From Methanovulcanius yangii (GTDB lineage Archaea > Halobacteriota > Methanomicrobia > Methanomicrobiales > Methanomicrobiaceae), in the NCBI RefSeq assembly GCF_018687785.1, contig NZ_LTBL01000001.1:1789780-1853779 (forward strand): DNA of 64,000 bases. Reading direction: 5' to 3'. Each line of letters starts with the position of its first letter. Within the stretch, counting starts at the first letter, position 1. Under the pieces are notes generated by a model that was not told the origin of the DNA, searched no databases, and worked only from the letters and a program-made list of their open reading frames with translations. Below are positions 1 through 64,000 of this stretch, piece after piece. The position numbers and the translations under genes are program-made.

Positions 1-741
1 TGCGCCGAGGAGCATCGCAGAGACGATGGAGCCGACGTAGGATTCGTAGAGGTCGGCACCCATGCCGGCGATATCACCGACGTTGTCACCCACATTGTCG
101 GCAATGACGGCAGGGTTGCGCGGGTCGTCTTCGGGAATGCCCGCCTCGACCTTTCCGACGAGGTCGGCACCGACGTCGGCGGCCTTCGTGAAGATACCGC
201 CGCCCACACGGGCAAAGAGTGCGATGGAGGACGCTCCAAGGCTGAACCCTGCGACGACGTTGACGATGTCGTAGATGTTCGAGCCGTCCATCAGCGTGCT
301 GATGCCGATGAATGCGACGGAGAGACCGAAGAGGCCAAGTCCGACGACGGACATGCCCATCACGGTACCGGAGGCAAACGAGACCTTGAATGCCTCGGCG
401 ATGCCGCGGGTTGCGGCGTTCGTGGTCCGGCCGTTGGCGCTCGTTGCCGTGAACATGCCGATGTAGCCGGCGGTTGCGGAGAGGACCGCACCGAGGACGA
501 AACAGGCAGCGGTCAGCGGGCTGATGAGCACTGCAAGGATGATCGCAAGGACGATGACAAAGACTGCGATAAACTTGTACTGGGTGTTGAGGTACACCAT
601 CGCACTGTCGTGAATCACAGTAGTGAGCTTTTCTATGAGCTCGGTGCCGAGACCCTCTTTGCGGACATTCATGAATGCATATCCTGCAAAGGCCAGGGCC
701 AGAAGGGCACATACTGGTGCTATTAAAATCATTGTATCCAT
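1..741 (-). CDS. hppA: Membrane-bound ion-translocating pyrophosphatase (N-terminal 247 residues, cut by window edge)
   Basis: Integral membrane enzyme that hydrolyses pyrophosphate and pumps H+ or Na+ across the cytoplasmic membrane. The visible part has an N-terminal membrane helix (MDTMILIAPVCALLALAF), a second hydrophobic pair around residues 45-75, and the family's substrate-binding loop near residues 185-225, with DVGADLVGK, EDDPRNP and DNVGDNVGD supplying the conserved Asp residues. The start at 741 gives the usual short lumenal N-terminus, and the frame runs open to base 1. The C-terminal part, which holds the residue separating K+-dependent from K+-independent enzymes, lies outside the window, so the ion and class cannot be decided. 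A TATA-like box lies about 80 bases upstream. Family assignment is very secure. Confidence 0.97.
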   Translation of the reverse strand, partial: MDTMILIAPVCALLALAFAGYAFMNVRKEGLGTELIEKLTTVIHDSAMVYLNTQYKFIAVFVIVLAIILAVLISPLTAACFVLGAVLSATAGYIGMFTATSANGRTTNAATRGIAEAFKVSFASGTVMGMSVVGLGLFGLSVAFIGISTLMDGSNIYDIVNVVAGFSLGASSIALFARVGGGIFTKAADVGADLVGKVEAGIPEDDPRNPAVIADNVGDNVGDIAGMGADLYESYVGSIVSAMLLGA

Positions 742-818
742 GATACTGCTTTACCCCCTCATCACCGGTTTCTCAGGGACGAAACCAATGCGGGTTTTCG
801 ATTTTCCTTATTCTGTTT

Positions 819-829
819 GATTTATAAGT
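819..829 (-). promoter_or_regulatory. TATA-like box for the pyrophosphatase gene
   Basis: On the minus strand the sequence reads ACTTATAAAT, a good archaeal TATA box, about 80 bases before the ATG at 741. Transcription should start about 25 bases downstream, leaving a leader of roughly 50 bases. The assignment rests on sequence likeness and position only. Confidence 0.5.
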
Positions 830-841
830 AAAAAAGGGATC

Positions 842-1253
842 TCCCCCGAAAAGAAGGGCCCGACGGGCGACCTGTCCGCCGGAGCAGAAGAAGGCGGAAT
901 TAATCATTTTTGAAATGGCCGGGCGGGGAATTCTGCGCCCGGATTTCGGGCCCGGTTTCAGGAGGTGAAATGACCATATGGGGATGGACCGTGAGCTTGA
1001 AAAAACGGGGTACGGGCCAGCTGGTGATTATGGCAGACCCGGAGTCGGACCGGGGGAAAACTTTGCGCAGAATAAGTATGATCGTACGTACAAATGCCGG
1101 ACGTAAGTATATACATTCATTACTAAAAATAGATTTCTGCCAAAGGTTTTATTCATGGATGTCCCAGAGACTTGGTAAGCATCCGGAGGTAATCTTACGT
1201 CTGTCGGTGACATCTCATCATACGGCGGCAGGCCCGGTGGCCCGCCGCATTCA
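842..1253. other. Intergenic stretch with no convincing gene
   Basis: Several frames are open here on both strands but none has protein-like composition. An AT-richer patch around 1070-1160 contains AGTATATACATT, which could be a plus-strand TATA box for the TnpB-like gene or for a non-coding RNA. I see no tRNA, no long inverted repeat and no insertion-sequence end. Confidence 0.4.
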
Positions 1254-2288
1254 GTGGCTGATGCTCCCCCCGCATCGTCCCTCTCCACCCTTCTCCCTCC
1301 CCGCCCTTCCTCTTCGTCCGTCTTCTCCTCTTCTCTTTCTGCCTCCCGGTGCGACAAATCTCTCTCTTTCCACAGTTCATGTTTCACCTCTTCCCTCTCC
1401 TGCTCCCCTACCTCCTCCCCTTCCGACTCCTGCCCTCCCTTTTGTTCATTCTCCCCCGGTGCAACAACGGGCGCTGCGGTGTTCTTCCCGTCTGTGCCAT
1501 CGTCTTGTCCCGCTCTCTCATCGGTGCACCCTCGTCCCCCGTCGTCATGGCTCGGTATCGACCTGAACACAACGGGGCATACGGTCGTCCTCGGTGAACC
1601 GGAGAGCGGGTACTCCGCAAAACTGGGCGGCGAGGTGTCCCGCCTCCACCAGCAGTTCGAACAGGAGCGCCGGCGGCTGCGCAAGAAACAGGGTGCCCGC
1701 CTGAAGGCGATACACCGCCGTGAGGAGGAGCTGATCCGGCTCGTGTACCGGAACGTCTCCCGCGAGGTGGTGCGGACGGCGGAACGGCTTGGTGCGGGTA
1801 TCAAATTCGAACGGTTCAGCACCGGCAGGCATGGTGTGCGGCCGTCGGGCGCTGCCGGTCACGGTGTCCTCTCCATCAACTCGGTAGTGTTTGCCCGGTT
1901 CCAGCGGCAGGTCGAGGAGGAGGCTTCCCGGCGGGGGATTCCCGTCGTCTATGTCGATCCGTCGTTCACCTCCAAACGGTGCAGCCGCTGCGGGAGCACG
2001 GGACTGCGGCACCGCAAGCGGTTTGACTGTCCTGTCTGTGGGCTTGCGATCCATGCCGATGTCAATGCCGCCTTTAATATCGCAATGCAGCCGGAAGACG
2101 CCCCCGGGCGGGTGCACCGTCTCCGCAGACAGGAGGCAAAGGTGATCGGGAGACGGTTTCGCAAGACCGCAAAGAATGATGTCGCCGGGGATGGAGCCCT
2201 CCATGATGAGGGGTATTCCGTGAGCATATCCGGGCTGTTTTCCCTTTTGGACGACGATAGGGTGACGGCGCCGGTTGTGCAATGGTAA
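1254..2288 (+). CDS. TnpB-like RuvC nuclease (IS605 OrfB family) with atypical Ser/Pro-rich N-terminus
   Basis: The C-terminal 245 residues match TnpB/IS605 OrfB. The RuvC-I Asp is D103 in GIDLN, the RuvC-II Glu is E186 in KFERF, a zinc ribbon uses C243/C246 and C259/C262, and the RuvC-III Asp is D269 in HADVNAAFNIA. All three catalytic acids are present. The first 95 or so residues are Ser/Pro-rich, come from the pyrimidine tract, and replace the usual roughly 180-residue WED/REC half. The true start is uncertain; a GTG near 1524 (VHPRPPSSWLGID) would give an almost bare RuvC protein. No TnpA neighbour is visible. It may be a 5'-truncated relic or a minimal RuvC-only variant; RNA-guided cutting is not to be assumed without the REC half. 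Confidence 0.75.
   Translation: MADAPPASSLSTLLPPRPSSSSVFSSSLSASRCDKSLSFHSSCFTSSLSCSPTSSPSDSCPPFCSFSPGATTGAAVFFPSVPSSCPALSSVHPRPPSSWLGIDLNTTGHTVVLGEPESGYSAKLGGEVSRLHQQFEQERRRLRKKQGARLKAIHRREEELIRLVYRNVSREVVRTAERLGAGIKFERFSTGRHGVRPSGAAGHGVLSINSVVFARFQRQVEEEASRRGIPVVYVDPSFTSKRCSRCGSTGLRHRKRFDCPVCGLAIHADVNAAFNIAMQPEDAPGRVHRLRRQEAKVIGRRFRKTAKNDVAGDGALHDEGYSVSISGLFSLLDDDRVTAPVVQW
1266..1462 (+). other. Long pyrimidine-rich tract
   Basis: For about 190 bases the plus strand is almost only C and T, with short purine breaks such as CGGTGCGACAAA and CGGTGCAACAAC. The two breaks resemble each other and may be the remains of a duplication. All reading frames are open because the tract lacks A and G. It underlies the Ser/Pro-rich N-terminus of the TnpB-like frame. 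Such homopurine-homopyrimidine tracts can form triplex or R-loop structures; that is general knowledge, not shown here. Confidence 0.7.
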
Positions 2289-2341
2289 TTCCGTCAGTGA
2301 GATTCCGGGTTCACACCAAAGAGACGGAAAAGAACAGGTCG

Positions 2342-3769
2342 TCAGGTCTCGATGATATCGCCCGAGAATTCGATGACCTCGGGCCTGAGGGTCTGGAGGT
2401 CGACGATGACGGCCCGTGCCGGGGTGGGCTGGATATTCATCTGTTTCTGGAACGCCGTCTGTGACTGCCAGGTCCCGGAGTTCACACAGAGGACGCCGCG
2501 GTAGTTGGCTATGCCGCAGATGTGCACGTGACCGGTGTGAAGGATCTCGGGGACCGGGTCGATGACGAGGCGGTCCTCCTTTGCCGCAAATATGGGGGTC
2601 CGCTCCCCGTAGGTGCAGGCGAGGTGACGGCGTTTGAGCATCTCGACCATGATCTCCTCGGGGCGGGTATAGGAGGCGCCGGGGATCATGCCGATCATAT
2701 CATCGTACGACCTGCCGTGGTACATCAGGATATTGACCCCCTGGAGGTTGACGAGCGCCGGGTTCTCCACGACGACGGCGTTCTCCGGGAAGTGTTCGCA
2801 GAAATGCTCGGGGAGGGCGGGCTGGGGCTCGGACCCGCGGACAACGTCGTGGTTGCCGGGGGATATGACGATCTGGAGGTGCGAGGGGAGCTTTCGCATC
2901 ATCTCTGCGAAGACCTCGTATTGGCCGTAGATGTTGGGGATCGTCAGTTCCTTGTCCTGTCCCGGGTAGATACCGATGCCGTCCACCAGATCCCCTGCGA
3001 TGAGAAGGTACCCGACCTCCGGATGGGCGGTCAGCCAGTCGGAGAAGCGCTCCCATGCCTCTCCAAGGAAGGTATCGGACCCGACGTGGACATCGGAGAT
3101 GAGGGCGACCTTCCCGGGCGTTTCGGAGGGGGTCGGGCCGTTGTTCATGGGGACGTCGGGACGGTGGAAGGAGTCGGCGAAGAGCAGGTTGCCGTCCGAG
3201 GAGAGTTTCCCGCGCACGCCGATTACCTCGTCGGGGATGATGCGTTCGGCCTCCTCAAAAAAATCCCTGCCCTTGTTGAAGAGGATGTTGATCTCCCCCG
3301 TCGGGTCCTCCAGATGGACCATGCGGTGGCCTTTTGTTGTGTTGCGGACATCGACGACCATGCCGATGACCGCGACATCGGAGTTGTAATAGCGGGTGGT
3401 CCGGGTGAGGGCCTCGACCGGATAGATGTCGGCCAGTGCCTTGCGTTTTCTCAGGGGCCCGGCGAGTTTGTCATAGCGGTTGCGGAAGTAATGGACGAAG
3501 TCGCGAAAGTCCACCCCGTTGCCCGAAGGGCTTCGTATTCCCTGGACGATGTCGACCTCGGTTTCCGTGAGGATACGCATGCCGTCGCGTTCGGACGCAA
3601 AGCCGGGGATATGGCGGGGCATGACCACCACCGTCCCGTCGGGGATGGTCGTTGCGGTGCGGTCGACAAGGCTGAGATCCTGCTGCTGGGCGATGTAGGC
3701 GACCACATCGGGGTGGACCTGAAGGCCCAGGTCCAGAAATTTCAGCACGATCTCCTGTTCGGTCCGCAT
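2342..3769 (-). CDS. polB: DNA polymerase D (PolII) small subunit DP1, 3'-5' exonuclease
   Basis: Small, proofreading subunit of the euryarchaeal replicative polymerase D. An OB-fold lies around residues 155-200 (VAVIGMVVDVRN, HLEDPTGEINILF). The calcineurin-like phosphoesterase domain follows with all metal-binding motifs: SDVHVGS, AGDLVDG, PGNHD, MYHGRSYDD and HTGHVH, so the exonuclease should be active. I chose the ATG at 3769 (MRTEQEIVLKF) over the ATG at 3808 because the extra 13 residues come from a TATA-like promoter sequence. The start gives 475 residues, normal for the family. The partner large subunit DP2 is not in the window. Confidence 0.95.
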   Translation of the reverse strand: MRTEQEIVLKFLDLGLQVHPDVVAYIAQQQDLSLVDRTATTIPDGTVVVMPRHIPGFASERDGMRILTETEVDIVQGIRSPSGNGVDFRDFVHYFRNRYDKLAGPLRKRKALADIYPVEALTRTTRYYNSDVAVIGMVVDVRNTTKGHRMVHLEDPTGEINILFNKGRDFFEEAERIIPDEVIGVRGKLSSDGNLLFADSFHRPDVPMNNGPTPSETPGKVALISDVHVGSDTFLGEAWERFSDWLTAHPEVGYLLIAGDLVDGIGIYPGQDKELTIPNIYGQYEVFAEMMRKLPSHLQIVISPGNHDVVRGSEPQPALPEHFCEHFPENAVVVENPALVNLQGVNILMYHGRSYDDMIGMIPGASYTRPEEIMVEMLKRRHLACTYGERTPIFAAKEDRLVIDPVPEILHTGHVHICGIANYRGVLCVNSGTWQSQTAFQKQMNIQPTPARAVIVDLQTLRPEVIEFSGDIIET

Positions 3770-3792
3770 AGATACTGAAGAGTTGGTCGGGG

Positions 3793-3803
3793 CGGGATAA
3801 AAT
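3793..3803 (-). promoter_or_regulatory. TATA-like box of the DP1 gene
   Basis: The minus strand reads GTATTTTATCC centred about 28 bases upstream of the ATG at 3769. This fits a leaderless transcript and argues against the in-frame ATG at 3808, which would put the box inside the coding region. Confidence 0.5.
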
Positions 3804-3910
3804 ACCATTCAAACCGGTGAAACGGAAGGTCGGACAGGGCTGCCGGATCATCCGCAGAGCCGCAAATAATGATTATGTAGGGGGAGAATGTATGTATTCA
3901 GGAGCACTCC

Positions 3911-4672
3911 ATGAAGACACGCAGGCGACCTCTGGGCATCCCGACACGGGTAAAACGGTTTCTCGAGAGCGACGACCCGCGGGCGGGATGGGTAAGGGAC
4001 GCCCTCTGGGTCGTGGGTGTCGTCGCGGGCATCGCGCTTCTCCTCTTCCTTGCATCCGGCACATGGCCCGCCGTCGTTGCGGTCGAGTCCGAGTCGATGG
4101 TCCCGAACATGAACGTGGGCGACCTTGTCTTCGTTGCGGCGTTCGACCGGTACGGGGAGCTCACCTCCTGGGAGGAGGGTGAGGCGACCGGGTACGTGAG
4201 GTTCGGTGATTCCCCCGACCTGCAGGGGAATCAGGTCTACGGGGACGTGATCATCTTCCGCCCGAACGGGGACGATGCGGTGCATCCGATCATCCACCGG
4301 GCGATATCATGGTACGATGACAATACGACGGCGTCCGGCTACATCACCAAGGGGGACAACAACCCGAGCGTCGATCAGGTCGCCTATTATCCCACCCTCG
4401 GGCAGATTCAGCCGGTGCGGGAGGAGTGGATCGTGGGGAAGGCCATCTTCAGGATACCGCTCGTCGGCTACTTCCCGCTGCACATCGTCGAATTTGCCAT
4501 TGTGATCATCATCCTGATGGTCGTCTGGGAGTGGTATTCCCGGCGGCGCGAGGCGGAAAAGGAAGCCGAAAAGGATGAAGAATCCCGGTCCGCGGAGAAG
4601 AAGGCTGCATCGAAGGGGAAGGGTGCGAAGAAGAACGGTTCCGGGAAGAAGAGCCCGTCCACCAAAAAATAA
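3911..4672 (+). CDS. Signal peptidase I, archaeal S26B type
   Basis: Membrane protease that removes signal peptides from exported proteins. One membrane helix lies near residues 38-58 (VVGVVAGIALLLFLASG). The nucleophile Ser sits in ESESMVPNMNVGDLV, and the His of PIIHRAISW replaces the bacterial Lys, as in archaeal and ER-type enzymes. The catalytic Asp region is YITKGDNNPSVD. A second hydrophobic segment near residue 195 is followed by a highly charged, Lys-rich tail of about 45 residues that probably stays in the cytoplasm. GGAG stands 9 bases before the start at 3911. The gene is monocistronic, followed by T-runs. Confidence 0.93.
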   Translation: MKTRRRPLGIPTRVKRFLESDDPRAGWVRDALWVVGVVAGIALLLFLASGTWPAVVAVESESMVPNMNVGDLVFVAAFDRYGELTSWEEGEATGYVRFGDSPDLQGNQVYGDVIIFRPNGDDAVHPIIHRAISWYDDNTTASGYITKGDNNPSVDQVAYYPTLGQIQPVREEWIVGKAIFRIPLVGYFPLHIVEFAIVIIILMVVWEWYSRRREAEKEAEKDEESRSAEKKAASKGKGAKKNGSGKKSPSTKK

Positions 4673-4678
4673 TACCCT

Positions 4679-4707
4679 ATTTTTGTTGATTTTTCGTCTT
4701 TTTTTTC
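4679..4707 (+). terminator. T-rich transcription terminator after signal peptidase
   Basis: Two T-tracts (TATTTTTG and CTTTTTTTTC) follow the stop codon of the signal peptidase gene within 35 bases. Archaeal RNA polymerase terminates at such runs without needing a hairpin. Confidence 0.5.
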
Positions 4708-4772
4708 GAATGATGGGGTTTCCTGAAAAGAAGCCTTTTAATGCCCACCCGTGTACCCTCATAGGAAACAGG

Positions 4773-5864
4773 ATGAGTCAGCCAGTACGACAGCTGCTCG
4801 ATGATGTCATCGGCGGCGCCAGGATGACCGAGGAGGAGGCGGCGATGCTCCTCCGTGCCCGCGGCCCCGAGGTATGGGAGATTGCCCGTGCCGCGGATAT
4901 CGTGCGGGAAGAGAAGGTGGGAAATATCGTCACCTACGTGCGCAACCAGAACCTGCACCTGACCAACATCTGCAAGAACCTCTGCGGATTCTGCGGGTTC
5001 GGGGTGCCCCCATCGTCCAAAGAGGCATATCTCTTCACGAAGGAAGAGATCGAAAGTGAGGTGCGAAAGGCGCGGGATCGGCAGGTGACCGAACTCTGCT
5101 TCCTCTCGGGTGTTCACCCGGACTTCAATACTGAGCGGTATGTTGAACTCCTCTCCCTTGTCCACGGCATGATGCCCGAGGCCGACCTGCACACGATGAG
5201 TCCGGACGAGGTCGCATGGGCGGCAAAACAGGACGGCATTTCGACTGAAGAGGTCCTCGGGCGGATGGTGGCGGCGGGCCTCGGCACCCTTCAGGGGACG
5301 GCGGCGGAGATTCTCGTGGATGATGTCCGGCGGACCATCTGCCCTGCAAAGGTTCCGACTGCAGAGTGGGTGCGCATCATCACAGAGGCCCACCGGATGG
5401 GCATCAAATCCACCTCCACCATCATGTACGGCTCGATCGAGACCGAACGGGACCGTGCCGAACATCTCGGGGTCCTGCGGGCTATTCAGGACGAAACAGG
5501 CGGATTTACGGAACTCGTCCCCCTCTCCTATCTCCACGAGGGGACGGCGCTGCACCGGCGGGGTCTTGTGACCCGTGGAGCGACGGGCCGTGAGGATCTC
5601 CTCCTCTTTGCGGTCGCACGGCTCTTTCTCGACAACTTCGATAACATCCAGATCTCCTGGGGCAAGATCGGGGCGCGGATGGCGTCACTGGGGATGCTTG
5701 CAGGAGGGAACGACTTCGGCGGGACGATGTTTGTCGATGCCGTCTCCACCGACGCCGGTGCGGAGGCGGCAGATTACTTCGACCCTGCCGAGATGAAGGA
5801 GATCACCGACGATCTCGGCCGCGTCCTGAAGCGCCGGTCGACGATGTACGAAATCCTGGACTAA
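4773..5864 (+). CDS. cofH: FO synthase subunit 2 (tyrosine-aminouracil hydroxybenzyl transferase)
   Basis: Radical-SAM enzyme that joins a tyrosine-derived hydroxybenzyl group to 5-amino-6-ribitylaminouracil, the step before FO and coenzyme F420. The 4Fe-4S motif CKNLCGFC lies near residues 68-75, preceded by QNLHLTNI as usual for CofH. A length of 363 residues is normal. The start at 4773 (MSQPVRQLL) was chosen because a purine-rich AGGAAACAGG precedes it. CofG, which is needed with CofH, is not in the window. Its uracil substrate is also the riboflavin precursor used by RibH at 43.0 kb. A hairpin terminator follows. Confidence 0.96.
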   Translation: MSQPVRQLLDDVIGGARMTEEEAAMLLRARGPEVWEIARAADIVREEKVGNIVTYVRNQNLHLTNICKNLCGFCGFGVPPSSKEAYLFTKEEIESEVRKARDRQVTELCFLSGVHPDFNTERYVELLSLVHGMMPEADLHTMSPDEVAWAAKQDGISTEEVLGRMVAAGLGTLQGTAAEILVDDVRRTICPAKVPTAEWVRIITEAHRMGIKSTSTIMYGSIETERDRAEHLGVLRAIQDETGGFTELVPLSYLHEGTALHRRGLVTRGATGREDLLLFAVARLFLDNFDNIQISWGKIGARMASLGMLAGGNDFGGTMFVDAVSTDAGAEAADYFDPAEMKEITDDLGRVLKRRSTMYEILD

Positions 5865-5878
5865 AAAAGGATCGAATG

Positions 5879-5909
5879 GAGGGGAGGATCTCCCCTCTTC
5901 ATTTTTTTT
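5879..5909 (+). terminator. Hairpin plus T-run terminator of cofH
   Basis: A perfect 8-base stem GAGGGGAG / CTCCCCTC with a three-base loop is followed by TTCATTTTTTTT. It stands just after the cofH stop codon and resembles a bacterial intrinsic terminator. Confidence 0.7.
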
Positions 5910-5983
5910 ACAAGTGGGATGGGGGTTTTGGGAGGGCCCGTTACGGGATTGCCTCTCCCTGAATGTTCTTTTCTTCAGGTGGC

Positions 5984-6289
5984 TTACGAGAGGAGCGAGA
6001 GCGCCTCGTCCCCCCGCATGCCGACCTGTATCCCGAGGGCTTCGGCGGCGTCGTTGGCCTCTTTGACGGTTCCCCCGAGGAGGTCTTTGGCGCCGGTGAT
6101 GGAGTTCTTTCCTTCCGGCGGGCGGACACGGGCGGTGGCGAGGCCGAAACCCTGCAGGGCGACGGGGTCGATGGCCCCGCAGCCGAGGACGCCCTTCTCT
6201 GCGACGGCAAAGACGATCGTCACAGGGCCTGCAGGAATCGCGTAGCATGCGGCGCTGATGCCGGGAGTGCTGATGCGTGTGTGGATCAT
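5984..6289 (-). CDS. DUF1805 family protein
   Basis: A 101-residue soluble protein that fits DUF1805 (YunC-like), a family common in methanogens with no settled function. Visible traits are IPAGPVTIVFAVAEKGVLGCG near residues 19-38 and ARVRPPEGKNSITGAKDLL near residue 55. It contains no signal peptide or membrane helix. It is convergent with cofH and lies 67 bases beyond the recQ stop codon on the same strand, so it could share the recQ transcript. I know of no firm reaction and propose none. Confidence 0.75.
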   Translation of the reverse strand: MIHTRISTPGISAACYAIPAGPVTIVFAVAEKGVLGCGAIDPVALQGFGLATARVRPPEGKNSITGAKDLLGGTVKEANDAAEALGIQVGMRGDEALSLLS

Positions 6290-6355
6290 GGAGGAGTATG
6301 GCAGGCGAACCGGGATAAATGGGGTGGATGGGCCGGTCGCCTTAAAGGAGAGGGG

Positions 6356-8470
6356 TTAGCCGGGCGGGGTTTTGTCCCTCCGCATCGCCGCCGCCACGAG
6401 GCGTATTTCTGCGTAGGGGTAGCGGTCGCCGAGGACGGCCTTCAGGAGCCGGATATCGTCGGTCCCCTCCCGGCGGGCGGCGTCCCTTATGGCCTCCTGC
6501 CGGAAGGGGGGGATGAGGTCGTCGATGGGGACGTCCATGCCCGCTGCGATGCACTCTTCGAGGTGGGCGGCGACGATCTCTTCGGTCAGATCGCGCTCGT
6601 CTGCAATGCCCCGCATCGTCTTTCCCTCCCGGAAGAGGGCGAGCGTCGCAAGCGCCGAGGATGAGGGGCCGTCGCGGGCCGTCGTCCGGCAGCCGCCGAG
6701 GAATGCCTCGCCGAACTTCTCGAGCTTCGTTGCCCCGATGCCCCGGATGGCGAGGAGCTCCTGTGCCGACTGCGGGCGGGCGCAGGCGATCTCCCGCAGG
6801 GTGGCGTCATGGAAGATGCAGTAGGGCGGCACCCCCTCGCGGTCGGCGATCTCCTTTCGAAGCGTGCGCAGGTCTTCGAAGAGGTCGCCGTCGTCGCCGG
6901 TGAGGGCGGGCATCTTCTCCGCCTTCTTCCGTTTGCCCCGTGCCGGGCGGGTGAGGTAGACCTCCGCCTCCTCCGCTGCGAGCACCTCGTGCCCGGCGGC
7001 GGTGATGGTGAGGACGGGGAAGCGGTCGCCGCCGACCTCGAGGTACCCCTGCCGGACGAGGTCGCGGAGATAGCCGCGCCATTCGTCCCGCGAATGTGCC
7101 TTTCCCTTACCGTAGGCGGGGTTTTTGGCACCCCCGGTCTCGCGGATCTTTTTCGTCTTCTGCCCGCGGAGGATCTCGATGATATGCCCCGCCCCGAAGG
7201 GCGTCTCGAGGGCGTCGACGCACGCGAGCGCCGCCCGGGCGATGGCGGCCCCCTCGAAGCGCTCGCGGGGGTTTCTGCAGTTGTCGCACTGGCCGCATCC
7301 CCCCGCAGGCGCCGTCTCGCCGAAGTAGCGGACGATCGCCGCCGCCCGGCATCCGGTCGCCTCGGTGTACTCCACCATCCCGTCGAGTTTGCGGTAGCCG
7401 GCCTGTTTCAGGGCCTGGGAGGCTTCCTGTTCGATGAAGTAGGAGCAGCGCCCCCGGTCGCCGGGGCTGTAGAAGAGGATGCAGTCGGCGGGGTCACCGT
7501 CGCGGCCCGCCCGGCCGGTCTCCTGGTAGTAGTACTCGAGGGAGCGGGGCATGTCGTAGTGGATGACGTAGCGGACGTCGGGCTTGTCGATGCCCATCCC
7601 GAAGGCGACCGTTGCAACGACCACCTCGGCATCGTCGCGGATGAACTTCTCCTGCGTCCGCTCCCGCTGGAGCTTGGAGAGGCCCGCGTGGTAGGGAAAC
7701 GCCCGGATGCCGAATCCCCGCAGCCGTTCGGCGAGCTCTTCGGCGCCGCTTCTCGACATCGTGTAGATGATGCCCGACTGCGTGCGATGCCCCTTGAGGT
7801 AGTTGAGGAGCTGGCCGAAAGCGTCCTCCTTGGGGCGGACCTCGTAGCGGAGGTTCGGGCGGTAGAAGCTCCCGACCACCTGTTCGGGCTGGCGCAGGCG
7901 CAGCTGTGCCATGATGTCCTGCCGCACGGCGGTCGTCGCGGTCGCGGTGAGGGCGACGACCGGGGCGGTGGGAAACTCGCGGATGAGGGCGGCGAGCTGG
8001 CGGTATTCGGGGCGGAACTCATGGCCCCATTGGGAGATGCAGTGCGCCTCGTCGACCGCGATGAGGGTGACGCCGCCCGCCTGCTGCAGGAACCGGACGA
8101 AGCCCTGCTGGACGGCCCGCTCGGGGGAGACGTAGAGGATGCGGACCCGTCCGGCCGCAATGTCCTGCTCGACGGATTTTCGCTCGTCCCATTCCTGCGT
8201 CGAGTTGATGCAGGCCGCCGGCACCCCGCACTCCCGCAGGCCGTCGACCTGATCCTTCATGAGGGCGATGAGGGGGGATATCACGAGGGCAATGCCTTCC
8301 CCCATGAGGGCCGGGACCTGGTAACAGAGCGACTTGCCCGCACCCGTCGCGATGACCGCGAGGACGTCCCGGCCGTCTGCAAGGGCGTCGATCACCTGCT
8401 CCTGGTAGGGGTAGAAGGCGTCGTACCCGAAGTAGGTCTTCAGGGTTTTGTAGGCGGCGGGCGAGGGCAT
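6356..8470 (-). CDS. recQ: RecQ family ATP-dependent DNA helicase
   Basis: 3'-5' DNA helicase of recombination and repair. The Walker A motif is IATGAGKS near residue 45, the DEAH box is AVDEAHCISQWGHE near residue 145, and motif VI is YYQETGRAGRDG. The RecQ-Ct zinc site is formed by a Cys in TGCRAA and by CGQCDNC. An HRDC domain follows (LREIACARPQSAQELL, RGIGATKLEKFG), then a C-terminal helix-turn-helix-like segment (GKTMRGIADERDLTEEIV). The start at 8470 (MPSPAAYKTLKTYFGY) fits the family; an extension to 8599 would add low-complexity sequence. RecQ is patchy in Archaea, so transfer from bacteria is possible. Confidence 0.95.
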   Translation of the reverse strand: MPSPAAYKTLKTYFGYDAFYPYQEQVIDALADGRDVLAVIATGAGKSLCYQVPALMGEGIALVISPLIALMKDQVDGLRECGVPAACINSTQEWDERKSVEQDIAAGRVRILYVSPERAVQQGFVRFLQQAGGVTLIAVDEAHCISQWGHEFRPEYRQLAALIREFPTAPVVALTATATTAVRQDIMAQLRLRQPEQVVGSFYRPNLRYEVRPKEDAFGQLLNYLKGHRTQSGIIYTMSRSGAEELAERLRGFGIRAFPYHAGLSKLQRERTQEKFIRDDAEVVVATVAFGMGIDKPDVRYVIHYDMPRSLEYYYQETGRAGRDGDPADCILFYSPGDRGRCSYFIEQEASQALKQAGYRKLDGMVEYTEATGCRAAAIVRYFGETAPAGGCGQCDNCRNPRERFEGAAIARAALACVDALETPFGAGHIIEILRGQKTKKIRETGGAKNPAYGKGKAHSRDEWRGYLRDLVRQGYLEVGGDRFPVLTITAAGHEVLAAEEAEVYLTRPARGKRKKAEKMPALTGDDGDLFEDLRTLRKEIADREGVPPYCIFHDATLREIACARPQSAQELLAIRGIGATKLEKFGEAFLGGCRTTARDGPSSSALATLALFREGKTMRGIADERDLTEEIVAAHLEECIAAGMDVPIDDLIPPFRQEAIRDAARREGTDDIRLLKAVLGDRYPYAEIRLVAAAMRRDKTPPG

Positions 8471-8599
8471 GGGTATACTGATAGTATGGTTGGGTGCGGG
8501 GGGGATTAGGGGTTGTGGTTGGTGGTGGTTGAGAGGAGTGGTTGCCGCAATGGCGCCCTGCCGGGAATGATGCAGTTTATGTGCTGATCCGCCGTACAC

Positions 8600-8815
8600 A
8601 TGACTATGGCATCACCGATTATCGCCGTCATCCTCTCGTTTTTCATTCCCGGACTCGGGCAGTTCTATACAGGGCAGCTCCTGAAGGCCGTCGCCCTCTT
8701 CGTCCTCGCCCTCATCTTCGCGGCGCTCTCGACCATCGTGATCGGCATTCCCCTCTACCTGATCGTGTGGGTGTACAGCATGTACGATGCGTACGTGACG
8801 GCGAAGGGGGAGTGA
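8600..8815 (+). CDS. Small TM2-like membrane protein
   Basis: A 71-residue protein made of two membrane helices with the TM2-type motif FFIPGLGQFYTGQLLKAV at residues 14-31 and a basic/polar end WVYSMYDAYVTAKGE. Start codons at 8600 or 8606 are both possible. TTTATG, 25 bases before 8600, could be the TATA box of a leaderless mRNA. It is divergent from recQ. Two larger proteins with the same core are at 34593 and 35226. Role unknown; TM2 domains are proposed to sit in membranes as scaffold or sensor parts. Confidence 0.8.
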   Translation: MTMASPIIAVILSFFIPGLGQFYTGQLLKAVALFVLALIFAALSTIVIGIPLYLIVWVYSMYDAYVTAKGE

Positions 8816-8989
8816 AGGGGTACGAGAGGGTGGGTATATCTATTCTCATTCTTATATTAAAAATTGAATTTCGACGAATAATTAAATATAGAAAACTTAT
8901 TTAATTTCACACCTTATGGCTAATTTGTAAATTGATTGAACCGTATGTAATGAAAATCAGCGTTGCATCTATCATGGATTTCATGGCCT

Positions 8990-10057
8990 ATGTTAAAAAA
9001 TACTAAAAAAATTGAGGTTAAAATTGCTCCAAAAAGCAAATCGCAATCTGCGGTCTCAATTTCAATTATTGCTGATTATCTTCACGCCCTTCAAACAATC
9101 ATGTATATCGCGGGCGATTTTCTCGAAGGAAATAAATACCGTACTGGTGGAAATTTTCCAAATACCATAAAAAAGAGATGTGACTTGGTTGTAAATGATC
9201 TGAAATATGGTAGTTTTGAGGCGACAATTGGTCTTGCCGATTCACAAACATCACTTCCATTTCCTGAATTTCCAGATCACGGCACTATAGGTGAGCGGGC
9301 TCTAAAGATTACCCGGGAGATTGTGGAGATATCGGCTGATCGAAATGATATTGCATCCGATATTTTCAACATTATGCCGGATGAATTTCGTGTGCATCGA
9401 TGTCTTCAGGAACTCGATACAATTTGGCCAGATGAAAAATCACAATTTTCACTAAAAGTTGGATTTAATGAGCACAAGATAACATTGGATCCTTTAAGGA
9501 AGCCAATAATTCAACAAGCAATTAAGAAAGAACCCGAAAAATATCAAGGGAAAATTATTGGCAGATTAATAGAAATCCGTACCGATAGAAAACGTAGGTG
9601 TATCATTGATACCCCAGATGGGGAAGTTCTCTGTAATTACGGACCAGAATTACGAGATCTCATGTATGAGAATGTGGATAATTTAATCGCTATCTCTGGC
9701 ATGATAGAGCAAGAAAAAAATAAATCATCTATTGAATTATCGGAAAAATCGGCTCTTCAACTAATTGATTCCCTATCCCTTACTGAAGTTGACTTTGGTG
9801 AGGGAAATATCAAAAAATTCAAACATCCGCTCGAAATTCTTGTTGATTATGAAGATGAGAGTGATAGCTACATTATTACAAATGAAGAATTCAAGCTTCT
9901 CGCTGTTGCATCCAATTTGAAACAGGGTATGGAAGAAATTAATGATGAATTCAAAATTTTGTATGAGGAATACGTCAATGAAGACCCCTCAAATCTGACT
10001 GAAGGCGCAAAAAAATTGAGAAAGCAACTTTTAGAAATAATTGGTGAGGATTCTTAA
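8990..10057 (+). CDS. Unknown protein, first gene of AT-rich island
   Basis: I do not recognise this 355-residue soluble protein. The first 120 residues look helical (SISIIADYLHALQTIMYIAGDF). A beta-rich segment near residues 185-245 (GKIIGRLIEIRTDRKRRCII, ending NLIAISGMIEQ) is compatible with an OB-like fold. The C-terminus is acidic and helical. Codon use is A/T-biased and Lys/Ile/Asn-rich, unlike the GC-rich neighbours, which suggests transfer. The start is doubtful: ATG 8990 is used here, TTG 8963 is also in frame, and an 18-codon ORF from ATG 8950 runs into it in another frame and may be its true N-terminus after a +1 shift. TAATG couples it to the next gene. Confidence 0.7.
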   Translation: MLKNTKKIEVKIAPKSKSQSAVSISIIADYLHALQTIMYIAGDFLEGNKYRTGGNFPNTIKKRCDLVVNDLKYGSFEATIGLADSQTSLPFPEFPDHGTIGERALKITREIVEISADRNDIASDIFNIMPDEFRVHRCLQELDTIWPDEKSQFSLKVGFNEHKITLDPLRKPIIQQAIKKEPEKYQGKIIGRLIEIRTDRKRRCIIDTPDGEVLCNYGPELRDLMYENVDNLIAISGMIEQEKNKSSIELSEKSALQLIDSLSLTEVDFGEGNIKKFKHPLEILVDYEDESDSYIITNEEFKLLAVASNLKQGMEEINDEFKILYEEYVNEDPSNLTEGAKKLRKQLLEIIGEDS

Positions 10058-10335
10058 TGGCAACGCGTAAGAATTCCAAAATCCAGAGGGCTCTGTCAAA
10101 AAAAGGTTTCCAAAAAGTGAACACAGATCACAAAGTTCTAATTTTTTATTATAACGGCAAAAAAACACGAATTCACACAAAAGTCAGTCACGGAAATAAA
10201 GAAATCAGTGACAAATTGATTGATCATATGGCAAATCAACTATTCCTGACCAAATCGCAGTTTAAGGATGTGGTGGATTGTCCTTTAAAAGAAGAGGACC
10301 TAATTAATATTTACTCCGAACAGGGGCTTCTCTAA
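10057..10335 (+). CDS. HicA-like small protein (possible RNA-interferase toxin)
   Basis: A 92-residue basic protein whose fold signature resembles HicA toxins: an N-terminal helix (IQRALSKKGFQKVN), a central His in TDHKVLIFYYNGKK, a strand-turn with IHTKVSHGNKEIS, and a helix leading to LTKSQFKD. HicA proteins are dsRBD-fold mRNA interferases that use a His in this position. Its start overlaps the stop of the upstream gene by one base (TAATG), so the two should be translated together. No HicB-like antitoxin is visible; the 355-residue partner would have to fill that role, or the protein may act otherwise. AT-rich like its partner. Confidence 0.65.
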   Translation: MATRKNSKIQRALSKKGFQKVNTDHKVLIFYYNGKKTRIHTKVSHGNKEISDKLIDHMANQLFLTKSQFKDVVDCPLKEEDLINIYSEQGLL

Positions 10336-10358
10336 TTTGTTATAATGGCCGCCTCTTC

Positions 10359-11795
10359 TCACGAAAACCCCTTATCCAGCGTCTTTTGGCTCTCAACGTC
10401 CAGGCCGGTGACATAGACCGACGTGCCCTCCTGCTGGTACTTGTCGATGACCCGTGCTATCGCCTCGACGGCGGAGTGATCCCAGATGTGGGAGTGGAGG
10501 AAGTTGATTTCAATGTTTTCGGGGTCGCCGGCATAGTCGAAGAGGTCGATGAATGCGGTCATGGTACCGAAGAAGAGCTGTCCGTGGACCGTGTACACCT
10601 TCACGCCGTCCTCCCGCATATCGGCGGACACCGATATCACCGACATCTTGTACGCCATTGCAAGGGCGGCGAGCACCACGCCCGCGAGGACGCCCTTGGC
10701 GAGGTCATGGGTGTAGACGACGATGGCGATGGTCGCAACCATCACGAATGCATCGCTCTTGGGGATTTTCGCGATATCCCGAACCGAATCCCACTCGAAT
10801 GTCCCGATGGCGACCATGATCATCACCCCGACGAGGGCCGCCATGGGGATCTGTTCCACCAGGTCGCCGAGCACGATGATCAAAAAGATCAGGAACAGCC
10901 CGGCCGTCATCGATGAGAGTCGCCCCCGGCCCCCGGATGTCACGTTGATGACCGACTGGCCAATCATCGCGCATCCGGCCATGCCGCCGAAACAACCGGC
11001 GACACAGTTTGCAATGCCCTGCCCCTTCACCTCGCGGTTCCTGTCGCTTCGGGTGTCGGTCATCTCGTCGATGATGGATGCGGTCAGGAGGGATTCGAGG
11101 AGTCCCACGATGACGAGCGTCACCGAGTAGGGAAGGATGATCAGCAGGGTGTCGAGGGTCAGGGGCACCATGGGAAGGTGAAATGCCGGAAGGGCCCGGG
11201 TGATGCCGCCAAGGTCACCGACGCTCAGCACATTCAGCCCTGTCCCTATCGCAACCGCTGTCATCACGACGATGGCAACGAGGGGGGCCGGCACCACGCG
11301 GGTGAAGCGGGGCAGGAGGAGGATCATCCCGATCGTCGCCGCCGCCATCGCATACACCGGAAGGGAGGCGCCGAGGAGGAAGGGTACCTGGGCAAGGAAG
11401 ATCAGGATCGCCAGTGAATTGACAAAGCCGAGCACGACCGAATACGGGATGAACGAGATGAACCGCCCGACCTTCAGGAGGCCGAGGCCGAACTGAAGCA
11501 TGCCGGTCAGGATGGTGGCGGCAAGGAGATACTCGAGCCCGAAGTCCCTCACGAGAACGACCATCACAAGTGCCATCGACCCCGTTGCGGCGGAGATCAT
11601 ACCCGGACGTCCGCCCGCAACCGAGATGACCACGGCGATGCAGAAGGAGGCGTACAGGCCCACCATCGGATCGACGCCTGCAATGATGGAGAATGCGATG
11701 GCCTCGGGAATCAGTGCAAGAGCAACGGTAATGCCGGCAAGGATGTCAGCCCTCGTATTTGAAAACCATTCCTCTCTGATCTGTTGCGCGTTCAA
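10359..11795 (-). CDS. SulP (SLC26) family anion transporter
   Basis: Membrane permease for sulfate, bicarbonate or a similar anion. The SulP core is evident from the start ([31 protein letters not shown]) through about a dozen hydrophobic segments, with [20 protein letters not shown] in the middle. It ends in a STAS-like domain ([19 protein letters not shown] to the C-terminus). I prefer a TTG start at 11795, because GGGAG lies 9 bases before it and the protein then begins near the conserved [12 protein letters not shown]. The upstream ATG at 11867 adds 24 residues read from a TATA-like AT-rich region. The substrate cannot be told from sequence. Confidence 0.92.
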
Positions 11796-11867
11796 GTAGT
11801 TGTTCTCCCGTTGTGTGAAATAGTGGAATATTTGATGTATTTTTTGTAAATATCGGATAATTTGCAA

Positions 11868-12388
11868 TATTTTTTATAATGAATACTGATCGCGGATGTG
11901 GGAGAATCTCCGGAATTATTGAGCGATTATTTAAAGAGACTCTCTGGTGCGATTATTTACTTCTGTCAATACATGTCGCCGTGGGGATGGTTAATAATTC
12001 CGCACACTGCCTGTGTCGGCCTGTACAGGAACATCGGACAACGTGGTGTATCCACGGTCTGTATGGTTCCAAAGAACCGGTACCGGCAGGAATGAATCAG
12101 GGATTGGCGTCCGGGAATCGTGCAGGGGTGGATGGGCTTTTTCACCTTGGAGCATCGTCGTGCCATGGAGCGCATCGGGCCCATGTGCCGGATCGCTATC
12201 CCTTTATACCCCGTAAATCAGATTCTATCGCGAATTTGTGGAGGGCCATACACCAGTGAAGACGGGGTGGCGTATGGCCGGCCGCAAGAGATCATCCCTG
12301 TGGGGATTCCCGTGGGTTTCTCACCACCGGCAGGGCATGCCGGACGTGGTGGAATTTCCTGAAGGGGTGGCACCGGAGTAATACTGAC
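11868..12388. other. Divergent intergenic region between sulP and uspA
   Basis: No protein-like frame is seen in about 520 bases. The left end is AT-rich, and the minus strand carries ATTATAAAAAATATT around 11866-11880, a good TATA region for sulP. On the plus strand CCTTTATACCCC near 12201-12212 is a second TATA-like box; transcription from it would leave uspA a leader of about 160 bases that holds the hairpin at 12322-12351. Confidence 0.45.
12322..12351 (+). other. Hairpin in the uspA leader
   Basis: Arms CACCAC / GTGGTG enclose an inner stem CGGCA / TGCCG with a five-base loop and a three-base bulge. It ends 37 bases before the uspA start codon and is not followed by a T-run, so it looks more like a leader structure than a terminator. 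Confidence 0.4.
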
Positions 12389-12811
12389 ATGTACAAAAAT
12401 ATCCTGCTTGCAACGGACGGGTCGGAAAATGCACGACGTGCGGCCGGGGAGGCGGCGGGTTTTGCCAGGGAGGGATCCTCCCATGTGACCATGGTCCATA
12501 TCAAAAATTCTCCTCCTTCCCAGTCACGGATGGTGAAGGCAAATTTTGATGTCCACTCCATTCTGGAAGAGGATGCAAAATCCGAGATAAAAAACACCAT
12601 CGATATCTTTGAAAAGGAGGGTCTGCCCTATACCCTGAAGGTGGCGATAGGCGATCCCGCGGCGGAAATATTTGAGATTGCCGCAAAGGAACAAGCCGAC
12701 CTGATCATCATCGGGAGCCGGGGGCTTGGTGCGATCAAAGGTGTCTTCCTGGGAAGTGTCAGCCAGAAGGTCGCCCAGCATGCACCATGCCCGGTGCTGA
12801 TTGTAAAATAA
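12389..12811 (+). CDS. Universal stress protein (UspA family)
   Basis: A 140-residue single-domain Usp. The ATP-binding loop G-x2-G-x9-G-S is seen as GSRGLGAIKGVFLGSVSQK, with the N-terminal ILLATDGSENA giving the nucleotide-contacting Asp. It is therefore likely an ATP-binding member. Usp proteins act in the cytoplasm during stress; the exact role is unknown. A second Usp gene lies convergently at 12879-13346. A T-run right after the stop codon probably ends the transcript. Confidence 0.93.
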   Translation: MYKNILLATDGSENARRAAGEAAGFAREGSSHVTMVHIKNSPPSQSRMVKANFDVHSILEEDAKSEIKNTIDIFEKEGLPYTLKVAIGDPAAEIFEIAAKEQADLIIIGSRGLGAIKGVFLGSVSQKVAQHAPCPVLIVK

Positions 12812-12813
12812 TA

Positions 12814-12823
12814 TTTTTTTTTT
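12814..12823 (+). terminator. T-run between convergent usp genes
   Basis: Ten consecutive T residues follow the uspA stop codon. The reading gene on the other strand ends 55 bases further on, so this is a likely plus-strand terminator. Confidence 0.5.
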
Positions 12824-12878
12824 AAATTTGCTGATGCGATCGGAGGGTGGGGAGCACATCCTCATCCCCCCACTCGTC

Positions 12879-13346
12879 TCACTCCTCCCTTCTGACCACC
12901 AGCACGGGCTGCTTTGCCGTCCGGATCACCTTCTCGGAGACGGAGCCCAGAAGAGCGCTTGTGATGTTGGAGCGGCCGTGGGAGCCCACCACGATGAGGG
13001 ATGCGTCCCGTGCGTCGGCGATCTTTACGATCTCCTTGGCGGGAACGCCGCTGATGATGATCGGTTCGACCTCGAGGCCCACCTCCTCGAGCATGGCCAT
13101 CAGCTCCTGCATCTTCTCGCGGGCGTGGCGGATGATGCGAGCGTTCAGGTCGCCCTCATAGCGGCCCTCGTCGTCGATAAAACCGGAGGGTTCGCTGATG
13201 ACGACACCGGTCTCGATGGTGTCGAGGACGAAGACGGCGATGACCTTTTTGCATCCGGCCTGGCGCAGGCGCCGGACGTAGTCCTGGGCCCTGACGGAGG
13301 TCTCGGAGAAGTCGGTTGCAAGGACGATGGTCTCAAAGAGCGGCAT
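12879..13346 (-). CDS. Universal stress protein (UspA family), second copy
   Basis: A 155-residue Usp with an insertion of about 15 residues after strand 2 (GVVISEPSGFIDDEGRYEGD). IVLATDFSETS starts the fold, and the ATP loop GSHGRSNITSALLGSVSEK is intact. Strong likeness to the plus-strand copy at 12389 is limited to these motifs, so the pair is not a recent duplication. The thioredoxin-like gene lies upstream on the same strand, 128 bases away. Confidence 0.93.
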   Translation of the reverse strand: MPLFETIVLATDFSETSVRAQDYVRRLRQAGCKKVIAVFVLDTIETGVVISEPSGFIDDEGRYEGDLNARIIRHAREKMQELMAMLEEVGLEVEPIIISGVPAKEIVKIADARDASLIVVGSHGRSNITSALLGSVSEKVIRTAKQPVLVVRREE

Positions 13347-13474
13347 GATGTTCTCTTTTCCCTGATTTTAGATAAATGTGCTTCTTTTCTCGCTTAGAAT
13401 CGCTCTATATGCGACAAATCCTTTTGCCGCCTCTTCCTCATGCCGGCATTTCGGCGGTTGTTGTCCCCCTCTCC

Positions 13475-13867
13475 TCACGCATACCCCGAGATTTCGTAAT
13501 CAATCTCGGTCGACTTCTCGGCACACTCCTTGCCGTGGACGAGCACCTCCTCGATGCGTTTTTTGAGGATGGCGGGATAGACGGCGCCCACGAGGTCCTG
13601 GACCGGTTTTCCGCCGCAGAAGAACTTGAAGGTGGGCGTCGACATCACCCCGTACCGCTCTCCTATCCATGCACTCTCGGCGAGATTGATGCGGGCAAAG
13701 ACGACCTTTCCTGCAAATTCGCCGGAGAATTCGCGGAAATACGGCTCCATCGTCCGGCAGTGTGGACAGGTGGGGGTGTAAAACATCACGATGACGGGGA
13801 TGGTGCTCTTCTCTACCGTCTGTTCCCATGTTAGATCGTTTGCCTCGATGACGCCGTTTCCATTCAT
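13475..13867 (-). CDS. Thioredoxin-like protein
   Basis: A 130-residue thioredoxin-fold protein with the active site PTCPHCRTM near residues 37-45 and the cis-Pro loop VMSTPTFKFF near residue 80. CPHC differs from the CGPC of classical thioredoxins. A short extension (MNGNGVIEANDLTWEQ) precedes the fold and there is no signal peptide, so it is probably a cytoplasmic dithiol reductase or isomerase. I chose ATG 13867, with GGTGG 5-9 bases before it, rather than ATG 13906. A further extra Cys is in KFFCGGK. The region upstream contains a promoter with the shared palindrome about 550 bases away. Confidence 0.88.
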   Translation of the reverse strand: MNGNGVIEANDLTWEQTVEKSTIPVIVMFYTPTCPHCRTMEPYFREFSGEFAGKVVFARINLAESAWIGERYGVMSTPTFKFFCGGKPVQDLVGAVYPAILKKRIEEVLVHGKECAEKSTEIDYEISGYA

Positions 13868-14403
13868 GTCCACCCACTTCCTGAGGCAATACTTTCCGTG
13901 TGACAAAAAAAGGTTTGTGGGGGACGGCGCTCGCGTGGAAATGAATCCGATATCGCATCATTGCGCCCGAAACACTACGTGATGGGTGATGATGTCCAAA
14001 AAAGTGAATAGAGGTGAACCCCGGGGAGCCGGCCCATGCCTGTTCTGCCGGCCCCCCGTTGTTGTCTGCGAGACACTGCTGGTTGGAAACGTTGGTCTCG
14101 TGAAGGTGGTGTGATCTCTGTTGTTCATTTGCCGGACGGGGCGGGTTGGGGGTCTGCCCCGGCCTGCTGATGGGGGTTTTCTGATCTGACCGGACGTCCA
14201 GAGCGGAGAGCTGGGCGTCCTTTGTGGTGGTTGGTGCATTCCTGCTGCAGGTGATTTTGGGCCATGTCCGGCGTCGGGAGACGGACCGGATATGCCCGGG
14301 AACTGCCTGCATGAAGGATCTGTTCTGTTTTGTGTCGAAACCCGTTCGGGCAAAAGGGGGCCTTTGCCCTCCCGGGCCTCTGATCATACCGTCGGCACGA
14401 AGA
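13868..14403 (-). other. Long untranslated stretch downstream of palindrome promoter 1 (possible ncRNA or leader)
   Basis: No frame here has convincing protein composition, although several are open on the minus strand because of base composition. The stretch begins at a well-formed promoter (box 14404-14421) pointing toward the thioredoxin-like gene. It could therefore be a leader of about 520 bases or a separate non-coding RNA. GGCATGGGCCGGCTCCCCGG and other GC-rich inverted segments near 14015-14050 suggest structure. A decayed gene is another possibility. Confidence 0.4.
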
Positions 14404-14455
14404 GGGATAAATGGATAAAATGGCGTGGCGACCATGATGCAACCGGGAGGTTGCA
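14404..14455 (-). promoter_or_regulatory. Palindrome-controlled promoter 1
   Basis: The palindrome TGCAAC-N6-GTTGCA occupies 14438-14455 and is extended to GTGCAACC/GGTTGCA. Sixteen bases downstream on the minus strand stands the box ATTTTATCCATTTATCC (14404-14421). The same palindrome, spacer length and box occur at 15380-15431 and 18657-18709. The palindrome lies where an archaeal activator or upstream-bound regulator would contact the TFB/TBP region. It points toward the thioredoxin-like gene. Confidence 0.75.
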
Positions 14456-14817
14456 CGATGGTGCCGTGCGTTTCCGGCATATCATTGTACGGAGAAGTAT
14501 TCGCCATGCATGCAATCCGGGCAGTGGCATGGAATTCCCTAAAAAGCGTACCGAGCGGCCGGGATGCCGCAGGGGTAATTTTCTGGTCGGTCCGTCTCCT
14601 TCCGGGAATGCGAAAGAAGCAGTGGTAAATGATTTGGAGACGGGGTCCGTGTTCGTTCCGGCATCCCTGCCTCGCCGGTGAAGGAATAAAAAAATGGGGG
14701 GGGTGGCGGATGCCACCATCCCTGCTGTCCGTCGGGACAACAGGTTTCTGAGATGGTCTCTACCTCGGAGGGTGTTGGTGTGGTTACGGAGGTATTCCTC
14801 GAAATGGTTCGCGATCC
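14456..14817. other. Intergenic stretch, nothing recognised
   Basis: About 360 bases lie between palindrome promoter 1 and the stop of the small exported repeat protein. AAAAAAATGGGGGGGG near 14686-14701 is the only notable run. I find no protein-like frame, tRNA or long repeat. Confidence 0.4.
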
Positions 14818-15297
14818 CTACTCGGTTGCTGTGGCGCCATGCCTGAATCCAGCACCGGCACCGTCGGGTCTGTTCTCCTGCATGAAGGTGCGGACGGCTT
14901 CCCTGTCGCCGTTCTCAAGAGCTGTCTCGAGGTCGGTGGTGTCGATGCCGTTCTCCTGCATCATGTGGATCATCTCCCGGATCTGTTCTTCGTTCATCTG
15001 GCGTTCGCCGCTTGGTGCGTCGGGTCTGTTCTCCTGCATGAAGGCGCGGACGGCTTCCCTGTCGCCGTTCTCAAGAGCGGTCTCGAGGTCGGTGGTGTCG
15101 ATGCCGTTCTCCGCCATCTTATGAAGGGCAGCCTGCATCCTCTCGGCGTCACAGGTTCCATCCTGACAGGTGGCGTTCTTTGCCATGCTTCCGCGTCCCG
15201 TTCCGTCACCCATGGCAAACGGTGCTGCCACGGCGGCGCAGACACAGAGGACGGCAAGGCCGGTCACTGCGAGTACTAGTTTTCTGCTGGTCTTCAT
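14818..15297 (-). CDS. Small exported protein with two 52-residue repeats
   Basis: A 159-residue protein with an N-terminal signal peptide (MKTSRKLVLAVTGLAVLCVC, then AAVAAP as cleavage region), so it is probably exported or a surface lipoprotein-like protein (Cys20 is in the hydrophobic part). After CQDGTC come two copies of a helical unit with ENGIDTTDLETALENGDREA and AFMQENRPD, offset by exactly 52 residues. Between them is a Met-rich helix (QIREMIHMMQ). Repeats rich in Met and acidic residues could bind metal, but this is inference. AGGAGATGAGAA gives a good ribosome site. Its promoter holds palindrome 2, with a leader of about 60 bases. Function unknown. Confidence 0.85.
   Translation of the reverse strand: MKTSRKLVLAVTGLAVLCVCAAVAAPFAMGDGTGRGSMAKNATCQDGTCDAERMQAALHKMAENGIDTTDLETALENGDREAVRAFMQENRPDAPSGERQMNEEQIREMIHMMQENGIDTTDLETALENGDREAVRTFMQENRPDGAGAGFRHGATATE
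14863..14956 (-). repeat. Direct repeat copy 1 inside the exported protein gene
   Basis: This 94-base unit recurs at 15019-15112 with only about three differences (for example AGGTGCGG against AGGCGCGG and AGCTGTC against AGCGGTC). The offset is 156 bases, 52 codons. The near identity at DNA level points to a recent in-frame duplication. Confidence 0.9.
15019..15112 (-). repeat. Direct repeat copy 2 inside the exported protein gene
   Basis: Partner of the unit at 14863-14956. It encodes the N-proximal copy of the helical repeat (ENGIDTTDLETALENG). Such repeats can expand or contract by slippage or recombination, so copy number may vary between strains. Confidence 0.9.
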
Positions 15298-15379
15298 TTC
15301 TCATCTCCTGTTCGGTCGGGTCCGGGGGGGACGGTGTTCCCGCCTCGCCGAACCTCTGGGTATGAGGTGCACCCGGTGG

Positions 15380-15431
15380 GGAATAAATGCGTAAAATAGG
15401 GGGGATGTCATGGTGCAACCATGCAGTTGCA
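15380..15431 (-). promoter_or_regulatory. Palindrome-controlled promoter 2
   Basis: The palindrome TGCAAC-N6-GTTGCA lies at 15414-15431 (outer bases extend it to GTGCAAC/GTTGCAC), 16 bases before the box ATTTTACGCATTTATTCC (15380-15397). It is the promoter of the exported repeat protein whose start codon is at 15297, and it stands 20 bases beyond the stop of the ABC permease gene. Downstream of the palindrome CATG follows after one base, as in promoter 1. Confidence 0.78.
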
Positions 15432-15450
15432 CGATGGCACCCCCGGGAGA

Positions 15451-16665
15451 TTATTCGGCCCGGAGGGCCTCGATCGGGTCGAGGTTCGACGCCCGCCATG
15501 CGGGGTACACCCCTGAGATGATGCAGATGACGGCGCCCACGATCATCCCCTCGGGGACATTCACGAGACTGTCGAGGGCGAAGAAGTACTCCGTTGTCCC
15601 CACCATCCCGAAGACGACCACATAGCCGATCACGAGGGAGAGGGCGGCGCCGATGCCGGCACCTACGATGCCGATGATCGCTGCCTCGTAGATGAACATC
15701 CGCAGGATTTCGCCCTTCTGCGTCCCGATGCTGCGGAGGATGCCGATCTCGCGGACCCGTTCGGTAACCGACATCATCATCACATTGAAGATGGAGACCG
15801 CCGCCACGAGAAGCGAGATGCCCGCGATGGCAAGGGCAAAGGTCGTGATCGTGCCAAGGGTCGAGGAGATCGTATCGAGCATCCGGCTGGAGTCCTGAAT
15901 CGAAACTTCATCGTCCTTCTTGTTGAGCGATTCATCAATGCTCTCGGAAATGGCATCGATCTCGTCGATGTCGTCGACGACCACGTTCACCTGCGCATAC
16001 TCGTCCTCCCCGCCGTAGCGCCCGGTGAAGAACTTCTCGGTCGTAATGATCGCACTGTCGGAGTTGATGTCCATCGACATCCCGCGTTCCTCGAGGATGC
16101 CGGTTACGCGGACGGTCGTCGCTCCGTCCTCGTCATCCTCGTCACCGATGGAAATCTTGCTTCCGACCTCGATGCCGTAGCGCTCGACCATGTCCGGCCC
16201 GATGACGACCTGCGACGTCGTCGAGGGGAAACTGCCCTCGGCGAGGGTGAGAATCTCCGTCATCGCGTCATCGTCCATCGCGTAGATGGTGGTGCGGCCG
16301 TTGCTGTCGCCCGTCTCGATGCTATCGCTCTCCGAATAGAGGGAATAGACATACGATGAGCCCGCGGCCTTCCGGATGTCGTCGAACTGGTCGTCCGAGA
16401 TGTAGTCGTCATCGTCGTCGCTACTTCCGCCGCCGCCCGGCATGCCGAAGCTCCCGCCTCCCCCGCTATCCGGTTTTACCACGAGGACATTTGCCGTTGC
16501 CGAGAGCTCTTCCGTGACCGAGAGGGTCATATTGGCAGAGATCATGCCGATAGATGCGATCGCGACGACGCCGATGACAATGCCCAGTGCCGCAAGCACC
16601 GATCGCAGGAGGTTCAGGCGCACGCTGCGCATCGAGAGCTGGAAGATGATGTCGGGTTTCTTCAT
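15451..16665 (-). CDS. ABC transporter permease, MacB/FtsX type (cassette 1)
   Basis: A 404-residue membrane protein with one N-terminal helix (LAALGIVIGVVAIASIGM), a large outside domain (residues 45-270) and three C-terminal helices, the MacB/LolC topology. The family motif EIGILRSIGTQKGEILRMF is present near residue 310, and the end is YPAWRASNLDPIEALRAE. The outer domain has a Gly-rich and Asp-rich insertion (GGGGSSDDDDDYISDD). It overlaps the ATPase gene by four bases. With the ATPase and the S-layer-like protein it should form a mechanotransmission or export complex at the cell surface. Confidence 0.93.
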   Translation of the reverse strand: MKKPDIIFQLSMRSVRLNLLRSVLAALGIVIGVVAIASIGMISANMTLSVTEELSATANVLVVKPDSGGGGSFGMPGGGGSSDDDDDYISDDQFDDIRKAAGSSYVYSLYSESDSIETGDSNGRTTIYAMDDDAMTEILTLAEGSFPSTTSQVVIGPDMVERYGIEVGSKISIGDEDDEDGATTVRVTGILEERGMSMDINSDSAIITTEKFFTGRYGGEDEYAQVNVVVDDIDEIDAISESIDESLNKKDDEVSIQDSSRMLDTISSTLGTITTFALAIAGISLLVAAVSIFNVMMMSVTERVREIGILRSIGTQKGEILRMFIYEAAIIGIVGAGIGAALSLVIGYVVVFGMVGTTEYFFALDSLVNVPEGMIVGAVICIISGVYPAWRASNLDPIEALRAE

Positions 16666-17354
16666 GCAATCCTCCCGTCCTCAATCAGGATCGTCCGGTC
16701 GGCGTACCCGGCCGTTCCCGCGTCATGGGTCACCATGATCACGGTTCGCCCCTGCCGGTTGAGCGTTGCGAGCATCTCCATGATCTGGGTGCTCGTCTTC
16801 GAGTCGAGGTTGCCCGTCGGCTCGTCGCAGAGGAGGATCGCCGGTTCGTTCACGAGCGCACGGGCGACGGCCACCCGCTGCTGCTGGCCGCCGGAGAGCT
16901 CAGCCGGCCGGTGTTCGGCAAGCGCCGCGTCGATGCCCACCGAATCGAGAAGGGCCTGCACCCGGCCGGACGTGTCATACGTCCGGTCTTTGAGGACGAG
17001 GGGGTACTCGACGTTCTCGTAGGCCGTCAGCAGGGGGATCAGGTTGAACTTCTGGAAGATGTAGCCGATCGAGTCGCGCCGGAGCGCCGTGAGGTCATGG
17101 TCGCTGAGCGTGCCGATGTCCTGCCCCTCGATGCGGACGGTCCCTGACGTCGGGACGTCGAGGCAGCCGATCTGGTTCATCAGGGTCGATTTCCCCGACC
17201 CGGACGGCCCCATGATGGCGACGAACTCCCCCTTCCTGATGGTCAGGGTGACCCCGTCGAGGGCGTGGACGTCCCCGGAGAGGAGGGGGTATGTCTTTCG
17301 CACCTCCTCGAGTGCGATAACCGGTGTGGAGGACATGTCTGGTTCCCCCCTCAC
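16662..17354 (-). CDS. ABC transporter ATP-binding protein, MacB/LolD type (cassette 1)
   Basis: A 230-residue ATPase with Walker [10 protein letters not shown] near residue 50, signature [10 protein letters not shown], and Walker [12 protein letters not shown] followed by the switch His in VTHD. These are the standard MacB/LolD features. The start at 17354 gives an ATGA overlap with the preceding gene; an internal ATG at 17336 is an alternative. It powers the permease encoded immediately downstream. Confidence 0.95.
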   Translation of the reverse strand: MRGEPDMSSTPVIALEEVRKTYPLLSGDVHALDGVTLTIRKGEFVAIMGPSGSGKSTLMNQIGCLDVPTSGTVRIEGQDIGTLSDHDLTALRRDSIGYIFQKFNLIPLLTAYENVEYPLVLKDRTYDTSGRVQALLDSVGIDAALAEHRPAELSGGQQQRVAVARALVNEPAILLCDEPTGNLDSKTSTQIMEMLATLNRQGRTVIMVTHDAGTAGYADRTILIEDGRIA

Positions 17355-18613
17355 TTCTTTTTCTGCAGGCGTGCCTGGATGGCATCACGTCCCCGTGCGA
17401 GGTACCCCGTCTTCCAGGCAATGAGACCACCGGCGATGATCAGGATCCCGAGGATGATGGGGATGACGGGAATCCGGGCAAAGCCGCTGCCCATGGAGCC
17501 GAGCGGGTTTCGGTTGCCGCCGGGTCCGCCGGCGGGCATCTGGGGTGATGTCGTCTCGCCATCGCCGTCGGCTGCTGCAACCGCATTTCCGCCGCTTACG
17601 TAGAACGTCTCCTCGTAGATGTTGCCGTCCTCATCCTTGTACGTGACCAGCACCGGGACTTCTCCGGCACCCTGCATCGTATAGGTCACCTCGAATCCGG
17701 AGAAGTCGTCGGGCTCAAGGGCGCCGATGACGGCAACGGGGTTCGGGTTCGTCGCAACGGCGGGGCTTCCCACCGTCACCATGACGGAGTAGGCCTCCTC
17801 GAGGCCGGCGTTCGTCACGTCACCGGAGACCGTTGCGGTCCCGCCGGAGGAGCTGACTGCGACCTCGTTTACCACGAGGTCGGCGCTTGTCTTGTCCGTC
17901 CCGAAGGTCATGGGAATCGAGACGGTGGTGCTGTGCTCGTTGACGCCGTTTTTGTAGCTGATCTCAAAGGTGAGATCCCCCTCCTCGAGGGGTGTGATGG
18001 CAAAGGCGACCTCGGCGGATTCGTCCTTCTCCAGATTGCCCACGAAGTAGCTGGTCCGGTCGCTCTTTACGCTGTCCGTCACCGGGGTGATGGTGATCGC
18101 GCTCAGTTCACCGTCGCGGGGGTTGCCCACGAGGACGGTGATATCCTCGGTCTTCCCCCCGGTGAAGGTCTCGGGGACTCCGAGGAGGGAGACCTGCGGG
18201 CAGGTGTCGTCCACGATCACCGGGATGGAGGTGCGCATGGACCCCGCCGAGGTATAGTCGAGGTAGAAGGACGGGTAGAAGATCCCCTCGGCCGCCTTCG
18301 CCTTCACGGTGAAGGTGAACTCCATGTCGTTGCCCGCCCCGATGTCGCCGACGGTGTCGTAGGCGTTGTCATTGACGACGGCAAGGTCGCTCGTGTAGAG
18401 CTTCGCCCGGTCGATGGAGACGCTCTCGTCCCCGGTGTTCGTAATCTCGACGGTGATAAATCCCTGGTCCCCGGGCATCAGCGTCTCGGGGGTTTTGGTG
18501 ATCCCGGTCACCGCAATCTGGGACGCCGCGTCCGATTCGCCGTCGGTCGCCGCGGCCGCTATGCCGCAGAGGGCCGCAAGGACCAGGAGTGCAATACATA
18601 TTCGTTGGTTCAT
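17351..18613 (-). CDS. Exported S-layer-like/CARDB protein of ABC cassette 1
   Basis: A 420-residue surface protein with a signal peptide (MNQRICIALLVLAALCGIAA), three immunoglobulin-like beta domains of the COG1361/CARDB type (for example VTGITKTPETLMPGDQGFI, DVTNAGLEEAYSVMVTVG), a Pro/Gly-rich linker (QMPAGGPGGNRNPLG) and one C-terminal membrane helix (IPVIPIILGILIIAGGLIAW) with a basic tail. It is first in a three-gene operon with four-base overlaps, so it probably works with the MacB-type transporter as an outside partner. Its promoter carries palindrome 3, with a leader of about 25 bases. A paralogous cassette is at 50224-53227. Confidence 0.9.
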   Translation of the reverse strand: MNQRICIALLVLAALCGIAAAATDGESDAASQIAVTGITKTPETLMPGDQGFITVEITNTGDESVSIDRAKLYTSDLAVVNDNAYDTVGDIGAGNDMEFTFTVKAKAAEGIFYPSFYLDYTSAGSMRTSIPVIVDDTCPQVSLLGVPETFTGGKTEDITVLVGNPRDGELSAITITPVTDSVKSDRTSYFVGNLEKDESAEVAFAITPLEEGDLTFEISYKNGVNEHSTTVSIPMTFGTDKTSADLVVNEVAVSSSGGTATVSGDVTNAGLEEAYSVMVTVGSPAVATNPNPVAVIGALEPDDFSGFEVTYTMQGAGEVPVLVTYKDEDGNIYEETFYVSGGNAVAAADGDGETTSPQMPAGGPGGNRNPLGSMGSGFARIPVIPIILGILIIAGGLIAWKTGYLARGRDAIQARLQKKK

Positions 18614-18656
18614 ATCTCTGCCTCTGTAAAGATGCAGGGAACCCTCTCACGCAAAC

Positions 18657-18709
18657 GGGTATATATGCAGAAAATAGGGGGAGTGGTATGATGCAACCGC
18701 GAGGTTTCA
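18657..18709 (-). promoter_or_regulatory. Palindrome-controlled promoter 3
   Basis: The palindrome here is TGCAAC-N6-GTTTCA (18692-18709), one base off the consensus, 16 bases before the box ATTTTCTGCATATATACCC (18657-18675). The altered base, T18707, is exactly the base that makes the kinase stop codon TGA at 18707-18709. It drives the S-layer-like/ABC cassette 1 operon. Confidence 0.75.
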
Positions 18710-21088
18710 CAGGGCCGCGGATACCATGCGCATTGCCTCTTCGAGCGCCGCCGCCGAGGGGAAGCGCCCCTCCTTCTCCTTTGCGAGGCAGCGCATCACG
18801 ATATCGTCCCAGGGGGCCGCCGCCGGGACCAGTGACGAGGGAGGTGCCGGTGTCTCGGCGAGAATGGCATCCGTCATCTCCCCCAGTCCGCCGTCCCCGA
18901 AGGGGCGCCGGCCGGTGAGGAGTTCGTAGAAGACGACGCCTGTCTGGTAGATGTCCGTCCGGGTGTCGGCCTCGCCGAACCGCCGCGGGGCGATCTGCTC
19001 GGGTGCCGCGTACTGGATCGAGAAGCCCACGATGGAGGACTCATGCCCGTCGCCCATCACGGTCCCCAGCCCCCAGTCGGTGATCCGGGCCGACCCGTCC
19101 TCTGCGAGGAGGATGTTATGCGGCTTGATGTCGCGGTGGATGATGCCGCGGTCGTGGGCATAGGCAAGGCCGCGAACGATGTCGGTGACGATCGCCGCCG
19201 CCTCACCGGGGGGGAGCGGCAGGGTGACTCCGGCAAGGGAGCGGGACACATACTCCATCTCCACATAGGGGACGGGCAGGATATTGACCGAGCAGAGGCG
19301 GACGATGTTCGGGTGGACGAGCCCCTCCCAGAGTTTCATCTCCTTTAAAAATATCCGCCCGGTCGTCTCATCGAAGCTGATGGGAACCTTGACGGCAACG
19401 ACAGCCCCGTCGGACCTGCGGACCGCCCGGAAGACCCGGGCGAGCCCTCCCTTGCCGATGAACGTCACGTCGCGGTACCGGTCCGCAAGGCTTGCAGGGA
19501 AGTACACGTCACGCAGCTGCGTGTCCATGATCCGCGTTTCGTCGAAGGGATCACCTTCATGGGCAATGCGGGTGCGCTCGTCCGTGTCTTCCGGGGCGCC
19601 GGGTGCCACGATGCGGGAGCGGTGGTAGAGGCCGAGGGCGAGGGCGGCGATGGCAAGTCCCAGGCTGAGAGGGACGCCCGGCCCGGCGCCGGCCCTGCCG
19701 GCAAGGAGCAGTGCCGCCGAGGCCACCGCCATGATGCCCGCTGCGATGAGAAATGCGGCGAGGAGATACCGGGGCGTCCGCTCCGTCGCCGTGGATGCCG
19801 CAAGGAAGATCGCAACCATCGAGAGGAAGGCCAGTCCTGCGATGAGAGGATTTGCGCCGGGCACCACACCAAGGACTATGAGGGCCTGGAATCCGGTCAC
19901 AAATATTGCGGAACTGCAGAGGACGGCAAGAATGGTGTACCCCGCCGTCAGGATGAGCGTGGCAGAACCCCTGCGGTCAAGGACGCTCCGGGTGCGGGTA
20001 CGCCGGTCGGCAACCGTAAGTCCCCCGGCAATTGCGAGGGATACGAGAAAGGCGGCGACATTCCAGAGCAGGCTTTCCGGTTCGCCCGGAAAAGTGAAGG
20101 GGGGGCCGCCGTTCGTTCCATTGACGCCGGGCCGCTGTCCCGGTCCCTGCATATCCACGGGGATCCCGGAAGCAGAGGTGACGGTATATGCATCAATACC
20201 TGCGATGAGGGGAGCGTCATCCTCGACTGTGACAGCGCCGGTGAGCTCATCCAGAAGGTCGAGGGGCCGCCGGTTGAACGGGTATTCTCCCCCTTCGTCC
20301 TCCCATGCCCTGAACTGGTCCTTGGAAGGTGACGGGACGATATAGGGCTCATCCCCGATACCGTCGCCGTCGGTGTCGGTTCCTGCATACCCGCTCCAGC
20401 TGTTGCCCACCTGCCCCTCGAACGTGGAGCCTTCATACTGGTAGGTGATCGCAGGCGATGTCCACGTCGTTCCCGGGGATGAAGAGACCGCGCCCAATAT
20501 GGTGGCAAATTCGTTGTAATAGACCGTTGTTCCGTCGGACTCGCTGATCTGGATGCCGATACGCTGCCCCTCGATGAGGTTTCCCGTCACCCGGGTCAGG
20601 TCGGCGTCATAGATGCAGATGCCGACGCTGGTGCCGGGAGAGGCGGTCGCGATCGTCGTGCCGGTGATGATGTTTCTGTCCGAATGCACGAAGATCCCGC
20701 AGGGGACGGTTCCGGTGATGACCAGCCCGTCGACGGTCGTCCCCCCCGCCTTAAGGACGATGGCAGCCTCGCCTTCCGTTGCGACGATCACGGGGAGCCC
20801 TCCCCCGGTATCCGTGCCTAGAATCGTCACCGGGACGTCGGTGGTGAGGGATTCCTCATAGGTGCCGCTTGCCACCGTGATTGTGTCTCCCGGCGCGGCA
20901 TCCGCGAGTGCGGCGGAGATGGTGGCGTAGCCATCCTCACCGACCTGCAGGGATGCAGCGCCTGCAATACAGCAGCACACTCCTGCGACGATCAAAAGGG
21001 CGGCAATGAGGAGCCATCCGGGGCGGATTTCTCCCGTGATGTGTGTTCTCCTGTACGGACCATCGGTCCTTCGGTCGTTCATAGGCAC
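18707..21088 (-). CDS. Transmembrane Ser/Thr protein kinase with extracellular beta-helix domain
   Basis: A 793-residue fusion. A membrane helix near residues 24-45 is followed by a NosD/pectate-lyase-like right-handed beta-helix (GYATISAALADAAPGDTITV, then repeated short strands, to about residue 290), several membrane helices (about 345-505), and a eukaryote-like kinase domain at residues 527-793. The glycine loop is IGKGGLARVF, the ATP Lys is K567 in VAVKVP, the catalytic loop is HRDIKPHN with D653, and the Mg-binding loop is DWG (D671) instead of DFG; APE is present. The outer helix domain may sense polysaccharide or envelope state. It is the last gene of an operon with PP2C and HTH-FHA genes. 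Confidence 0.9.
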   Translation of the reverse strand: MPMNDRRTDGPYRRTHITGEIRPGWLLIAALLIVAGVCCCIAGAASLQVGEDGYATISAALADAAPGDTITVASGTYEESLTTDVPVTILGTDTGGGLPVIVATEGEAAIVLKAGGTTVDGLVITGTVPCGIFVHSDRNIITGTTIATASPGTSVGICIYDADLTRVTGNLIEGQRIGIQISESDGTTVYYNEFATILGAVSSSPGTTWTSPAITYQYEGSTFEGQVGNSWSGYAGTDTDGDGIGDEPYIVPSPSKDQFRAWEDEGGEYPFNRRPLDLLDELTGAVTVEDDAPLIAGIDAYTVTSASGIPVDMQGPGQRPGVNGTNGGPPFTFPGEPESLLWNVAAFLVSLAIAGGLTVADRRTRTRSVLDRRGSATLILTAGYTILAVLCSSAIFVTGFQALIVLGVVPGANPLIAGLAFLSMVAIFLAASTATERTPRYLLAAFLIAAGIMAVASAALLLAGRAGAGPGVPLSLGLAIAALALGLYHRSRIVAPGAPEDTDERTRIAHEGDPFDETRIMDTQLRDVYFPASLADRYRDVTFIGKGGLARVFRAVRRSDGAVVAVKVPISFDETTGRIFLKEMKLWEGLVHPNIVRLCSVNILPVPYVEMEYVSRSLAGVTLPLPPGEAAAIVTDIVRGLAYAHDRGIIHRDIKPHNILLAEDGSARITDWGLGTVMGDGHESSIVGFSIQYAAPEQIAPRRFGEADTRTDIYQTGVVFYELLTGRRPFGDGGLGEMTDAILAETPAPPSSLVPAAAPWDDIVMRCLAKEKEGRFPSAAALEEAMRMVSAAL

Positions 21089-21097
21089 GTCTTCTCT

Positions 21098-21964
21098 CTA
21101 ATCGTCGGCGTCGTCGTCCTCCTCGGCAACGGTGAAGAGGAACCGGACCCCGCGGGGGCCGCGGGCGAGGTCGATGATGTCGCCTGCCATGAGCCGTACC
21201 TCCTTCCCCTGCTCGCAGGGGGTGTCGTTGACCGCGGTGCCGCCGGTGCTCCCTTTGTCGATGATGTACCACGCGCCGTCATGGGAGGTGATCGCGGCGT
21301 GGGGGCGGGATATACGCGTAACAAGGTCGAATTCACGGGAGACGACGATGGCGGCATCGCCGGTGAGGGCTCCCGGCGGAGCGTACCGGACGGGTGCCGC
21401 ACCGTTCTCCGCCGGCAGGGATCCCAGCCGTTTCTCCTCGCGCCCGATACGGGTTGCCGCCTCCTCGAGGGGAAAGGTCTTCCCGTCCGCCGGGCCGCCG
21501 AGGACGAAGAGGACCGGCGTCTCGCCTGCATATTCGCGGGAGACCATCCTGCGCGCCTCCTCCACCTTGTCCGCAAGTTCGCTCCCCTCGATATGGACGT
21601 CAAGGTTGGAGAAGAACCCGAGATTGCGGATGATCTCCTCGATGCCGCCCGGCCGGGTGGTGTACTTCCAGACCGGCAGGGAGCCCCGCGAGGTGGCCCG
21701 CCCGAATCCCGCCTCCTTCGTGATGATCCCGGCGTTGAGCATCTTCTCGAGGTGCTTTTTGGTGTTCACATAGGAGGTGCCGATGGCGGCGGCGATCTCG
21801 CGGGCCTCCATCGGGGCGTGCTCGACAATCTTGAGGATGCGCAGGCGCACCGGGTTGGAAAGGACGTTGAGGTACTCGGAGAGATCTTCGTAGTACTCGG
21901 GATCTTCGGTCATCACCACGGTCTCTGCGTTGCTGTAATCTTCCCTGTCTGTCATCTCCATCAC
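21098..21964 (-). CDS. ArsR-like HTH plus FHA domain protein
   Basis: A 288-residue protein with a winged-helix HTH of ArsR type at about residues 28-85 (LSNPVRLRILKIVEHAPM, YVNTKKHLEKMLNAGII) and a C-terminal FHA domain (SRPHAAITSHDGAWYI, DKGSTGGTAVND). FHA domains bind phosphothreonine, so DNA binding may be switched by the kinase encoded next. The acidic, Thr-containing N-terminus (ETVVMTEDPEYYED) could itself be a phosphorylation site, which is inference. It overlaps the PP2C gene by four bases and precedes the kinase by nine. It is the best local candidate for the regulator of the nearby palindromes. Confidence 0.88.
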   Translation of the reverse strand: MMEMTDREDYSNAETVVMTEDPEYYEDLSEYLNVLSNPVRLRILKIVEHAPMEAREIAAAIGTSYVNTKKHLEKMLNAGIITKEAGFGRATSRGSLPVWKYTTRPGGIEEIIRNLGFFSNLDVHIEGSELADKVEEARRMVSREYAGETPVLFVLGGPADGKTFPLEEAATRIGREEKRLGSLPAENGAAPVRYAPPGALTGDAAIVVSREFDLVTRISRPHAAITSHDGAWYIIDKGSTGGTAVNDTPCEQGKEVRLMAGDIIDLARGPRGVRFLFTVAEEDDDADD

Positions 21965-22725
21965 TCCGTTTGCTCTGAGGAACCGTCGTTTCGCACCCGG
22001 ACGACGATGAGCGTGATGTTGTCGGTCGAGGTCCGGGCAGCCTCTTCCATGAGGAGCCGTGCCGCCTCTGCCGCGTTCATCGCCGCCCCCGCCGCGGTCA
22101 TCGCGTCACGGGAGACGTAGTCGTGCAGACCATCCGATGAGAGAACGAGGGTGTCGCCGGGATGGATGACGTGCGTCCGGCAGTCGGCCACAAAGTCCGC
22201 CCCCAGCGAATGGGTGATGATATTTCCCATCGGGTGGGAAGCGGCCTCCTCCCGGGAGATCACCCCACGGTCCACCAGCCGTTGCACAAAGGAGTGATCG
22301 CGGGTGAGCGGACAGACCGCCCCGTTTCGTATCAGGGTGCATCGGGAGTCTCCCGTATTGCAGAGGGTGACCTCCCGGCCGCAAAACCAGGCGGAGACAA
22401 GGGTCGTCCCCATCCCTGCACGCCGGCCGGTGGCCTGTTCCAGAACCGCCTCATGGGCGAGGGCATGGCCCCGCCGGAGTACATCCCCTGCCGTCTCCGC
22501 TCCGCTGGAAAGATCCGCGTCACGGACCGTCTCACCGAGAATGCGAATGGCAAGCGCGGATGCCACGTCCCCTGCCGCGTGGCCGCCGATACCGTCGGCA
22601 ACGGCGCAGACCAGCCCGTCGCCTGCCGGGGCGGCGCACCAGGCATCCTCGTTGACGGGCCTGACCCCGGCAATGGAGATGGCGCTGCAGTCAAATCGTC
22701 TGCCGGTTGTTGTATTCTCTCTCAT
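21961..22725 (-). CDS. PP2C family Ser/Thr phosphatase
   Basis: A 254-residue PPM/PP2C-type metal-dependent phosphatase. The metal-binding motifs are complete: RPVNEDAW near residue 22, VADGIGGHAAGDVAS near residue 43, NTGDSRCTLIRNG, LSSDGLHDYV and STDNITLIVV. It is soluble. As first gene of the operon with HTH-FHA and kinase genes it should reverse the kinase's phosphorylations. The promoter region at 22765-22796 has a TATA-like box and a single TGCAAC half-site. Confidence 0.94.
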   Translation of the reverse strand: MRENTTTGRRFDCSAISIAGVRPVNEDAWCAAPAGDGLVCAVADGIGGHAAGDVASALAIRILGETVRDADLSSGAETAGDVLRRGHALAHEAVLEQATGRRAGMGTTLVSAWFCGREVTLCNTGDSRCTLIRNGAVCPLTRDHSFVQRLVDRGVISREEAASHPMGNIITHSLGADFVADCRTHVIHPGDTLVLSSDGLHDYVSRDAMTAAGAAMNAAEAARLLMEEAARTSTDNITLIVVRVRNDGSSEQTE

Positions 22726-22764
22726 CTGTCCGACTCGTAGTTAAGGAGGAGATTGGTCTTCACC

Positions 22765-22796
22765 GGTAATAAATGTGGGAAATGGCACCGGTTGCA
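22765..22796 (-). promoter_or_regulatory. Promoter of the PP2C/HTH-FHA/kinase operon
   Basis: On the minus strand ATTTCCCACATTTATTACC resembles the box of the three palindrome promoters. One half-site TGCAAC (22791-22796) stands seven bases before it, but the second half-site and the 16-base spacing are missing. It is therefore only a weak relative of the other three. Confidence 0.45.
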
Positions 22797-22915
22797 TACA
22801 GGCATGACGGCGGGTGACTTCCCTGTCTGTTCCGCCTCTTCTCTTTCGGCGGCATGATAACGGCAATGCAGGCTCTCCGGGAAAAAGCGATGTCCCTGCG
22901 GGGACGAAAAAATGT

Positions 22916-23083
22916 TCATTCTTCCGGAAAGACGGCATTCAGTTTCTGCATGAATGCCCTGTCCGAGAAGACATGGGCGCACTGCTCGGCGAATATCGTT
23001 TCGAGCGATGACAGGTCATCCTCGGATATCGTGGCCATGTATCTGATGCGCCGGGTAAAAACATCGGCTACGTCTGTGCTCAT
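22916..23083 (-). CDS. 55-residue protein of unknown function
   Basis: ATG at 23083 opens a frame of 55 codons ending TGA at 22916-22918. The product starts MSTDVADVFTRRIRYM, continues with an amphipathic acidic stretch ISEDDLSSLETIFAEQ and ends KLNAVFPEE. Composition is balanced and protein-like, and codon use is like that of neighbouring genes. It has no membrane helix. AAAAATATAAATAC on the minus strand, about 35 bases upstream, would serve as promoter, and GGGGG precedes the start. I do not recognise the family. Confidence 0.65.
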   Translation of the reverse strand: MSTDVADVFTRRIRYMATISEDDLSSLETIFAEQCAHVFSDRAFMQKLNAVFPEE

Positions 23084-23108
23084 AAGCCCCCAATGTATAG
23101 GGTCGCGT

Positions 23109-23124
23109 GTTTGTATTTATATTT
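23109..23124 (-). promoter_or_regulatory. TATA-like box of the 55-residue protein gene
   Basis: The minus strand reads AAAAAATATAAATACA, one of the strongest TATA boxes of the window. It is 26-41 bases before the ATG at 23083. Further AT-rich sequence (ATATATTTATTTG) lies just upstream. Confidence 0.55.
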
Positions 23125-23292
23125 TTTGTCTGCACAGCAAATAAATATATACTAATTTTTTGTGTATTTATATACTTAGATCAATGCATGATATGCAAAA
23201 GGGGTTCCATCCACATTCCCGCGGGAAGTCGTGGGATGCCTTTCATTGTCCGGTGTTCTTCGGTGAAAAAACGGGTCGGGAGGGTTCGTCCC

Positions 23293-26200
23293 TCAGTCGG
23301 TATACCTGTGGATTGCCGCGTAGAGCTCTTCCTTGCCGGGGTTCACCTTCACGAGCCGCCCGTTGCCGGCAAACCAGAGATAACAGTCCGGCTCCGTATC
23401 GCCGGTGAGAAGGATGGCGGCCTCCCGGTACATCGCCATCTGGCAGCTGTAGGCCGCATCCGTCCCCTCGTGCCACGACCCGGACTTGTAGTCGATCACC
23501 GCCCATCTCCCATCCGCTGTCCGGATGAGCCGGTCGATACGTCCCGTGCAGTGCCGGCCTTCAATATCCACTGAGAAGGGCACCTCGCACCTGTGGGCGG
23601 TGGCGTCACGGACGAGCGGGAGGGAGAAAAATGCCTCCCGTGCCGCCTCCAGTCTGCGGATATGCTCCGGGCTTCCCGTCTGCCCGGCCCGGAAAAGGGC
23701 GGTTTCGGCGGGCACCCCTGCCATCACCTCGTGGAGGATGATGCCTGCGGATGCCGGCATCCCGGCGTCCGGGGCAGAAAAGAGCCGGGGAACAGGTTTG
23801 GCACTGGTATCTCCCTTCTCGAGACGGCTGACGGTGACTGGCCTGCGGGCCCCTGCCGGGGGGGCGTCACTCCATGGAGGACGGGCAAATGCATCCCTGC
23901 GGGCGGAGGTGCCCAGCGATCCCGGTTCCGGCATCGTCGGCACCGTCCGCCGTTCCTGTGCGGTGATCGCCGCAGGATCGGTGATCACCCGTACACGGGA
24001 TGGTGTTCCGCAGGCATCGGTGTATCCAATCTCTCCCGCGGCAATCGCGTCCTCCCCCATGCCGAGGGCCGCACAGAACCAGTCCATCCGGGAGGTGCCT
24101 GTCTCCACCGCCGGGACGGCGTCCGCTGCCGGCCGCATCCCGGAGAGGATCAGGTGGTCTTCTGCACGTGTCATCGCCACATAGAAGAGCCGTTTTCTCT
24201 CAGCCTTCACCTTCTGGCCGAGGCGGTGATCGATGAGGAGGCGGACCGGCGTATCCGAAAGGATGCCGTCCCCGTCCGGAACCTTCATTCCGATGCCGCA
24301 CTCCTCGTCGACAAGGACGCCGGGGGGCGGGGCGGTGCGGGAGCGGGCCATCCACGGGAGCACCACGATGGGAAACTGGAGGCCCTTGGAGGCATGCACC
24401 GTCATCACCGTGACCGCGTCGCGCACCGATCCCTCGACGGGAGCCTCCTCCTCGTCCCGGCCTGACGCGATCGCATCTGCGAAGTCGCGGGCGCAGTCAT
24501 CGAGGGTGTAGATGGCCGCCTGCCCCCGCTCGCGGATCATGGCGGCAATCTTGCCGAGGTTCGCCGCCATCTGGTCGCCGCCGTCCAGTGCGGCATAAAC
24601 CGCACGAATTCCCGATTCATCGGTGATGCGGGAGATCAGGCGGTTCAGCGGCTCCCTGCGGGCATAGGCGAGCCACCGGTTTAGGAGCGCGGCTGCAAAG
24701 ACGGCCTTCCCCTCGCCGGATCTGCGCAGGCGTCCAAAAAGACCCCGGCCGTTCCCGCCGGCGGCCCGGTAGAGGGCGGCATCCGAAAACCCGAACCACG
24801 GGGACCGCAGGACCCCGTAGAGGGCGAGGTCGTCGTCGGGGCGGGCGAGGAAGGTGAGGAGCGACCCGAAGTCGCGGACCTCCTGTCGCCGGTAGAATCC
24901 CGTGCCGCGGTGGACGTGGAAGGGGATGCCGTAGCGCCCGAAGGCATCCTCGAGGTATTCGAGATTGGTCCGTGACTCGATGAGGACCGCACAGTCCTGC
25001 CATCGGGGAGGGGCAGGGACCCGCTCGTCTCCGTCGCCGGTCGCCGGGTCGTACCCATCCAGCTCCTTTCTCTTCCGGTAGACGGGCTTCGTCTGCCGGG
25101 TGACGATCTCCTGGAGGGAACGGGCGACCATCGTCGCCTCATCGCGGAAGGCCGCCGGTCCCTTCGCCGGCGGTGTGAGGAGGAGGTCGACCGAGCCATG
25201 GTGTTCCTCCCGCCCCTCGGAGGGGGTGATCGGGTCATAGCGGAATTCCCATGGGAGCCGGTCGGAGGCGAAGAGGCGCGAGAAGACGGCATTGACGATG
25301 CCGACCACCGCAGGAGTGCTGCGGAAGTTGATGTCGAGGGCGACGGTGGCCCCCCCGGCCCCTTCGATCTCCTCCATCGTCCGCCGGAACTGGGTCACAT
25401 CGGCGTTGCGGAAGAGATAGATCGACTGTTTGGGGTCGCCCACGACGAAGAGGGAGCCTGCGGCCCCCTCAGCGCCGAGGATGGTGCGGATGATGGAGGC
25501 CTGCAGGGGGTCGGTGTCCTGATATTCGTCGACCATGATGTAGCGGTACCGGCCCCGGAGGTGGTCGCGGGAGATCTCCGGGTGCCGTTCCAGGAACCGC
25601 GCCGTCAGGACGATCATGTCGGTGAAGTCGATGGCGCCGCTCGCTCGTTTGGCTGCCTCGATGAGGGCGGAGAACCGGTGGTACACCGTGGCAAGGTCGC
25701 CAAGGGCGTCGCAGGCCGCCAGCGTTGCCGGTTCCTCCTGTCCGATGGTGACCATGCAGAGGTCGGTCGGTACCGCCTGTGCGACCGCCCTGAGGGAGGT
25801 AAAGGCGGTTCCGAGACGCTCTTTGTCCTCGCCAAGCGTCTTTTTCGAACCCATGTTCGCCCGTCCCTTCACACCGGCGAATTCTGCCATGGCCGCACAG
25901 AATGCCGTCGGCGGGGCGTCCGTACAGATGTCACGGAGGATTGGGGCGACCTCCTTCAGGTACTTCGCCGCAGCATCGCTCTCCCCGGCATACCGGTCGG
26001 CCAGGTCGGCGAGCACCGCCGCTGCCTCCGCCGCCCCTGCGGCACATGCCATATCGCGTATCCGTTCCTGTTCGGTCACAAGCTCAGCCATCCATGTCCG
26101 TATGACGCCGTCACGGTCACGGCTGAGCCGGTCGAAGAATGGTTCTGCGAGGTGACGCCTTCCGTAGAGCTCCCGGAGTGCGGCTTCGAGGGGCCGGTCC

Positions 26201-26700
26201 CCCATCGCCCGCAGGAGGGACATGAGCGGCCCCCGGACGCCCTCCGGCGGATCGGTATGGAAGAGGTCGGTGACGCTCTGCGCGAGGATCCGTTCCAGTT
26301 CGTGCTCCTCGAGGGGGACGAAGCCCGGTTCGACCCCGGCTTCGAGGGCGAACTCGCGCAGGATGCCGGAACAGAAGGCGTGAATGGTGGAGATATGGGC
26401 GAAGAGAAGATCCTCTGCCACCTGTTCCCATTCCTCCCCCGCCTTGTCGGCGACGGCGGCGCGTATCCTGGCCTTCATCTCGGCGGCGGCCTTTTCCGTG
26501 TAGGTGAGGGCGAGAATTCCCCCCACGCCGCCATTTCCGATGCCGTCTCTGCCCGCACTCCCGTTTTCCCCGTCGGGCGCAATCATCCCGAGATACCGGT
26601 TGACGAGGACGAAGGTCTTTCCCGTCCCGGCCCCGGCGGTGACGCAGAGGCTGCCTGCCCTCTCCACCGCCTCCTTCTGTCTCCCCAGCGGCCCGCTCAT
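23293..26700 (-). CDS. AddA/RecB-like UvrD-family helicase-nuclease
   Basis: A 1135-residue protein. The UvrD/Rep helicase part has Walker A VTAGAGTGKTF near residue 25, DEYQDTDPLQ as motif II, and GDPKQSIYLFRNAD and LDINFRST as later motifs. VMTVHASKGLQFPIVVLPW and LFYVAMTRAEDHL complete SF1A. A C-terminal PD-(D/E)XK nuclease follows with GRIDRLIRTADG and AVIDYKSGSW near residue 1080. This domain order is that of AddA. The start at 26700 overlaps the partner gene by four bases. Together they should resect double-strand DNA ends. AddAB is typical of bacteria, so transfer is likely. Confidence 0.92.
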   Translation of the reverse strand: MSGPLGRQKEAVERAGSLCVTAGAGTGKTFVLVNRYLGMIAPDGENGSAGRDGIGNGGVGGILALTYTEKAAAEMKARIRAAVADKAGEEWEQVAEDLLFAHISTIHAFCSGILREFALEAGVEPGFVPLEEHELERILAQSVTDLFHTDPPEGVRGPLMSLLRAMGDRPLEAALRELYGRRHLAEPFFDRLSRDRDGVIRTWMAELVTEQERIRDMACAAGAAEAAAVLADLADRYAGESDAAAKYLKEVAPILRDICTDAPPTAFCAAMAEFAGVKGRANMGSKKTLGEDKERLGTAFTSLRAVAQAVPTDLCMVTIGQEEPATLAACDALGDLATVYHRFSALIEAAKRASGAIDFTDMIVLTARFLERHPEISRDHLRGRYRYIMVDEYQDTDPLQASIIRTILGAEGAAGSLFVVGDPKQSIYLFRNADVTQFRRTMEEIEGAGGATVALDINFRSTPAVVGIVNAVFSRLFASDRLPWEFRYDPITPSEGREEHHGSVDLLLTPPAKGPAAFRDEATMVARSLQEIVTRQTKPVYRKRKELDGYDPATGDGDERVPAPPRWQDCAVLIESRTNLEYLEDAFGRYGIPFHVHRGTGFYRRQEVRDFGSLLTFLARPDDDLALYGVLRSPWFGFSDAALYRAAGGNGRGLFGRLRRSGEGKAVFAAALLNRWLAYARREPLNRLISRITDESGIRAVYAALDGGDQMAANLGKIAAMIRERGQAAIYTLDDCARDFADAIASGRDEEEAPVEGSVRDAVTVMTVHASKGLQFPIVVLPWMARSRTAPPPGVLVDEECGIGMKVPDGDGILSDTPVRLLIDHRLGQKVKAERKRLFYVAMTRAEDHLILSGMRPAADAVPAVETGTSRMDWFCAALGMGEDAIAAGEIGYTDACGTPSRVRVITDPAAITAQERRTVPTMPEPGSLGTSARRDAFARPPWSDAPPAGARRPVTVSRLEKGDTSAKPVPRLFSAPDAGMPASAGIILHEVMAGVPAETALFRAGQTGSPEHIRRLEAAREAFFSLPLVRDATAHRCEVPFSVDIEGRHCTGRIDRLIRTADGRWAVIDYKSGSWHEGTDAAYSCQMAMYREAAILLTGDTEPDCYLWFAGNGRLVKVNPGKEELYAAIHRYTD

Positions 26701-29700
26701 TCGTCGTCCCCTCCGGTATCGTCCGCGGTCTCTCCGCTGTTCAGCGTCCTGAGACGCGAGAACCTGCATATGGATGAATAGTCGCAGTATGTCGGGCACT
26801 TCCGGCTGCCGTCCGAGGGTGGAAACCGGCCCGCACGGATGCCGCCTGCCGCACGGACTGCGGCCGTCACCGCACCGTCGATCATTCCGGCAAAGTCGGC
26901 GTCCGGCGGCATCCGCGTCGGGGAGAGGCTCCCCAGGACCGGGGCACGTGCGGGGTCGTGGCTGATGATGGTGTTCTTCGTATTTCCGCGTTTGATGGTG
27001 TAATAGCTGCAGGCGATGCCCTCCATCCCGGTTGCGGTCTCGAGCGCCCGGAGGTAGAGGGGAAGCTGGAGTGCCCGCCCCTCCCGGATATCCGTCTGCG
27101 TGGGGGCGGTGCCGGTCTTGTAGTCGGTGATCATGCACTCCCCGTCAGCGGACGCGTCCACACGGTCGATGGTGCCCCGGACCCGCAGGGTCTCCCCACC
27201 ACCCGGCACCGCGAGCGGGATGGGGGCGTCCGACAGGGAGGGGCTCCGTTCAGGGATGCCGAAGGACACTTCGAAGAGCGATGGTGCAAGGCCGCTGTCG
27301 GATGCCTGCTCCTCCTCAGCGAGAAACTCGCCGAAGAGGCCCCCCCCGTCCGTGGTTCCGAGCAGCTGCTCTTTTACCACTTCCCAGACCGGCCCTTCCC
27401 AGAAGTACCGCTCCGTCTGCACACGGGCGATCTCCCGGATCAGCCGCTTCGCGTCCTCATGGTCGGCAGGGGCAGGCCTGCCGGAGTGGCCCGCCGCCCG
27501 CCATTCCTCGTAGAACCCCCTCAGGATCTCGTGCACCAGGGAGCCCCGGTCGGCGGCGGAGATCGTCCGTTCCGCATCCGGCATGGCGGCAAGGCCGAGG
27601 ACATGGGTACAGTAGAACCGGAACGGGCAGCCGACGTACATTTCGAGGGAGGTCGGCGACCATGCCCGCTCAGGGCCGAAGCGGCCGGCAAGCTCTGCCG
27701 TGATCTCCTCTTCCCCGGCAAGGATCCCGTCCCATGGGGTGGTGTAGGGCCCTATCCGGCAGGTGGCCTCGGCCCTGATGCGGGAGAGGATATCGTCGGC
27801 CACCGCCCCCTCCGGCAGCCATCCGTCCGCGGGCGGATATCCTGCGGCAATCTCCCTGCCTGCTGCCTCTGCACGGGCCCGTGCGGACCAGGCATTCTCC
27901 GTATCGGGGTCCCAGGCTATGGCACCTGCAGCCTCTGCGGCCGCCCGCAGGAACGGGGACTCTACGAGAGGGGTGCCCCCCTCCCGCTCTGCGGCGCTGA
28001 GATAAATGGTGGACTCTGCGGCGCAGAGGGCGGCAAGAAAGGCGTAGCGCTCCTCCCTGAGTTTCTCTCTCCGGGTCTGGGTTCCCATCCTCCCCTCCTC
28101 GCGTTCGGTCGTATAGGGCAGAAGAGGAGGGATGTCGGGCATCCGGCCGTCGGTGAGGTCCGCAAGGAAGAGGTAGGAGGTATTCATGTGGGCCAGTTCA
28201 CGGATACCGGTCACCTGCACCCGGTCCCGGTCGTTCACCGGGGAGAGACGCATCTCACGGACCATTGCGGTCCAGAGGCCGAGAAACTCACCCTGGGAGA
28301 TCCGCTGGTCCGAGGAGGGCCCGGCCTCCAGGCGCTCCAGGATACTCTTCAGGAGAAGAAGCGCGTCCTCCTCGCCTGCCCGTACGGCGTCGTCGGGTGC
28401 TGGGGGGAGGTGGGGGGCGTCCCATGCGGCAAAGACCTCCTGCAGGGCCCGGACGTGGGCGGCGACCGGGCGCACCCCTTCCAGCGTCTTGAGGCGCGAG
28501 AGGACGTCCATGATGGCCCTCGCCTGTGCGGCAACGGATGCGGCCAGCGCCCGTGCCTGTTCATCACCCTCCTCCGCCTCGGCCGCACGCCGTCCGGCGA
28601 GCCGTTCGAGGCCCCGTTCCCACGAATGGAACCCTTCGGTGATCCCGGCCTCGCGGGCCAGCCGTTCCACGTCGCCGCCGGTCGGGGCTCTGCCGGCCCC
28701 GAAGACGAAGTACGGGGAGGCAAAGAACGCCGCAACATCCTCGCGGCGGTATCTCCCGGCCGGTATGCCCGCTGCGAGCAGGATCGCCTGGACCACGGGG
28801 ATGGTCGCAAGGGACGGGCGGGTGGCAGAGGCATAGGGAATTCCCGCATCGGCAAAGGCATCCTCGAGGAGAGGGGCCGCAGCACGCACATCGGGAAATG
28901 CCACGGTGATCGCTCCGGGAGGGGTGCCGTCGGCCAGCAGGCGGGAGACTACGCCTGCGATCGCCCCGACCTCCGCCTCCCGCGTGGCAGGCCGGGCCGT
29001 CCGGACCTGGCAGACGCCGGTGACCTCCCCGCCGCCGAAGAGCGGCAGCCACCCCGTCTCCCCGGCGGCTATGGTATGGTATTCATCCGCTTCGAGCCAT
29101 TCCCAGCCGTCGGCGAAGACCGCGGGGTTGTGCGCGTAAGGGACGAAGGCCGTGAAGATCCCCTTCCCTCTGGCAAAGGCCGTCAGAAAATCCCGGAGCG
29201 ACGCGGGCGGCTCGTAGAGGCCGTAGGAGATCACATGCCACGGCTCCTCTGCCTCCCGGACGGCCGCGGCGGCGCAGCCGAGGACCGAATCGGCATCCGC
29301 GAGGGTATGATCGGCGAGGAACTCCCTGTAGGCCTCCAGCACCGCCCCCACCTCGGCACTACGATGCCCCTGCAACTCACCGAGGCAGGCCGGATAGTCT
29401 ACTGACCGGGCCTCGATGACCTTTCGCAGGACAGACAGGTCGTCCGCCTGCCGGATGCCGGGCTGGCGGTCCGGCGGAACGAGCGGCGATGCCGCCGGCC
29501 GGCCCTTCAGAACCGCAAGGAAGATTGTTCGCGCCTCGTCTCTCTCGATCACCCGGACCGCGGGGCGATAGCGGTGCAGGATGGCCCGTGCCACCTCCTC
29601 GGGAGTCCCGACGAGATCCGGCAGGAACGGCGACCCTGCCTTCCTCAGTTCGTCCCGCAGTTCCCCTGCGAGTCGCTTGGTCGGCAGGATGAGTGCGGTG

Positions 29701-29795
29701 CGGAAGGGATCGGCTGCGGCGGCGTTCCGGAACTGCGCGAGGCAGAACGGCCGCCCCTGGCCGGGAAGAATGGTATAAACGGTGGTACGGGCCAT
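26697..29795 (-). CDS. AddB-like PD-(D/E)XK nuclease, iron-sulfur type
   Basis: A 1032-residue partner of the AddA-like protein. The N-terminal helicase fold has lost the P-loop (TILPGQGRPF instead of GxxGxGKT), so it should not hydrolyse ATP there. The C-terminal nuclease has GTIDRVDASADGECMITDYK. Cysteines in YVGCPFRFYC and at the end in KCPTYCDYSSICRF match the AddB/Cas4-like pattern that ties a 4Fe-4S cluster around the nuclease. It is the first gene of the pair. It may also be called an exonuclease of the RexB/AddB group; the divergence from bacterial AddB looks large. Confidence 0.85.
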   Translation of the reverse strand: MARTTVYTILPGQGRPFCLAQFRNAAAADPFRTALILPTKRLAGELRDELRKAGSPFLPDLVGTPEEVARAILHRYRPAVRVIERDEARTIFLAVLKGRPAASPLVPPDRQPGIRQADDLSVLRKVIEARSVDYPACLGELQGHRSAEVGAVLEAYREFLADHTLADADSVLGCAAAAVREAEEPWHVISYGLYEPPASLRDFLTAFARGKGIFTAFVPYAHNPAVFADGWEWLEADEYHTIAAGETGWLPLFGGGEVTGVCQVRTARPATREAEVGAIAGVVSRLLADGTPPGAITVAFPDVRAAAPLLEDAFADAGIPYASATRPSLATIPVVQAILLAAGIPAGRYRREDVAAFFASPYFVFGAGRAPTGGDVERLAREAGITEGFHSWERGLERLAGRRAAEAEEGDEQARALAASVAAQARAIMDVLSRLKTLEGVRPVAAHVRALQEVFAAWDAPHLPPAPDDAVRAGEEDALLLLKSILERLEAGPSSDQRISQGEFLGLWTAMVREMRLSPVNDRDRVQVTGIRELAHMNTSYLFLADLTDGRMPDIPPLLPYTTEREEGRMGTQTRREKLREERYAFLAALCAAESTIYLSAAEREGGTPLVESPFLRAAAEAAGAIAWDPDTENAWSARARAEAAGREIAAGYPPADGWLPEGAVADDILSRIRAEATCRIGPYTTPWDGILAGEEEITAELAGRFGPERAWSPTSLEMYVGCPFRFYCTHVLGLAAMPDAERTISAADRGSLVHEILRGFYEEWRAAGHSGRPAPADHEDAKRLIREIARVQTERYFWEGPVWEVVKEQLLGTTDGGGLFGEFLAEEEQASDSGLAPSLFEVSFGIPERSPSLSDAPIPLAVPGGGETLRVRGTIDRVDASADGECMITDYKTGTAPTQTDIREGRALQLPLYLRALETATGMEGIACSYYTIKRGNTKNTIISHDPARAPVLGSLSPTRMPPDADFAGMIDGAVTAAVRAAGGIRAGRFPPSDGSRKCPTYCDYSSICRFSRLRTLNSGETADDTGGDDE

Positions 29796-29907
29796 AGACT
29801 CCAGTACCAGTACCTCGTCCCCTCTCTCCTATTAGGTTGACGCTTCTGAGAGGCGGGGGAAGAGAAGAAAGGCGGAGACCCCCCGCGCCTCCTGCCCCAT
29901 GGCGGGG

Positions 29908-30453
29908 TTATCCGAGTTCTGCAATCCGTTTTGCGACCTTCTGCGCCTCTTTGAGTGCCTTTGCGTCGTTGAGGATCTCACCTGCCTCGGCGGCCTGTCC
30001 TTCGATCTCGCCGAGATAGGAGAATTCATGCGTGTTCGCGAACCCTTCGAGGGTCTCAAGGGCACGGTCCGCCCCCTTCGTGCCGTGCACGGCGATGGTC
30101 ACCACATATTTGCCGGCCAGTTTGCGGTCATGATACATGCTGTAGGTGCGGTCGATGCAGTTCTTCAGCTGGCCGCAGACATCATAATAGTAGACGGGGG
30201 TGCCGACGACGAGGACATCGCAGTCCAGCATCGCCTCGGCGATCCGGTTCCATCCGTCCGTCGCAATGACGCACTCTTTCTCTTCTTTGCACTTATCACA
30301 GCCGATACATGGCCCGATTTCGTAGTCGGCGAGGGAGATGAATTCGGTCTCGATGGAATCGTTACCCTTCACGACCTCTTCGAGCACCTTCTGCACGAGA
30401 ATGGCGGTATTTCCTTTCCGGCGCATACTCCCTGAGATACCGAGGACTTTCAT
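29908..30453 (-). CDS. NADPH-dependent FMN reductase / iron-sulfur flavoprotein family
   Basis: A 181-residue flavodoxin-like protein. The FMN phosphate loop is GISGSMRRKGNTA at residues 5-17, and VVGTPVYYYDVCGQLKNCID is the typical segment of this family. CIGCDKCKEEKECV near residue 50 has four Cys in the compact pattern of methanogen iron-sulfur flavoproteins (Isf), so a 4Fe-4S cluster is likely. It probably moves electrons between ferredoxin and an acceptor such as oxygen or peroxide. The start at 30453 has a TATA box GATATATTC 25 bases upstream, giving a leaderless mRNA. Confidence 0.9.
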   Translation of the reverse strand: MKVLGISGSMRRKGNTAILVQKVLEEVVKGNDSIETEFISLADYEIGPCIGCDKCKEEKECVIATDGWNRIAEAMLDCDVLVVGTPVYYYDVCGQLKNCIDRTYSMYHDRKLAGKYVVTIAVHGTKGADRALETLEGFANTHEFSYLGEIEGQAAEAGEILNDAKALKEAQKVAKRIAELG

Positions 30454-30472
30454 ATGTCCAGAATCGGAATCT

Positions 30473-30482
30473 GAATATATCA
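30473..30482 (-). promoter_or_regulatory. TATA-like box of the iron-sulfur flavoprotein gene
   Basis: The minus strand reads TGATATATTC, centred about 25 bases before the ATG at 30453, which fits a leaderless transcript. It overlaps the 3' end of the GIY-YIG gene. Confidence 0.5.
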
Positions 30483-30950
30483 TTCTTTTGCACGTACCAA
30501 AAAATCGGGCCCGCGGTCCCCCGGCCGCCAGAGATGCGGTCTGCATCCGGCGGCGGTGATGGCCCGGCAGACCTCCTGTACCGGGTCTTCCTGCCGGGAG
30601 AAGAGATGGGTCGGGCACCGGCAGTCGCTGCACCCGAACCCCCGGATGCCGGGGCCTCCCAGCGTCCGGGCAACGGTGCACTCGAGCCGCTCCCGTGTTT
30701 CGACCCAGACCACCGCCTCCGGCGAAAACCGCGGGTCGGTGAGGAGGTAGTCGATATGCCACCGCGGGGGCCGGTCCGGTTCCGCTGCAAGGCGGAGATG
30801 GCGGCAGACGCGGAGAAGTCCCCCCGGGCCGAGGGCCGACCCGATGTAAACGTGCCTCCCGGCGGGAAAGGCCAGAGCCCCCAGCGCGCCGACCCGGACG
30901 GTGCATGCCGGATTTTCGAGGATCAGACAGTAGATGCCCGGCGCTGCCAT
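30480..30950 (-). CDS. DUF123 / GIY-YIG-like protein
   Basis: A 156-residue protein with an N-terminal GIY motif (PGIYCLILENP) and HVYIGSALGPGG about 20 residues later, the GIY-YIG pattern of DUF123 proteins. RHLRLAAEPDRPPRWHIDYL follows with the usual Arg and His. Cysteines GCSDCRCPTHLF near residue 105 could bind metal. DUF123 proteins are small putative nucleases common in euryarchaea; the substrate is unknown. It is six bases from the next upstream MBL gene and likely shares its transcript. Confidence 0.85.
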   Translation of the reverse strand: MAAPGIYCLILENPACTVRVGALGALAFPAGRHVYIGSALGPGGLLRVCRHLRLAAEPDRPPRWHIDYLLTDPRFSPEAVVWVETRERLECTVARTLGGPGIRGFGCSDCRCPTHLFSRQEDPVQEVCRAITAAGCRPHLWRPGDRGPDFLVRAKE

Positions 30951-30956
30951 TGCCGT

Positions 30957-31553
30957 TCAGTAGTACCCGAGCATCCGGAGGGCCGCCTTGATGTGAACCG
31001 CCCCGTTCGTCTCCACCGCCATGCCATGGCCGGGGTAGAGGCCTTTGACGTCGAGGGCGGCGAGCCGCTCAAGGGATGCCTTCAGGTCGGGGAGACTTCC
31101 GCCGGGGAAGTCTGTCCTGCCCACCCCGCCGTCCGAAAAGACGGTGTCTCCCGAGAAGAGGTTCTTCTCCTCCTCGTCCCAGAGGCATATTCCGCCGGGG
31201 GTATGGCCGGGGGTATGGATGACCCTGAGCCCTTCGACCGTATCCCCGTCCCTGAGGGGCCGGGCGATGCCGAGCACCGGAGCCCGTTCGCCGAACATCA
31301 TCGCAAGCGTCCGTTCATCGGCAGAAAGACCGGCCACATCCGCTTCGTGCATGCAGATCCCTGCATTGCACATGTGGGCAATCTCATGGGCGTGGGCGAT
31401 GTGATCATAGTGGCAGTGCGTCAGGACAATCCACTCGATCTCATCGCGGTGGGGTGCCACCTGCATCGGCGTGACCCCCGCATCGACGAGCACGTTTCCA
31501 CGGAGGTAGGCATTTGCCCAGTATCCCTCCCCCGGAATCCATCTGACCTGCAT
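30957..31553 (-). CDS. Metallo-beta-lactamase fold hydrolase
   Basis: A 198-residue MBL-fold protein. The motif THCHYDHIAHAHEI gives HxHxDH near residue 46, HTPGHTPGGICLW the next His, SGDTVFSDGGVGRTDFPGG the bridging Asp region typical of glyoxalase-II-like enzymes, and YPGHG the last His. It is probably a hydroxyacylglutathione-hydrolase-like thioester hydrolase, though methanogens lack glutathione. It starts only 26 bases from the divergent thiC. Confidence 0.92.
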   Translation of the reverse strand: MQVRWIPGEGYWANAYLRGNVLVDAGVTPMQVAPHRDEIEWIVLTHCHYDHIAHAHEIAHMCNAGICMHEADVAGLSADERTLAMMFGERAPVLGIARPLRDGDTVEGLRVIHTPGHTPGGICLWDEEEKNLFSGDTVFSDGGVGRTDFPGGSLPDLKASLERLAALDVKGLYPGHGMAVETNGAVHIKAALRMLGYY

Positions 31554-31579
31554 GCAGGATAATAAGGTTTTACCACCAA

Positions 31580-32860
31580 ATGTCAGTTATGCAGACCCTG
31601 ATACGGGAGTGCCTTACGACCGTGCCGCCGGAGATTGAACAGCTGGCGCATGTCGAGGGCATGGATCCCCGAAAAATGGCCAAACAGATTGCGCGGGGTC
31701 GGATTGTCGTCCCGGCAAATCCGCGGCGGGAGCACCGTCTCTCCGCCATCGGAGAGGGGTGCCGGGTCAAGGTGAATGTCAACGTCGGCACCTCCGGGAT
31801 CCGCTGTGATCCGGCAATGGAGGTCGAGAAGGCCCGCGCCGCGGTGGAGAACGGTGCGGACGCCCTCATGGACCTCTCGACCGGAGGAGACCTTGCGGCG
31901 ATGCGTGACTCCATCCTTGCATTCGATGTTCCGGTCGGTACCGTCCCCATATACGACGCCGTCCGGCGGGCGGGAAGTGCCGTTGATGTGGACGCCGACC
32001 TTCTCTTTACGACCATCCGTGATCACTGCCGGCAGGGAGTGGACTTTTTGACCCTGCACTGCGGGGTCAACCTCGACACCCTCGCCTCCCTGCGTGAGGA
32101 CCCCCGGATAATGGGGGTCGTCTCCCGCGGAGGGGCGTTTCATACCGTCAATATGGCAGAGACCGGCGAAGAAAACCCGCTCTATGCGGAGTTTGACTAC
32201 CTCCTTGAGATCCTTGTGGAGGAGGATGTCTGTATCTCGCTTGGGGACGGTATGCGCCCCGGTGCGGTCATCGATGCCCAGCGCCAGGCGAAGACGGTGG
32301 AATACCTGAACCTCGGGCGTCTTGCAGCCCGCGCCCAGGAGGAGGGTGTCCAGCGGATGATCGAGGGGCCGGGGCACATGCCGGTCGACCAGATCACGTA
32401 CAATGTAAAGATGATAAAAGAGCTGAGCGATTTCGCCCCGCTCTATCTTCTGGGGCCGCTCGTGACCGATATCGTCCCGGGCTACGACCATGTCTCCGGC
32501 GCCATCGGCGGGACGATCGCCGCAATGGCAGGAGCAGACTTCCTCTGCATGGTCTCCCCGGCGGAGCACCTCGCCCTCCCCGATGTGGATGACATCGTCG
32601 AGGGGACCCGCGTGGCAAGGATCGCGGCGCACATCGGGGACACCACCCGGCGGGGAGAGGCGTGGCTCAGCGAGGGCGAACGGCAGATGGCCGACGCCCG
32701 CCGCCGCCTCGACTGGGACGGCCAGTTCTCCCATGCCCTCTTCCCTGAGCATGCCCGGCGGATCCACGAACGCGACGGCGAGGTTGACACCTGCTCGATG
32801 TGCGGGGACCTCTGTGCGGTCAAACTGGTTCGCGACGTCCTGAAAAAACCAAAAAAATAG
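31580..32860 (+). CDS. thiC: Phosphomethylpyrimidine synthase ThiC
   Basis: Radical-SAM enzyme that turns aminoimidazole ribotide into the pyrimidine part of thiamine. A length of 426 residues matches the archaeal form. VNVNVGTSGIRCD, ALMDLSTGGDL, GVNLDTLASL, EGPGHMPVDQI and the C-terminal cluster motif CSMCGDLCAVK are all present. Start at 31580 (MSVMQTL) or 31589. The 26-base gap to the divergent MBL gene leaves no room for a thiamine riboswitch, so control must be at transcription or post-transcriptionally otherwise. An A-run/T-run hairpin follows the gene. Confidence 0.97.
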   Translation: MSVMQTLIRECLTTVPPEIEQLAHVEGMDPRKMAKQIARGRIVVPANPRREHRLSAIGEGCRVKVNVNVGTSGIRCDPAMEVEKARAAVENGADALMDLSTGGDLAAMRDSILAFDVPVGTVPIYDAVRRAGSAVDVDADLLFTTIRDHCRQGVDFLTLHCGVNLDTLASLREDPRIMGVVSRGGAFHTVNMAETGEENPLYAEFDYLLEILVEEDVCISLGDGMRPGAVIDAQRQAKTVEYLNLGRLAARAQEEGVQRMIEGPGHMPVDQITYNVKMIKELSDFAPLYLLGPLVTDIVPGYDHVSGAIGGTIAAMAGADFLCMVSPAEHLALPDVDDIVEGTRVARIAAHIGDTTRRGEAWLSEGERQMADARRRLDWDGQFSHALFPEHARRIHERDGEVDTCSMCGDLCAVKLVRDVLKKPKK

Positions 32861-32869
32861 CCTTTTTTT
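32851..32869 (+). terminator. thiC terminator
   Basis: Seven A, the stop codon TAG plus CC, then seven T form a small self-complementary element over the thiC stop codon. The T-run suits archaeal termination. Confidence 0.6.
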
Positions 32870-32950
32870 GTAGATAGTCCGCAATTTTTGCAAATTCTCT
32901 TCCTTTGGCGGGAGCCGGGGCGCTGCACGAAGGTTTAACTTGGATCGGCT

Positions 32951-32960
32951 AAAATATCCG
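32951..32960 (+). promoter_or_regulatory. TATA-like box of the GltS-like gene
   Basis: AAAATATCCG lies about 45 bases before the ATG at 33002. It is the only AT-rich box in the 140-base gap after thiC. Confidence 0.4.
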
Positions 32961-33001
32961 GCCATCAGTACCCGGCGGGATCGCCGCGGGTGGTGGGAAT
33001 T

Positions 33002-34438
33002 ATGGCGATGTACAGGTGTAATGTCTGCAATGTGTTCGAGTATGATTCGGAAGAGGGGTCCATTGAGGGGAACATCCCGCCGGGGACCTCTCCGGACGGG
33101 CTGGATGACGACTGGCACTGCCCGGTGTGCCGCTCCGACCGGACCCATCTTTTAAAGCAACCCGGCGTGACGAACGATCGGCTGCAGGAGGAGGCGCGGG
33201 AATTTGTCGAGGAGGATCCGGCGGCCCGCCTCTGCCGCGAACCCCTCTTCATCGAGCCGCATTTCGTTGAGATCAAGACGATGGCGGCGACGGGCCGGCC
33301 GATCATCGAACCGATGCGAAGCGGAAACCTCCGGGTCTCGTGGGAGGAGATCCTCATCATCGCCGCAGGTCTTGCCCGTCTGCCGCTCAACCCCGAAGAA
33401 CCGGTCTCCATGCAGACCGTCATCGGCCCGAAGGCACAGCAGCCGATGGAGCTGCAGCTCCCCTTCTTTGTCACCCACATGTCCTTCGGGGCCCTCTCCC
33501 GCGAGGCGAAGGTGGCGCTTGCAAAGGGATCGGCCGCCGCTGGGACCGCCATCGGGTCGGGCGAAGGGGGAGTGCTCGACGAGGAGAAGGAGCATGCGTA
33601 CCGCTATATCTTCGAGTATGTGCCGAACCGGTACAGCGTGACCGACGAGTACCTGCGCACCTCGGATGCCATCGAGATGAAGTTCTCCCAGTCGGCTAAA
33701 CCCGGGATGGGCGGGATGCTTCCCGGCAGCAAGGTCACGCCGGAAATTGCCCGGATACGCGGGTTTCCCGTCGGGCATGACATCCACAGCCCTGCCCGGT
33801 TTGCAGATATCCGCACCGCAGAGGATCTTGCGGCAATCATCGGCGACCTGCGGGACCGCAGCGGCGGACGGCCGGTGGGGGTCAAGTTTGCCGCAGGCGA
33901 CATCGAGGGAGACCTCGAGGTGGCGATTGCCGGGGAACCCGACTTCATCACCATCGACGGGCGTCCGGGAGGAACGGCCGCATCACCGAAGTCCATCAAG
34001 GATGCGACGTCCGTTCCATCGGTCTACGCCGTCGACCGGGCCCGTCGCTTCCTTGACGAACACGGGGTGGAGGGGGTCTCCCTTGTGATGACCGGGGGAT
34101 TCAGAATCTCATCGGACATCGCAAAGGCTCTCGCCCTCGGCGCCGATGCGGTGGCCCTCGGGACGGCGGCGATGATCGCCGCGGGGTGCGACCAGTACCG
34201 GATTTGCCATTCCGGCAAATGTCCGACCGGCGTCACCACGCAGGATCCGGCTCTCAGGGAACGGCTGGTGATAGAAACGGCCGCCCACGGAGTCGAGAAT
34301 TTCTTCCATGCAACCGCCGAAGAACTGGAGACGTTCTGTCGCCTCTGCGGCCATGCCGATATCCATGATCTCGGGGTGGACGACCTCAGGACGACCCATT
34401 CGGAGATATCGTCCCACACCCGCATCCGGCATGTATAG
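33002..34438 (+). CDS. Rubredoxin-domain glutamate synthase-like protein
   Basis: A 478-residue archaeal GltS-like protein. Residues 1-45 form a rubredoxin-like iron site (YRCNVCNVFEY with DDWHCPVC). The rest is the FMN-binding glutamate synthase barrel (FVTHMSFGALSREAKVALA, AKPGMGGMLPGSKVTPEIA, IDGRPGGTAASPKSI). The 3Fe-4S Cys are in CDQYRICHSGKCPTG near residue 395. It lacks the glutaminase domain, which in archaea is a separate protein not present here. It may make glutamate from 2-oxoglutarate or be an FMN oxidoreductase of related type. Starts at 33002 or 33008. Confidence 0.9.
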   Translation: MAMYRCNVCNVFEYDSEEGSIEGNIPPGTSPDGLDDDWHCPVCRSDRTHLLKQPGVTNDRLQEEAREFVEEDPAARLCREPLFIEPHFVEIKTMAATGRPIIEPMRSGNLRVSWEEILIIAAGLARLPLNPEEPVSMQTVIGPKAQQPMELQLPFFVTHMSFGALSREAKVALAKGSAAAGTAIGSGEGGVLDEEKEHAYRYIFEYVPNRYSVTDEYLRTSDAIEMKFSQSAKPGMGGMLPGSKVTPEIARIRGFPVGHDIHSPARFADIRTAEDLAAIIGDLRDRSGGRPVGVKFAAGDIEGDLEVAIAGEPDFITIDGRPGGTAASPKSIKDATSVPSVYAVDRARRFLDEHGVEGVSLVMTGGFRISSDIAKALALGADAVALGTAAMIAAGCDQYRICHSGKCPTGVTTQDPALRERLVIETAAHGVENFFHATAEELETFCRLCGHADIHDLGVDDLRTTHSEISSHTRIRHV

Positions 34439-34592
34439 GTGTCGTATTTCCGGCATCCCCATTCCTTTCCCCCAATCACAGTGGAGCAGATGTCTGCCGG
34501 GTATGGGAACAAACGGCCCGCAGCAGGGGGAAATGCCTCCTGGGGCCGGATCACAAAGTATTCAATTTCTCCTTCCAGAACAAGCAGTAGAT

Positions 34593-35045
34593 ATGAACGG
34601 GGATGCGAAAGGACCACTACTCGGACCGGCCCGGTGCCGGACGTGCGGAGAACCGCTGCCCTTCGAGGGGGCACCCTGCGCCGCGTGTGCGGCGGGAGAA
34701 GACGGCACCCCCCTGCCGCCGCCGCAGAAGAACGTGAAGGCGGCGGCCCTCCTCTCGCTCGTCTTCCCTGGATTCGGGCAGGTCTATAACGGGCAGTACA
34801 AGAAGGGCGTCCTCTTCCTGCTCGGGGTGGTCTTTGGGGCGGTTCTCTACGTGATCCCGGGTCTCCTGATCCATGTGATCGGGATCTGGGACGCATGGAA
34901 GACCGCGACGAGGATGAACACGGGAGAGACGGAGTTTCAGGAGATGGTCGCGGTCCAGGCGGTCCTCTATGCCGTCCTCTGGGTGCTTGCCGTCCTTGCA
35001 GCCGCCTCGGTGGCGCAGATGCTCTCCCTCTTCTCCCCTGCCTGA
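34593..35045 (+). CDS. Zinc-ribbon plus TM2-like membrane protein
   Basis: A 150-residue protein. Residues 13-34 hold a Cys pair CRTCGEPLPFEGAPCAAC, a zinc-ribbon-like knuckle facing the cytoplasm. The membrane part begins LVFPGFGQVYNGQYKKGVLF, the TM2-type core, followed by IPGLLIHVIGIWDAWK and a third helix at the C-terminus. The same core occurs in the next gene and in the 71-residue protein at 8600. Start at 34593 follows the only reasonable ATG; upstream frame is not protein-like. Function unknown. Confidence 0.8.
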   Translation: MNGDAKGPLLGPARCRTCGEPLPFEGAPCAACAAGEDGTPLPPPQKNVKAAALLSLVFPGFGQVYNGQYKKGVLFLLGVVFGAVLYVIPGLLIHVIGIWDAWKTATRMNTGETEFQEMVAVQAVLYAVLWVLAVLAAASVAQMLSLFSPA

Positions 35046-35186
35046 CAGAGGCAGGTGGTTTCCGGTCTCCCGGGTCCTGCGGTCTTTGCCGTTTCCGGCG
35101 GGAATGCCTCCCCGACCGGGAATTTCTCCTTTTTTTCTCCTCCTGCGTTCCAAAAATCCCCGTTATGGCTCTTTTTTCGGCAAATG

Positions 35187-35197
35187 ATTATATACCG
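35187..35197 (+). promoter_or_regulatory. TATA-like box of the LAEEAADRGP-repeat protein gene
   Basis: GATTATATACC stands about 30 bases before the ATG at 35226, which fits a leaderless mRNA. Confidence 0.55.
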
Positions 35198-35225
35198 GTG
35201 CGGGGTATTACGGCATGGTGATGAT

Positions 35226-35945
35226 ATGCCTGAGGATGGATCACAGCGAAAAGGCGGGGATGAACCGGAGGAGATGACGGAAGAGATGAGGGAGGAGCTC
35301 GCCGAAGAGGCGGCCGACCGGGGACCCGAATCCGAGAAGGGGATGGATGAGGCGGACCTGGGGTACGATGAACAGGCGGAGATGCCCACCACGGTGATGG
35401 CGGACGATCTTGCCGAGGAGGCAGCCGACCGCGGCCCGGACCCCGAGGGGCCGATGGCGGCCGGGGATCTTGGGTACCCGGAGACGGCGGAAGAACCGGC
35501 GCCTCCACCGGTACCTGCGTCGGTTCCGCCGGAGATGGCAGACGATCTTGCCGAAGAGGCCGCGGACCGGGGCCCCTCCGCCGAGAATGTGATGAGCTGC
35601 GAGGAGCAGGGATACAAGAGCCCCGTCAAGGCGGCGGCGCTCTCGATTCTCCCCGGCCTTGGCCACATCTACAACGGCAATATGGCTAAGGCGGTCCTCT
35701 TTCTGGTCGCAGCCTGTGTGGGGCTGATGTATTACATCATCCCGGGTCTCGTGATCATCGCGTATGCGATGTACGATGCCTACCGGACCTCCTACCGGAT
35801 GAACCGGAACGAAATTCCATGGAGGACGCCGGTACAGGGTGGTTATGTGGTCTATTTCCTCCTGATCATCCTGGCGGTGGCAGGCTACCTCTGGTTTGCA
35901 GGGGAGTCGTGGCAGTTCCTGACAGGTCTTCTCATGGGCCAGTAA
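35226..35945 (+). CDS. Acidic-repeat TM2-like membrane protein
   Basis: A 239-residue protein. The first 125 residues are hydrophilic and acidic with three copies of LAEEAADRGP, each followed by a Glu and the first two by LGY about 10-15 residues later (MDEADLGY, MAAGDLGY); the third ends EEQGY. Pro-rich PAPPPVPASVPP separates copies 2 and 3. Then comes the TM2-type core (LSILPGLGHIYNGNMAKAV), IPGLVIIAYAMYDAYRT and a final helix. It may display the repeats in the cytoplasm as a binding surface, which is inference. A hairpin overlaps its stop codon. Confidence 0.82.
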   Translation: MPEDGSQRKGGDEPEEMTEEMREELAEEAADRGPESEKGMDEADLGYDEQAEMPTTVMADDLAEEAADRGPDPEGPMAAGDLGYPETAEEPAPPPVPASVPPEMADDLAEEAADRGPSAENVMSCEEQGYKSPVKAAALSILPGLGHIYNGNMAKAVLFLVAACVGLMYYIIPGLVIIAYAMYDAYRTSYRMNRNEIPWRTPVQGGYVVYFLLIILAVAGYLWFAGESWQFLTGLLMGQ

Positions 35946-35975
35946 CAATAATTTCTCATTTTTTTACATTATTGT
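35945..35975 (+). terminator. Hairpin with internal T-run
   Basis: ACAATAAT and ATTATTGT form an 8-base stem around a loop that contains seven T. It begins at the stop codon of the repeat protein gene and probably ends its transcript. Confidence 0.55.
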
Positions 35976-36030
35976 CCCGACCGGGATTTTCTTGTGGTGC
36001 CGGGTCATATCATGGAGAGAAGGTGATGGA

Positions 36031-36870
36031 ATGGAGATCTCGATTCTGGTGGACAATACAACAATAACCGATCATTACCTGCTCGGTGAGCCCGGATTCT
36101 GTGCATGGCTCGATGACGGTGAGACGCCGGTGCTCTTTGACACCGGGTATTCCGATATCTTCCTGCACAATGCCCGCAAGATGCACATCGACCCGATGGA
36201 AGCAGAGTATATCGTGCTCTCGCACGGCCACAATGATCACACGTGGGGCCTCGGGCCGTTTCTGGCTGCACGGTCGGAACGGCAGACGGCGGGGGAGCCC
36301 CTGTCCAAACTGACAATTCTCTCGCACCCATGGGCGTGGCGCCGCCGACGGACGAAGAAGTCCGGAGATGTCGGGCCCCTCATTCACCCGGATGTCTGCC
36401 GGACCACCGCAACGGTCCGGACGACCCGCGATCCCTTCTGGATCACGGATGATATCGTTTTTCTGGGGGAGGTGCCCCGTACCCTCTCCTTCGAGGAGTG
36501 GACACCCTATGCGATCATCGAGGGCGAGGACGGCCCGGTCCCCGACTCCCTCATCGACGATTCGGCCATCGCGTGCCGGACGGAGGAGGGGCTTGTGATC
36601 CTGACCGGGTGTTCCCATTCGGGGATATGCAATATGATACAGTATGCAAAGGAGGTGACGGGGGACCGCCGGGTCATTGACATCGTGGGAGGGCTGCACC
36701 TGATGCGTGCCGATGCTCAGCGGATAGGCGAGACCGTCCGCTTCCTCAAAAATGAGAATCTCAAGGAGCTGCATGCCTGCCACTGCACCGGATTTGCCGC
36801 CCTTCATGCGCTCTCGCGGGAGACGCCCCTCAAGGAGACCGGAGTGGGGACCGTCCTGAAATACCGCTGA
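36031..36870 (+). CDS. MBL-fold hydrolase of the RFAP-synthase-like group (COG1237)
   Basis: A 279-residue metallo-beta-lactamase-fold protein with FDTGYSDIFLHNARKMHID near residue 30, metal motif LSHGHNDHTWGL near residue 67, LTGCSHSGICNMIQYA near residue 192 and VGGLHLMRAD. These are the hallmarks of COG1237, which includes proteins related to beta-ribofuranosylaminobenzene phosphate synthesis in methanopterin formation. Whether this one takes part is not known. The ATG at 36031 fits the conserved N-terminus (MEISILVDNTT); upstream codons do not. Confidence 0.88.
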   Translation: MEISILVDNTTITDHYLLGEPGFCAWLDDGETPVLFDTGYSDIFLHNARKMHIDPMEAEYIVLSHGHNDHTWGLGPFLAARSERQTAGEPLSKLTILSHPWAWRRRRTKKSGDVGPLIHPDVCRTTATVRTTRDPFWITDDIVFLGEVPRTLSFEEWTPYAIIEGEDGPVPDSLIDDSAIACRTEEGLVILTGCSHSGICNMIQYAKEVTGDRRVIDIVGGLHLMRADAQRIGETVRFLKNENLKELHACHCTGFAALHALSRETPLKETGVGTVLKYR

Positions 36871-36884
36871 CCGGTTTGGATGGG

Positions 36885-36894
36885 GCTATATACG
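36885..36894 (+). promoter_or_regulatory. TATA-like box of the acetyltransferase gene
   Basis: GCTATATACG is centred 27 bases before the ATG at 36917. This supports 36917 as start and a leaderless mRNA, and argues against the in-frame TTG at 36899. Confidence 0.55.
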
Positions 36895-36916
36895 ACTATT
36901 GAAAATATATTGGGTC

Positions 36917-37432
36917 ATGCAGAAGGGCATTCCCGGAGCGCTGGAGACGAAACGGCTGCGTATTCGTCCCTACCGGCAGGAGGATCTCGGGAATGTCACC
37001 CTCCTTCTGACGGACGAGGAGGTCGTCCGCCAGACGGGGGTCACAGAGAACCAGACTGAAAAGGAGATCTGCTCCTTCTTCCAGGTCATTCTCAACTCAT
37101 ATGCCACCCGGCACCCGGTCTGTGCCTTTGCGATCGAGGAGGCGGCGACCGGTACGGTCGTCGGGTCGTGCGGGTACGAGACGGTCGGAGACTACGGGGA
37201 TGTGCAGATCTATTATGCCCTCCTGCCCGCCGGCCGGGGGAAAGGGTACGCGACCGAGGCGTCCGAACGGCTCATTTCGTTTTTGCTTGATGAATACGGG
37301 GCCCGGCGGGTGATCGCCTATACCGCCTCAGATAATGCACCCTCGGTCGCCATCGCCGAGCGTGTCGGGATGGAACTCGAAGAGGAGCTCTCCATCAACG
37401 GACGCCACTCGCTGATGTACGCGATCAGCTGA
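36917..37432 (+). CDS. GNAT family N-acetyltransferase (RimJ/RimL-like)
   Basis: A 171-residue acetyltransferase. LETKRLRIRPYRQEDLGNV opens the RimJ/RimL-like fold, the acetyl-CoA loop is LPAGRGKGYATEA near residue 112, and APSVAIAERVGMELE closes it. It probably acetylates a protein N-terminus or a small amine; the substrate is unknown. It is followed by a convergent two-component pair. The start is set by the TATA box position. Confidence 0.9.
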   Translation: MQKGIPGALETKRLRIRPYRQEDLGNVTLLLTDEEVVRQTGVTENQTEKEICSFFQVILNSYATRHPVCAFAIEEAATGTVVGSCGYETVGDYGDVQIYYALLPAGRGKGYATEASERLISFLLDEYGARRVIAYTASDNAPSVAIAERVGMELEEELSINGRHSLMYAIS

Positions 37433-37472
37433 TCGTTGAAAAAATGACTCTTTTTGGTGCCGGACGAACGTC

Positions 37473-37859
37473 TCAGGCAATTCCTTTCTGAATCGTTTCC
37501 AGAAGCTCAGCCCGGCGGATGGGTTTTGTCAGAAATGCCTCCGGGTGGACGGAGTCGGCCCGCCGGAGCGTACTCTCGTCCGAGTAGGCGGTGATGAAGA
37601 TGATGGGCACATCGGAGAACTCCCTGATATCCATCGCCGCGTCGATGCCGTCCTTTTCCTGCCCGAGATTGACATCCATCAGGATGATGTCCGGGTTCCT
37701 GCTCCGGGTATTGTCGACCGCCTCATCGGGTGTCGCGACCTGGTAGACGACGTCGAACCCCTCGCGGCTGAGGATCTCACTCATGAGCATCGCTATCATC
37801 GCCTCGTCCTCGACGATCCCGATCCGTCTGCCGGATTGCGCTTCGTTGTGCATGGTCAT
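37473..37859 (-). CDS. Single-domain response regulator
   Basis: A 128-residue receiver domain with no output domain. IGIVEDEAMIAMLM gives the acidic pair, MDVNLGQEKDGIDA holds the phosphoacceptor Asp, FITAYSDEST the switch Thr and FLTKPIRRAEL the Lys-Pro. The start at 37859 (MTMHNEAQ) is preferred over 37883. It follows the sensor kinase gene with about 30 bases between coding regions and is its likely partner; the output target must be another protein. Confidence 0.92.
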   Translation of the reverse strand: MTMHNEAQSGRRIGIVEDEAMIAMLMSEILSREGFDVVYQVATPDEAVDNTRSRNPDIILMDVNLGQEKDGIDAAMDIREFSDVPIIFITAYSDESTLRRADSVHPEAFLTKPIRRAELLETIQKGIA

Positions 37860-37889
37860 CGTACTCCTTCCTTTGGAGATCATGACGGG

Positions 37890-40037
37890 TCAGTGGGCAG
37901 CGGGGAACCTGATCTCCCATTGTGTGCCGGGAGGCGGCCCGAGGACGATCCGTCCGCGGAGCTGGTACTCCACGAAGTTCTTCACCATCCGAAGGCCGAG
38001 GGAGTCCGCCATGGTGAATGGGTCTCCCGCCGGCATACCGACACCGTCATCGGTGAACTGCAGATATACTTCCGTATCATCACAGGAGAGGATAATGGTG
38101 ATGGTTCCGCGATCCCTCCCCACAAAGGCGTACTTCATGGCGTTTGTGATGAGCTCGTTTACTATGAGGCTGCAGGGCATCGCGATCGCAATGGGGAGGC
38201 GGCACCCATGGGCCTCGACCCGGATGCCGACCGTATCGGCATGGGGGAACGAGCGGACGATCCGGTCAGCGAGGGCCGCAAAGTGCTCCTGTGCATCGAT
38301 CTCCTCAAGGGTTCGGGACTGGTAGAGGGACTCATGCACCGCCGCCATGGAGAGGATTCGTCCCTCGGCCTCACGAAGCACTGCAGCCTCGTTTCCCGAG
38401 AGTCCCATTGCCTGCATCTCAAGCATCGAACTGATGACGGCGAGGTTGTTTTTGACCCGGTGGTGCACCTCCTGCAGGAGGACGGTCTTCTCCGCAAGGG
38501 AGCGCCTGAGTTCCTCCTCAGCGGCCTTGCGGTCGGTGATGTCGATGCCGACGGACTGGTACTCCGCGACCCTGCCGGCCTCATCGAAGATGGCACGGTC
38601 GTTCCACCGCTGCCAGCGGACCTCGCCGCCCTGCATCAGTACCCGTTCCTCGATGGTGTCGACGGGGTGTGCGGGGGTGAGAGAGGCGAGGTGGTCCTTC
38701 ACACGTTTCTCATCGTCGGGGTGGACGCGGAGACATAATGTCTTTTTGGAGAGTGCCTCCCGATTGAGGCCGTAATATTGGAGATAGGCTTTGTTTGCAA
38801 AGACGATCGTCAAATCCGGCAGGAACCGCGCGATCAGCTCGGTCTGGGCCTCGACGACGGAGCGGTATTTCTCCTCGCTCTTCTGGAGGAGGTTTTTGAC
38901 CGCACGAATCCGCCGGTGGGAGACGGAGAGGATGAGGACGAGGATGAAGAGGATGCCGCCCGCAGCGCCAATGCCTATGACCGTGGTCCTGTTGAAGGTC
39001 ACCTCGGTGGAGGGTAGGTTCAGAATCGTGCTGCCGGGAGGGAGGCTCTCCTCCTCCAGCCCGAAGCGCTGCAGGGCCGCATAGTCGAAGACCGGGTCGG
39101 CGGGAGGGTTCAGGTTGATCGGAATGGCCTCGGGGGAAGTCCCGTTCAGGATGCGAACTGCCGTATCCGAGGCATCCCACCCGAGGACATAGGGGTTGTT
39201 CTGGACACCTCCGACGATGCCCATGCCGTTGAAGATCGAGGCGGTGGAGTAGATCGGGACCGGGCTTTCGTCCGCAAGCGTCGGGACAATCAGGTCGACG
39301 TGGTACTGGATCATGCCCTCGTTGACGAGCGAATAGGTGGTGATGAGGATGATGGTACCCTCAGGAAGGGCCCTCACCTCGGCGATCAGCTCGGCTGCGG
39401 TGTCGACCGTCGGGTACGGGTAGCGGACGGTGACGGTGCCGTTGTATGCGGCAAGGGCGGATTCGATCTGCCTGCGGATGGCTATCCCGGTCGTCGTCGT
39501 GTCGGTGATGCTGTAGATGGCGGTGACGGAGGGGTCTATCGCAAGGGCGGCATCGACGGTCTCTTTGACCGGAAGTCGTTCGACAGTGCCGGTATAGCCC
39601 GGCATCGCGTCCATGCTGATGAGGTTTAGATCATTGATGCCGGTGAAGACGACCGGAACGGCAGGGAAGAGTTCGTCTCCATGGAGGAGGATGAACCGCA
39701 GGGCGTTGTCGTCGGAGACGATGATCACGTCCGGTTGATGGTCGGCGTATTTATGGGCATAGAGGGCGCGGAGATTGGCATAATGGAGTTCGTCATTTGC
39801 CGTCTTCGTGTCCATATGCTCGACGGAGAGCTGGATTCTGTCCCCCTCTTCACCGATACGATCGGCAATGCCTGCCGTCAGATCGTCATTCCATGAGTAG
39901 CCGGGGGCGTATGAACTGATGTACAGTATCCGGTTCTCACCGATAGAAATCGCCGGCGCCGCTGCCATGGTTCCCGGCACAAGCATGCAGAGGATGGCCG
40001 CGATGAGGAAGAGCGGCACTCCTGCCTGTCTGTTCAC
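37890..40037 (-). CDS. Sensor histidine kinase with periplasmic-binding-type outer domain and PAS
   Basis: A 715-residue sensor. A signal-anchor helix (FLIAAILCMLVPGTMAA) precedes a roughly 320-residue outer domain of ABC-substrate-binding type (ILYISSYAPGYSWNDDL, VIIVSDDNALRFIL, VPVVFTGIND). A helix near residue 355 (VIGIGAAGGILFILVLIL) leads to a PAS domain (SVVEAQTELIARFLPDL to VGIDITDRK) and a HisKA_2/HWE-type kinase: the His is in QEVHHRVKNNLAVI, then NELITNAMKYAF and DDGVGMP. It senses an extracellular ligand, identity unknown, and passes phosphate to the receiver encoded next. Confidence 0.93.
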   Translation of the reverse strand: MNRQAGVPLFLIAAILCMLVPGTMAAAPAISIGENRILYISSYAPGYSWNDDLTAGIADRIGEEGDRIQLSVEHMDTKTANDELHYANLRALYAHKYADHQPDVIIVSDDNALRFILLHGDELFPAVPVVFTGINDLNLISMDAMPGYTGTVERLPVKETVDAALAIDPSVTAIYSITDTTTTGIAIRRQIESALAAYNGTVTVRYPYPTVDTAAELIAEVRALPEGTIILITTYSLVNEGMIQYHVDLIVPTLADESPVPIYSTASIFNGMGIVGGVQNNPYVLGWDASDTAVRILNGTSPEAIPINLNPPADPVFDYAALQRFGLEEESLPPGSTILNLPSTEVTFNRTTVIGIGAAGGILFILVLILSVSHRRIRAVKNLLQKSEEKYRSVVEAQTELIARFLPDLTIVFANKAYLQYYGLNREALSKKTLCLRVHPDDEKRVKDHLASLTPAHPVDTIEERVLMQGGEVRWQRWNDRAIFDEAGRVAEYQSVGIDITDRKAAEEELRRSLAEKTVLLQEVHHRVKNNLAVISSMLEMQAMGLSGNEAAVLREAEGRILSMAAVHESLYQSRTLEEIDAQEHFAALADRIVRSFPHADTVGIRVEAHGCRLPIAIAMPCSLIVNELITNAMKYAFVGRDRGTITIILSCDDTEVYLQFTDDGVGMPAGDPFTMADSLGLRMVKNFVEYQLRGRIVLGPPPGTQWEIRFPAAH

Positions 40038-40233
40038 ACAGAAAGGATGGAAGATTGAGAAGATAAAGGATTACTATTTGTGGGAAATCTACGAATTCCG
40101 GAAGCATATCGCGGGGATTTGCCGGGAAGAAGTGAATGGAGAAAAACGGGGTGGTTTGGCCCTGTCTGCGGAAGACCGGACCCGGAAGTGATGGGAACAC
40201 GCCACCAATCCCGCACCGTCTGGTCGGGTGACC

Positions 40234-40620
40234 TCACGAGAGGGAGAGGATGCGGATGGCGAGGTGGGCCGCGTTGGAGCCGTTGTCGATCCCCACGCAG
40301 GCGACGGGGACGCCCCGGGGCATCTGCACGATCGAGAGGAGGGCATCGAGTCCGCCCAGCGTGCCGGAGACCGGGACCCCGATGACCGGTTTGTCCGTCA
40401 TGGAGGCGACGACCCCGGGGAGAGCCGCCGAGAGGCCCGCGATACAGATGAAGACGCGTGCACCGCAGGATTTCACATACGCCGCCAGTTCTTCGGGGTC
40501 CCGGTGGGCGGAGAGGATCTGTTCGTCGTAGGAGATGCCCGCACCGTCGAGGACTGCGGTCGCCTTCCGGATGACCGCCTCGTCGGATGCCGAGCCCGCT
40601 ATCACTGCAACATCAGCCAT
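40234..40620 (-). CDS. purE: 5-(carboxyamino)imidazole ribonucleotide mutase PurE
   Basis: A 128-residue PurE of purine synthesis. [14 protein letters not shown] forms the phosphate loop, [11 protein letters not shown] holds the catalytic His, and [31 protein letters not shown] and [19 protein letters not shown] complete the family pattern. It is shorter than bacterial PurE, as usual in archaea. Class I mutase or class II carboxylase use of CO2 cannot be fixed from the sequence. It is divergent from the aminotransferase gene at 40745. Confidence 0.93.
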
Positions 40621-40744
40621 GGTATAATAGTATCACCGTGGTCTGGTATTATGCTTGTTTATGGGGCGGCGGGGACCGGCCGGGTGTGGAGGAGGGATAA
40701 CCATTTTGCCCTTCGTGGTCAACCCCTAAGGCACTGATGCCAAT

Positions 40745-42333
<1,589 letters not shown>

Positions 42334-42388
42334 CTCCGGCAATAAGACGATTCGGATATACAAAAGTTGTCCAATACCAAACGCAGGA

Positions 42389-42410
42389 GGCGGGGAGTCT
42401 ACTTCCCGCC
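42389..42410. terminator. Palindrome at the convergent ends of ribC and the VOC gene
   Basis: GGCGGGGAGT and ACTTCCCGCC pair over 10 bases with one wobble and a two-base loop. The minus-strand stop codon of the VOC gene (42399-42401) lies in the loop. Being between converging genes it could stop both transcripts. Confidence 0.5.
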
Positions 42411-42902
42411 CAGCACCTCTTCTATCACCGGTTCTGCCACGCCGGTCTTCTCCGCAATCGCCGCGACACTCATTCCTTCCCTGTGCATCCGCCCGATGAA
42501 GCCCGCCACGGTCTCCCCGACCTCGATGAGATGGCCGTCGGGGTCGAAGCAGCGGAAGGTCATCTGGCCCCACGGCTCCTCCCGGACGGGATGGAGGAAG
42601 GTGAGCCCCTCACAGGTCACCGCATGGAGGCAGGGCGCAAGGTCGTCGCATTCGAACCAGACCTCCGCCCCGTGGCGGGTCGCGGTCCCCATTCCGGACA
42701 TGGGGTCGCCGTAGAGGACGGTGCGGGCGTACTCCGCCTCCCAGACGGCAAGACCGCTTTTATAGGAGACCATCCGCTCCGTCTCGAGCGCCGGAATCTG
42801 CCCGAAGCACCCTTCGTACACCGCCCGCGAGCGGGCGATGTCGGTCACGAAGAGGACGAAGCCGCCGAAGACGGGCCTCTCTGGTGGGTCATTCAGTGTC
42901 AT
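42399..42902 (-). CDS. VOC (glyoxalase/bleomycin-resistance fold) protein with C-terminal HTH-like tail
   Basis: A 167-residue protein. The vicinal-oxygen-chelate fold covers residues 12-122: GGFVLFVTDIARSRAVYEG, GAEVWFECDDL and FRCFDPDGHLIEVGE with the usual metal Glu. A 45-residue tail (MHREGMSVAAIAEKTGVAEPVI) looks like a helix-turn-helix of the kind found in resolvase or LuxR-like tails. It may bind a small molecule or metal. Insertion between ribC and ribH on the other strand breaks the riboflavin cluster. Confidence 0.85.
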   Translation of the reverse strand: MTLNDPPERPVFGGFVLFVTDIARSRAVYEGCFGQIPALETERMVSYKSGLAVWEAEYARTVLYGDPMSGMGTATRHGAEVWFECDDLAPCLHAVTCEGLTFLHPVREEPWGQMTFRCFDPDGHLIEVGETVAGFIGRMHREGMSVAAIAEKTGVAEPVIEEVLGGK

Positions 42903-43021
42903 GAAGGGTGAATGCGGCGGAGGGGTGATAAAGTACTGAGGTGGGTGGGGAAGATGACGGTTGATTTATCACTACCAACTGCCAAAAACAAGGGATAACA
43001 GATTTGAGGAGATTCCCAGAT

Positions 43022-43429
43022 ATGGCAATAAAACTCGGATTCGTCGTCGCGGAGTTCAACCGTGACCTGACCTATATGATGGAGATCGAAGGCGAGGAGC
43101 ACGCAAAGTTCCTCGGTGCGGACGTGACGGAGAAGATCTACGTCCCCGGCGCCTACGACATGCCGCTTGCGATCAAGAAGATGCTCATGAACGGCAACGT
43201 GGATGCAGTCGTCACCATCGGCTGCGTGATCGAGGGTGCCACCCAGCACGACGAGATCGTCGTCCAGCACGCATCCCGGAAGATCATCGACCTCTCCCTC
43301 GAGTACAACAAGCCGGTCACCCTCGGCATCTCCGGTCCCGGCATGACCCGCCTCGAGGCCCACCAGCGTATCGATTACGCCCGCCGTGCCGTCGAATCCG
43401 CCGTCAAACTCGTCCAGCGATTGGCATGA
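43022..43429 (+). CDS. ribH: 6,7-dimethyl-8-ribityllumazine synthase
   Basis: A 135-residue enzyme that joins 5-amino-6-ribitylaminouracil to dihydroxybutanone phosphate. GFVVAEFNRDLTYMMEIEGE, VPGAYDMPLAIKKML, IGCVIEGATQHDEIVVQHAS (catalytic His) and PVTLGISGPGMTRLEAHQR are all typical. The start at 43022 fits the fold; six residues upstream do not. It overlaps the following aminotransferase gene by four bases. Confidence 0.96.
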   Translation: MAIKLGFVVAEFNRDLTYMMEIEGEEHAKFLGADVTEKIYVPGAYDMPLAIKKMLMNGNVDAVVTIGCVIEGATQHDEIVVQHASRKIIDLSLEYNKPVTLGISGPGMTRLEAHQRIDYARRAVESAVKLVQRLA

Positions 43430-44562
43430 AGACACTCTCGGCAAAGGTGGGGGCCATCGCCCCCTCGGCAACGATCGAGATATCGGACCGGGCAGCCAGA
43501 ATGCGGGCCGGGGGCATCGATGTGATCGCCCTTTCCATCGGCGAACCGGACTTCGACACCCCGGCCCATATCACCGAGGCCTGCATCGACGCCCTCCGGC
43601 GGGGGGAGACGCACTACGCCCCCTCCCCCGGCATCCCGGCGCTTCGGCAGGCGATCGCGGAGAAGCTTGCGACCGAAAACGGCATCCCCTGCACCGCCGG
43701 TCAGGTCGTCGTCGGCTGCGGGGCGAAGTCCTCCGTGTACGAGACCTGCGAGGCCGTCCTCAACCCCGGCGACGAGGTGATCCTCATGGACCCCTCGTGG
43801 GTGAGCTATGAGCCCTGCGTCCAGCTCGCGGGCGCCACCGCCGTCCATTACATGGTCCGCGAGGAGGACTTCCAGCCCGACGACCGGCTGTTGGAGGCCG
43901 TCACCGACAAGTCGAAGATGATCGTCATCAACAGCCCCTCCAACCCCTCCGGGGCCGTGATGACGAAGGCGTCCCTCGGGCTCGTCAAGGACGTCGCCGA
44001 GGACCATGACCTCATCGTGATGTCGGACGAGATATACGAGAAGCTCATCTACGACCGCGAGCACCTCTCCATCGCCGCGATGGGCGACATGCACGAGCGG
44101 ACCGTCACCATCAACGGCTTTTCGAAGGCCTACGCGATGACCGGCTGGCGGGTCGGCTATGCCGCAGGACCGGATGCGATCATCAGACAGATGATCAAGG
44201 TCCAGCAGCACACGATGAGCCACACGGCAACCTTCGCGATGTTCGGCGCCCTTGCCGCCCTCACCGGCGACCAGACTCCCGTGGAGGAGATGCGCCGCGA
44301 GTTCGACCGCCGCCGCCGCTTCGTGATGGAGACGCTTGCGGGCATGGGCCTGCACGCGGCCCCTGCAGACGGCGCCTTCTACGCCTACGTGAAGGTCGAG
44401 GGCGACGACATGGCCGTCGCCTCCCGGTGGCTCGATGAGGCCCACGTCGCCGTCACCCCGGGCACCGCCTTCGGAACCCCCGGATGGCTGCGCCTCTCGT
44501 ACGCCGCCTCGATGGAACGGCTTGACGAGGCCCTCGGACGCATCCGTGCGCTCGACGGCTAA
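43426..44562 (+). CDS. Class I/II aminotransferase (aspartate aminotransferase-like)
   Basis: A 378-residue fold-type I PLP enzyme: LSIGEPDFDTPAHI, VVGCGAKSSVYETCEAVLNP, VINSPSNPSGAVMT, and NGFSKAYAMTGWRVGYAAG carrying the PLP Lys. It belongs to the aspartate/aromatic aminotransferase group common in archaea. It is translationally coupled to ribH (ATGA overlap). Which amino acid it serves cannot be told. Confidence 0.93.
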   Translation: MKTLSAKVGAIAPSATIEISDRAARMRAGGIDVIALSIGEPDFDTPAHITEACIDALRRGETHYAPSPGIPALRQAIAEKLATENGIPCTAGQVVVGCGAKSSVYETCEAVLNPGDEVILMDPSWVSYEPCVQLAGATAVHYMVREEDFQPDDRLLEAVTDKSKMIVINSPSNPSGAVMTKASLGLVKDVAEDHDLIVMSDEIYEKLIYDREHLSIAAMGDMHERTVTINGFSKAYAMTGWRVGYAAGPDAIIRQMIKVQQHTMSHTATFAMFGALAALTGDQTPVEEMRREFDRRRRFVMETLAGMGLHAAPADGAFYAYVKVEGDDMAVASRWLDEAHVAVTPGTAFGTPGWLRLSYAASMERLDEALGRIRALDG

Positions 44563-44592
44563 CATTCATACTTTTTTTCAGGAGGCCATGCA

Positions 44593-45006
44593 ATGTCACG
44601 ACCGCCGAAACACGCCAAAAAGGTCCTCTTCGTCTGCACCTACAACTCGATTCGCTCCCCCATGGCAGAGGGGCTTCTCAACGCCCGCGGGGACGGGGTA
44701 TGGTCGGCGGAGAGTGCGGGCGTCTACCCCTCCGGGGTCGACCCCGGCGTCGTCGCCGTGCTGGCGGAGGCGGGCATCGACATCTCCGGCCACCGCTCAC
44801 GGTCCGTCGGCTCCTGCTCCGGCCCCTATGACCTCGTGGTCTTCATGTCCCCCTCCGTGCGCGAGGCGTGTTACGCGCTTCCCGACGCGACGGAGTATAT
44901 TACCGCAGATATCCCTGTTCCGGCAGTTTTGGGAAAGGATGGGCTTGATGGGTATCGAAAAAACATGAAAGACGTTAAAAAATGGATAGATGCGAATATA
45001 AACTAA
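44593..45006 (+). CDS. Low-molecular-weight protein tyrosine phosphatase / arsenate reductase-like
   Basis: A 137-residue protein with the P-loop VLFVCTYNSIRSPMAEG (C-x5-R-S) at residues 11-27. Later Cys residues are in GSCSGPYD and REACYALPD; the arsenate reductase Cys triad is not clear, and the C-terminal part is shorter than in ArsC. It may be a phosphatase acting on protein or small substrates. The AGGAGG-like element AGGAGGCC, 6-13 bases before the start, is a strong ribosome site. Another member is at 48397. Confidence 0.85.
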   Translation: MSRPPKHAKKVLFVCTYNSIRSPMAEGLLNARGDGVWSAESAGVYPSGVDPGVVAVLAEAGIDISGHRSRSVGSCSGPYDLVVFMSPSVREACYALPDATEYITADIPVPAVLGKDGLDGYRKNMKDVKKWIDANIN

Positions 45007-45122
45007 TATTTGGGGATTTTATCGGCCCATTTTTCGTGTCACTATCGCGAAGTTCAAGAAGTCCTTTTTGAAATTATTAAAAGACTTTTGAACGTGTCAT
45101 TAGCCACGTCCGGGGGAATCAG

Positions 45123-47465
45123 GTGAGCGATACAATATCATGGCATTCGGGAACACCCGATGGGATGGCCCTCTTCTCGGACATCGCCACTTCATTTCTC
45201 GAAGCCCCCGCCGGGGAAGGCATTTATGACCTCATTGCCGATGCCGTCACCACCCTCTGCCCCGGCTGTTACGTGATGGTCTCCCGCATCGAGGAGGAGA
45301 AGCGCCTTCTCTCGCTTCAGGCACTCGGCGGCAATCCGGAAGTGATCCAGAAGTTTCTTGGTGACCTTGGCATGGAGGGCCTGACCGCGGTCGTCAGTCT
45401 TCCGCAGGAACGCATCAACGCCCTGAAGAAGGAGACCGTGATCACGGTGCCCCCCAGTCTTGCAAGCGTTACCAATCATTTCATTCCCGCCGGGCTCTGC
45501 AAAAAATTCGACCGGGTGCTCGACATCGGGACCATTCGTATCATCTCCTTTGTCTGGAAAGGCAGACTGTACGGGGCCGCTCCCATCATCTGTCCGAGAG
45601 GGGCATGTCTCCCCGAACCGACCGTGCTCAAGGCCTTTGCCCGGATGGTTTCCGTCTCCCTTCAGCGTCTGGAGGCCGAATCGCAACTCATCCTGGCGGA
45701 GAAGAAGTACCGCACCCTGGCGGACCACGCGAGCGCGATCATCCTCCAGACCGACGAGAATCTCATCATACGCTACGCCAACCGCCATGCGGTCGAACGG
45801 CTCGGGTGGGGCGAGGAGGAGCTCGTCGGGAGCAGTTTTGCCGACCTCATCGCCTATGAAGAGAATGACGATACCGGTCGAAAGGAGCACCTGCAGCGGG
45901 CGATCCGTGAGGGAGAGAGGGATCTCGAAGGCGAGCAGTGCTTCACCAGTGCCGACGGGGATCGTATCTGTCTTGCATGGCGTGCCTCCCTCGGCTATGG
46001 GGATGATGGATCGTTTACCTGGCTGAGCTGGACCGCTCTCGATGTCACCGATGCCCGCCGTTCCGAGCGGGCCCTGCGTGAATCGCGTGAACAGCTCCGA
46101 ATGGTGACCGACGGCAGTTTCGATGGGATCATCTCGAGTGACATCGGCGGGACGATCACCTACGCCTCACCCTCGTCGGAGCGTATCCTCGGCATTCCCA
46201 TGACGAAGATCCTCGGGGCGAACTGCATCGCCCTCTTTCCCCCCGACCGGCAGGGAAGGGCGGAGCAGATATTCGCAAAGATCGTTGCGGGAGAGGTCTT
46301 CGAGGGGATTCGGTTTCCCTACAGACGTCCTGACGGCTCGGAAATCCTGGTCGAGCTGAACTCGGGCCCCATCTTTCGTGACGACAAATCCGTCGGCGCC
46401 ATGGCGGTCGTCAGGGACATCTCTGCGATGGAGCGGGCGCAGAGGGCCGAACTCGAGGTGCAGTATACCACCTCTCTTCTCTCCGCCTCCCTCAGAAACA
46501 CCCCCCTGGGGATGGCGCTCTTCCACCTGACAGCGGATGGCGTACAGGTTGCCGACTGGAACCACTCGATGGCGAAGATCCTCGGGTGGCAGCCGGAGGA
46601 GATCGTGGGAAAGATGCTCGGTGAGGTCATTCCGGTGCGGGTCGCCGACGCCATTTACGATGCCCTTGCAGAGATTGCCTGGTTCCAGCGTCCCGGTGTG
46701 GTCCGGTCACTGTGCGGTACCGCCACCGGTCAGAGGGTCAACCTCAACTGGTTCCACAACCCCTTTACCGATCCGCGTGATGGCGAGCAGTATGTGATGT
46801 CCCTCGCCGAGGACATGACCGAGGTCGAGCAGGCCCGCCGGGCTCTCGAGGATTCGGAGAAGCAGTACCGCCGGACGATCGACGCCCTCGCCGAATTGGT
46901 CTTTGTGGTCGACCGGGAACTGCGGGTCCGGGTCAGCAATCGTGCCTTTACCCGGTGGCTGGAAAATTTGGGACACAGGGGGGAGATCACCGGCCGGACG
47001 ATCACGGATGTCCTTCCGTTCAGTACGACGAAGGAATGCACGAGAATCGAACAGGTCTTTGCCCTTGCCGAACCGCTCGATACGGTCGAAGAGGTCAGTC
47101 TCGGTGAGATCCACTGGATCATGGCGGTCAACCGGGTGCCGGTCATCAGAAACGGGACGGTGGTAGAGGTGGCGGTCCTGATGCGCGACATCACCGCGGT
47201 ACATGAGCTTGAAATTCTAAAAAGAGAGGCATTCGAGCAGATCGAGCGGAACATGGAGCAGTTTGCCATCCTCAACGATCACATTAGAAATCCGCTGCAG
47301 GGGATTCTCGGCATATGCGAACTGGACGGAATCGAACATTATGACCTCATTTACAAGCATGTAAAAGAGATCGATGCGATCATCCGCCGTCTCGATATCG
47401 GGTACCTGGAATCCGAAAAAATCCGGGAATTTTTAAGAAAACATTATGGGATGCTGGATGCCTAA
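45123..47465 (+). CDS. Multi-PAS sensor protein with a lone DHp-like end
   Basis: A 780-residue cytoplasmic sensor starting at a GTG (45123) that has GGGGGA six bases ahead. Residues 20-180 look GAF-like. At least four PAS domains follow (AEKKYRTLADHASAIILQTD, REQLRMVTDGSFDGII, TSLLSASLRNTPLGMALFHL, SEKQYRRTIDALAELVFVVD). The end has a His in LNDHIRNPLQGILG, like the phospho-acceptor H-box, but no ATPase domain follows. It cannot autophosphorylate alone. Such proteins are frequent in Methanomicrobiales; they may be phosphorylated by another kinase or signal by protein contact. Confidence 0.9.
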   Translation: MSDTISWHSGTPDGMALFSDIATSFLEAPAGEGIYDLIADAVTTLCPGCYVMVSRIEEEKRLLSLQALGGNPEVIQKFLGDLGMEGLTAVVSLPQERINALKKETVITVPPSLASVTNHFIPAGLCKKFDRVLDIGTIRIISFVWKGRLYGAAPIICPRGACLPEPTVLKAFARMVSVSLQRLEAESQLILAEKKYRTLADHASAIILQTDENLIIRYANRHAVERLGWGEEELVGSSFADLIAYEENDDTGRKEHLQRAIREGERDLEGEQCFTSADGDRICLAWRASLGYGDDGSFTWLSWTALDVTDARRSERALRESREQLRMVTDGSFDGIISSDIGGTITYASPSSERILGIPMTKILGANCIALFPPDRQGRAEQIFAKIVAGEVFEGIRFPYRRPDGSEILVELNSGPIFRDDKSVGAMAVVRDISAMERAQRAELEVQYTTSLLSASLRNTPLGMALFHLTADGVQVADWNHSMAKILGWQPEEIVGKMLGEVIPVRVADAIYDALAEIAWFQRPGVVRSLCGTATGQRVNLNWFHNPFTDPRDGEQYVMSLAEDMTEVEQARRALEDSEKQYRRTIDALAELVFVVDRELRVRVSNRAFTRWLENLGHRGEITGRTITDVLPFSTTKECTRIEQVFALAEPLDTVEEVSLGEIHWIMAVNRVPVIRNGTVVEVAVLMRDITAVHELEILKREAFEQIERNMEQFAILNDHIRNPLQGILGICELDGIEHYDLIYKHVKEIDAIIRRLDIGYLESEKIREFLRKHYGMLDA

Positions 47466-47485
47466 TTAACGAAGCAGGGGCAGAC

Positions 47486-48400
47486 ATGGACAGCAGCAGA
47501 GTAACCCGGACCCTCGTCGTAACCCTCATTCTCAATATCATCGTCGCCGTCCTCAAGGGCGTGACGGGATTTTTGACGGGGTCCGTGGGCATGATCGCAG
47601 ATGCCTTCCACTCGCTTTTTGATTCGGTCTCGAATATTGTCGGCCTCATATCCATACGCTTCGCCTCCCTCCCGCCGGACCGGAAACACCCGTACGGTCA
47701 CGGGAAGGTGGAGACGATGGGGACGCTCGTCGTCGGGGGACTTCTTGTCTTCACCTCCATCGAGGTCGTCCGCGAGGCGCTCATGCGGGCACTGGAGGAT
47801 ACGTATCTTACGATCACCCCCGTGATGGTCGGGGTGATGGTGATAACGATTCTCATCAATATCGGCGTCAACCGGTACGAGCGCAAAGTTGGGGTCGAGG
47901 AGAACAGTGAGTTCCTCCTCGCCGATGCAAAGCACACGCTCTCGGATGTCTTCGTCTCCTTCTCGGTCCTTGGCGGATTCGCTCTCGTCGCGGCGGGCTT
48001 TCAGCTCGGGGATGCGGCGGTGGCGGTCCTCATCGGTCTCCTCATCGCAAAGATGGGTATCGAAGTGCTCAGGGACGCGGTGCTCGTCCTCATCGACACC
48101 TCGGATGTCCATATCGAGGAGCAGGTGGCCGGGGTCGTCCGCCGCATCCCCGGTGTCCTCGGGTATCATGACTTCCGGTGCCGGGGGAAGGCGAGCGAGA
48201 TGTTCTGTGACCTGCATATCGTCGTCGACCCGGAGATCACCGTCAGGGATGCCCACAGGATTGGCAATGCGGTCAGGGACGGGATAAAGGATGATATCGA
48301 GGGAATGGTCGACGTCGTCGTCCACATCGACCCCGCGAGGGGTACTGAAACAAAGGATAATACCGCCTCCGGAGAAACCCCTGATAAAGAGGCGAAATGA
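47486..48400 (+). CDS. Cation diffusion facilitator (CDF) metal transporter
   Basis: A 304-residue efflux carrier, likely for Zn2+, Fe2+ or a similar divalent ion. Six helices are evident. Metal-site motifs are MIADAFHSLFDSVSNI and LADAKHTLSDVFVS, each with His and Asp, and KHPYGHGKVETMGTL between helices 2 and 3. The C-terminal cytoplasmic domain (HIEEQVAGVVRRIPGV onward) is the regulatory fold. The end overlaps the following LMW-PTP-like gene by four bases, forming an operon with a DUF2703 gene. Confidence 0.94.
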   Translation: MDSSRVTRTLVVTLILNIIVAVLKGVTGFLTGSVGMIADAFHSLFDSVSNIVGLISIRFASLPPDRKHPYGHGKVETMGTLVVGGLLVFTSIEVVREALMRALEDTYLTITPVMVGVMVITILINIGVNRYERKVGVEENSEFLLADAKHTLSDVFVSFSVLGGFALVAAGFQLGDAAVAVLIGLLIAKMGIEVLRDAVLVLIDTSDVHIEEQVAGVVRRIPGVLGYHDFRCRGKASEMFCDLHIVVDPEITVRDAHRIGNAVRDGIKDDIEGMVDVVVHIDPARGTETKDNTASGETPDKEAK

Positions 48401-48819
48401 CGAAGCAAAAGGTCCTGTTTGTCTGCAACCACAATGCCGGCCGCTCGCAGATGGCCGAGGCGTATCTCAACGCCCGGTACGGCGACCGGTACGAGGCATA
48501 CTCCGCCGGAAATTCACCGAGCAGCCGGATGAACGAGTACACCCTGCGGGTGATGGCCGAGGCAGGCATCCCGATGGACGGGCATGCTCCCAAACCGCTG
48601 GACGGGTTGAAGGCAGAGCGCTTCGCCGTGGCCGCCCGCCTCTGCAACTGTGCGGACACCTGCCCCCTCCTCCCGCCGGCAGACCGGGTACTGGACATGC
48701 TCTTCCCCGATCCGTCACAGTTCTACGGCTCGGATGACGAGATCATGCGGGGATTCCGTGAGGTGCGCGACCTCGTCTTCGCGTGGGTCGATGAGACGTT
48801 CGGTGATGCGGATGACTGA
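48397..48819 (+). CDS. Arsenate reductase-like LMW phosphatase family protein
   Basis: A 140-residue protein with P-loop VLFVCNHNAGRSQMAEAYLN at residues 6-25, closest in look to ArsC of the thioredoxin-coupled family. Cys pair in ARLCNCADTCPLLPP near residue 79-86 matches the arsenate reductase Cys relay, although it contains three Cys. Coupled to CDF and DUF2703 genes, it suits a metal or metalloid resistance operon. The reaction would be arsenate to arsenite; no arsenite pump is visible in the window. Confidence 0.85.
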   Translation: MTKQKVLFVCNHNAGRSQMAEAYLNARYGDRYEAYSAGNSPSSRMNEYTLRVMAEAGIPMDGHAPKPLDGLKAERFAVAARLCNCADTCPLLPPADRVLDMLFPDPSQFYGSDDEIMRGFREVRDLVFAWVDETFGDADD

Positions 48820-49162
48820 GAACGTCCCCCTTGTCATCACCTGGCGCCGCCCGGAGAGCCCCATGCCGCCTGCGGTGCTCTGTTCCGATACCGGCCGCCC
48901 CCTCACCGAGGCCTTTGCAGGCATCACCGCCATGCTCGAAGCACAGGACGTCGCCTGCCGGATCGTAGAGGAGGACGGCCCGATGGCCATCCTCCTGGAC
49001 GGCATCCCCTTCGAGGAGATCGTCCCCATCTATGTCCCGAAGACCTGCAGCCTCTGCGGGTCCTGCGACGGGTCGGAGGCGGAATGCACGGGGCAGCGCC
49101 GCTATGAGGGCATCCCCGAATCGGTCCTCCGTCTTGCCGCCCGCCGTGCGGCGGGGCTGTAG
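48812..49162 (+). CDS. DUF2703-like protein with Cys cluster
   Basis: A 116-residue protein. The start ATG at 48812 overlaps the stop of the ArsC-like gene by eight bases (ATGACTGA). VLCSDTGRPLTEAFAGITAM and FEEIVPIYVPKTCSLCGSCD fit DUF2703, a family found in archaeal arsenic-related clusters. The Cys set CSLCGSCDGSEAEC probably binds metal or arsenite. It ends RLAARRAAGL. Role as metallochaperone is inference. Confidence 0.75.
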   Translation: MTENVPLVITWRRPESPMPPAVLCSDTGRPLTEAFAGITAMLEAQDVACRIVEEDGPMAILLDGIPFEEIVPIYVPKTCSLCGSCDGSEAECTGQRRYEGIPESVLRLAARRAAGL

Positions 49163-49302
49163 CTCATTTTTTTGAATAGTGCGAACATCACGTCATCTCC
49201 GGGGGAACGCCATCGGTATGGCGATATGGCGGGATACCTGCCCGGCCTTTCGTATCCTTCCTCTCCAATGCCATATTGGGCAGCAGGTGACCGCCCCGGA
49301 GG

Positions 49303-49431
49303 TTATCCTCCCGGCCCCGGTGAGAAGGTGATGAGTACGAACGCGATGAGAAACACCGCAGCAATGAGAATAGGGTAGAGGAACCTGAGGAGCCAGTCTT
49401 CATCGTCGGTCTTGGGAAACAGTCGTGGCAT
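49303..49431 (-). CDS. 42-residue single-span membrane protein
   Basis: ATG at 49431 opens 42 codons that end TAA at 49303-49305. The product begins MPRLFPKTDDEDWLL, then has a clear membrane helix (FLYPILIAAVFLIAFVLI) and a short Pro/Gly tail. The charged N-terminus, aromatic boundary and single helix make it look like a real small membrane protein, and the region is otherwise without genes. No family is recognised and no good promoter is seen. Confidence 0.55.
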   Translation of the reverse strand: MPRLFPKTDDEDWLLRFLYPILIAAVFLIAFVLITFSPGPGG

Positions 49432-49545
49432 GGCAACCGGTGGACGGGGCGGGGCACGCATCCGCCGCTACACCTTCACCAGACACCGTGTTCTCCCTTC
49501 ACGCTGAAGAGGCTTGCGTCTCCGTTTCACCATCCGGGGGTGAGT

Positions 49546-49556
49546 CCTTATAAATG
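49546..49556 (+). promoter_or_regulatory. TATA-like box of the Yip1-like gene
   Basis: CTTATAAATG is about 30 bases before the ATG at 49581. The box includes the upstream ATG at 49554, which argues that 49581 is the real start. Confidence 0.55.
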
Positions 49557-49580
49557 AACCGTGCGAAATATGCTGGTATT

Positions 49581-50219
49581 ATGGGAACCTATCGTGATCT
49601 CCTCATAAACCCCCGTGCCTTCTTTGACGGGATGTTTACCGGGGAGAAACCTGACCTGAAGATACCTGTTGCAATCGTCGTGGTGCTGGCCCTTCTCAGC
49701 GGCGTGACCGCGATGACGGTCTCGTCCGTCACCGCCCAGCTCATGCCTGCTGACCTTGCCGGGATGGGGACGGTCATGAGCGCCATCGGGTTCATTGCGG
49801 CCTTCATCATGTCATTTCTGATGTGGATCATCTGGGCGGCGGTCTTCCACGGGATATCCGCTCTTCGTGGGGGGAAGGGGAGCTTTTCCAACACCCTTGC
49901 CGTAGCCGGCTACGGGCTTGCCCCGCAGATCATCTCCGGGGCCATCGGTGCCGTCTTCTCGTGGTGGTACTTCTCCGGCGTCACGGTGCCGGTGGTGACC
50001 GATCCCCTGCAGATACAGGCGGTCGTCGAAGAGATGATGGCGGCACCGGAACTGATGGCCATCTCTGCCATCGGCATGGTCTTCCTCGTCTGGAGCGCCA
50101 ATATCTGGATATTCGGGCTCATGGAGGCACGGCGCATCGGGGCAAAGGATGCGGCAATCGCCGTTCTCATCCCGGTCGCGGTCTCCGTGGCCTTTACTCT
50201 CTGGCAGTTCATCGGGTGA
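49581..50219 (+). CDS. Yip1-domain-like membrane protein
   Basis: A 212-residue membrane protein with five hydrophobic segments. YRDLLINPRAFFDGM at the N-terminus and a central GKGSFSNTLAVAGYGLAPQI are typical of Yip1-like proteins in archaea and bacteria. It is separated by only four bases from the S-layer-like/ABC cassette 2 genes and shares their strand, so it probably belongs to that operon. Function unknown; these proteins are often next to envelope transport genes. Confidence 0.82.
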   Translation: MGTYRDLLINPRAFFDGMFTGEKPDLKIPVAIVVVLALLSGVTAMTVSSVTAQLMPADLAGMGTVMSAIGFIAAFIMSFLMWIIWAAVFHGISALRGGKGSFSNTLAVAGYGLAPQIISGAIGAVFSWWYFSGVTVPVVTDPLQIQAVVEEMMAAPELMAISAIGMVFLVWSANIWIFGLMEARRIGAKDAAIAVLIPVAVSVAFTLWQFIG

Positions 50220-50223
50220 CGTC

Positions 50224-51375
50224 ATGAAGGGATATGTGTATCTTCTGTGTGCGGTGATCCTCCTCGGCCTCCTGACCGGGCCTGCAGCGGCGCAGCTCAC
50301 TCCCGCCGAGGAGGCCTCGCAGCTTGCGGTCACCGCCTATGAGGTCGACCCCGCCGTCTTCATCTACGGCGACACCGGTACGATCAAGGTTACAGTGACG
50401 AACACGGGCACAACGCCGGTTGCGATCTCGCGCGTCAAGCTCTACTCCAACGACCTCTCGGTCTATGATGACGGAAACTACGACTCCGTGGGGACCATCG
50501 GGGCGGGCAACAGTCTCGCCTTCACCTTCACGGTCGTCGCGGACACATTGGACGGCATCTACTACCCGTTCTTCTACGTGGATCTCCGCGATGCCGGCAG
50601 CCTGCGCTATCGCATCCCCGTGACCGTCGACTCCACCGGCCTGACGGCGTCGGTCATGTCGAAGCCGGATGTCTTCTCGCCGGGCAAGAAGGAGGAGATC
50701 ACCATCCTCGTCGGCAATCCCCGCGAGAATACGGTGAATGCCGTGGAAGTGGTCCCGATCAAAAACGGGTACACCACCGTCCAGACGGCCTCCTTCATCG
50801 GCACCCTCGTCCCCGACCAGGCGGCGGAAGTGACCTTCGAGGCGACCCCATCGGAGGAGACGGTGATGACGTTCGCCGTCAACTACCGAAACGGGATCAA
50901 TGACCACCAGACCCTCGTGGATGTCCCCGTCGTCTTCGGCGAGGACAAGAAACGGGCGGAGATCGTCCTGAACAACATCGTCGTCGAATCCTCCGGCACC
51001 TCGTACATGGTCACCGGGGATGTAACGAACGCGGGCCTCGAGGATGCAAAATCGGTCGTCATCACCGTTGCGGAGCCCGGCATCCCCGTCGATCCCTACC
51101 GCTCCTACGTGGTCGGCGCCCTTGAGCCTGACGACTTCGCCGGGTTCGAGGTGACCTTCGATGCAGAACCCGGCGAGGAGGTGCCGCTCGTCGCCATCTA
51201 CAAGGATGTGGACGGCAATATCTACGAGGACGAGATCCTCCTGACGACCGGTGCCAAGGTGAGCGATTCCCGGCCGGTCGCCGACTCCGGGATGCCGGTT
51301 CTCTGGATCGGCCTTGTCATCGTGATCGTCGCCGTCGTGGGCGGCATCATATTCTACTCATGGAAGAAGCGATAG
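50224..51375 (+). CDS. Exported S-layer-like/CARDB protein of ABC cassette 2
   Basis: A 383-residue surface protein paralogous to the one at 17351. A signal peptide (MKGYVYLLCAVILLGLLTGP) is followed by beta domains with VTAYEVDPAVFIYGDTGTI, KLYSNDLSVYDDGNYDSVG, GDVTNAGLEDAKSVVITVAE and GALEPDDFAGFEVTF, then one helix (VLWIGLVIVIVAVVGGIIFY) and a short basic end. It overlaps the ATPase gene by 16 bases. The palindrome of cassette 1 is not found upstream here. Confidence 0.9.
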   Translation: MKGYVYLLCAVILLGLLTGPAAAQLTPAEEASQLAVTAYEVDPAVFIYGDTGTIKVTVTNTGTTPVAISRVKLYSNDLSVYDDGNYDSVGTIGAGNSLAFTFTVVADTLDGIYYPFFYVDLRDAGSLRYRIPVTVDSTGLTASVMSKPDVFSPGKKEEITILVGNPRENTVNAVEVVPIKNGYTTVQTASFIGTLVPDQAAEVTFEATPSEETVMTFAVNYRNGINDHQTLVDVPVVFGEDKKRAEIVLNNIVVESSGTSYMVTGDVTNAGLEDAKSVVITVAEPGIPVDPYRSYVVGALEPDDFAGFEVTFDAEPGEEVPLVAIYKDVDGNIYEDEILLTTGAKVSDSRPVADSGMPVLWIGLVIVIVAVVGGIIFYSWKKR

Positions 51376-52070
51376 GCCCGGCAGGTCCCGGCAACGGGGC
51401 GGAACCGGTCATCCGGCTGGAGGGAGTCACCAAGGTCTACTCCCTCCCCTTCGGCGATGTGGTGGCCCTTGACGAGGTGAGCCTGTCCGTGATGCCGGGG
51501 GAGTTCATTGCGATCATGGGGCCGTCGGGTTCCGGAAAGTCGACGCTCCTCAATCTCATCGGATCGCTGGACGTCCCGACCCACGGCCGCCTCTTCATCG
51601 ACGGGCGGGATACGAGCGGGCTCTCCGACGATGAGCTGACCGAACTGCGGCGGGACCGCATCGGCTTCATCTTCCAGCAGTTCAACCTCATCCCGCTCCT
51701 CAACGTCTTCGAGAACGTGGAATACCCGATGATCCTCAAGACCCGGCGGAGCATCAAAAAGAGCCCCAAGGCGCACGATCTCCTTCTGCGCATCGGGCTG
51801 ACCGAGTCGATGCTCGCCCACAAGCCCAAGGAGCTCTCCGGCGGCCAGCAGCAGCGGGTCGCCATCGCACGGGCGCTCATCAACGACCCTGCAATCCTCC
51901 TCTGCGACGAGCCGACGGGCAACCTCGACACGAAGACCGGGGAGCTGATCATGGATCTCCTCAAAGAGGTGAACGCCTCGGGCAAGACCGTCATCATGGT
52001 CACGCACGACCCCGATGTGGCCACCTATGCCAGCCGGACGATCACCATCGTCGACGGGAGGATCGTATGA
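51360..52070 (+). CDS. ABC transporter ATP-binding protein, MacB/LolD type (cassette 2)
   Basis: A 236-residue ATPase: Walker [13 protein letters not shown], signature [12 protein letters not shown], Walker [12 protein letters not shown], switch His in VTHDPD. The N-terminus has a short Pro/Gly extension ([16 protein letters not shown]) that is lacking in the cassette 1 ATPase. It is coupled to both neighbours by overlaps. Confidence 0.95.
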
Positions 52071-53227
52071 TATTCTTCGAGCTCTCCCGGCGCAATATCC
52101 GGCTCAACTGGCTCCGGTCGCTCCTTGCGGTCACGGGGATCGTCATCGGCGTGATTGCCATCGCGTCGATGGGCATGTTGGGCAACTCCCTCACCCTCTC
52201 GGTCACCGAATCCCTCTCGTCGGTCGGCGACTCGGTGACGGTCGTCCCCTCCATCGGGGGCGGGGGTATGGGAGGTCCGACGACGGCGAATGAACTGATC
52301 ACCGACCGGCAGGTCCAGCAGATCCGCCGGGTGGCCGCCCCGAACGACGTCGTCCCCCTCTATTCGGGGGCCGATCGGTATGAGATAGGCGGAGACAAGG
52401 GCGTGGTGGCGGTCTACGGCATCTCACCGGAGGAGATGCCCATCCTCGTCGACATCGCCGACGGTGTCTATCCGCGGACGACGGGCGGAGCCCTTGCAGG
52501 GGCCACCTTTGCCGAGGAGAACGACCTGAAGCCCGGCAGCCGCCTCACCCTCGGCGAGGAGACCGTCCGCGTCGTCGGCATCCTCGAGGAGCAGGGGATG
52601 GGATTCGACATCAACCCGGACTTCGCCCTCATCGTCTCCGACCGGTTCTACTCGCAGATGTACGAACAGGAGGATTATGACATGGTGATCGTCAAGGTCC
52701 GCGACATCAATGACATCGACGATGTGAAGGACGCCATCGACCGGACCCTGAACCGGCGCGGTGATGATGTGGTGACGGTCTACGATTCACGGGCGATCCT
52801 CGAGGTCATCACCGAGGCATTCAACCAGATAGCACTCTTCACGACCGCGATCGGCGGAATATCGCTCCTCGTGGCGGGCGTCTCCATCTTCAACGTCCAG
52901 ATGATGTCGGTCACCGAGCGGATCAAGGAGATCGGCATCATCCGCTCCATCGGGACGAAACGGGGCGAGGTGCTGCGCATGTTCATTTACGAGTCGCTCA
53001 TTCTGGGCGGCGTGGGGGCGGGCATCGGCGGCATCCTCTCCTTTGCCGGCGGGTATCTTGTCTCGATCATCATGCTCCAGACGACGGAGTACCTCTTCTA
53101 CCCGTCGACCCTCGTCTACATCCCATATGCCATCGGCATCGGCCTCGCCGTCACCCTCCTCTCGGGGCTCTACCCTGCGTGGAAGGCCGCCAATCTCAAC
53201 CCGATAGAGGCGCTCAGGTACGAGTAG
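52067..53227 (+). CDS. ABC transporter permease, MacB/FtsX type (cassette 2)
   Basis: A 386-residue permease with the MacB topology: first helix (LLAVTGIVIGVIAIASMG), outer domain, then three helices. KEIGIIRSIGTKRGEVLRMF and YPAWKAANLNPIEALRYE are the family motifs. The outer domain lacks the poly-Asp insertion of the cassette 1 protein and instead has GGGGMGGPTTANE. It ends the operon; a perfect T8A9 run follows. Confidence 0.93.
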   Translation: MIFFELSRRNIRLNWLRSLLAVTGIVIGVIAIASMGMLGNSLTLSVTESLSSVGDSVTVVPSIGGGGMGGPTTANELITDRQVQQIRRVAAPNDVVPLYSGADRYEIGGDKGVVAVYGISPEEMPILVDIADGVYPRTTGGALAGATFAEENDLKPGSRLTLGEETVRVVGILEEQGMGFDINPDFALIVSDRFYSQMYEQEDYDMVIVKVRDINDIDDVKDAIDRTLNRRGDDVVTVYDSRAILEVITEAFNQIALFTTAIGGISLLVAGVSIFNVQMMSVTERIKEIGIIRSIGTKRGEVLRMFIYESLILGGVGAGIGGILSFAGGYLVSIIMLQTTEYLFYPSTLVYIPYAIGIGLAVTLLSGLYPAWKAANLNPIEALRYE

Positions 53228-53237
53228 CTTCTCCTCC

Positions 53238-53254
53238 TTTTTTTTAAAAAAAAA
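53238..53254. terminator. T8A9 bidirectional terminator
   Basis: Eight T followed by nine A stand between the permease stop and the converging gene at 53364. Read on either strand it gives a T-run, so it can end both transcripts. Confidence 0.65.
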
Positions 53255-53363
53255 TCCGGTTCCTCATTTCGTCCGTTCAGGACAGGAAGGCAGGAAAAAT
53301 CAGGACTCTGTTTCAGAAATCTTTCCGGTATCTGGTCTGATGATTGTTTGCTGAGACCGGGTA

Positions 53364-53687
53364 TCAGGCGTCCGCTCCCGCCGGTGTCCCCTCATTCGCT
53401 GACGGGGTCTCCGGCACGATGCCGGCAAAGGCGGGGTGGCAGGTGCAGAACGCCTCCCACCACGACGAGGTCTCGGCAAAGGGGAGTATCCTCATCTCCC
53501 CCTCCCCCTCCTCAATGAGGAGGAGGCCGAGAGGCTCCGATGATGCCCCATAGCCGGGGGGGACGCTCCAGCGGACCGTCCGAGCGACCGGGATGATGAC
53601 GAGGCGGCCGTGGCGGCGGACCGGCCCGGCGGTGATGGTGGTCGCAGGGAGCATCCCCTTCCCGGCTGAAGCGCATCTCTCCCTCAC
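53364..53687 (-). CDS. Short GerW/YtfJ-like protein
   Basis: A 107-residue protein. GRLVIIPVARTVRW and SEPLGLLLIEEGEGEMRILPF align in pattern with KLIIPVASFGFGF and PVALVVIQKGATGFDSVRVL of the YtfJ-like protein encoded at 54384, so it seems a reduced relative. It has two Cys (FCTCHPAF). The start overlaps the DUF2953 stop by four bases, so it is the last gene in a three-gene operon. Function unknown. Confidence 0.65.
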   Translation of the reverse strand: MRERCASAGKGMLPATTITAGPVRRHGRLVIIPVARTVRWSVPPGYGASSEPLGLLLIEEGEGEMRILPFAETSSWWEAFCTCHPAFAGIVPETPSANEGTPAGADA

Positions 53688-54364
53688 TGTTTCATCATCT
53701 CCCTGAGGTCCTTGATCATGATCAGGCGGACGGTTGGGGGGAGGAGAGCCGCCGGGTGGCGTATCACGAGTTCGCCCTCCCCCTCCCCCTCGAGGAGACG
53801 GTCCGTGAAGACGGGTTCCGCCTTAAGGTCGATGCGTGCGCAGACGGCAAGCACCCCCCGGATTGCGGCGAACGCTCCGAAGGCCTGGCCGGTCGCTGCC
53901 GCATCCCCCAGTCCGAACCGGCATTCAGACGTCAGGTGCCCGAAGGAGACCTGCCGGAGCATCGCGAGAAGATGGGGGCTCACCTGCGGCCAGAGGGAGA
54001 TCCCCTGCCGGGCGAGCGCCGTCACCTCATCGACCTGAAAACCACCCTCTTCCCCTGCGGGGGGTTCCGGCTCCGCTCCGGTCTCCCCGGCCGGGGTCTT
54101 CGGGGCTGCCTCCTCCGCCCGTTCCGGCAACGGCAGTTCCTTCACCGTCCGGCCGAAGAGCGTCACCCGTGCGGTCCGTTCACGGACGAATTCGACGCTC
54201 ACGAAGAGCGCCCCCCATCCCCCGTACACCGCGGCCGAGAGGCCCTTCTCATCGCTGCAGGACCATCTCCCCCCCGCCCGGACGGGGACCGCCCACAGGA
54301 GAACGAGGAGGAGTGCTGCAGCTGCAAGGAGCAGGCCAAGGATGGTCAGGAGAACGGAGGGCAT
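53684..54364 (-). CDS. DUF2953 (YtfI-like) membrane-anchored protein
   Basis: A 226-residue protein with an N-terminal membrane helix (LLTILGLLLAAAALLLVLLW), a strand-rich domain (FVSVEFVRERTARVTLFGR), an acidic Pro-rich linker (EEAAPKTPAGETGAEPEPP) and a C-terminal domain ending RLIMIKDLREMMKQ. It fits DUF2953. In Bacillus the DUF2953 gene ytfI is next to ytfJ, as here, so the two proteins probably act together at the membrane. Confidence 0.78.
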   Translation of the reverse strand: MPSVLLTILGLLLAAAALLLVLLWAVPVRAGGRWSCSDEKGLSAAVYGGWGALFVSVEFVRERTARVTLFGRTVKELPLPERAEEAAPKTPAGETGAEPEPPAGEEGGFQVDEVTALARQGISLWPQVSPHLLAMLRQVSFGHLTSECRFGLGDAAATGQAFGAFAAIRGVLAVCARIDLKAEPVFTDRLLEGEGEGELVIRHPAALLPPTVRLIMIKDLREMMKQ

Positions 54365-54383
54365 GGAAAAAATGTGGGAGGGG

Positions 54384-54785
54384 TTATGCTTCCTGTGCTG
54401 ATCCTTCGCCTTCCTCTGCCTTCTTCTCCTTCATCGCCGCGATCGCCTCGGTGACCTGCGGAAGGATGCTCTCCCCGATGGTCGCGATGACCTCGGAGAT
54501 GACCCCGCCGCGCTTGAGCGAGAGGACGCGGACGCTGTCGAATCCGGTGGCCCCCTTCTGGATGACGACGAGCGCCACCGGGGTGATGCCGCCCCCTGCC
54601 CCGACGCCGGACCCGCCGGCCCCCTTCTCGTTTGCCCCCGTGCCGCCGCCGAAGCCGAACCCGAACGAGGCGACGGGGATGATCAGCTTGTCCTCCGACT
54701 CGATGGGGTCCCCCATCACGGTGTTGGCATTGATGAGATGGTCGAGTTCATCGACCGCATATTTGAACAGTTCGTCTCCTTCCAT
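54384..54785 (-). CDS. GerW/YtfJ family protein
   Basis: A 133-residue protein. VMGDPIESEDKLIIPVASFG, a Gly-rich loop (FGGGTGANEKGAGGSGVGAG) and ITPVALVVIQKGATGFDSV are the GerW/YtfJ signature known from sporulating Bacillus. Methanogens do not sporulate, so a different, shared role is likely. The start at 54785 suits the family. First gene of the operon with DUF2953. Confidence 0.88.
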   Translation of the reverse strand: MEGDELFKYAVDELDHLINANTVMGDPIESEDKLIIPVASFGFGFGGGTGANEKGAGGSGVGAGGGITPVALVVIQKGATGFDSVRVLSLKRGGVISEVIATIGESILPQVTEAIAAMKEKKAEEGEGSAQEA

Positions 54786-54880
54786 GGATATCACTTCTCG
54801 ACATCGGCATGAAGGGGTATAAAGATTATTGAGCGTGGGAACAGTCCGGTCTTCGCGGACCTCAGCGAAGATGCTCGTTA

Positions 54881-55492
54881 TCAGAGGTTCGCCGGATCCT
54901 GACGGGCCGGGCAGAAGTTGCAGATCGAATGGATGATCTCCTCCTCCTTGTCCCGGATGGCGCAATAGTAGTTGCCGTCCTTGTAATAGACCTCGAACCC
55001 GCCGGGGAACGGGGTGCCGACGGGGTGGCCCGGTTCGTCGAGGACGTACATCCCGAAGGCGCAGAGAAGGTAGTAGAAGAGCTGATACCAGGGGGCCATG
55101 GCGGGGTTCGCCCTCCAGCCGATCTCTCCCTCGTCGTTCTCCCGCAGGCAGCCGTCGGGGAGCATGTCGCAGAAGGCATGAAAGGTCGCCGGGTCGGTGA
55201 TCCCCTGCTGCACTGCGGCGCCGTGAAACGAGCCGTCCCGCGCCATCTTCAGGAGTCGGTGATACCGGCCCCAGAACCACTCCTCGGCGTAGGGGCGAAA
55301 CGCCTCCCGGTAGGGCATCGGGAGGAGGTCGATGTCATGGCGCAGCCCCCCCGCGATCACCTGAAGGTCGAACATGGAGTATCGCCCGGCAAGTTCGGCG
55401 AGAAAGGCGCCGAGCCCGCCCTTCGTCTCAAGGCGGCGCATCTCTCCTGCGATGCGGGGGATCTCCTCGTCTGCTGCTCCCAATCCCATCAT
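54881..55492 (-). CDS. DUF2115 family protein
   Basis: A 203-residue soluble protein that fits DUF2115, a family restricted mostly to methanogens. The closing motif EVYYKDGNYYCAIRDKEEE followed by HSICNFCPARQ gives a Cys pair C-x2-C with another Cys in YYCAI, plausible as a metal site. GCLRENDEGEIGW and MYVLDEPGHPVGTPFP are other landmarks. Function not known. It precedes the GerW operon on the same strand by about 95 bases. Confidence 0.8.
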   Translation of the reverse strand: MMGLGAADEEIPRIAGEMRRLETKGGLGAFLAELAGRYSMFDLQVIAGGLRHDIDLLPMPYREAFRPYAEEWFWGRYHRLLKMARDGSFHGAAVQQGITDPATFHAFCDMLPDGCLRENDEGEIGWRANPAMAPWYQLFYYLLCAFGMYVLDEPGHPVGTPFPGGFEVYYKDGNYYCAIRDKEEEIIHSICNFCPARQDPANL

Positions 55493-55545
55493 GTCCGTCC
55501 CCTCTCCTCCGGGTCCTGCCCTGTCGGCATCACCGCGGTCCGCTC

Positions 55546-57090
55546 CTAGCGCTCCTCGGGAGGGGTGCGTATGGGAGCACCCCTGCCGTCCATGTGGGTG
55601 TAGTGCTCCACCTCCCCTGCGATCTCCATCGTGCCGGTCGCATAGAAGGAGATCGCCCCGTGGCCGCCGAAGATTGTACAGGGCTCACCGCTCTCGCGTT
55701 CGTACTCCTCCGCCATCGCAAAGAGCGCTTTTCTTTCGGTGCGGGCGAGATTGGAGTCCACGTTCACCGAGGTGACGAGATAGTCGGCATAGGAGTTGTA
55801 CCGGCGGCGGTCGGGGGTGAGGCTTGCGAAGTTCATCAGGCTGTCAGCCGGGAAGAGGTATCCCTTCTCCGGGCACCAGAGTATCGTCTGCCCGACCTGG
55901 TGGCCGCCGAGGGACAGGAGGACTTCGAAGGTGAGATCCCCGATTGTGGTCGTCCCGAGGACAGGGAAGATGGAGCGCTTCATATCGCTCTCTTCGGGGA
56001 GGAGGGTGATGTTCTCCTCTGCGGAGGGGTTCCAGCGGGAGTAGAGGGCGATCATCGTCGTATAGACCTCCTCGAGGATGAGGTCCTCGTTCACCGAGCC
56101 CCAGGCACGGTTGCCCGAACGGATCACCTCGAGGGTCGCCGGGTGCATCAGGGCGGGGACGTCGAAGAAGCCGCCCGCTCCGCAGTGGTCCGCATCCCCG
56201 TGGCTGACGATGATCCTTGAGAGCCCTTCGTGGAGGTTGAGACCATAGACCGGAAGCATCTGCATCACGTCAGGATAGTAGACGGCGTAGCCGGTGTCAA
56301 GCATCACCAGTTCATCGAGCGTCCGGAAGAGGTAGATGTTGCCGCCGCCCGGCAGCTGGAACGCGAAGACCGTGACCTCTTCGGAAGCCTCGAAGATCTG
56401 CACATCCGCGTAGAACCCGTCACCGCAGGTCTCCCGGATATATTCCCCCGCCTCGAGGACATTTTTGAACACCTTCTTCGGGTCTTCCCCAAGGTTCGTC
56501 AGCTCATGGACGGTGTGGTTGATGTCCGCCATGAAGGTGAGGAGGAAATCGTCGTCGTCCCTGTCGATGAGGGTGCGCATCTTCTGCGCAAACCGGAGAT
56601 AGAAGACGGTATCGTCGAGGTGCTCGCCGGTCTTGTCGTACTCCACCACCTCGATGGGGTAGCGTGCCGTCAGTGCCCCGAGGAGTTCGTCTGCGGGGCC
56701 GCTCTTCTCGATGATGATGGTGACGGTGACGCGGTCCGGGTGGGTCCCGGTATCGTCGAAGGCGATCCTCCCGATTGCCGCTCCTGCTCCGGTGATATAG
56801 GTGAGAAAAGTGTCCAGTGCGCCCGGTTCATGGGGGAGGCCGACATGGAAGGTGAGGGTGGCAAGCGGGGTGATCGTGGTCTGGAGATACCCGATCGCGC
56901 CAAGTTCCTCCCGGATTCGGGCAAATCCGTCCCCGGTTGCCGTCACCTCGAAAAAGACCGTGTGCGGGTCGATCTGCCGGTCATAGTGGATTCGGTTGAT
57001 GTTTCCGTGATGCTCGGTGATGATCGCGACCCCGCGCTGGAGCGAACCGGGGCTGGTGGGAACCTGTGCGATGAATGAATGCCTGTTCAT
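55546..57090 (-). CDS. ACT-domain plus metallo-beta-lactamase-fold fusion protein
   Basis: A 514-residue protein. Residues 1-155 contain two ACT-like ligand-binding units (QVPTSPGSLQRGVAIITEHH; LTFHVGLPHEPGALDTFLTY). A linker follows, then an MBL fold from about residue 230 (GNIYLFRTLDELVMLDTGY). Its metal motif is VSHGDADHCGAGG, with H-x-D-x-D-H in place of H-x-H-x-D-H; LLSLGGHQVGQTILWCPE and FPADSLMNF give later ligands and GGHG the last. ACT domains usually sense amino acids, so the enzyme may be controlled by one. The changed motif recalls the diiron H-x-E-x-D-H of FprA-type proteins. Confidence 0.82.
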   Translation of the reverse strand: MNRHSFIAQVPTSPGSLQRGVAIITEHHGNINRIHYDRQIDPHTVFFEVTATGDGFARIREELGAIGYLQTTITPLATLTFHVGLPHEPGALDTFLTYITGAGAAIGRIAFDDTGTHPDRVTVTIIIEKSGPADELLGALTARYPIEVVEYDKTGEHLDDTVFYLRFAQKMRTLIDRDDDDFLLTFMADINHTVHELTNLGEDPKKVFKNVLEAGEYIRETCGDGFYADVQIFEASEEVTVFAFQLPGGGNIYLFRTLDELVMLDTGYAVYYPDVMQMLPVYGLNLHEGLSRIIVSHGDADHCGAGGFFDVPALMHPATLEVIRSGNRAWGSVNEDLILEEVYTTMIALYSRWNPSAEENITLLPEESDMKRSIFPVLGTTTIGDLTFEVLLSLGGHQVGQTILWCPEKGYLFPADSLMNFASLTPDRRRYNSYADYLVTSVNVDSNLARTERKALFAMAEEYERESGEPCTIFGGHGAISFYATGTMEIAGEVEHYTHMDGRGAPIRTPPEER

Positions 57091-57106
57091 GGTATGATTC
57101 CTTGGT

Positions 57107-57793
57107 CTATGGGGACGGGGTGAGGAGGTAGAGCCCCCATCCGATATGTTCGCGCCCGTAGGCGAGGTACTCCTCCTGGATGGTGCGGACGTAGTCGAGG
57201 ATGTCCTCCCGGCGGGGATCGCCGGGGTGGGAGCGTACCCATGCAAGGCAGTTTCGCCAGATGCCCGCTTCATACCGGTCCCATTCCTCCACAGGGGCGT
57301 GCCACACCCATGCGAGATCATAGCCCTCGTCCCGGCAGGCGGTGAGAATTTCATATTCACTCCGGATCTCCGGCCATTCCCGCGCAAACTCCGGGGGCAC
57401 CGCCGTCGATTTCCAGTACCGCTCCCCGAAGAGTATCTGTCCCGTACCACCCGTGGCAGCGGCGAGTGCCGTGACCGCCTCGGGGACGCCTCCCCATATC
57501 TGGGAAGCCCCGAGTGCGACGGCGCAGTCCGCCGTGGCCGGGGAGGTGTAGGCGGCGGCATCGGCACAGATGATGGTGATGCCGTCCCCGCACCCCGCCT
57601 CCGCTGCCGCCGCCCTTGCGGTGTCGCATGCATCGGGCCGTGCCTCGACGCCGGTGCAGGACGCCCCGAAGACCCCGGCAAAGAGGATGAGGGCGGTGCC
57701 GTTTCCGCATCCGAAATCGATCACCGTCGTCGCCTCATCAAGGCCGGCCGCTTCTCCTGCGGCAACGAGGGCCGTATCGCTGACAGGGTTCAT
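57107..57793 (-). CDS. SAM-dependent methyltransferase
   Basis: A class I methyltransferase. VIDFGCGNGTALILFAG near residue 24 is motif I, GVEARPDACD the acidic strand-2 end, and ICADAAAY motif III-like. WVWHAPVEEWDRYEAG is typical of a group of archaeal and bacterial family members. With the ATG at 57793 it has 228 residues. The in-frame codons before it (DYDADLVSISQGPLLH) look like genuine protein but contain no ATG, GTG or TTG before a stop codon, so the N-terminus may be lost by a frameshift or use a rare start. It is 16 bases upstream of the ACT-MBL gene. Confidence 0.85.
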   Translation of the reverse strand: MNPVSDTALVAAGEAAGLDEATTVIDFGCGNGTALILFAGVFGASCTGVEARPDACDTARAAAAEAGCGDGITIICADAAAYTSPATADCAVALGASQIWGGVPEAVTALAAATGGTGQILFGERYWKSTAVPPEFAREWPEIRSEYEILTACRDEGYDLAWVWHAPVEEWDRYEAGIWRNCLAWVRSHPGDPRREDILDYVRTIQEEYLAYGREHIGWGLYLLTPSP

Positions 57794-57851
57794 GTGCAGG
57801 AGGGGTCCCTGCGAGATCGAGACGAGGTCTGCATCATAGTCGATAGGTCTT

Positions 57852-58194
57852 CAACTCCGGGTGGTATGTGATAACCGGATGTACTTATGGAAATATCACC
57901 CCATAAATCACTGTCACGCGGGGTGCCTCCCGTGCCCGTTGTGCCGACTCCCCGGCCGGGAACCGCGCACACGCGGAAAAACAGCGGTATGGCGATGCAG
58001 GACTCAGTGAATACGGACGAGATCGATCGTCACACTAATTTGGCGTATTTCAGTCCTTTTTTCAGAAATGAAATTGATTTAGCCAATGAAATTCGTTTTC
58101 AACCCCGAAAAATCGCCGCCGGGAAATATGTTCCCTAACATAGGACGAAAACGAAAAAAACCTTGATTTTAGCTTTATTTTCGAAAAGATAGCC
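57852..58194. other. Divergent intergenic region before the SLC13 gene
   Basis: About 340 bases lie here. A plus-strand frame of 83 codons from 57887 is open but its Pro-rich start and mixed composition do not convince. The right half becomes AT-rich, with ATTTTAGCTTTATTTTCG before the SLC13 promoter. CATAAGTACATCC on the minus-strand side may belong to the methyltransferase promoter. Confidence 0.4.
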
Positions 58195-58203
58195 TATTAT
58201 ATC
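58195..58203 (+). promoter_or_regulatory. TATA-like box of the SLC13 gene
   Basis: TATTATATC is centred 28 bases before the ATG at 58227, as expected for a leaderless archaeal mRNA. Confidence 0.6.
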
Positions 58204-58226
58204 AATACTATCTAAAAAGTTCTGAT

Positions 58227-59747
58227 ATGAAGAAAACAATAGGAAGAATTCTCGGGATCGTTGTATTCCTCGCCATTCTCTTGTGGCCGGCGGACCCGTC
58301 ATTCTTCCCGGTACAGGCGACTGCCGCGTCGACTGCACTGATGGTCATCTGGTGGATCACCGAGGCGATACCCATTCAGGCAACGGCGCTCCTGCCGCTG
58401 GTCCTCTTCCCTGCGCTCGGTGTTCTCTCGTCCGGTGACGCTGCGGCCCCCTATGCAGACAAGACAATCTTCCTCTTCATGGGTGGTTTCATCATTGCCA
58501 TGTCCATGCAGCGTTGGGGGCTGCATGAACGTATTGCCCTCGCTATCCTGAGCAGGATGGGGTCCAGTTCACGGATGCTCATCTTCGGCTTCATGGTGGC
58601 GACGGCGTTTCTGTCGATGTGGATCTCAAACACCGCCTGTGCGATGATGATGATCCCGATTGCCATTGCGATCATCGCGACCATTCTCCCCCGCTCGGAT
58701 GTCCGGCTGGAGGAGATGGAGGAGACCCAACGGGAATTTGCCGAGTGCATGGTCATCTCGATTGCGTATGCCGCCTCCATCGGCGGACTTGCAACCGTCA
58801 TCGGCACACCGCCCAACGGGATATTCCTTGCACAGATGGAGACGCTCTTCCCCGGCGTCCCTCCGATTGACTTCTTCACCTGGCTGAAGATCGGTCTGCC
58901 GCTCGTGGTTGTCTTCCTGCCAATTGCGTGGCTTTGGCTCGTCTACGGTCCGTACCGGCACATGCCGAAGAAGATCTCGCACGGAAGGGAGATCATCGAA
59001 CAGCGACTGAAGGAGCTCGGGCCCATGGGCGCCGGCGAGAAGTGGACGCTTGTTGTCTTCGTCCTGACGGCACTTGCCTGGATCATGCGCACGGAGAAGA
59101 GTATTGGTGACTTCATCATACCGGGAATCAACACGTTTCTCCCGATGGTCCATGACTCCACGATCGCGATTGCAGGCGCCGTCCTTCTCTTCCTCCTCCC
59201 GGTGGACCGGGCAAACGGCGTCTACACGATGAACTGGGAGTGGGCAAAGAAGATCCCGTGGGGAATTCTCATCCTCTTCGGCGGCGGTATCGCGCTCTCC
59301 AAGGCCTTCATCGCGTCCGGACTTGCGCAGGTGATCATCGACAACTTCACCGTCTTCAATGCCCTCTCCGTGGTTGTGGCGGTCCTCATCGTTGGCATCA
59401 TCATCTCGCTTCTCACCGAGGTGACGTCGAACACCGCGATGGCGTCCGTGATGATTCCTATCATGGCGGTCACGTCCATATCGATGGGGATTCACCCGTG
59501 GATTCTGATGCTGACCGCGACCTTCGCCTGTTCGCTTGCGTTCATGCTCCCGGTGGCAACCCCGCCGAACGCCGTCGCCTACGGCAGCGGCTACATCAGC
59601 ATGCAGGATATGATCAAGACCGGCTGGGTCCTCAACTTCATCGGCATCGGCATCCTGACGGTCATGATGTTTACGGTCTTCATGTGGGTCCTCGGGTTCG
59701 GGGTTGCAATCCCCGACTGGGCGCTCACCCCCAATCTCGGGTTGTAG
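58227..59747 (+). CDS. SLC13/DASS family anion transporter
   Basis: A 506-residue permease with about 11-12 helices. Both copies of the Ser-Asn-Thr motif of sodium-coupled dicarboxylate or sulfate carriers occur: WISNTACAMMMIPIAIAI near residue 133 and VTSNTAMASVMIPIMAV near residue 407. ITEAIPIQATALLPLVLFPA is the conserved start, and LPVATPPNAVAYGSGYI the end motif. The likely substrate is a C4-dicarboxylate, phosphate or sulfate with Na+. It has its own promoter and is followed by CTTTTTTTC. Confidence 0.94.
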   Translation: MKKTIGRILGIVVFLAILLWPADPSFFPVQATAASTALMVIWWITEAIPIQATALLPLVLFPALGVLSSGDAAAPYADKTIFLFMGGFIIAMSMQRWGLHERIALAILSRMGSSSRMLIFGFMVATAFLSMWISNTACAMMMIPIAIAIIATILPRSDVRLEEMEETQREFAECMVISIAYAASIGGLATVIGTPPNGIFLAQMETLFPGVPPIDFFTWLKIGLPLVVVFLPIAWLWLVYGPYRHMPKKISHGREIIEQRLKELGPMGAGEKWTLVVFVLTALAWIMRTEKSIGDFIIPGINTFLPMVHDSTIAIAGAVLLFLLPVDRANGVYTMNWEWAKKIPWGILILFGGGIALSKAFIASGLAQVIIDNFTVFNALSVVVAVLIVGIIISLLTEVTSNTAMASVMIPIMAVTSISMGIHPWILMLTATFACSLAFMLPVATPPNAVAYGSGYISMQDMIKTGWVLNFIGIGILTVMMFTVFMWVLGFGVAIPDWALTPNLGL

Positions 59748-59757
59748 GACCACATTC

Positions 59758-59768
59758 CTTTTTTTCCC
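59758..59768 (+). terminator. T-run after the SLC13 gene
   Basis: TTCCTTTTTTTCC follows the stop codon by about 10 bases and is a plausible terminator. Confidence 0.45.
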
Positions 59769-59769
59769 T

Positions 59770-60167
59770 CGCCCGTGGGTGAGAACTCCTCTCTTCCGAG
59801 TGATTGCCGATTCAATGCCGGACCCTGAACAGGCCATCCTCACATTCCCCATCTCCTGATGCCGCTTCATGGGAGGAACAATGAGCCGGACATGAGGAGC
59901 GGGATTCCGGGGATATTCACGACAAAGAAAGGGCAGATTCCTGAATGGTTTTTCCGGAATGGGGCCCGTTGTATCGACAAGAGGTCGCTCACATGCACTT
60001 TTCAACCGTGGTCAGCAGTATCCTGTCCGCGGGGGCGGTCCTGCGATTCTGCAGGGTGGCACTGATAAGAAATAGCTGTTGACGCCGGTGGTTCGAAGGG
60101 GTGATCGCTTCTCACCGAAAAGAACGGTCAGGGGCGTTGAAAAATAAAAAAATAATGGTTTCCGGAA
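59770..60167. other. Intergenic stretch, nothing recognised
   Basis: About 400 bases between the converging SLC13 and surface-protein genes. Short plus-strand frames are open but none is protein-like. GAAAAATAAAAAAATAATGG next to the surface protein stop reads as a T-rich sequence on the minus strand and may end that transcript. Confidence 0.4.
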
Positions 60168-63100
60168 TTATCTGGACTCTCTCCGGGAAAGGAGAAGTCC
60201 TGCCGCTCCCAGTCCGCCAAGGGCTGCAAACACCGGTGCGGGTGTCTCCGTGGGTTCGGTGGCGGGCACGGTGCCGGTGGCGGTTGGTGTGGCACCGGTT
60301 GCCGTCGGGCTCGTGGTGGGTGCAGTGGTCGGCTCACCGGTGGTTATTGGCGGCGGGACTTCCGCCTTCATGGCAGCGATCGCGAAATACGAGAATCCGG
60401 GAGTCTCTGCAGTGAAGGTGGCGGTATCTTCCGTGGTGCCGACCCAGGTGGTCGGAAGCTCCACCCAAACGCCGTCCACATATCGCATCAGGCGGATATC
60501 ATCCACTGTATAGCCGAGGTCCGTGAACCACGAGGCGGGCACGGTGAATTCGATGATTCCGCTTCCGATCTGGTCATCGGTGGCGTCGTAGAGGGTGAAA
60601 AGCAGGTATTTCCAGACGTCGGCATCCGGGCCCTCCATGTATGAGGGCAGCCCGGTGGTCCTGACGGTGATCAGGAACTTATTGACATTCTCCGACGGGG
60701 TCACCACGATCTGATGTACGATGGAGGAGCCGGGCATTGCGAGAGTGGCGGGAACGCCTGCCGTCATGCCGTAGGAAGAGGCCGCAACAGTACTGGAACT
60801 GCCGCCGCCCGACGGGGTCACGGGTGTCGGCGTTGGAGTTGGGGTGGGAGGGAGGGGGGTGACGACGGAGTAGCCGGATGCCGATCCCTCGGCGAGGCTG
60901 TTCGTCCAGAGAACGATGTCGCTCCCGTCCTCTGCGTTCGGGTTCTTGCAGTAGCCGTAGAGGTTGAAGGTCATCTGCGACTCCAGCCCGGTGACGGAAT
61001 AGTCCACCTGCACGGCACCGCCGTTTTCTAGGTCCGGGTACTTGCCGAGGATTCCACAGTTCAGGTCGACGAACATCACCGAGAACGTGTTGGTGAGATC
61101 GGTCATGTCCTGCCCGTAGAAGATCGGGTAGGGGGCACTGTCGTCATCCGCAGGTTTCCAGTACTGGGGACCGTACATGAAGTCCCCGACGGTGAAGGTC
61201 TCCGCGAGGGCGGAGGCGTTGTAGGTGACGGCACCCTCCGGCGGAGCGGTGTTTTCGATGACATTCGGCGTCCACTGGTAACCTGCCGCCTCAAGGGTCA
61301 GGGCAAAGTCCGCCGGAACGGTCCCGTTGACCGCGATCATCAGGATGGCGTCGTCCTTGTAGCCCTTTCCACCGGTGTCGGTCAGATAGAAGGTGCCCGA
61401 AGTTGCCTCGGTCGTGGTCACCTGGCCGGAGGCTTCGGAGAGGTTGGTCGTGATATGCATCGAGTTGTAGCCGATGTCCTCGCCGATGAAGTAGGTGCCG
61501 TTGCCGTAGTCGTCATAGTGGGGGCCGTCGTCGTTTGCGACCTCGACAAAGATAGTGTTGTAGGCAATCGGGTGCAGGGAGACGGCGACCGGGGCTTCTG
61601 CGGAAAATCCTCCGGAGGAAGCAGTCACAACGGTCGTACCTGCCGAGAGGGCGTTTAAAAGTCCGCCAGCGGTGATGGATCCGACTCCCGGAACGGAGGA
61701 CTCCCAGTCGATGAGGGCGCCCACGATGGCGTTTGCGCCGCTGTCGAGGAGATGGGCGATGAACTGGACGGTGTCACCGACCCCCATCCCCCACGATGCC
61801 GGAAGAATGTCCATTCCCACCGGCACAGGGGCGGTCGTCTGCACGATGTATCCGCTGGGGGTGGTGGAGGACTCGTCGTCGAGACGGTTCGTCCACTGGA
61901 AGCAGGTGACGTCGGTCTGGTTCGAGTATCCGTAGAGGTTGAAGGACGCGGTCTCCGGCAGGTTCGTGAACGCATAGTCGATCTGCACAAACCCGTTGTT
62001 GGTAAGGGTACTGTTGTGCAGCAGGCCGCAGTTCAGGTCAACGAACATCACCGAGAAGTTGTCCGTCGTATCGGTCATGTCCTGCCCGTGGTAGATGGGG
62101 TAGGGGTCCGCGTTGCCGGTCGGCTTCCAGTACTGCGGACCGTAGAAGAGATCGGCCTTGCCGAAGGACTCGTCGAGGGCTCCAGGGGTGTATGTGGCAG
62201 ATGAATGGTCAGGCTGGCTGCCGTCCGTCGCTGCTGTCCAGACGTATCCCGAGGCGTTGAGGGCAAGCGTAAAGTCGGCCGGGACATCGCCGCCCACCGC
62301 GACCATGAGCACCAGCTCGTCCCAGAAGTCCTTTTCAGCGGATGATGTCACGTAGAACGTCCCGGACTGGGCATCGGTGACGGAGGGTTCGCCGGTCACC
62401 GAGTCGGCGGACTGCGCGAGATGGAGCGAGTTGAGGCCCTTGTCCTCTCCCTTGAATTTGATGCGGTAAGTGCCGTTGTCGAAGATGTCGTACCGGGCGC
62501 CGGCGTCATTGGCGACCCACACATAGGTGTCGGAAACTGGTACGGGGCCGGGGAGTTCCCGCATGACGAGGAGGCCGCTCGGAGTCGTCTGGTCGCCGGT
62601 GACATCGTTGGTCCACTGGACGAGACCCGCGGTGTAGGCGTAGGCATTGAACGCACAGGATGCGCCGAGGCCGCTGATTGCATAGTCGACACGGATGGCG
62701 CCGAGGTCGGTGCAGTTTTCATAATTCGCATTTGCGCCGTTGAGCGCCCCGACGTTGAGATCGATGAGGGCAAGGTGGAAGGTGTTCGTCGTATCGGACA
62801 TGTCCTGTCCCACGACAAGGGGATAGTCCTCGGCCCCGGCCGGCTTCCATGTCTGGGGGCCATAGCCGAAGTCCCCTGCGGTGAAGGTCTCATCAAGGGC
62901 GTTTGGTTCGTAGGTCAGGTTCTCGAAGAGGGGCGCCCCCTCGACGGTCCAGTTGTACCCCGCAACATTGAGCGTAAGGGAGAAATCATCGGCAATGGTC
63001 CCGTTCACGGCAACGAGGAGCAGATTGTCCTGGTAATATCCGGTCCCGTCGGTCGAGGTGACAAAGAAGGTGCCGCTCTTGGCATCCGTCACCATTGACT

Positions 63101-63401
63101 CCCCGGAGGGATTGTCATAGGCATCGCTGATGTGGAGGGATTTGAGTCCCTTCGTTGCCCCCTTGAACTGGATCAGGTAGGTGTTGTCGCCATAGTCATC
63201 GTACTTCGCCCCTGCGTCGTTTGCCACCATCACGTAGGTGTTGTTGTAGGGGTTGATCGGTCCGGGGGTGGCAGATGCCGCCCCGCTCATCATGATCACG
63301 CACAGGAACAGGCAGAAGGCACAGAGCACGGCCGTGCCGCTCCTGTTCGGCGGGTAATTATTTCGTCTCATCATCGGTTCCTCGAAAGTTACTTTCTTCA
63401 T
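60168..63401 (-). CDS. Large surface protein with three repeat domains and PGF-type sorting tail
   Basis: A 1077-residue exported protein. A signal peptide follows a charged start (AVLCAFCLFLCVIMMSGAAS). Three related units of 235-245 residues occur near residues 52-290, 296-535 and 625-870, each beginning VANDAGAKYDDYGDNTYLI or similar and containing YGPQTWKPAG, GQDMSDTTNTF and IDLNVGAL. A BIG2-like domain (MDILPASWGMGVGDTVQFI) sits between units 2 and 3. Near the C-terminus is a PGF-pre-PGF region (YMEGPDADVWKYLLFTLYD, TAETPGFSYFAIAAM), then a Thr/Pro-rich stalk and a last helix with RRESR, like archaeosortase substrates. It is probably an adhesin or cell-wall protein. Confidence 0.88.
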   Translation of the reverse strand: MKKVTFEEPMMRRNNYPPNRSGTAVLCAFCLFLCVIMMSGAASATPGPINPYNNTYVMVANDAGAKYDDYGDNTYLIQFKGATKGLKSLHISDAYDNPSGESMVTDAKSGTFFVTSTDGTGYYQDNLLLVAVNGTIADDFSLTLNVAGYNWTVEGAPLFENLTYEPNALDETFTAGDFGYGPQTWKPAGAEDYPLVVGQDMSDTTNTFHLALIDLNVGALNGANANYENCTDLGAIRVDYAISGLGASCAFNAYAYTAGLVQWTNDVTGDQTTPSGLLVMRELPGPVPVSDTYVWVANDAGARYDIFDNGTYRIKFKGEDKGLNSLHLAQSADSVTGEPSVTDAQSGTFYVTSSAEKDFWDELVLMVAVGGDVPADFTLALNASGYVWTAATDGSQPDHSSATYTPGALDESFGKADLFYGPQYWKPTGNADPYPIYHGQDMTDTTDNFSVMFVDLNCGLLHNSTLTNNGFVQIDYAFTNLPETASFNLYGYSNQTDVTCFQWTNRLDDESSTTPSGYIVQTTAPVPVGMDILPASWGMGVGDTVQFIAHLLDSGANAIVGALIDWESSVPGVGSITAGGLLNALSAGTTVVTASSGGFSAEAPVAVSLHPIAYNTIFVEVANDDGPHYDDYGNGTYFIGEDIGYNSMHITTNLSEASGQVTTTEATSGTFYLTDTGGKGYKDDAILMIAVNGTVPADFALTLEAAGYQWTPNVIENTAPPEGAVTYNASALAETFTVGDFMYGPQYWKPADDDSAPYPIFYGQDMTDLTNTFSVMFVDLNCGILGKYPDLENGGAVQVDYSVTGLESQMTFNLYGYCKNPNAEDGSDIVLWTNSLAEGSASGYSVVTPLPPTPTPTPTPVTPSGGGSSSTVAASSYGMTAGVPATLAMPGSSIVHQIVVTPSENVNKFLITVRTTGLPSYMEGPDADVWKYLLFTLYDATDDQIGSGIIEFTVPASWFTDLGYTVDDIRLMRYVDGVWVELPTTWVGTTEDTATFTAETPGFSYFAIAAMKAEVPPPITTGEPTTAPTTSPTATGATPTATGTVPATEPTETPAPVFAALGGLGAAGLLLSRRESR

Positions 63402-63595
63402 TTTGAACAGGCGGGATATGGCCGGGTGTCCCTGTCAGTGGGGCATCAGGTTCCTCTGGGGAAAACCATATCTAGAAATATATGGAGGAAAAAGCTGTTA
63501 ATAAATTGGCGTTTTCCTCACAATGTTAATTAAAATAAGTTTACAGAGTTGACGGCTCCCGGTCCCGGTCCGGGAGGCTGTCCGGAGACACAGAT

Positions 63596-64000
63596 ATGAC
63601 AACTGACAAACAGATTGAGGTCCTGAACCGCCAGGCGGGGGAGTACTCCCGCTCCCTCGCGGCAGCGGCAGCTGAGATTGCCCGGGTGATGGTCGGGCAG
63701 CAGGAAGCGGCCGACCGTCTCCTCACCGCCCTCGTGGCCGGCGGACACGTCCTCCTCGAGGGGGTTCCCGGCATCGCAAAGACCCTTCTCGTGCGCACCC
63801 TTGCGCAGACGATCGACTGCTCGTTTGCCCGCATCCAGTTCACCCCCGACCTCCTCCCCGCTGATATCACGGGAACGACGGTCTTCCGGCAGGACACCTG
63901 CTCCTTTGCGACGGTGAAAGGTCCGGTCTTTCACCACTGCATCCTCGCAGACGAGATCAACCGTGCCCCGCCGAAGGTGCAGTCGGCGCTCCTCGAGGCG
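63596..64000 (+). CDS. MoxR family AAA+ ATPase (N-terminal 135 residues, cut by window edge)
   Basis: An AAA+ chaperone-like ATPase of the MoxR group. [16 protein letters not shown], Walker [14 protein letters not shown] near residue 56 and Walker [21 protein letters not shown] near residue 116 are typical, with [16 protein letters not shown] between. The Gly of the usual GxGK(T/S) is Ala here (GIAKT), normal in this family. The frame runs open to the window edge. MoxR genes usually precede von Willebrand A or DUF58 genes; those would lie beyond 64000. Confidence 0.93.

Follow-up and report, generated by a model that had tools for sequence, protein, structure and literature searches.

Direct kinase-to-promoter pathways are few even among bacteria. 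EmbR of Mycobacterium tuberculosis carries an OmpR-type HTH and has a bacterial transcriptional activation domain between this HTH and its FHA domain. The membrane Ser/Thr kinase PknH phosphorylates EmbR, which serves as an HTH and FHA factor for cell-envelope genes (PMC9239209, PMC2877116). In DgcB, GarA and OdhI, the FHA domain binds a phosphothreonine (pThr) in the N-terminus of its own protein, with hydrophobic residues at +2/+3 (PMC6733907). The targets of GarA and OdhI are metabolic enzymes, DgcB works as a diguanylate cyclase, and none of the three binds DNA. ArnA combines its FHA domain with a zinc finger and not with a winged HTH, its partner ArnB has a vWA domain, and the kinases are separate. 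The ArnA/ArnB pair of the Sulfolobales is a case of an archaeal FHA protein that acts in a transcriptional response under kinase control (PMC6509490, PMC10470591), and the Arg, Ser and Asn with which an FHA domain binds pThr are listed for ArnA as R134, S148 and N170 (PMC10470591). Binding of an archaeal FHA protein to a promoter under phosphorylation control is credited to Duan and He 2011 (cited in PMC7226565).

The locus considered here is from Methanovulcanius yangii, a member of the Methanomicrobiales, and lies in a stretch of 64,000 nucleotides (the window), from whose first letter all positions are counted. Three ORFs on the minus strand form an operon, which is listed here with the codon of one tail residue and a site upstream.

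21961 to 22725, minus strand: PP2C-type Ser/Thr protein phosphatase of 254 aa, the predicted eraser (PF13672 and PF00481)
21098 to 21964, minus strand: HTH-FHA protein, the predicted reader, recognized by domain matches and a structure model
21920 to 21922, minus strand: codon of T15 of the HTH-FHA protein (numbered from the GTG start), marked out by conservation; its role as phospho-acceptor is inferred
18707 to 21088, minus strand: membrane Ser/Thr kinase of 793 aa, the predicted writer, recognized by Pfam matches and residue conservation
22790 to 22796, minus strand: half-site TGCAACC, adjoining the upstream side of the CCATTTCCCACATTTAT element of this operon

The start of the HTH-FHA gene overlaps the stop of the PP2C gene by 4 nt, and a gap of 9 nt separates the HTH-FHA gene from the kinase gene. 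The phosphatase matches PP2C_2 (PF13672, 9.6e-15) and PF00481 (5.4e-10) in Pfam, the metal-binding motifs DGIGGH and TDN can be seen in its sequence, and its orthologues are 75% identical at locus L045 and 67-71% identical in Methanogenium. The kinase (Pkinase, 7.5e-39) has one transmembrane segment followed by a NosD/right-handed beta-helix ectodomain at about 46-340 (5.7e-15), about five more transmembrane segments and, toward the C-terminus, a cytosolic kinase domain at 538-780. The Lys of AVK, HRD, the catalytic Asn, the D of DWG, and APE are kept in 70-73 of 73 aligned kinases, and DWG instead of DFG is a hallmark of this family of 73 relatives. Judging from the alignment, the catalytic residues of a Hanks-type Ser/Thr protein kinase are in place, and activity is predicted from sequence alone. 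The first-pass annotation had read the three packed genes as writer, eraser and DNA-binding reader, with FHA and ArsR-type HTH within one protein. The Pfam domains and the conserved kinase residues bear out the first of these readings, and both domains of the reader were recovered by the Pfam search. An Rfam scan of positions 12000-26000 gave no match.

The HTH-FHA protein begins with a tail that is predicted to be disordered, continues with an ArsR-type winged HTH (about 21-102) and a helical linker (106-144), and ends in the FHA domain (150-277). Its Pfam matches are HTH_20 (4.1e-8), ArsR HTH_5 (3.2e-7) and FHA (PF00498, 1.8e-12), and its structure model is of modest confidence (pLDDT 68). 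By model and profile, the FHA domain is best matched by GarA, OdhI, EmbR and DgcB (for the model against GarA, Foldseek E 1e-6, TM by target 0.79), and the FHA domain of ArnA (5a8i) is also among the structural matches. The archaeal ArsR chain 2p4w is among the profile matches of the HTH part (4e-4). Archaeal ArsR-type regulators of this kind share the winged HTH profile, but have neither an FHA domain nor a kinase.

What the locus has in common with PknH-EmbR is a membrane kinase together with a transcription factor that holds HTH and FHA in one chain. However, the archaeal system has an HTH of ArsR type, a beta-helix ectodomain, an archaeal promoter with a TATA-phased palindrome (described below), and a family specific to one order. 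The solved chains of EmbR have 373-379 residues and are longer than the HTH-FHA protein, in which a Pfam scan found no activation domain, the HTH matches ArsR models, and the linker is of about 45 residues. Given that HTH type, linker and promoter all differ, we consider the protein EmbR-like in its working and not a member of the EmbR family. It is not ArnA either, as a Pfam scan of the three operon proteins matched neither a zinc finger nor a vWA domain, and the Sulfolobales system is from another phylum and is not known to have a kinase-HTH-FHA operon.

The likeness to GarA, OdhI and DgcB lies in a single conserved Thr in a disordered N-terminal tail, with hydrophobic residues at +2/+3. T15 is unchanged in 81 of 81 homologues amid variable tail residues, and the residues at +1 to +3 are hydrophobic. 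We propose that T15 is a phospho-acceptor read by the FHA domain, a function that is inferred without phosphorylation data. Unlike the three proteins above, the HTH-FHA protein has its HTH between tail and FHA, and reading of the tail by its own FHA domain is suggested by analogy and has not been demonstrated. The invariance of T15 could have a structural cause instead. Within the FHA domain, Arg175 and His222 are kept in all 81 family members, Ser219 in 74 (Thr in the other 7) and Thr240 in 74 of 81. Where the STNGT loop would have its Asn, 80 of 81 members have Gly241, and thus phosphopeptide binding may depart from the textbook case.

The HTH-FHA protein occurs in 134 of the 199 Methanomicrobiales genomes, and a sample of 393 genomes of the phylum has no instance of it outside this order. 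It is missing from one family of the order (f6) apart from a single genome, G090, where palindrome, CARDB-ABC-MacB exporter and HTH-FHA follow in a row. In 80 loci from named records, with titles nearly all of Methanomicrobiales genera, the kinase gene is next after the HTH-FHA gene in nearly every case, and the exceptions are contigs that stop within about 2 kb. The phosphatase gene accompanies the pair chiefly in Methanomicrobiaceae, so that the core unit is HTH-FHA plus kinase. Other neighbours of the pair differ between families. Conservation of the operon across the Methanomicrobiales, a point that the first-pass annotation had marked for checking, is the rule for the pair and less general for the phosphatase. 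The window genome has a second HTH-FHA and kinase pair at 2.09 Mb, with an HTH-FHA protein that is 44% identical.

The DNA around these operons was searched with an agnostic count of 256 four-base dyads at 17 spacers (0-16), or 4352 tests, in flanks of about 700 nt of 23 operons whose HTH-FHA proteins are less than 75% identical, with the rest of the same loci as background. The top-ranked dyad was AACC-N4-GGTT, with 15 matches where 0.42 were expected (P 1e-18, uncorrected for the 4352 tests), and most of the runners-up were its sub-dyads. It is present in 23 of 82 upstream regions compared with 7 of 762 controls. In Methanoregula- and Methanolinea-type genomes it lies upstream of the HTH-FHA gene, and in Methanomicrobiaceae, Methanofollis and the second locus of the window genome it lies behind the kinase gene. 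A plain inverted-repeat search near the operon returned GC-rich chance palindromes only.

The spacing between palindrome and TATA-like element is rigid. Among 70 palindromes near operons, the offset from the palindrome start is exactly 42 in 31, 41 in 3 and 63 in 6. Other offsets are nearly empty, and 63 equals 42 plus 21, or two helical turns more. A composite of both elements, AACC-N4-GGTT-N28-ATWTAT, has matches in 82 of the 199 genomes, whereas the reversed control pattern matches in no genome. The matches fall in 76 of the 134 genomes with HTH-FHA versus 6 of the 65 without (Fisher 2.8e-11; family-stratified P 1.2e-7), although these P values overstate independence because the genomes are related. 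The exact composite is absent from 58 of the 134 genomes with HTH-FHA; some of them use the offset of 63, and in others none was found. At credible promoters, the window genome has three exact composites and one with a single mismatch, each of them next to one of the two HTH-FHA loci; one further match is likely due to chance. A link between the HTH-FHA protein and the palindromes next to its operon had been suggested before, and phylogenetic footprinting lends it strong support through dyad rank, TATA spacing and co-distribution, in the absence of binding data. Genome G115, one of the six with the composite but without HTH-FHA, was considered as a counter-example with palindromes and no HTH-FHA, and was rejected as such because its contig stops inside the kinase gene.

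The extended form TGCAACC-N4-GGTTGCA, with at most one mismatch, has only three sites in the whole 2.29-Mb genome by pattern search, at 14438, 15414 and 18692. These sites and the genes predicted to be their targets are as follows.

18692 to 18709, minus strand: palindrome TGAAACC-TCGC-GGTTGCA, upstream of the exporter operon and overlapping the kinase stop codon (18707-18709)
18661 to 18667, minus strand: TATA-like element, at offset 42 from the palindrome at 18692-18709
17351 to 18613, minus strand: CARDB-domain secreted or anchored protein (CARDB 7.3e-9), first gene of the exporter operon, predicted target
16662 to 17354, minus strand: ABC transporter ATPase (PF00005 1.1e-35), exporter operon, predicted target
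15451 to 16665, minus strand: MacB/FtsX-type permease (MacB_PCD 2.3e-22, FtsX 2e-20), exporter operon, predicted target
15414 to 15431, minus strand: palindrome TGCAACT-GCAT-GGTTGCA, upstream of the gene of a small secreted protein
14818 to 15297, minus strand: small secreted helical-repeat protein with its own palindrome upstream, predicted target
14438 to 14455, minus strand: palindrome TGCAACC-TCCC-GGTTGCA, with a TATA-like element at 14407-14413

One palindrome had been said to overlap the last gene of the operon, and the site at 18692 does span the kinase stop codon; this site is a promoter element of the exporter operon that follows. Close relatives have this palindrome at the same promoter; it is kept in L045, L046, L047 and G115, and exporter operon and palindrome also occur together in L045-L047, G090 and L120. 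Across loci, the first recognizable ORF after the palindrome and TATA is mostly a small protein with a signal peptide or a lipoprotein (at 15297 in the window and in L044, L053, L054, L055, L056, L186, L187 and L190), or else the CARDB exporter (in the window, L045-L047, L120 and L189). In Methanoregula, a small secreted protein takes this place on the divergent side of the palindrome-TATA unit. Given these gene types (secreted proteins, lipoproteins, exporter), we read the output as a cell-surface response, which is an inference. Several palindrome sites, that at 14438 included, have no clear ORF behind them, and a search for a palindrome at the paralogous exporter at 50242-53224 found none. 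The promoter at 14438 was considered as a possible driver of the thioredoxin gene; the intervening stretch of about 500 nt holds no clear conserved ORF.

Taken together, we think it probable that the locus encodes a membrane-to-promoter Ser/Thr phosphorylation pathway of the Methanomicrobiales that activates surface genes. In this scenario, the beta-helix ectodomain of the kinase would sense the cell surface, and within the cell the kinase would phosphorylate the HTH-FHA protein, with T15 as the likeliest residue. The FHA domain may then bind pT15 in its own chain or in its dimer partner, or a pThr of the kinase juxtamembrane segment, and this docking would change how the ArsR-type HTH dimer binds DNA, by analogy with tail reading in GarA, OdhI and DgcB. 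The dimer is predicted to bind the 18-bp palindrome with core AACC-N4-GGTT, which precedes the TATA box by a constant distance (offset 42 or two turns further), as may be expected of an archaeal activator. It would thereby activate a few surface genes, namely those for small secreted proteins and the CARDB-ABC-MacB exporter, and PP2C would reset the system by removing the phosphate. In the absence of binding or phosphorylation data, four points are inferred: binding of the palindrome by the HTH-FHA protein, the role of T15 as phosphosite, the positive sign of regulation and the tie of the signal to the cell surface. The fullest version, which includes an order-wide kinase, an ArsR-FHA protein reading its own N-terminal pThr, a TATA-phased palindrome, a surface and export regulon and paralogues with diverged palindrome flanks, is put forward only tentatively, and we would not be surprised if some part of it failed.

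The sign of regulation could be the opposite, with the unphosphorylated HTH-FHA dimer blocking the surface genes and phosphorylation freeing the palindrome. Most ArsR-family proteins are repressors released by ligand, and the HTH is of this family, as the match to 2p4w underlines. In addition, the half-site at 22790-22796, of which AACC is also kept at the operon promoter in Methanogenium, makes autoregulation of the operon possible, and it abuts the BRE/TATA region, a position suited to repression. At the palindromes, however, rigid placement upstream of TATA at 42 or 63 is easier to reconcile with contact to the basal machinery than with a steric block, and this phasing leads us to infer an activator and to regard repression as unlikely, though not strongly so. 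Control might also be exerted by membrane sequestration, with the FHA domain acting as a scaffold that docks the HTH-FHA protein on a juxtamembrane pThr of the kinase and T15 being merely structural. Many kinases bear T-[VI]-[VLI] in the juxtamembrane segment (DLTVVFHD in L053, VRTVVQRS in L044), which resembles the T15 motif and makes docking on the kinase possible too. As the motif recurs without strict conservation, it was rejected as a conserved juxtamembrane phosphosite, in contrast to T15 with its 81 of 81. Docking and tail reading are not mutually exclusive, and we find sequestration as the sole mode of control rather unlikely.

It is conceivable that the palindromes serve another, unidentified regulator that is encoded or co-selected nearby, while the HTH-FHA protein acts elsewhere. 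Two Methanoculleus genomes, G063 (99% complete) and G100 (95%), retain good composite sites with neither HTH-FHA nor kinase and are true exceptions among the six composite-bearing genomes without HTH-FHA, which leaves room for another reader of the site in these two, or for a recent loss. Against this, the motif ranked first in a search that presumed no motif and was built around the HTH-FHA and kinase operons, whose other neighbours vary by family; the co-distribution of palindrome and HTH-FHA holds within families; G090 has both in a family otherwise without HTH-FHA; and paralogous loci have palindrome variants of their own. We consider a separate regulator improbable. Far less credible still, and already disfavoured, is the notion of an ordinary bacterial-type kinase and phosphatase operon that was acquired by transfer, with a promiscuous HTH-FHA protein and no dedicated regulon. 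Bacteria commonly have PP2C, FHA and Hanks kinases (PMC6213207), but the HTH-FHA protein extends across the Methanomicrobiales with no occurrence elsewhere in the sampled phylum, and dedicated palindromes track it.

We found no description of this HTH-FHA/kinase system in Methanomicrobiales, nor of any Ser/Thr kinase-to-gene route in methanogens, in the open-access literature, which is weak evidence that the system has so far been undescribed. For the proposed activating pathway, the sequence allows one to name the sensor, reader and eraser, the DNA site, the geometry of the promoter and the targets, and the whole chain is thus testable. The palindrome-TATA spacing also offers a rule for a likely archaeal activator.

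From the perspective of evolution, the paralogous pairs, with their diverged flanking bases, provide material on how such specificity arises. The paralogous HTH-FHA loci bear their own palindrome variants; at the second locus, the variant GGGAACC-N4-GGTTCCC lies right behind the kinase gene. A strict correlation between a recognition-helix residue and the base beside the core was considered and dropped, as the Methanoregula site L112 shares the flank of the window. This residue is V in the HTH-FHA copy of the window and E in most others. The outer base pair of the palindrome, at ±8, covaries (25 of 40 versus 14.2, P 0.0004).

The M. yangii genome encodes a second HTH-FHA and membrane kinase pair, which lacks PP2C. 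After it come a secreted protein and a variant of the palindrome particular to this locus, GGGAACC-N4-GGTTCCC. This pair and the window features considered with it are as follows.

G000:C1:2091653-2093812 (M. yangii genome; positions 7654-9812 of extracted locus L044), second HTH-FHA and membrane kinase pair
13906-14437, promoter that carries a palindrome and a TATA element
14862-15123, 106-nt direct repeat (identity 94%, spacing 156 nt) within the small secreted protein gene
50242-53224, + strand, paralogous CARDB/MacB-type exporter genes, 47% identical

In a Methanogenium cariaci assembly (L049 9217-13315), several frameshifts interrupt the ORFs for PP2C, HTH-FHA and the kinase, reflecting either sequencing errors or decay. 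Exact palindrome-TATA composites are present in two Methanoculleus-family genomes, G063 and G100 (loci L202 and L214), from which HTH-FHA and the kinase are both missing.

Within the window, a search of the paralogous exporter genes found no palindrome. Between the 13906-14437 promoter and the thioredoxin gene there is no conserved ORF; the first ~90 bases downstream of the promoter are conserved at the genus level. This region could be what is left of a second, duplicated gene for a secreted protein, or it could correspond to a non-coding transcript. The repeat number of the small secreted protein gene seems to differ among relatives (L045, L046).

Judged by eye only, two very large, overlapping genes at 23293-29795 resemble an AddA/AddB-type helicase-nuclease pair, which is unusual in an archaeon.
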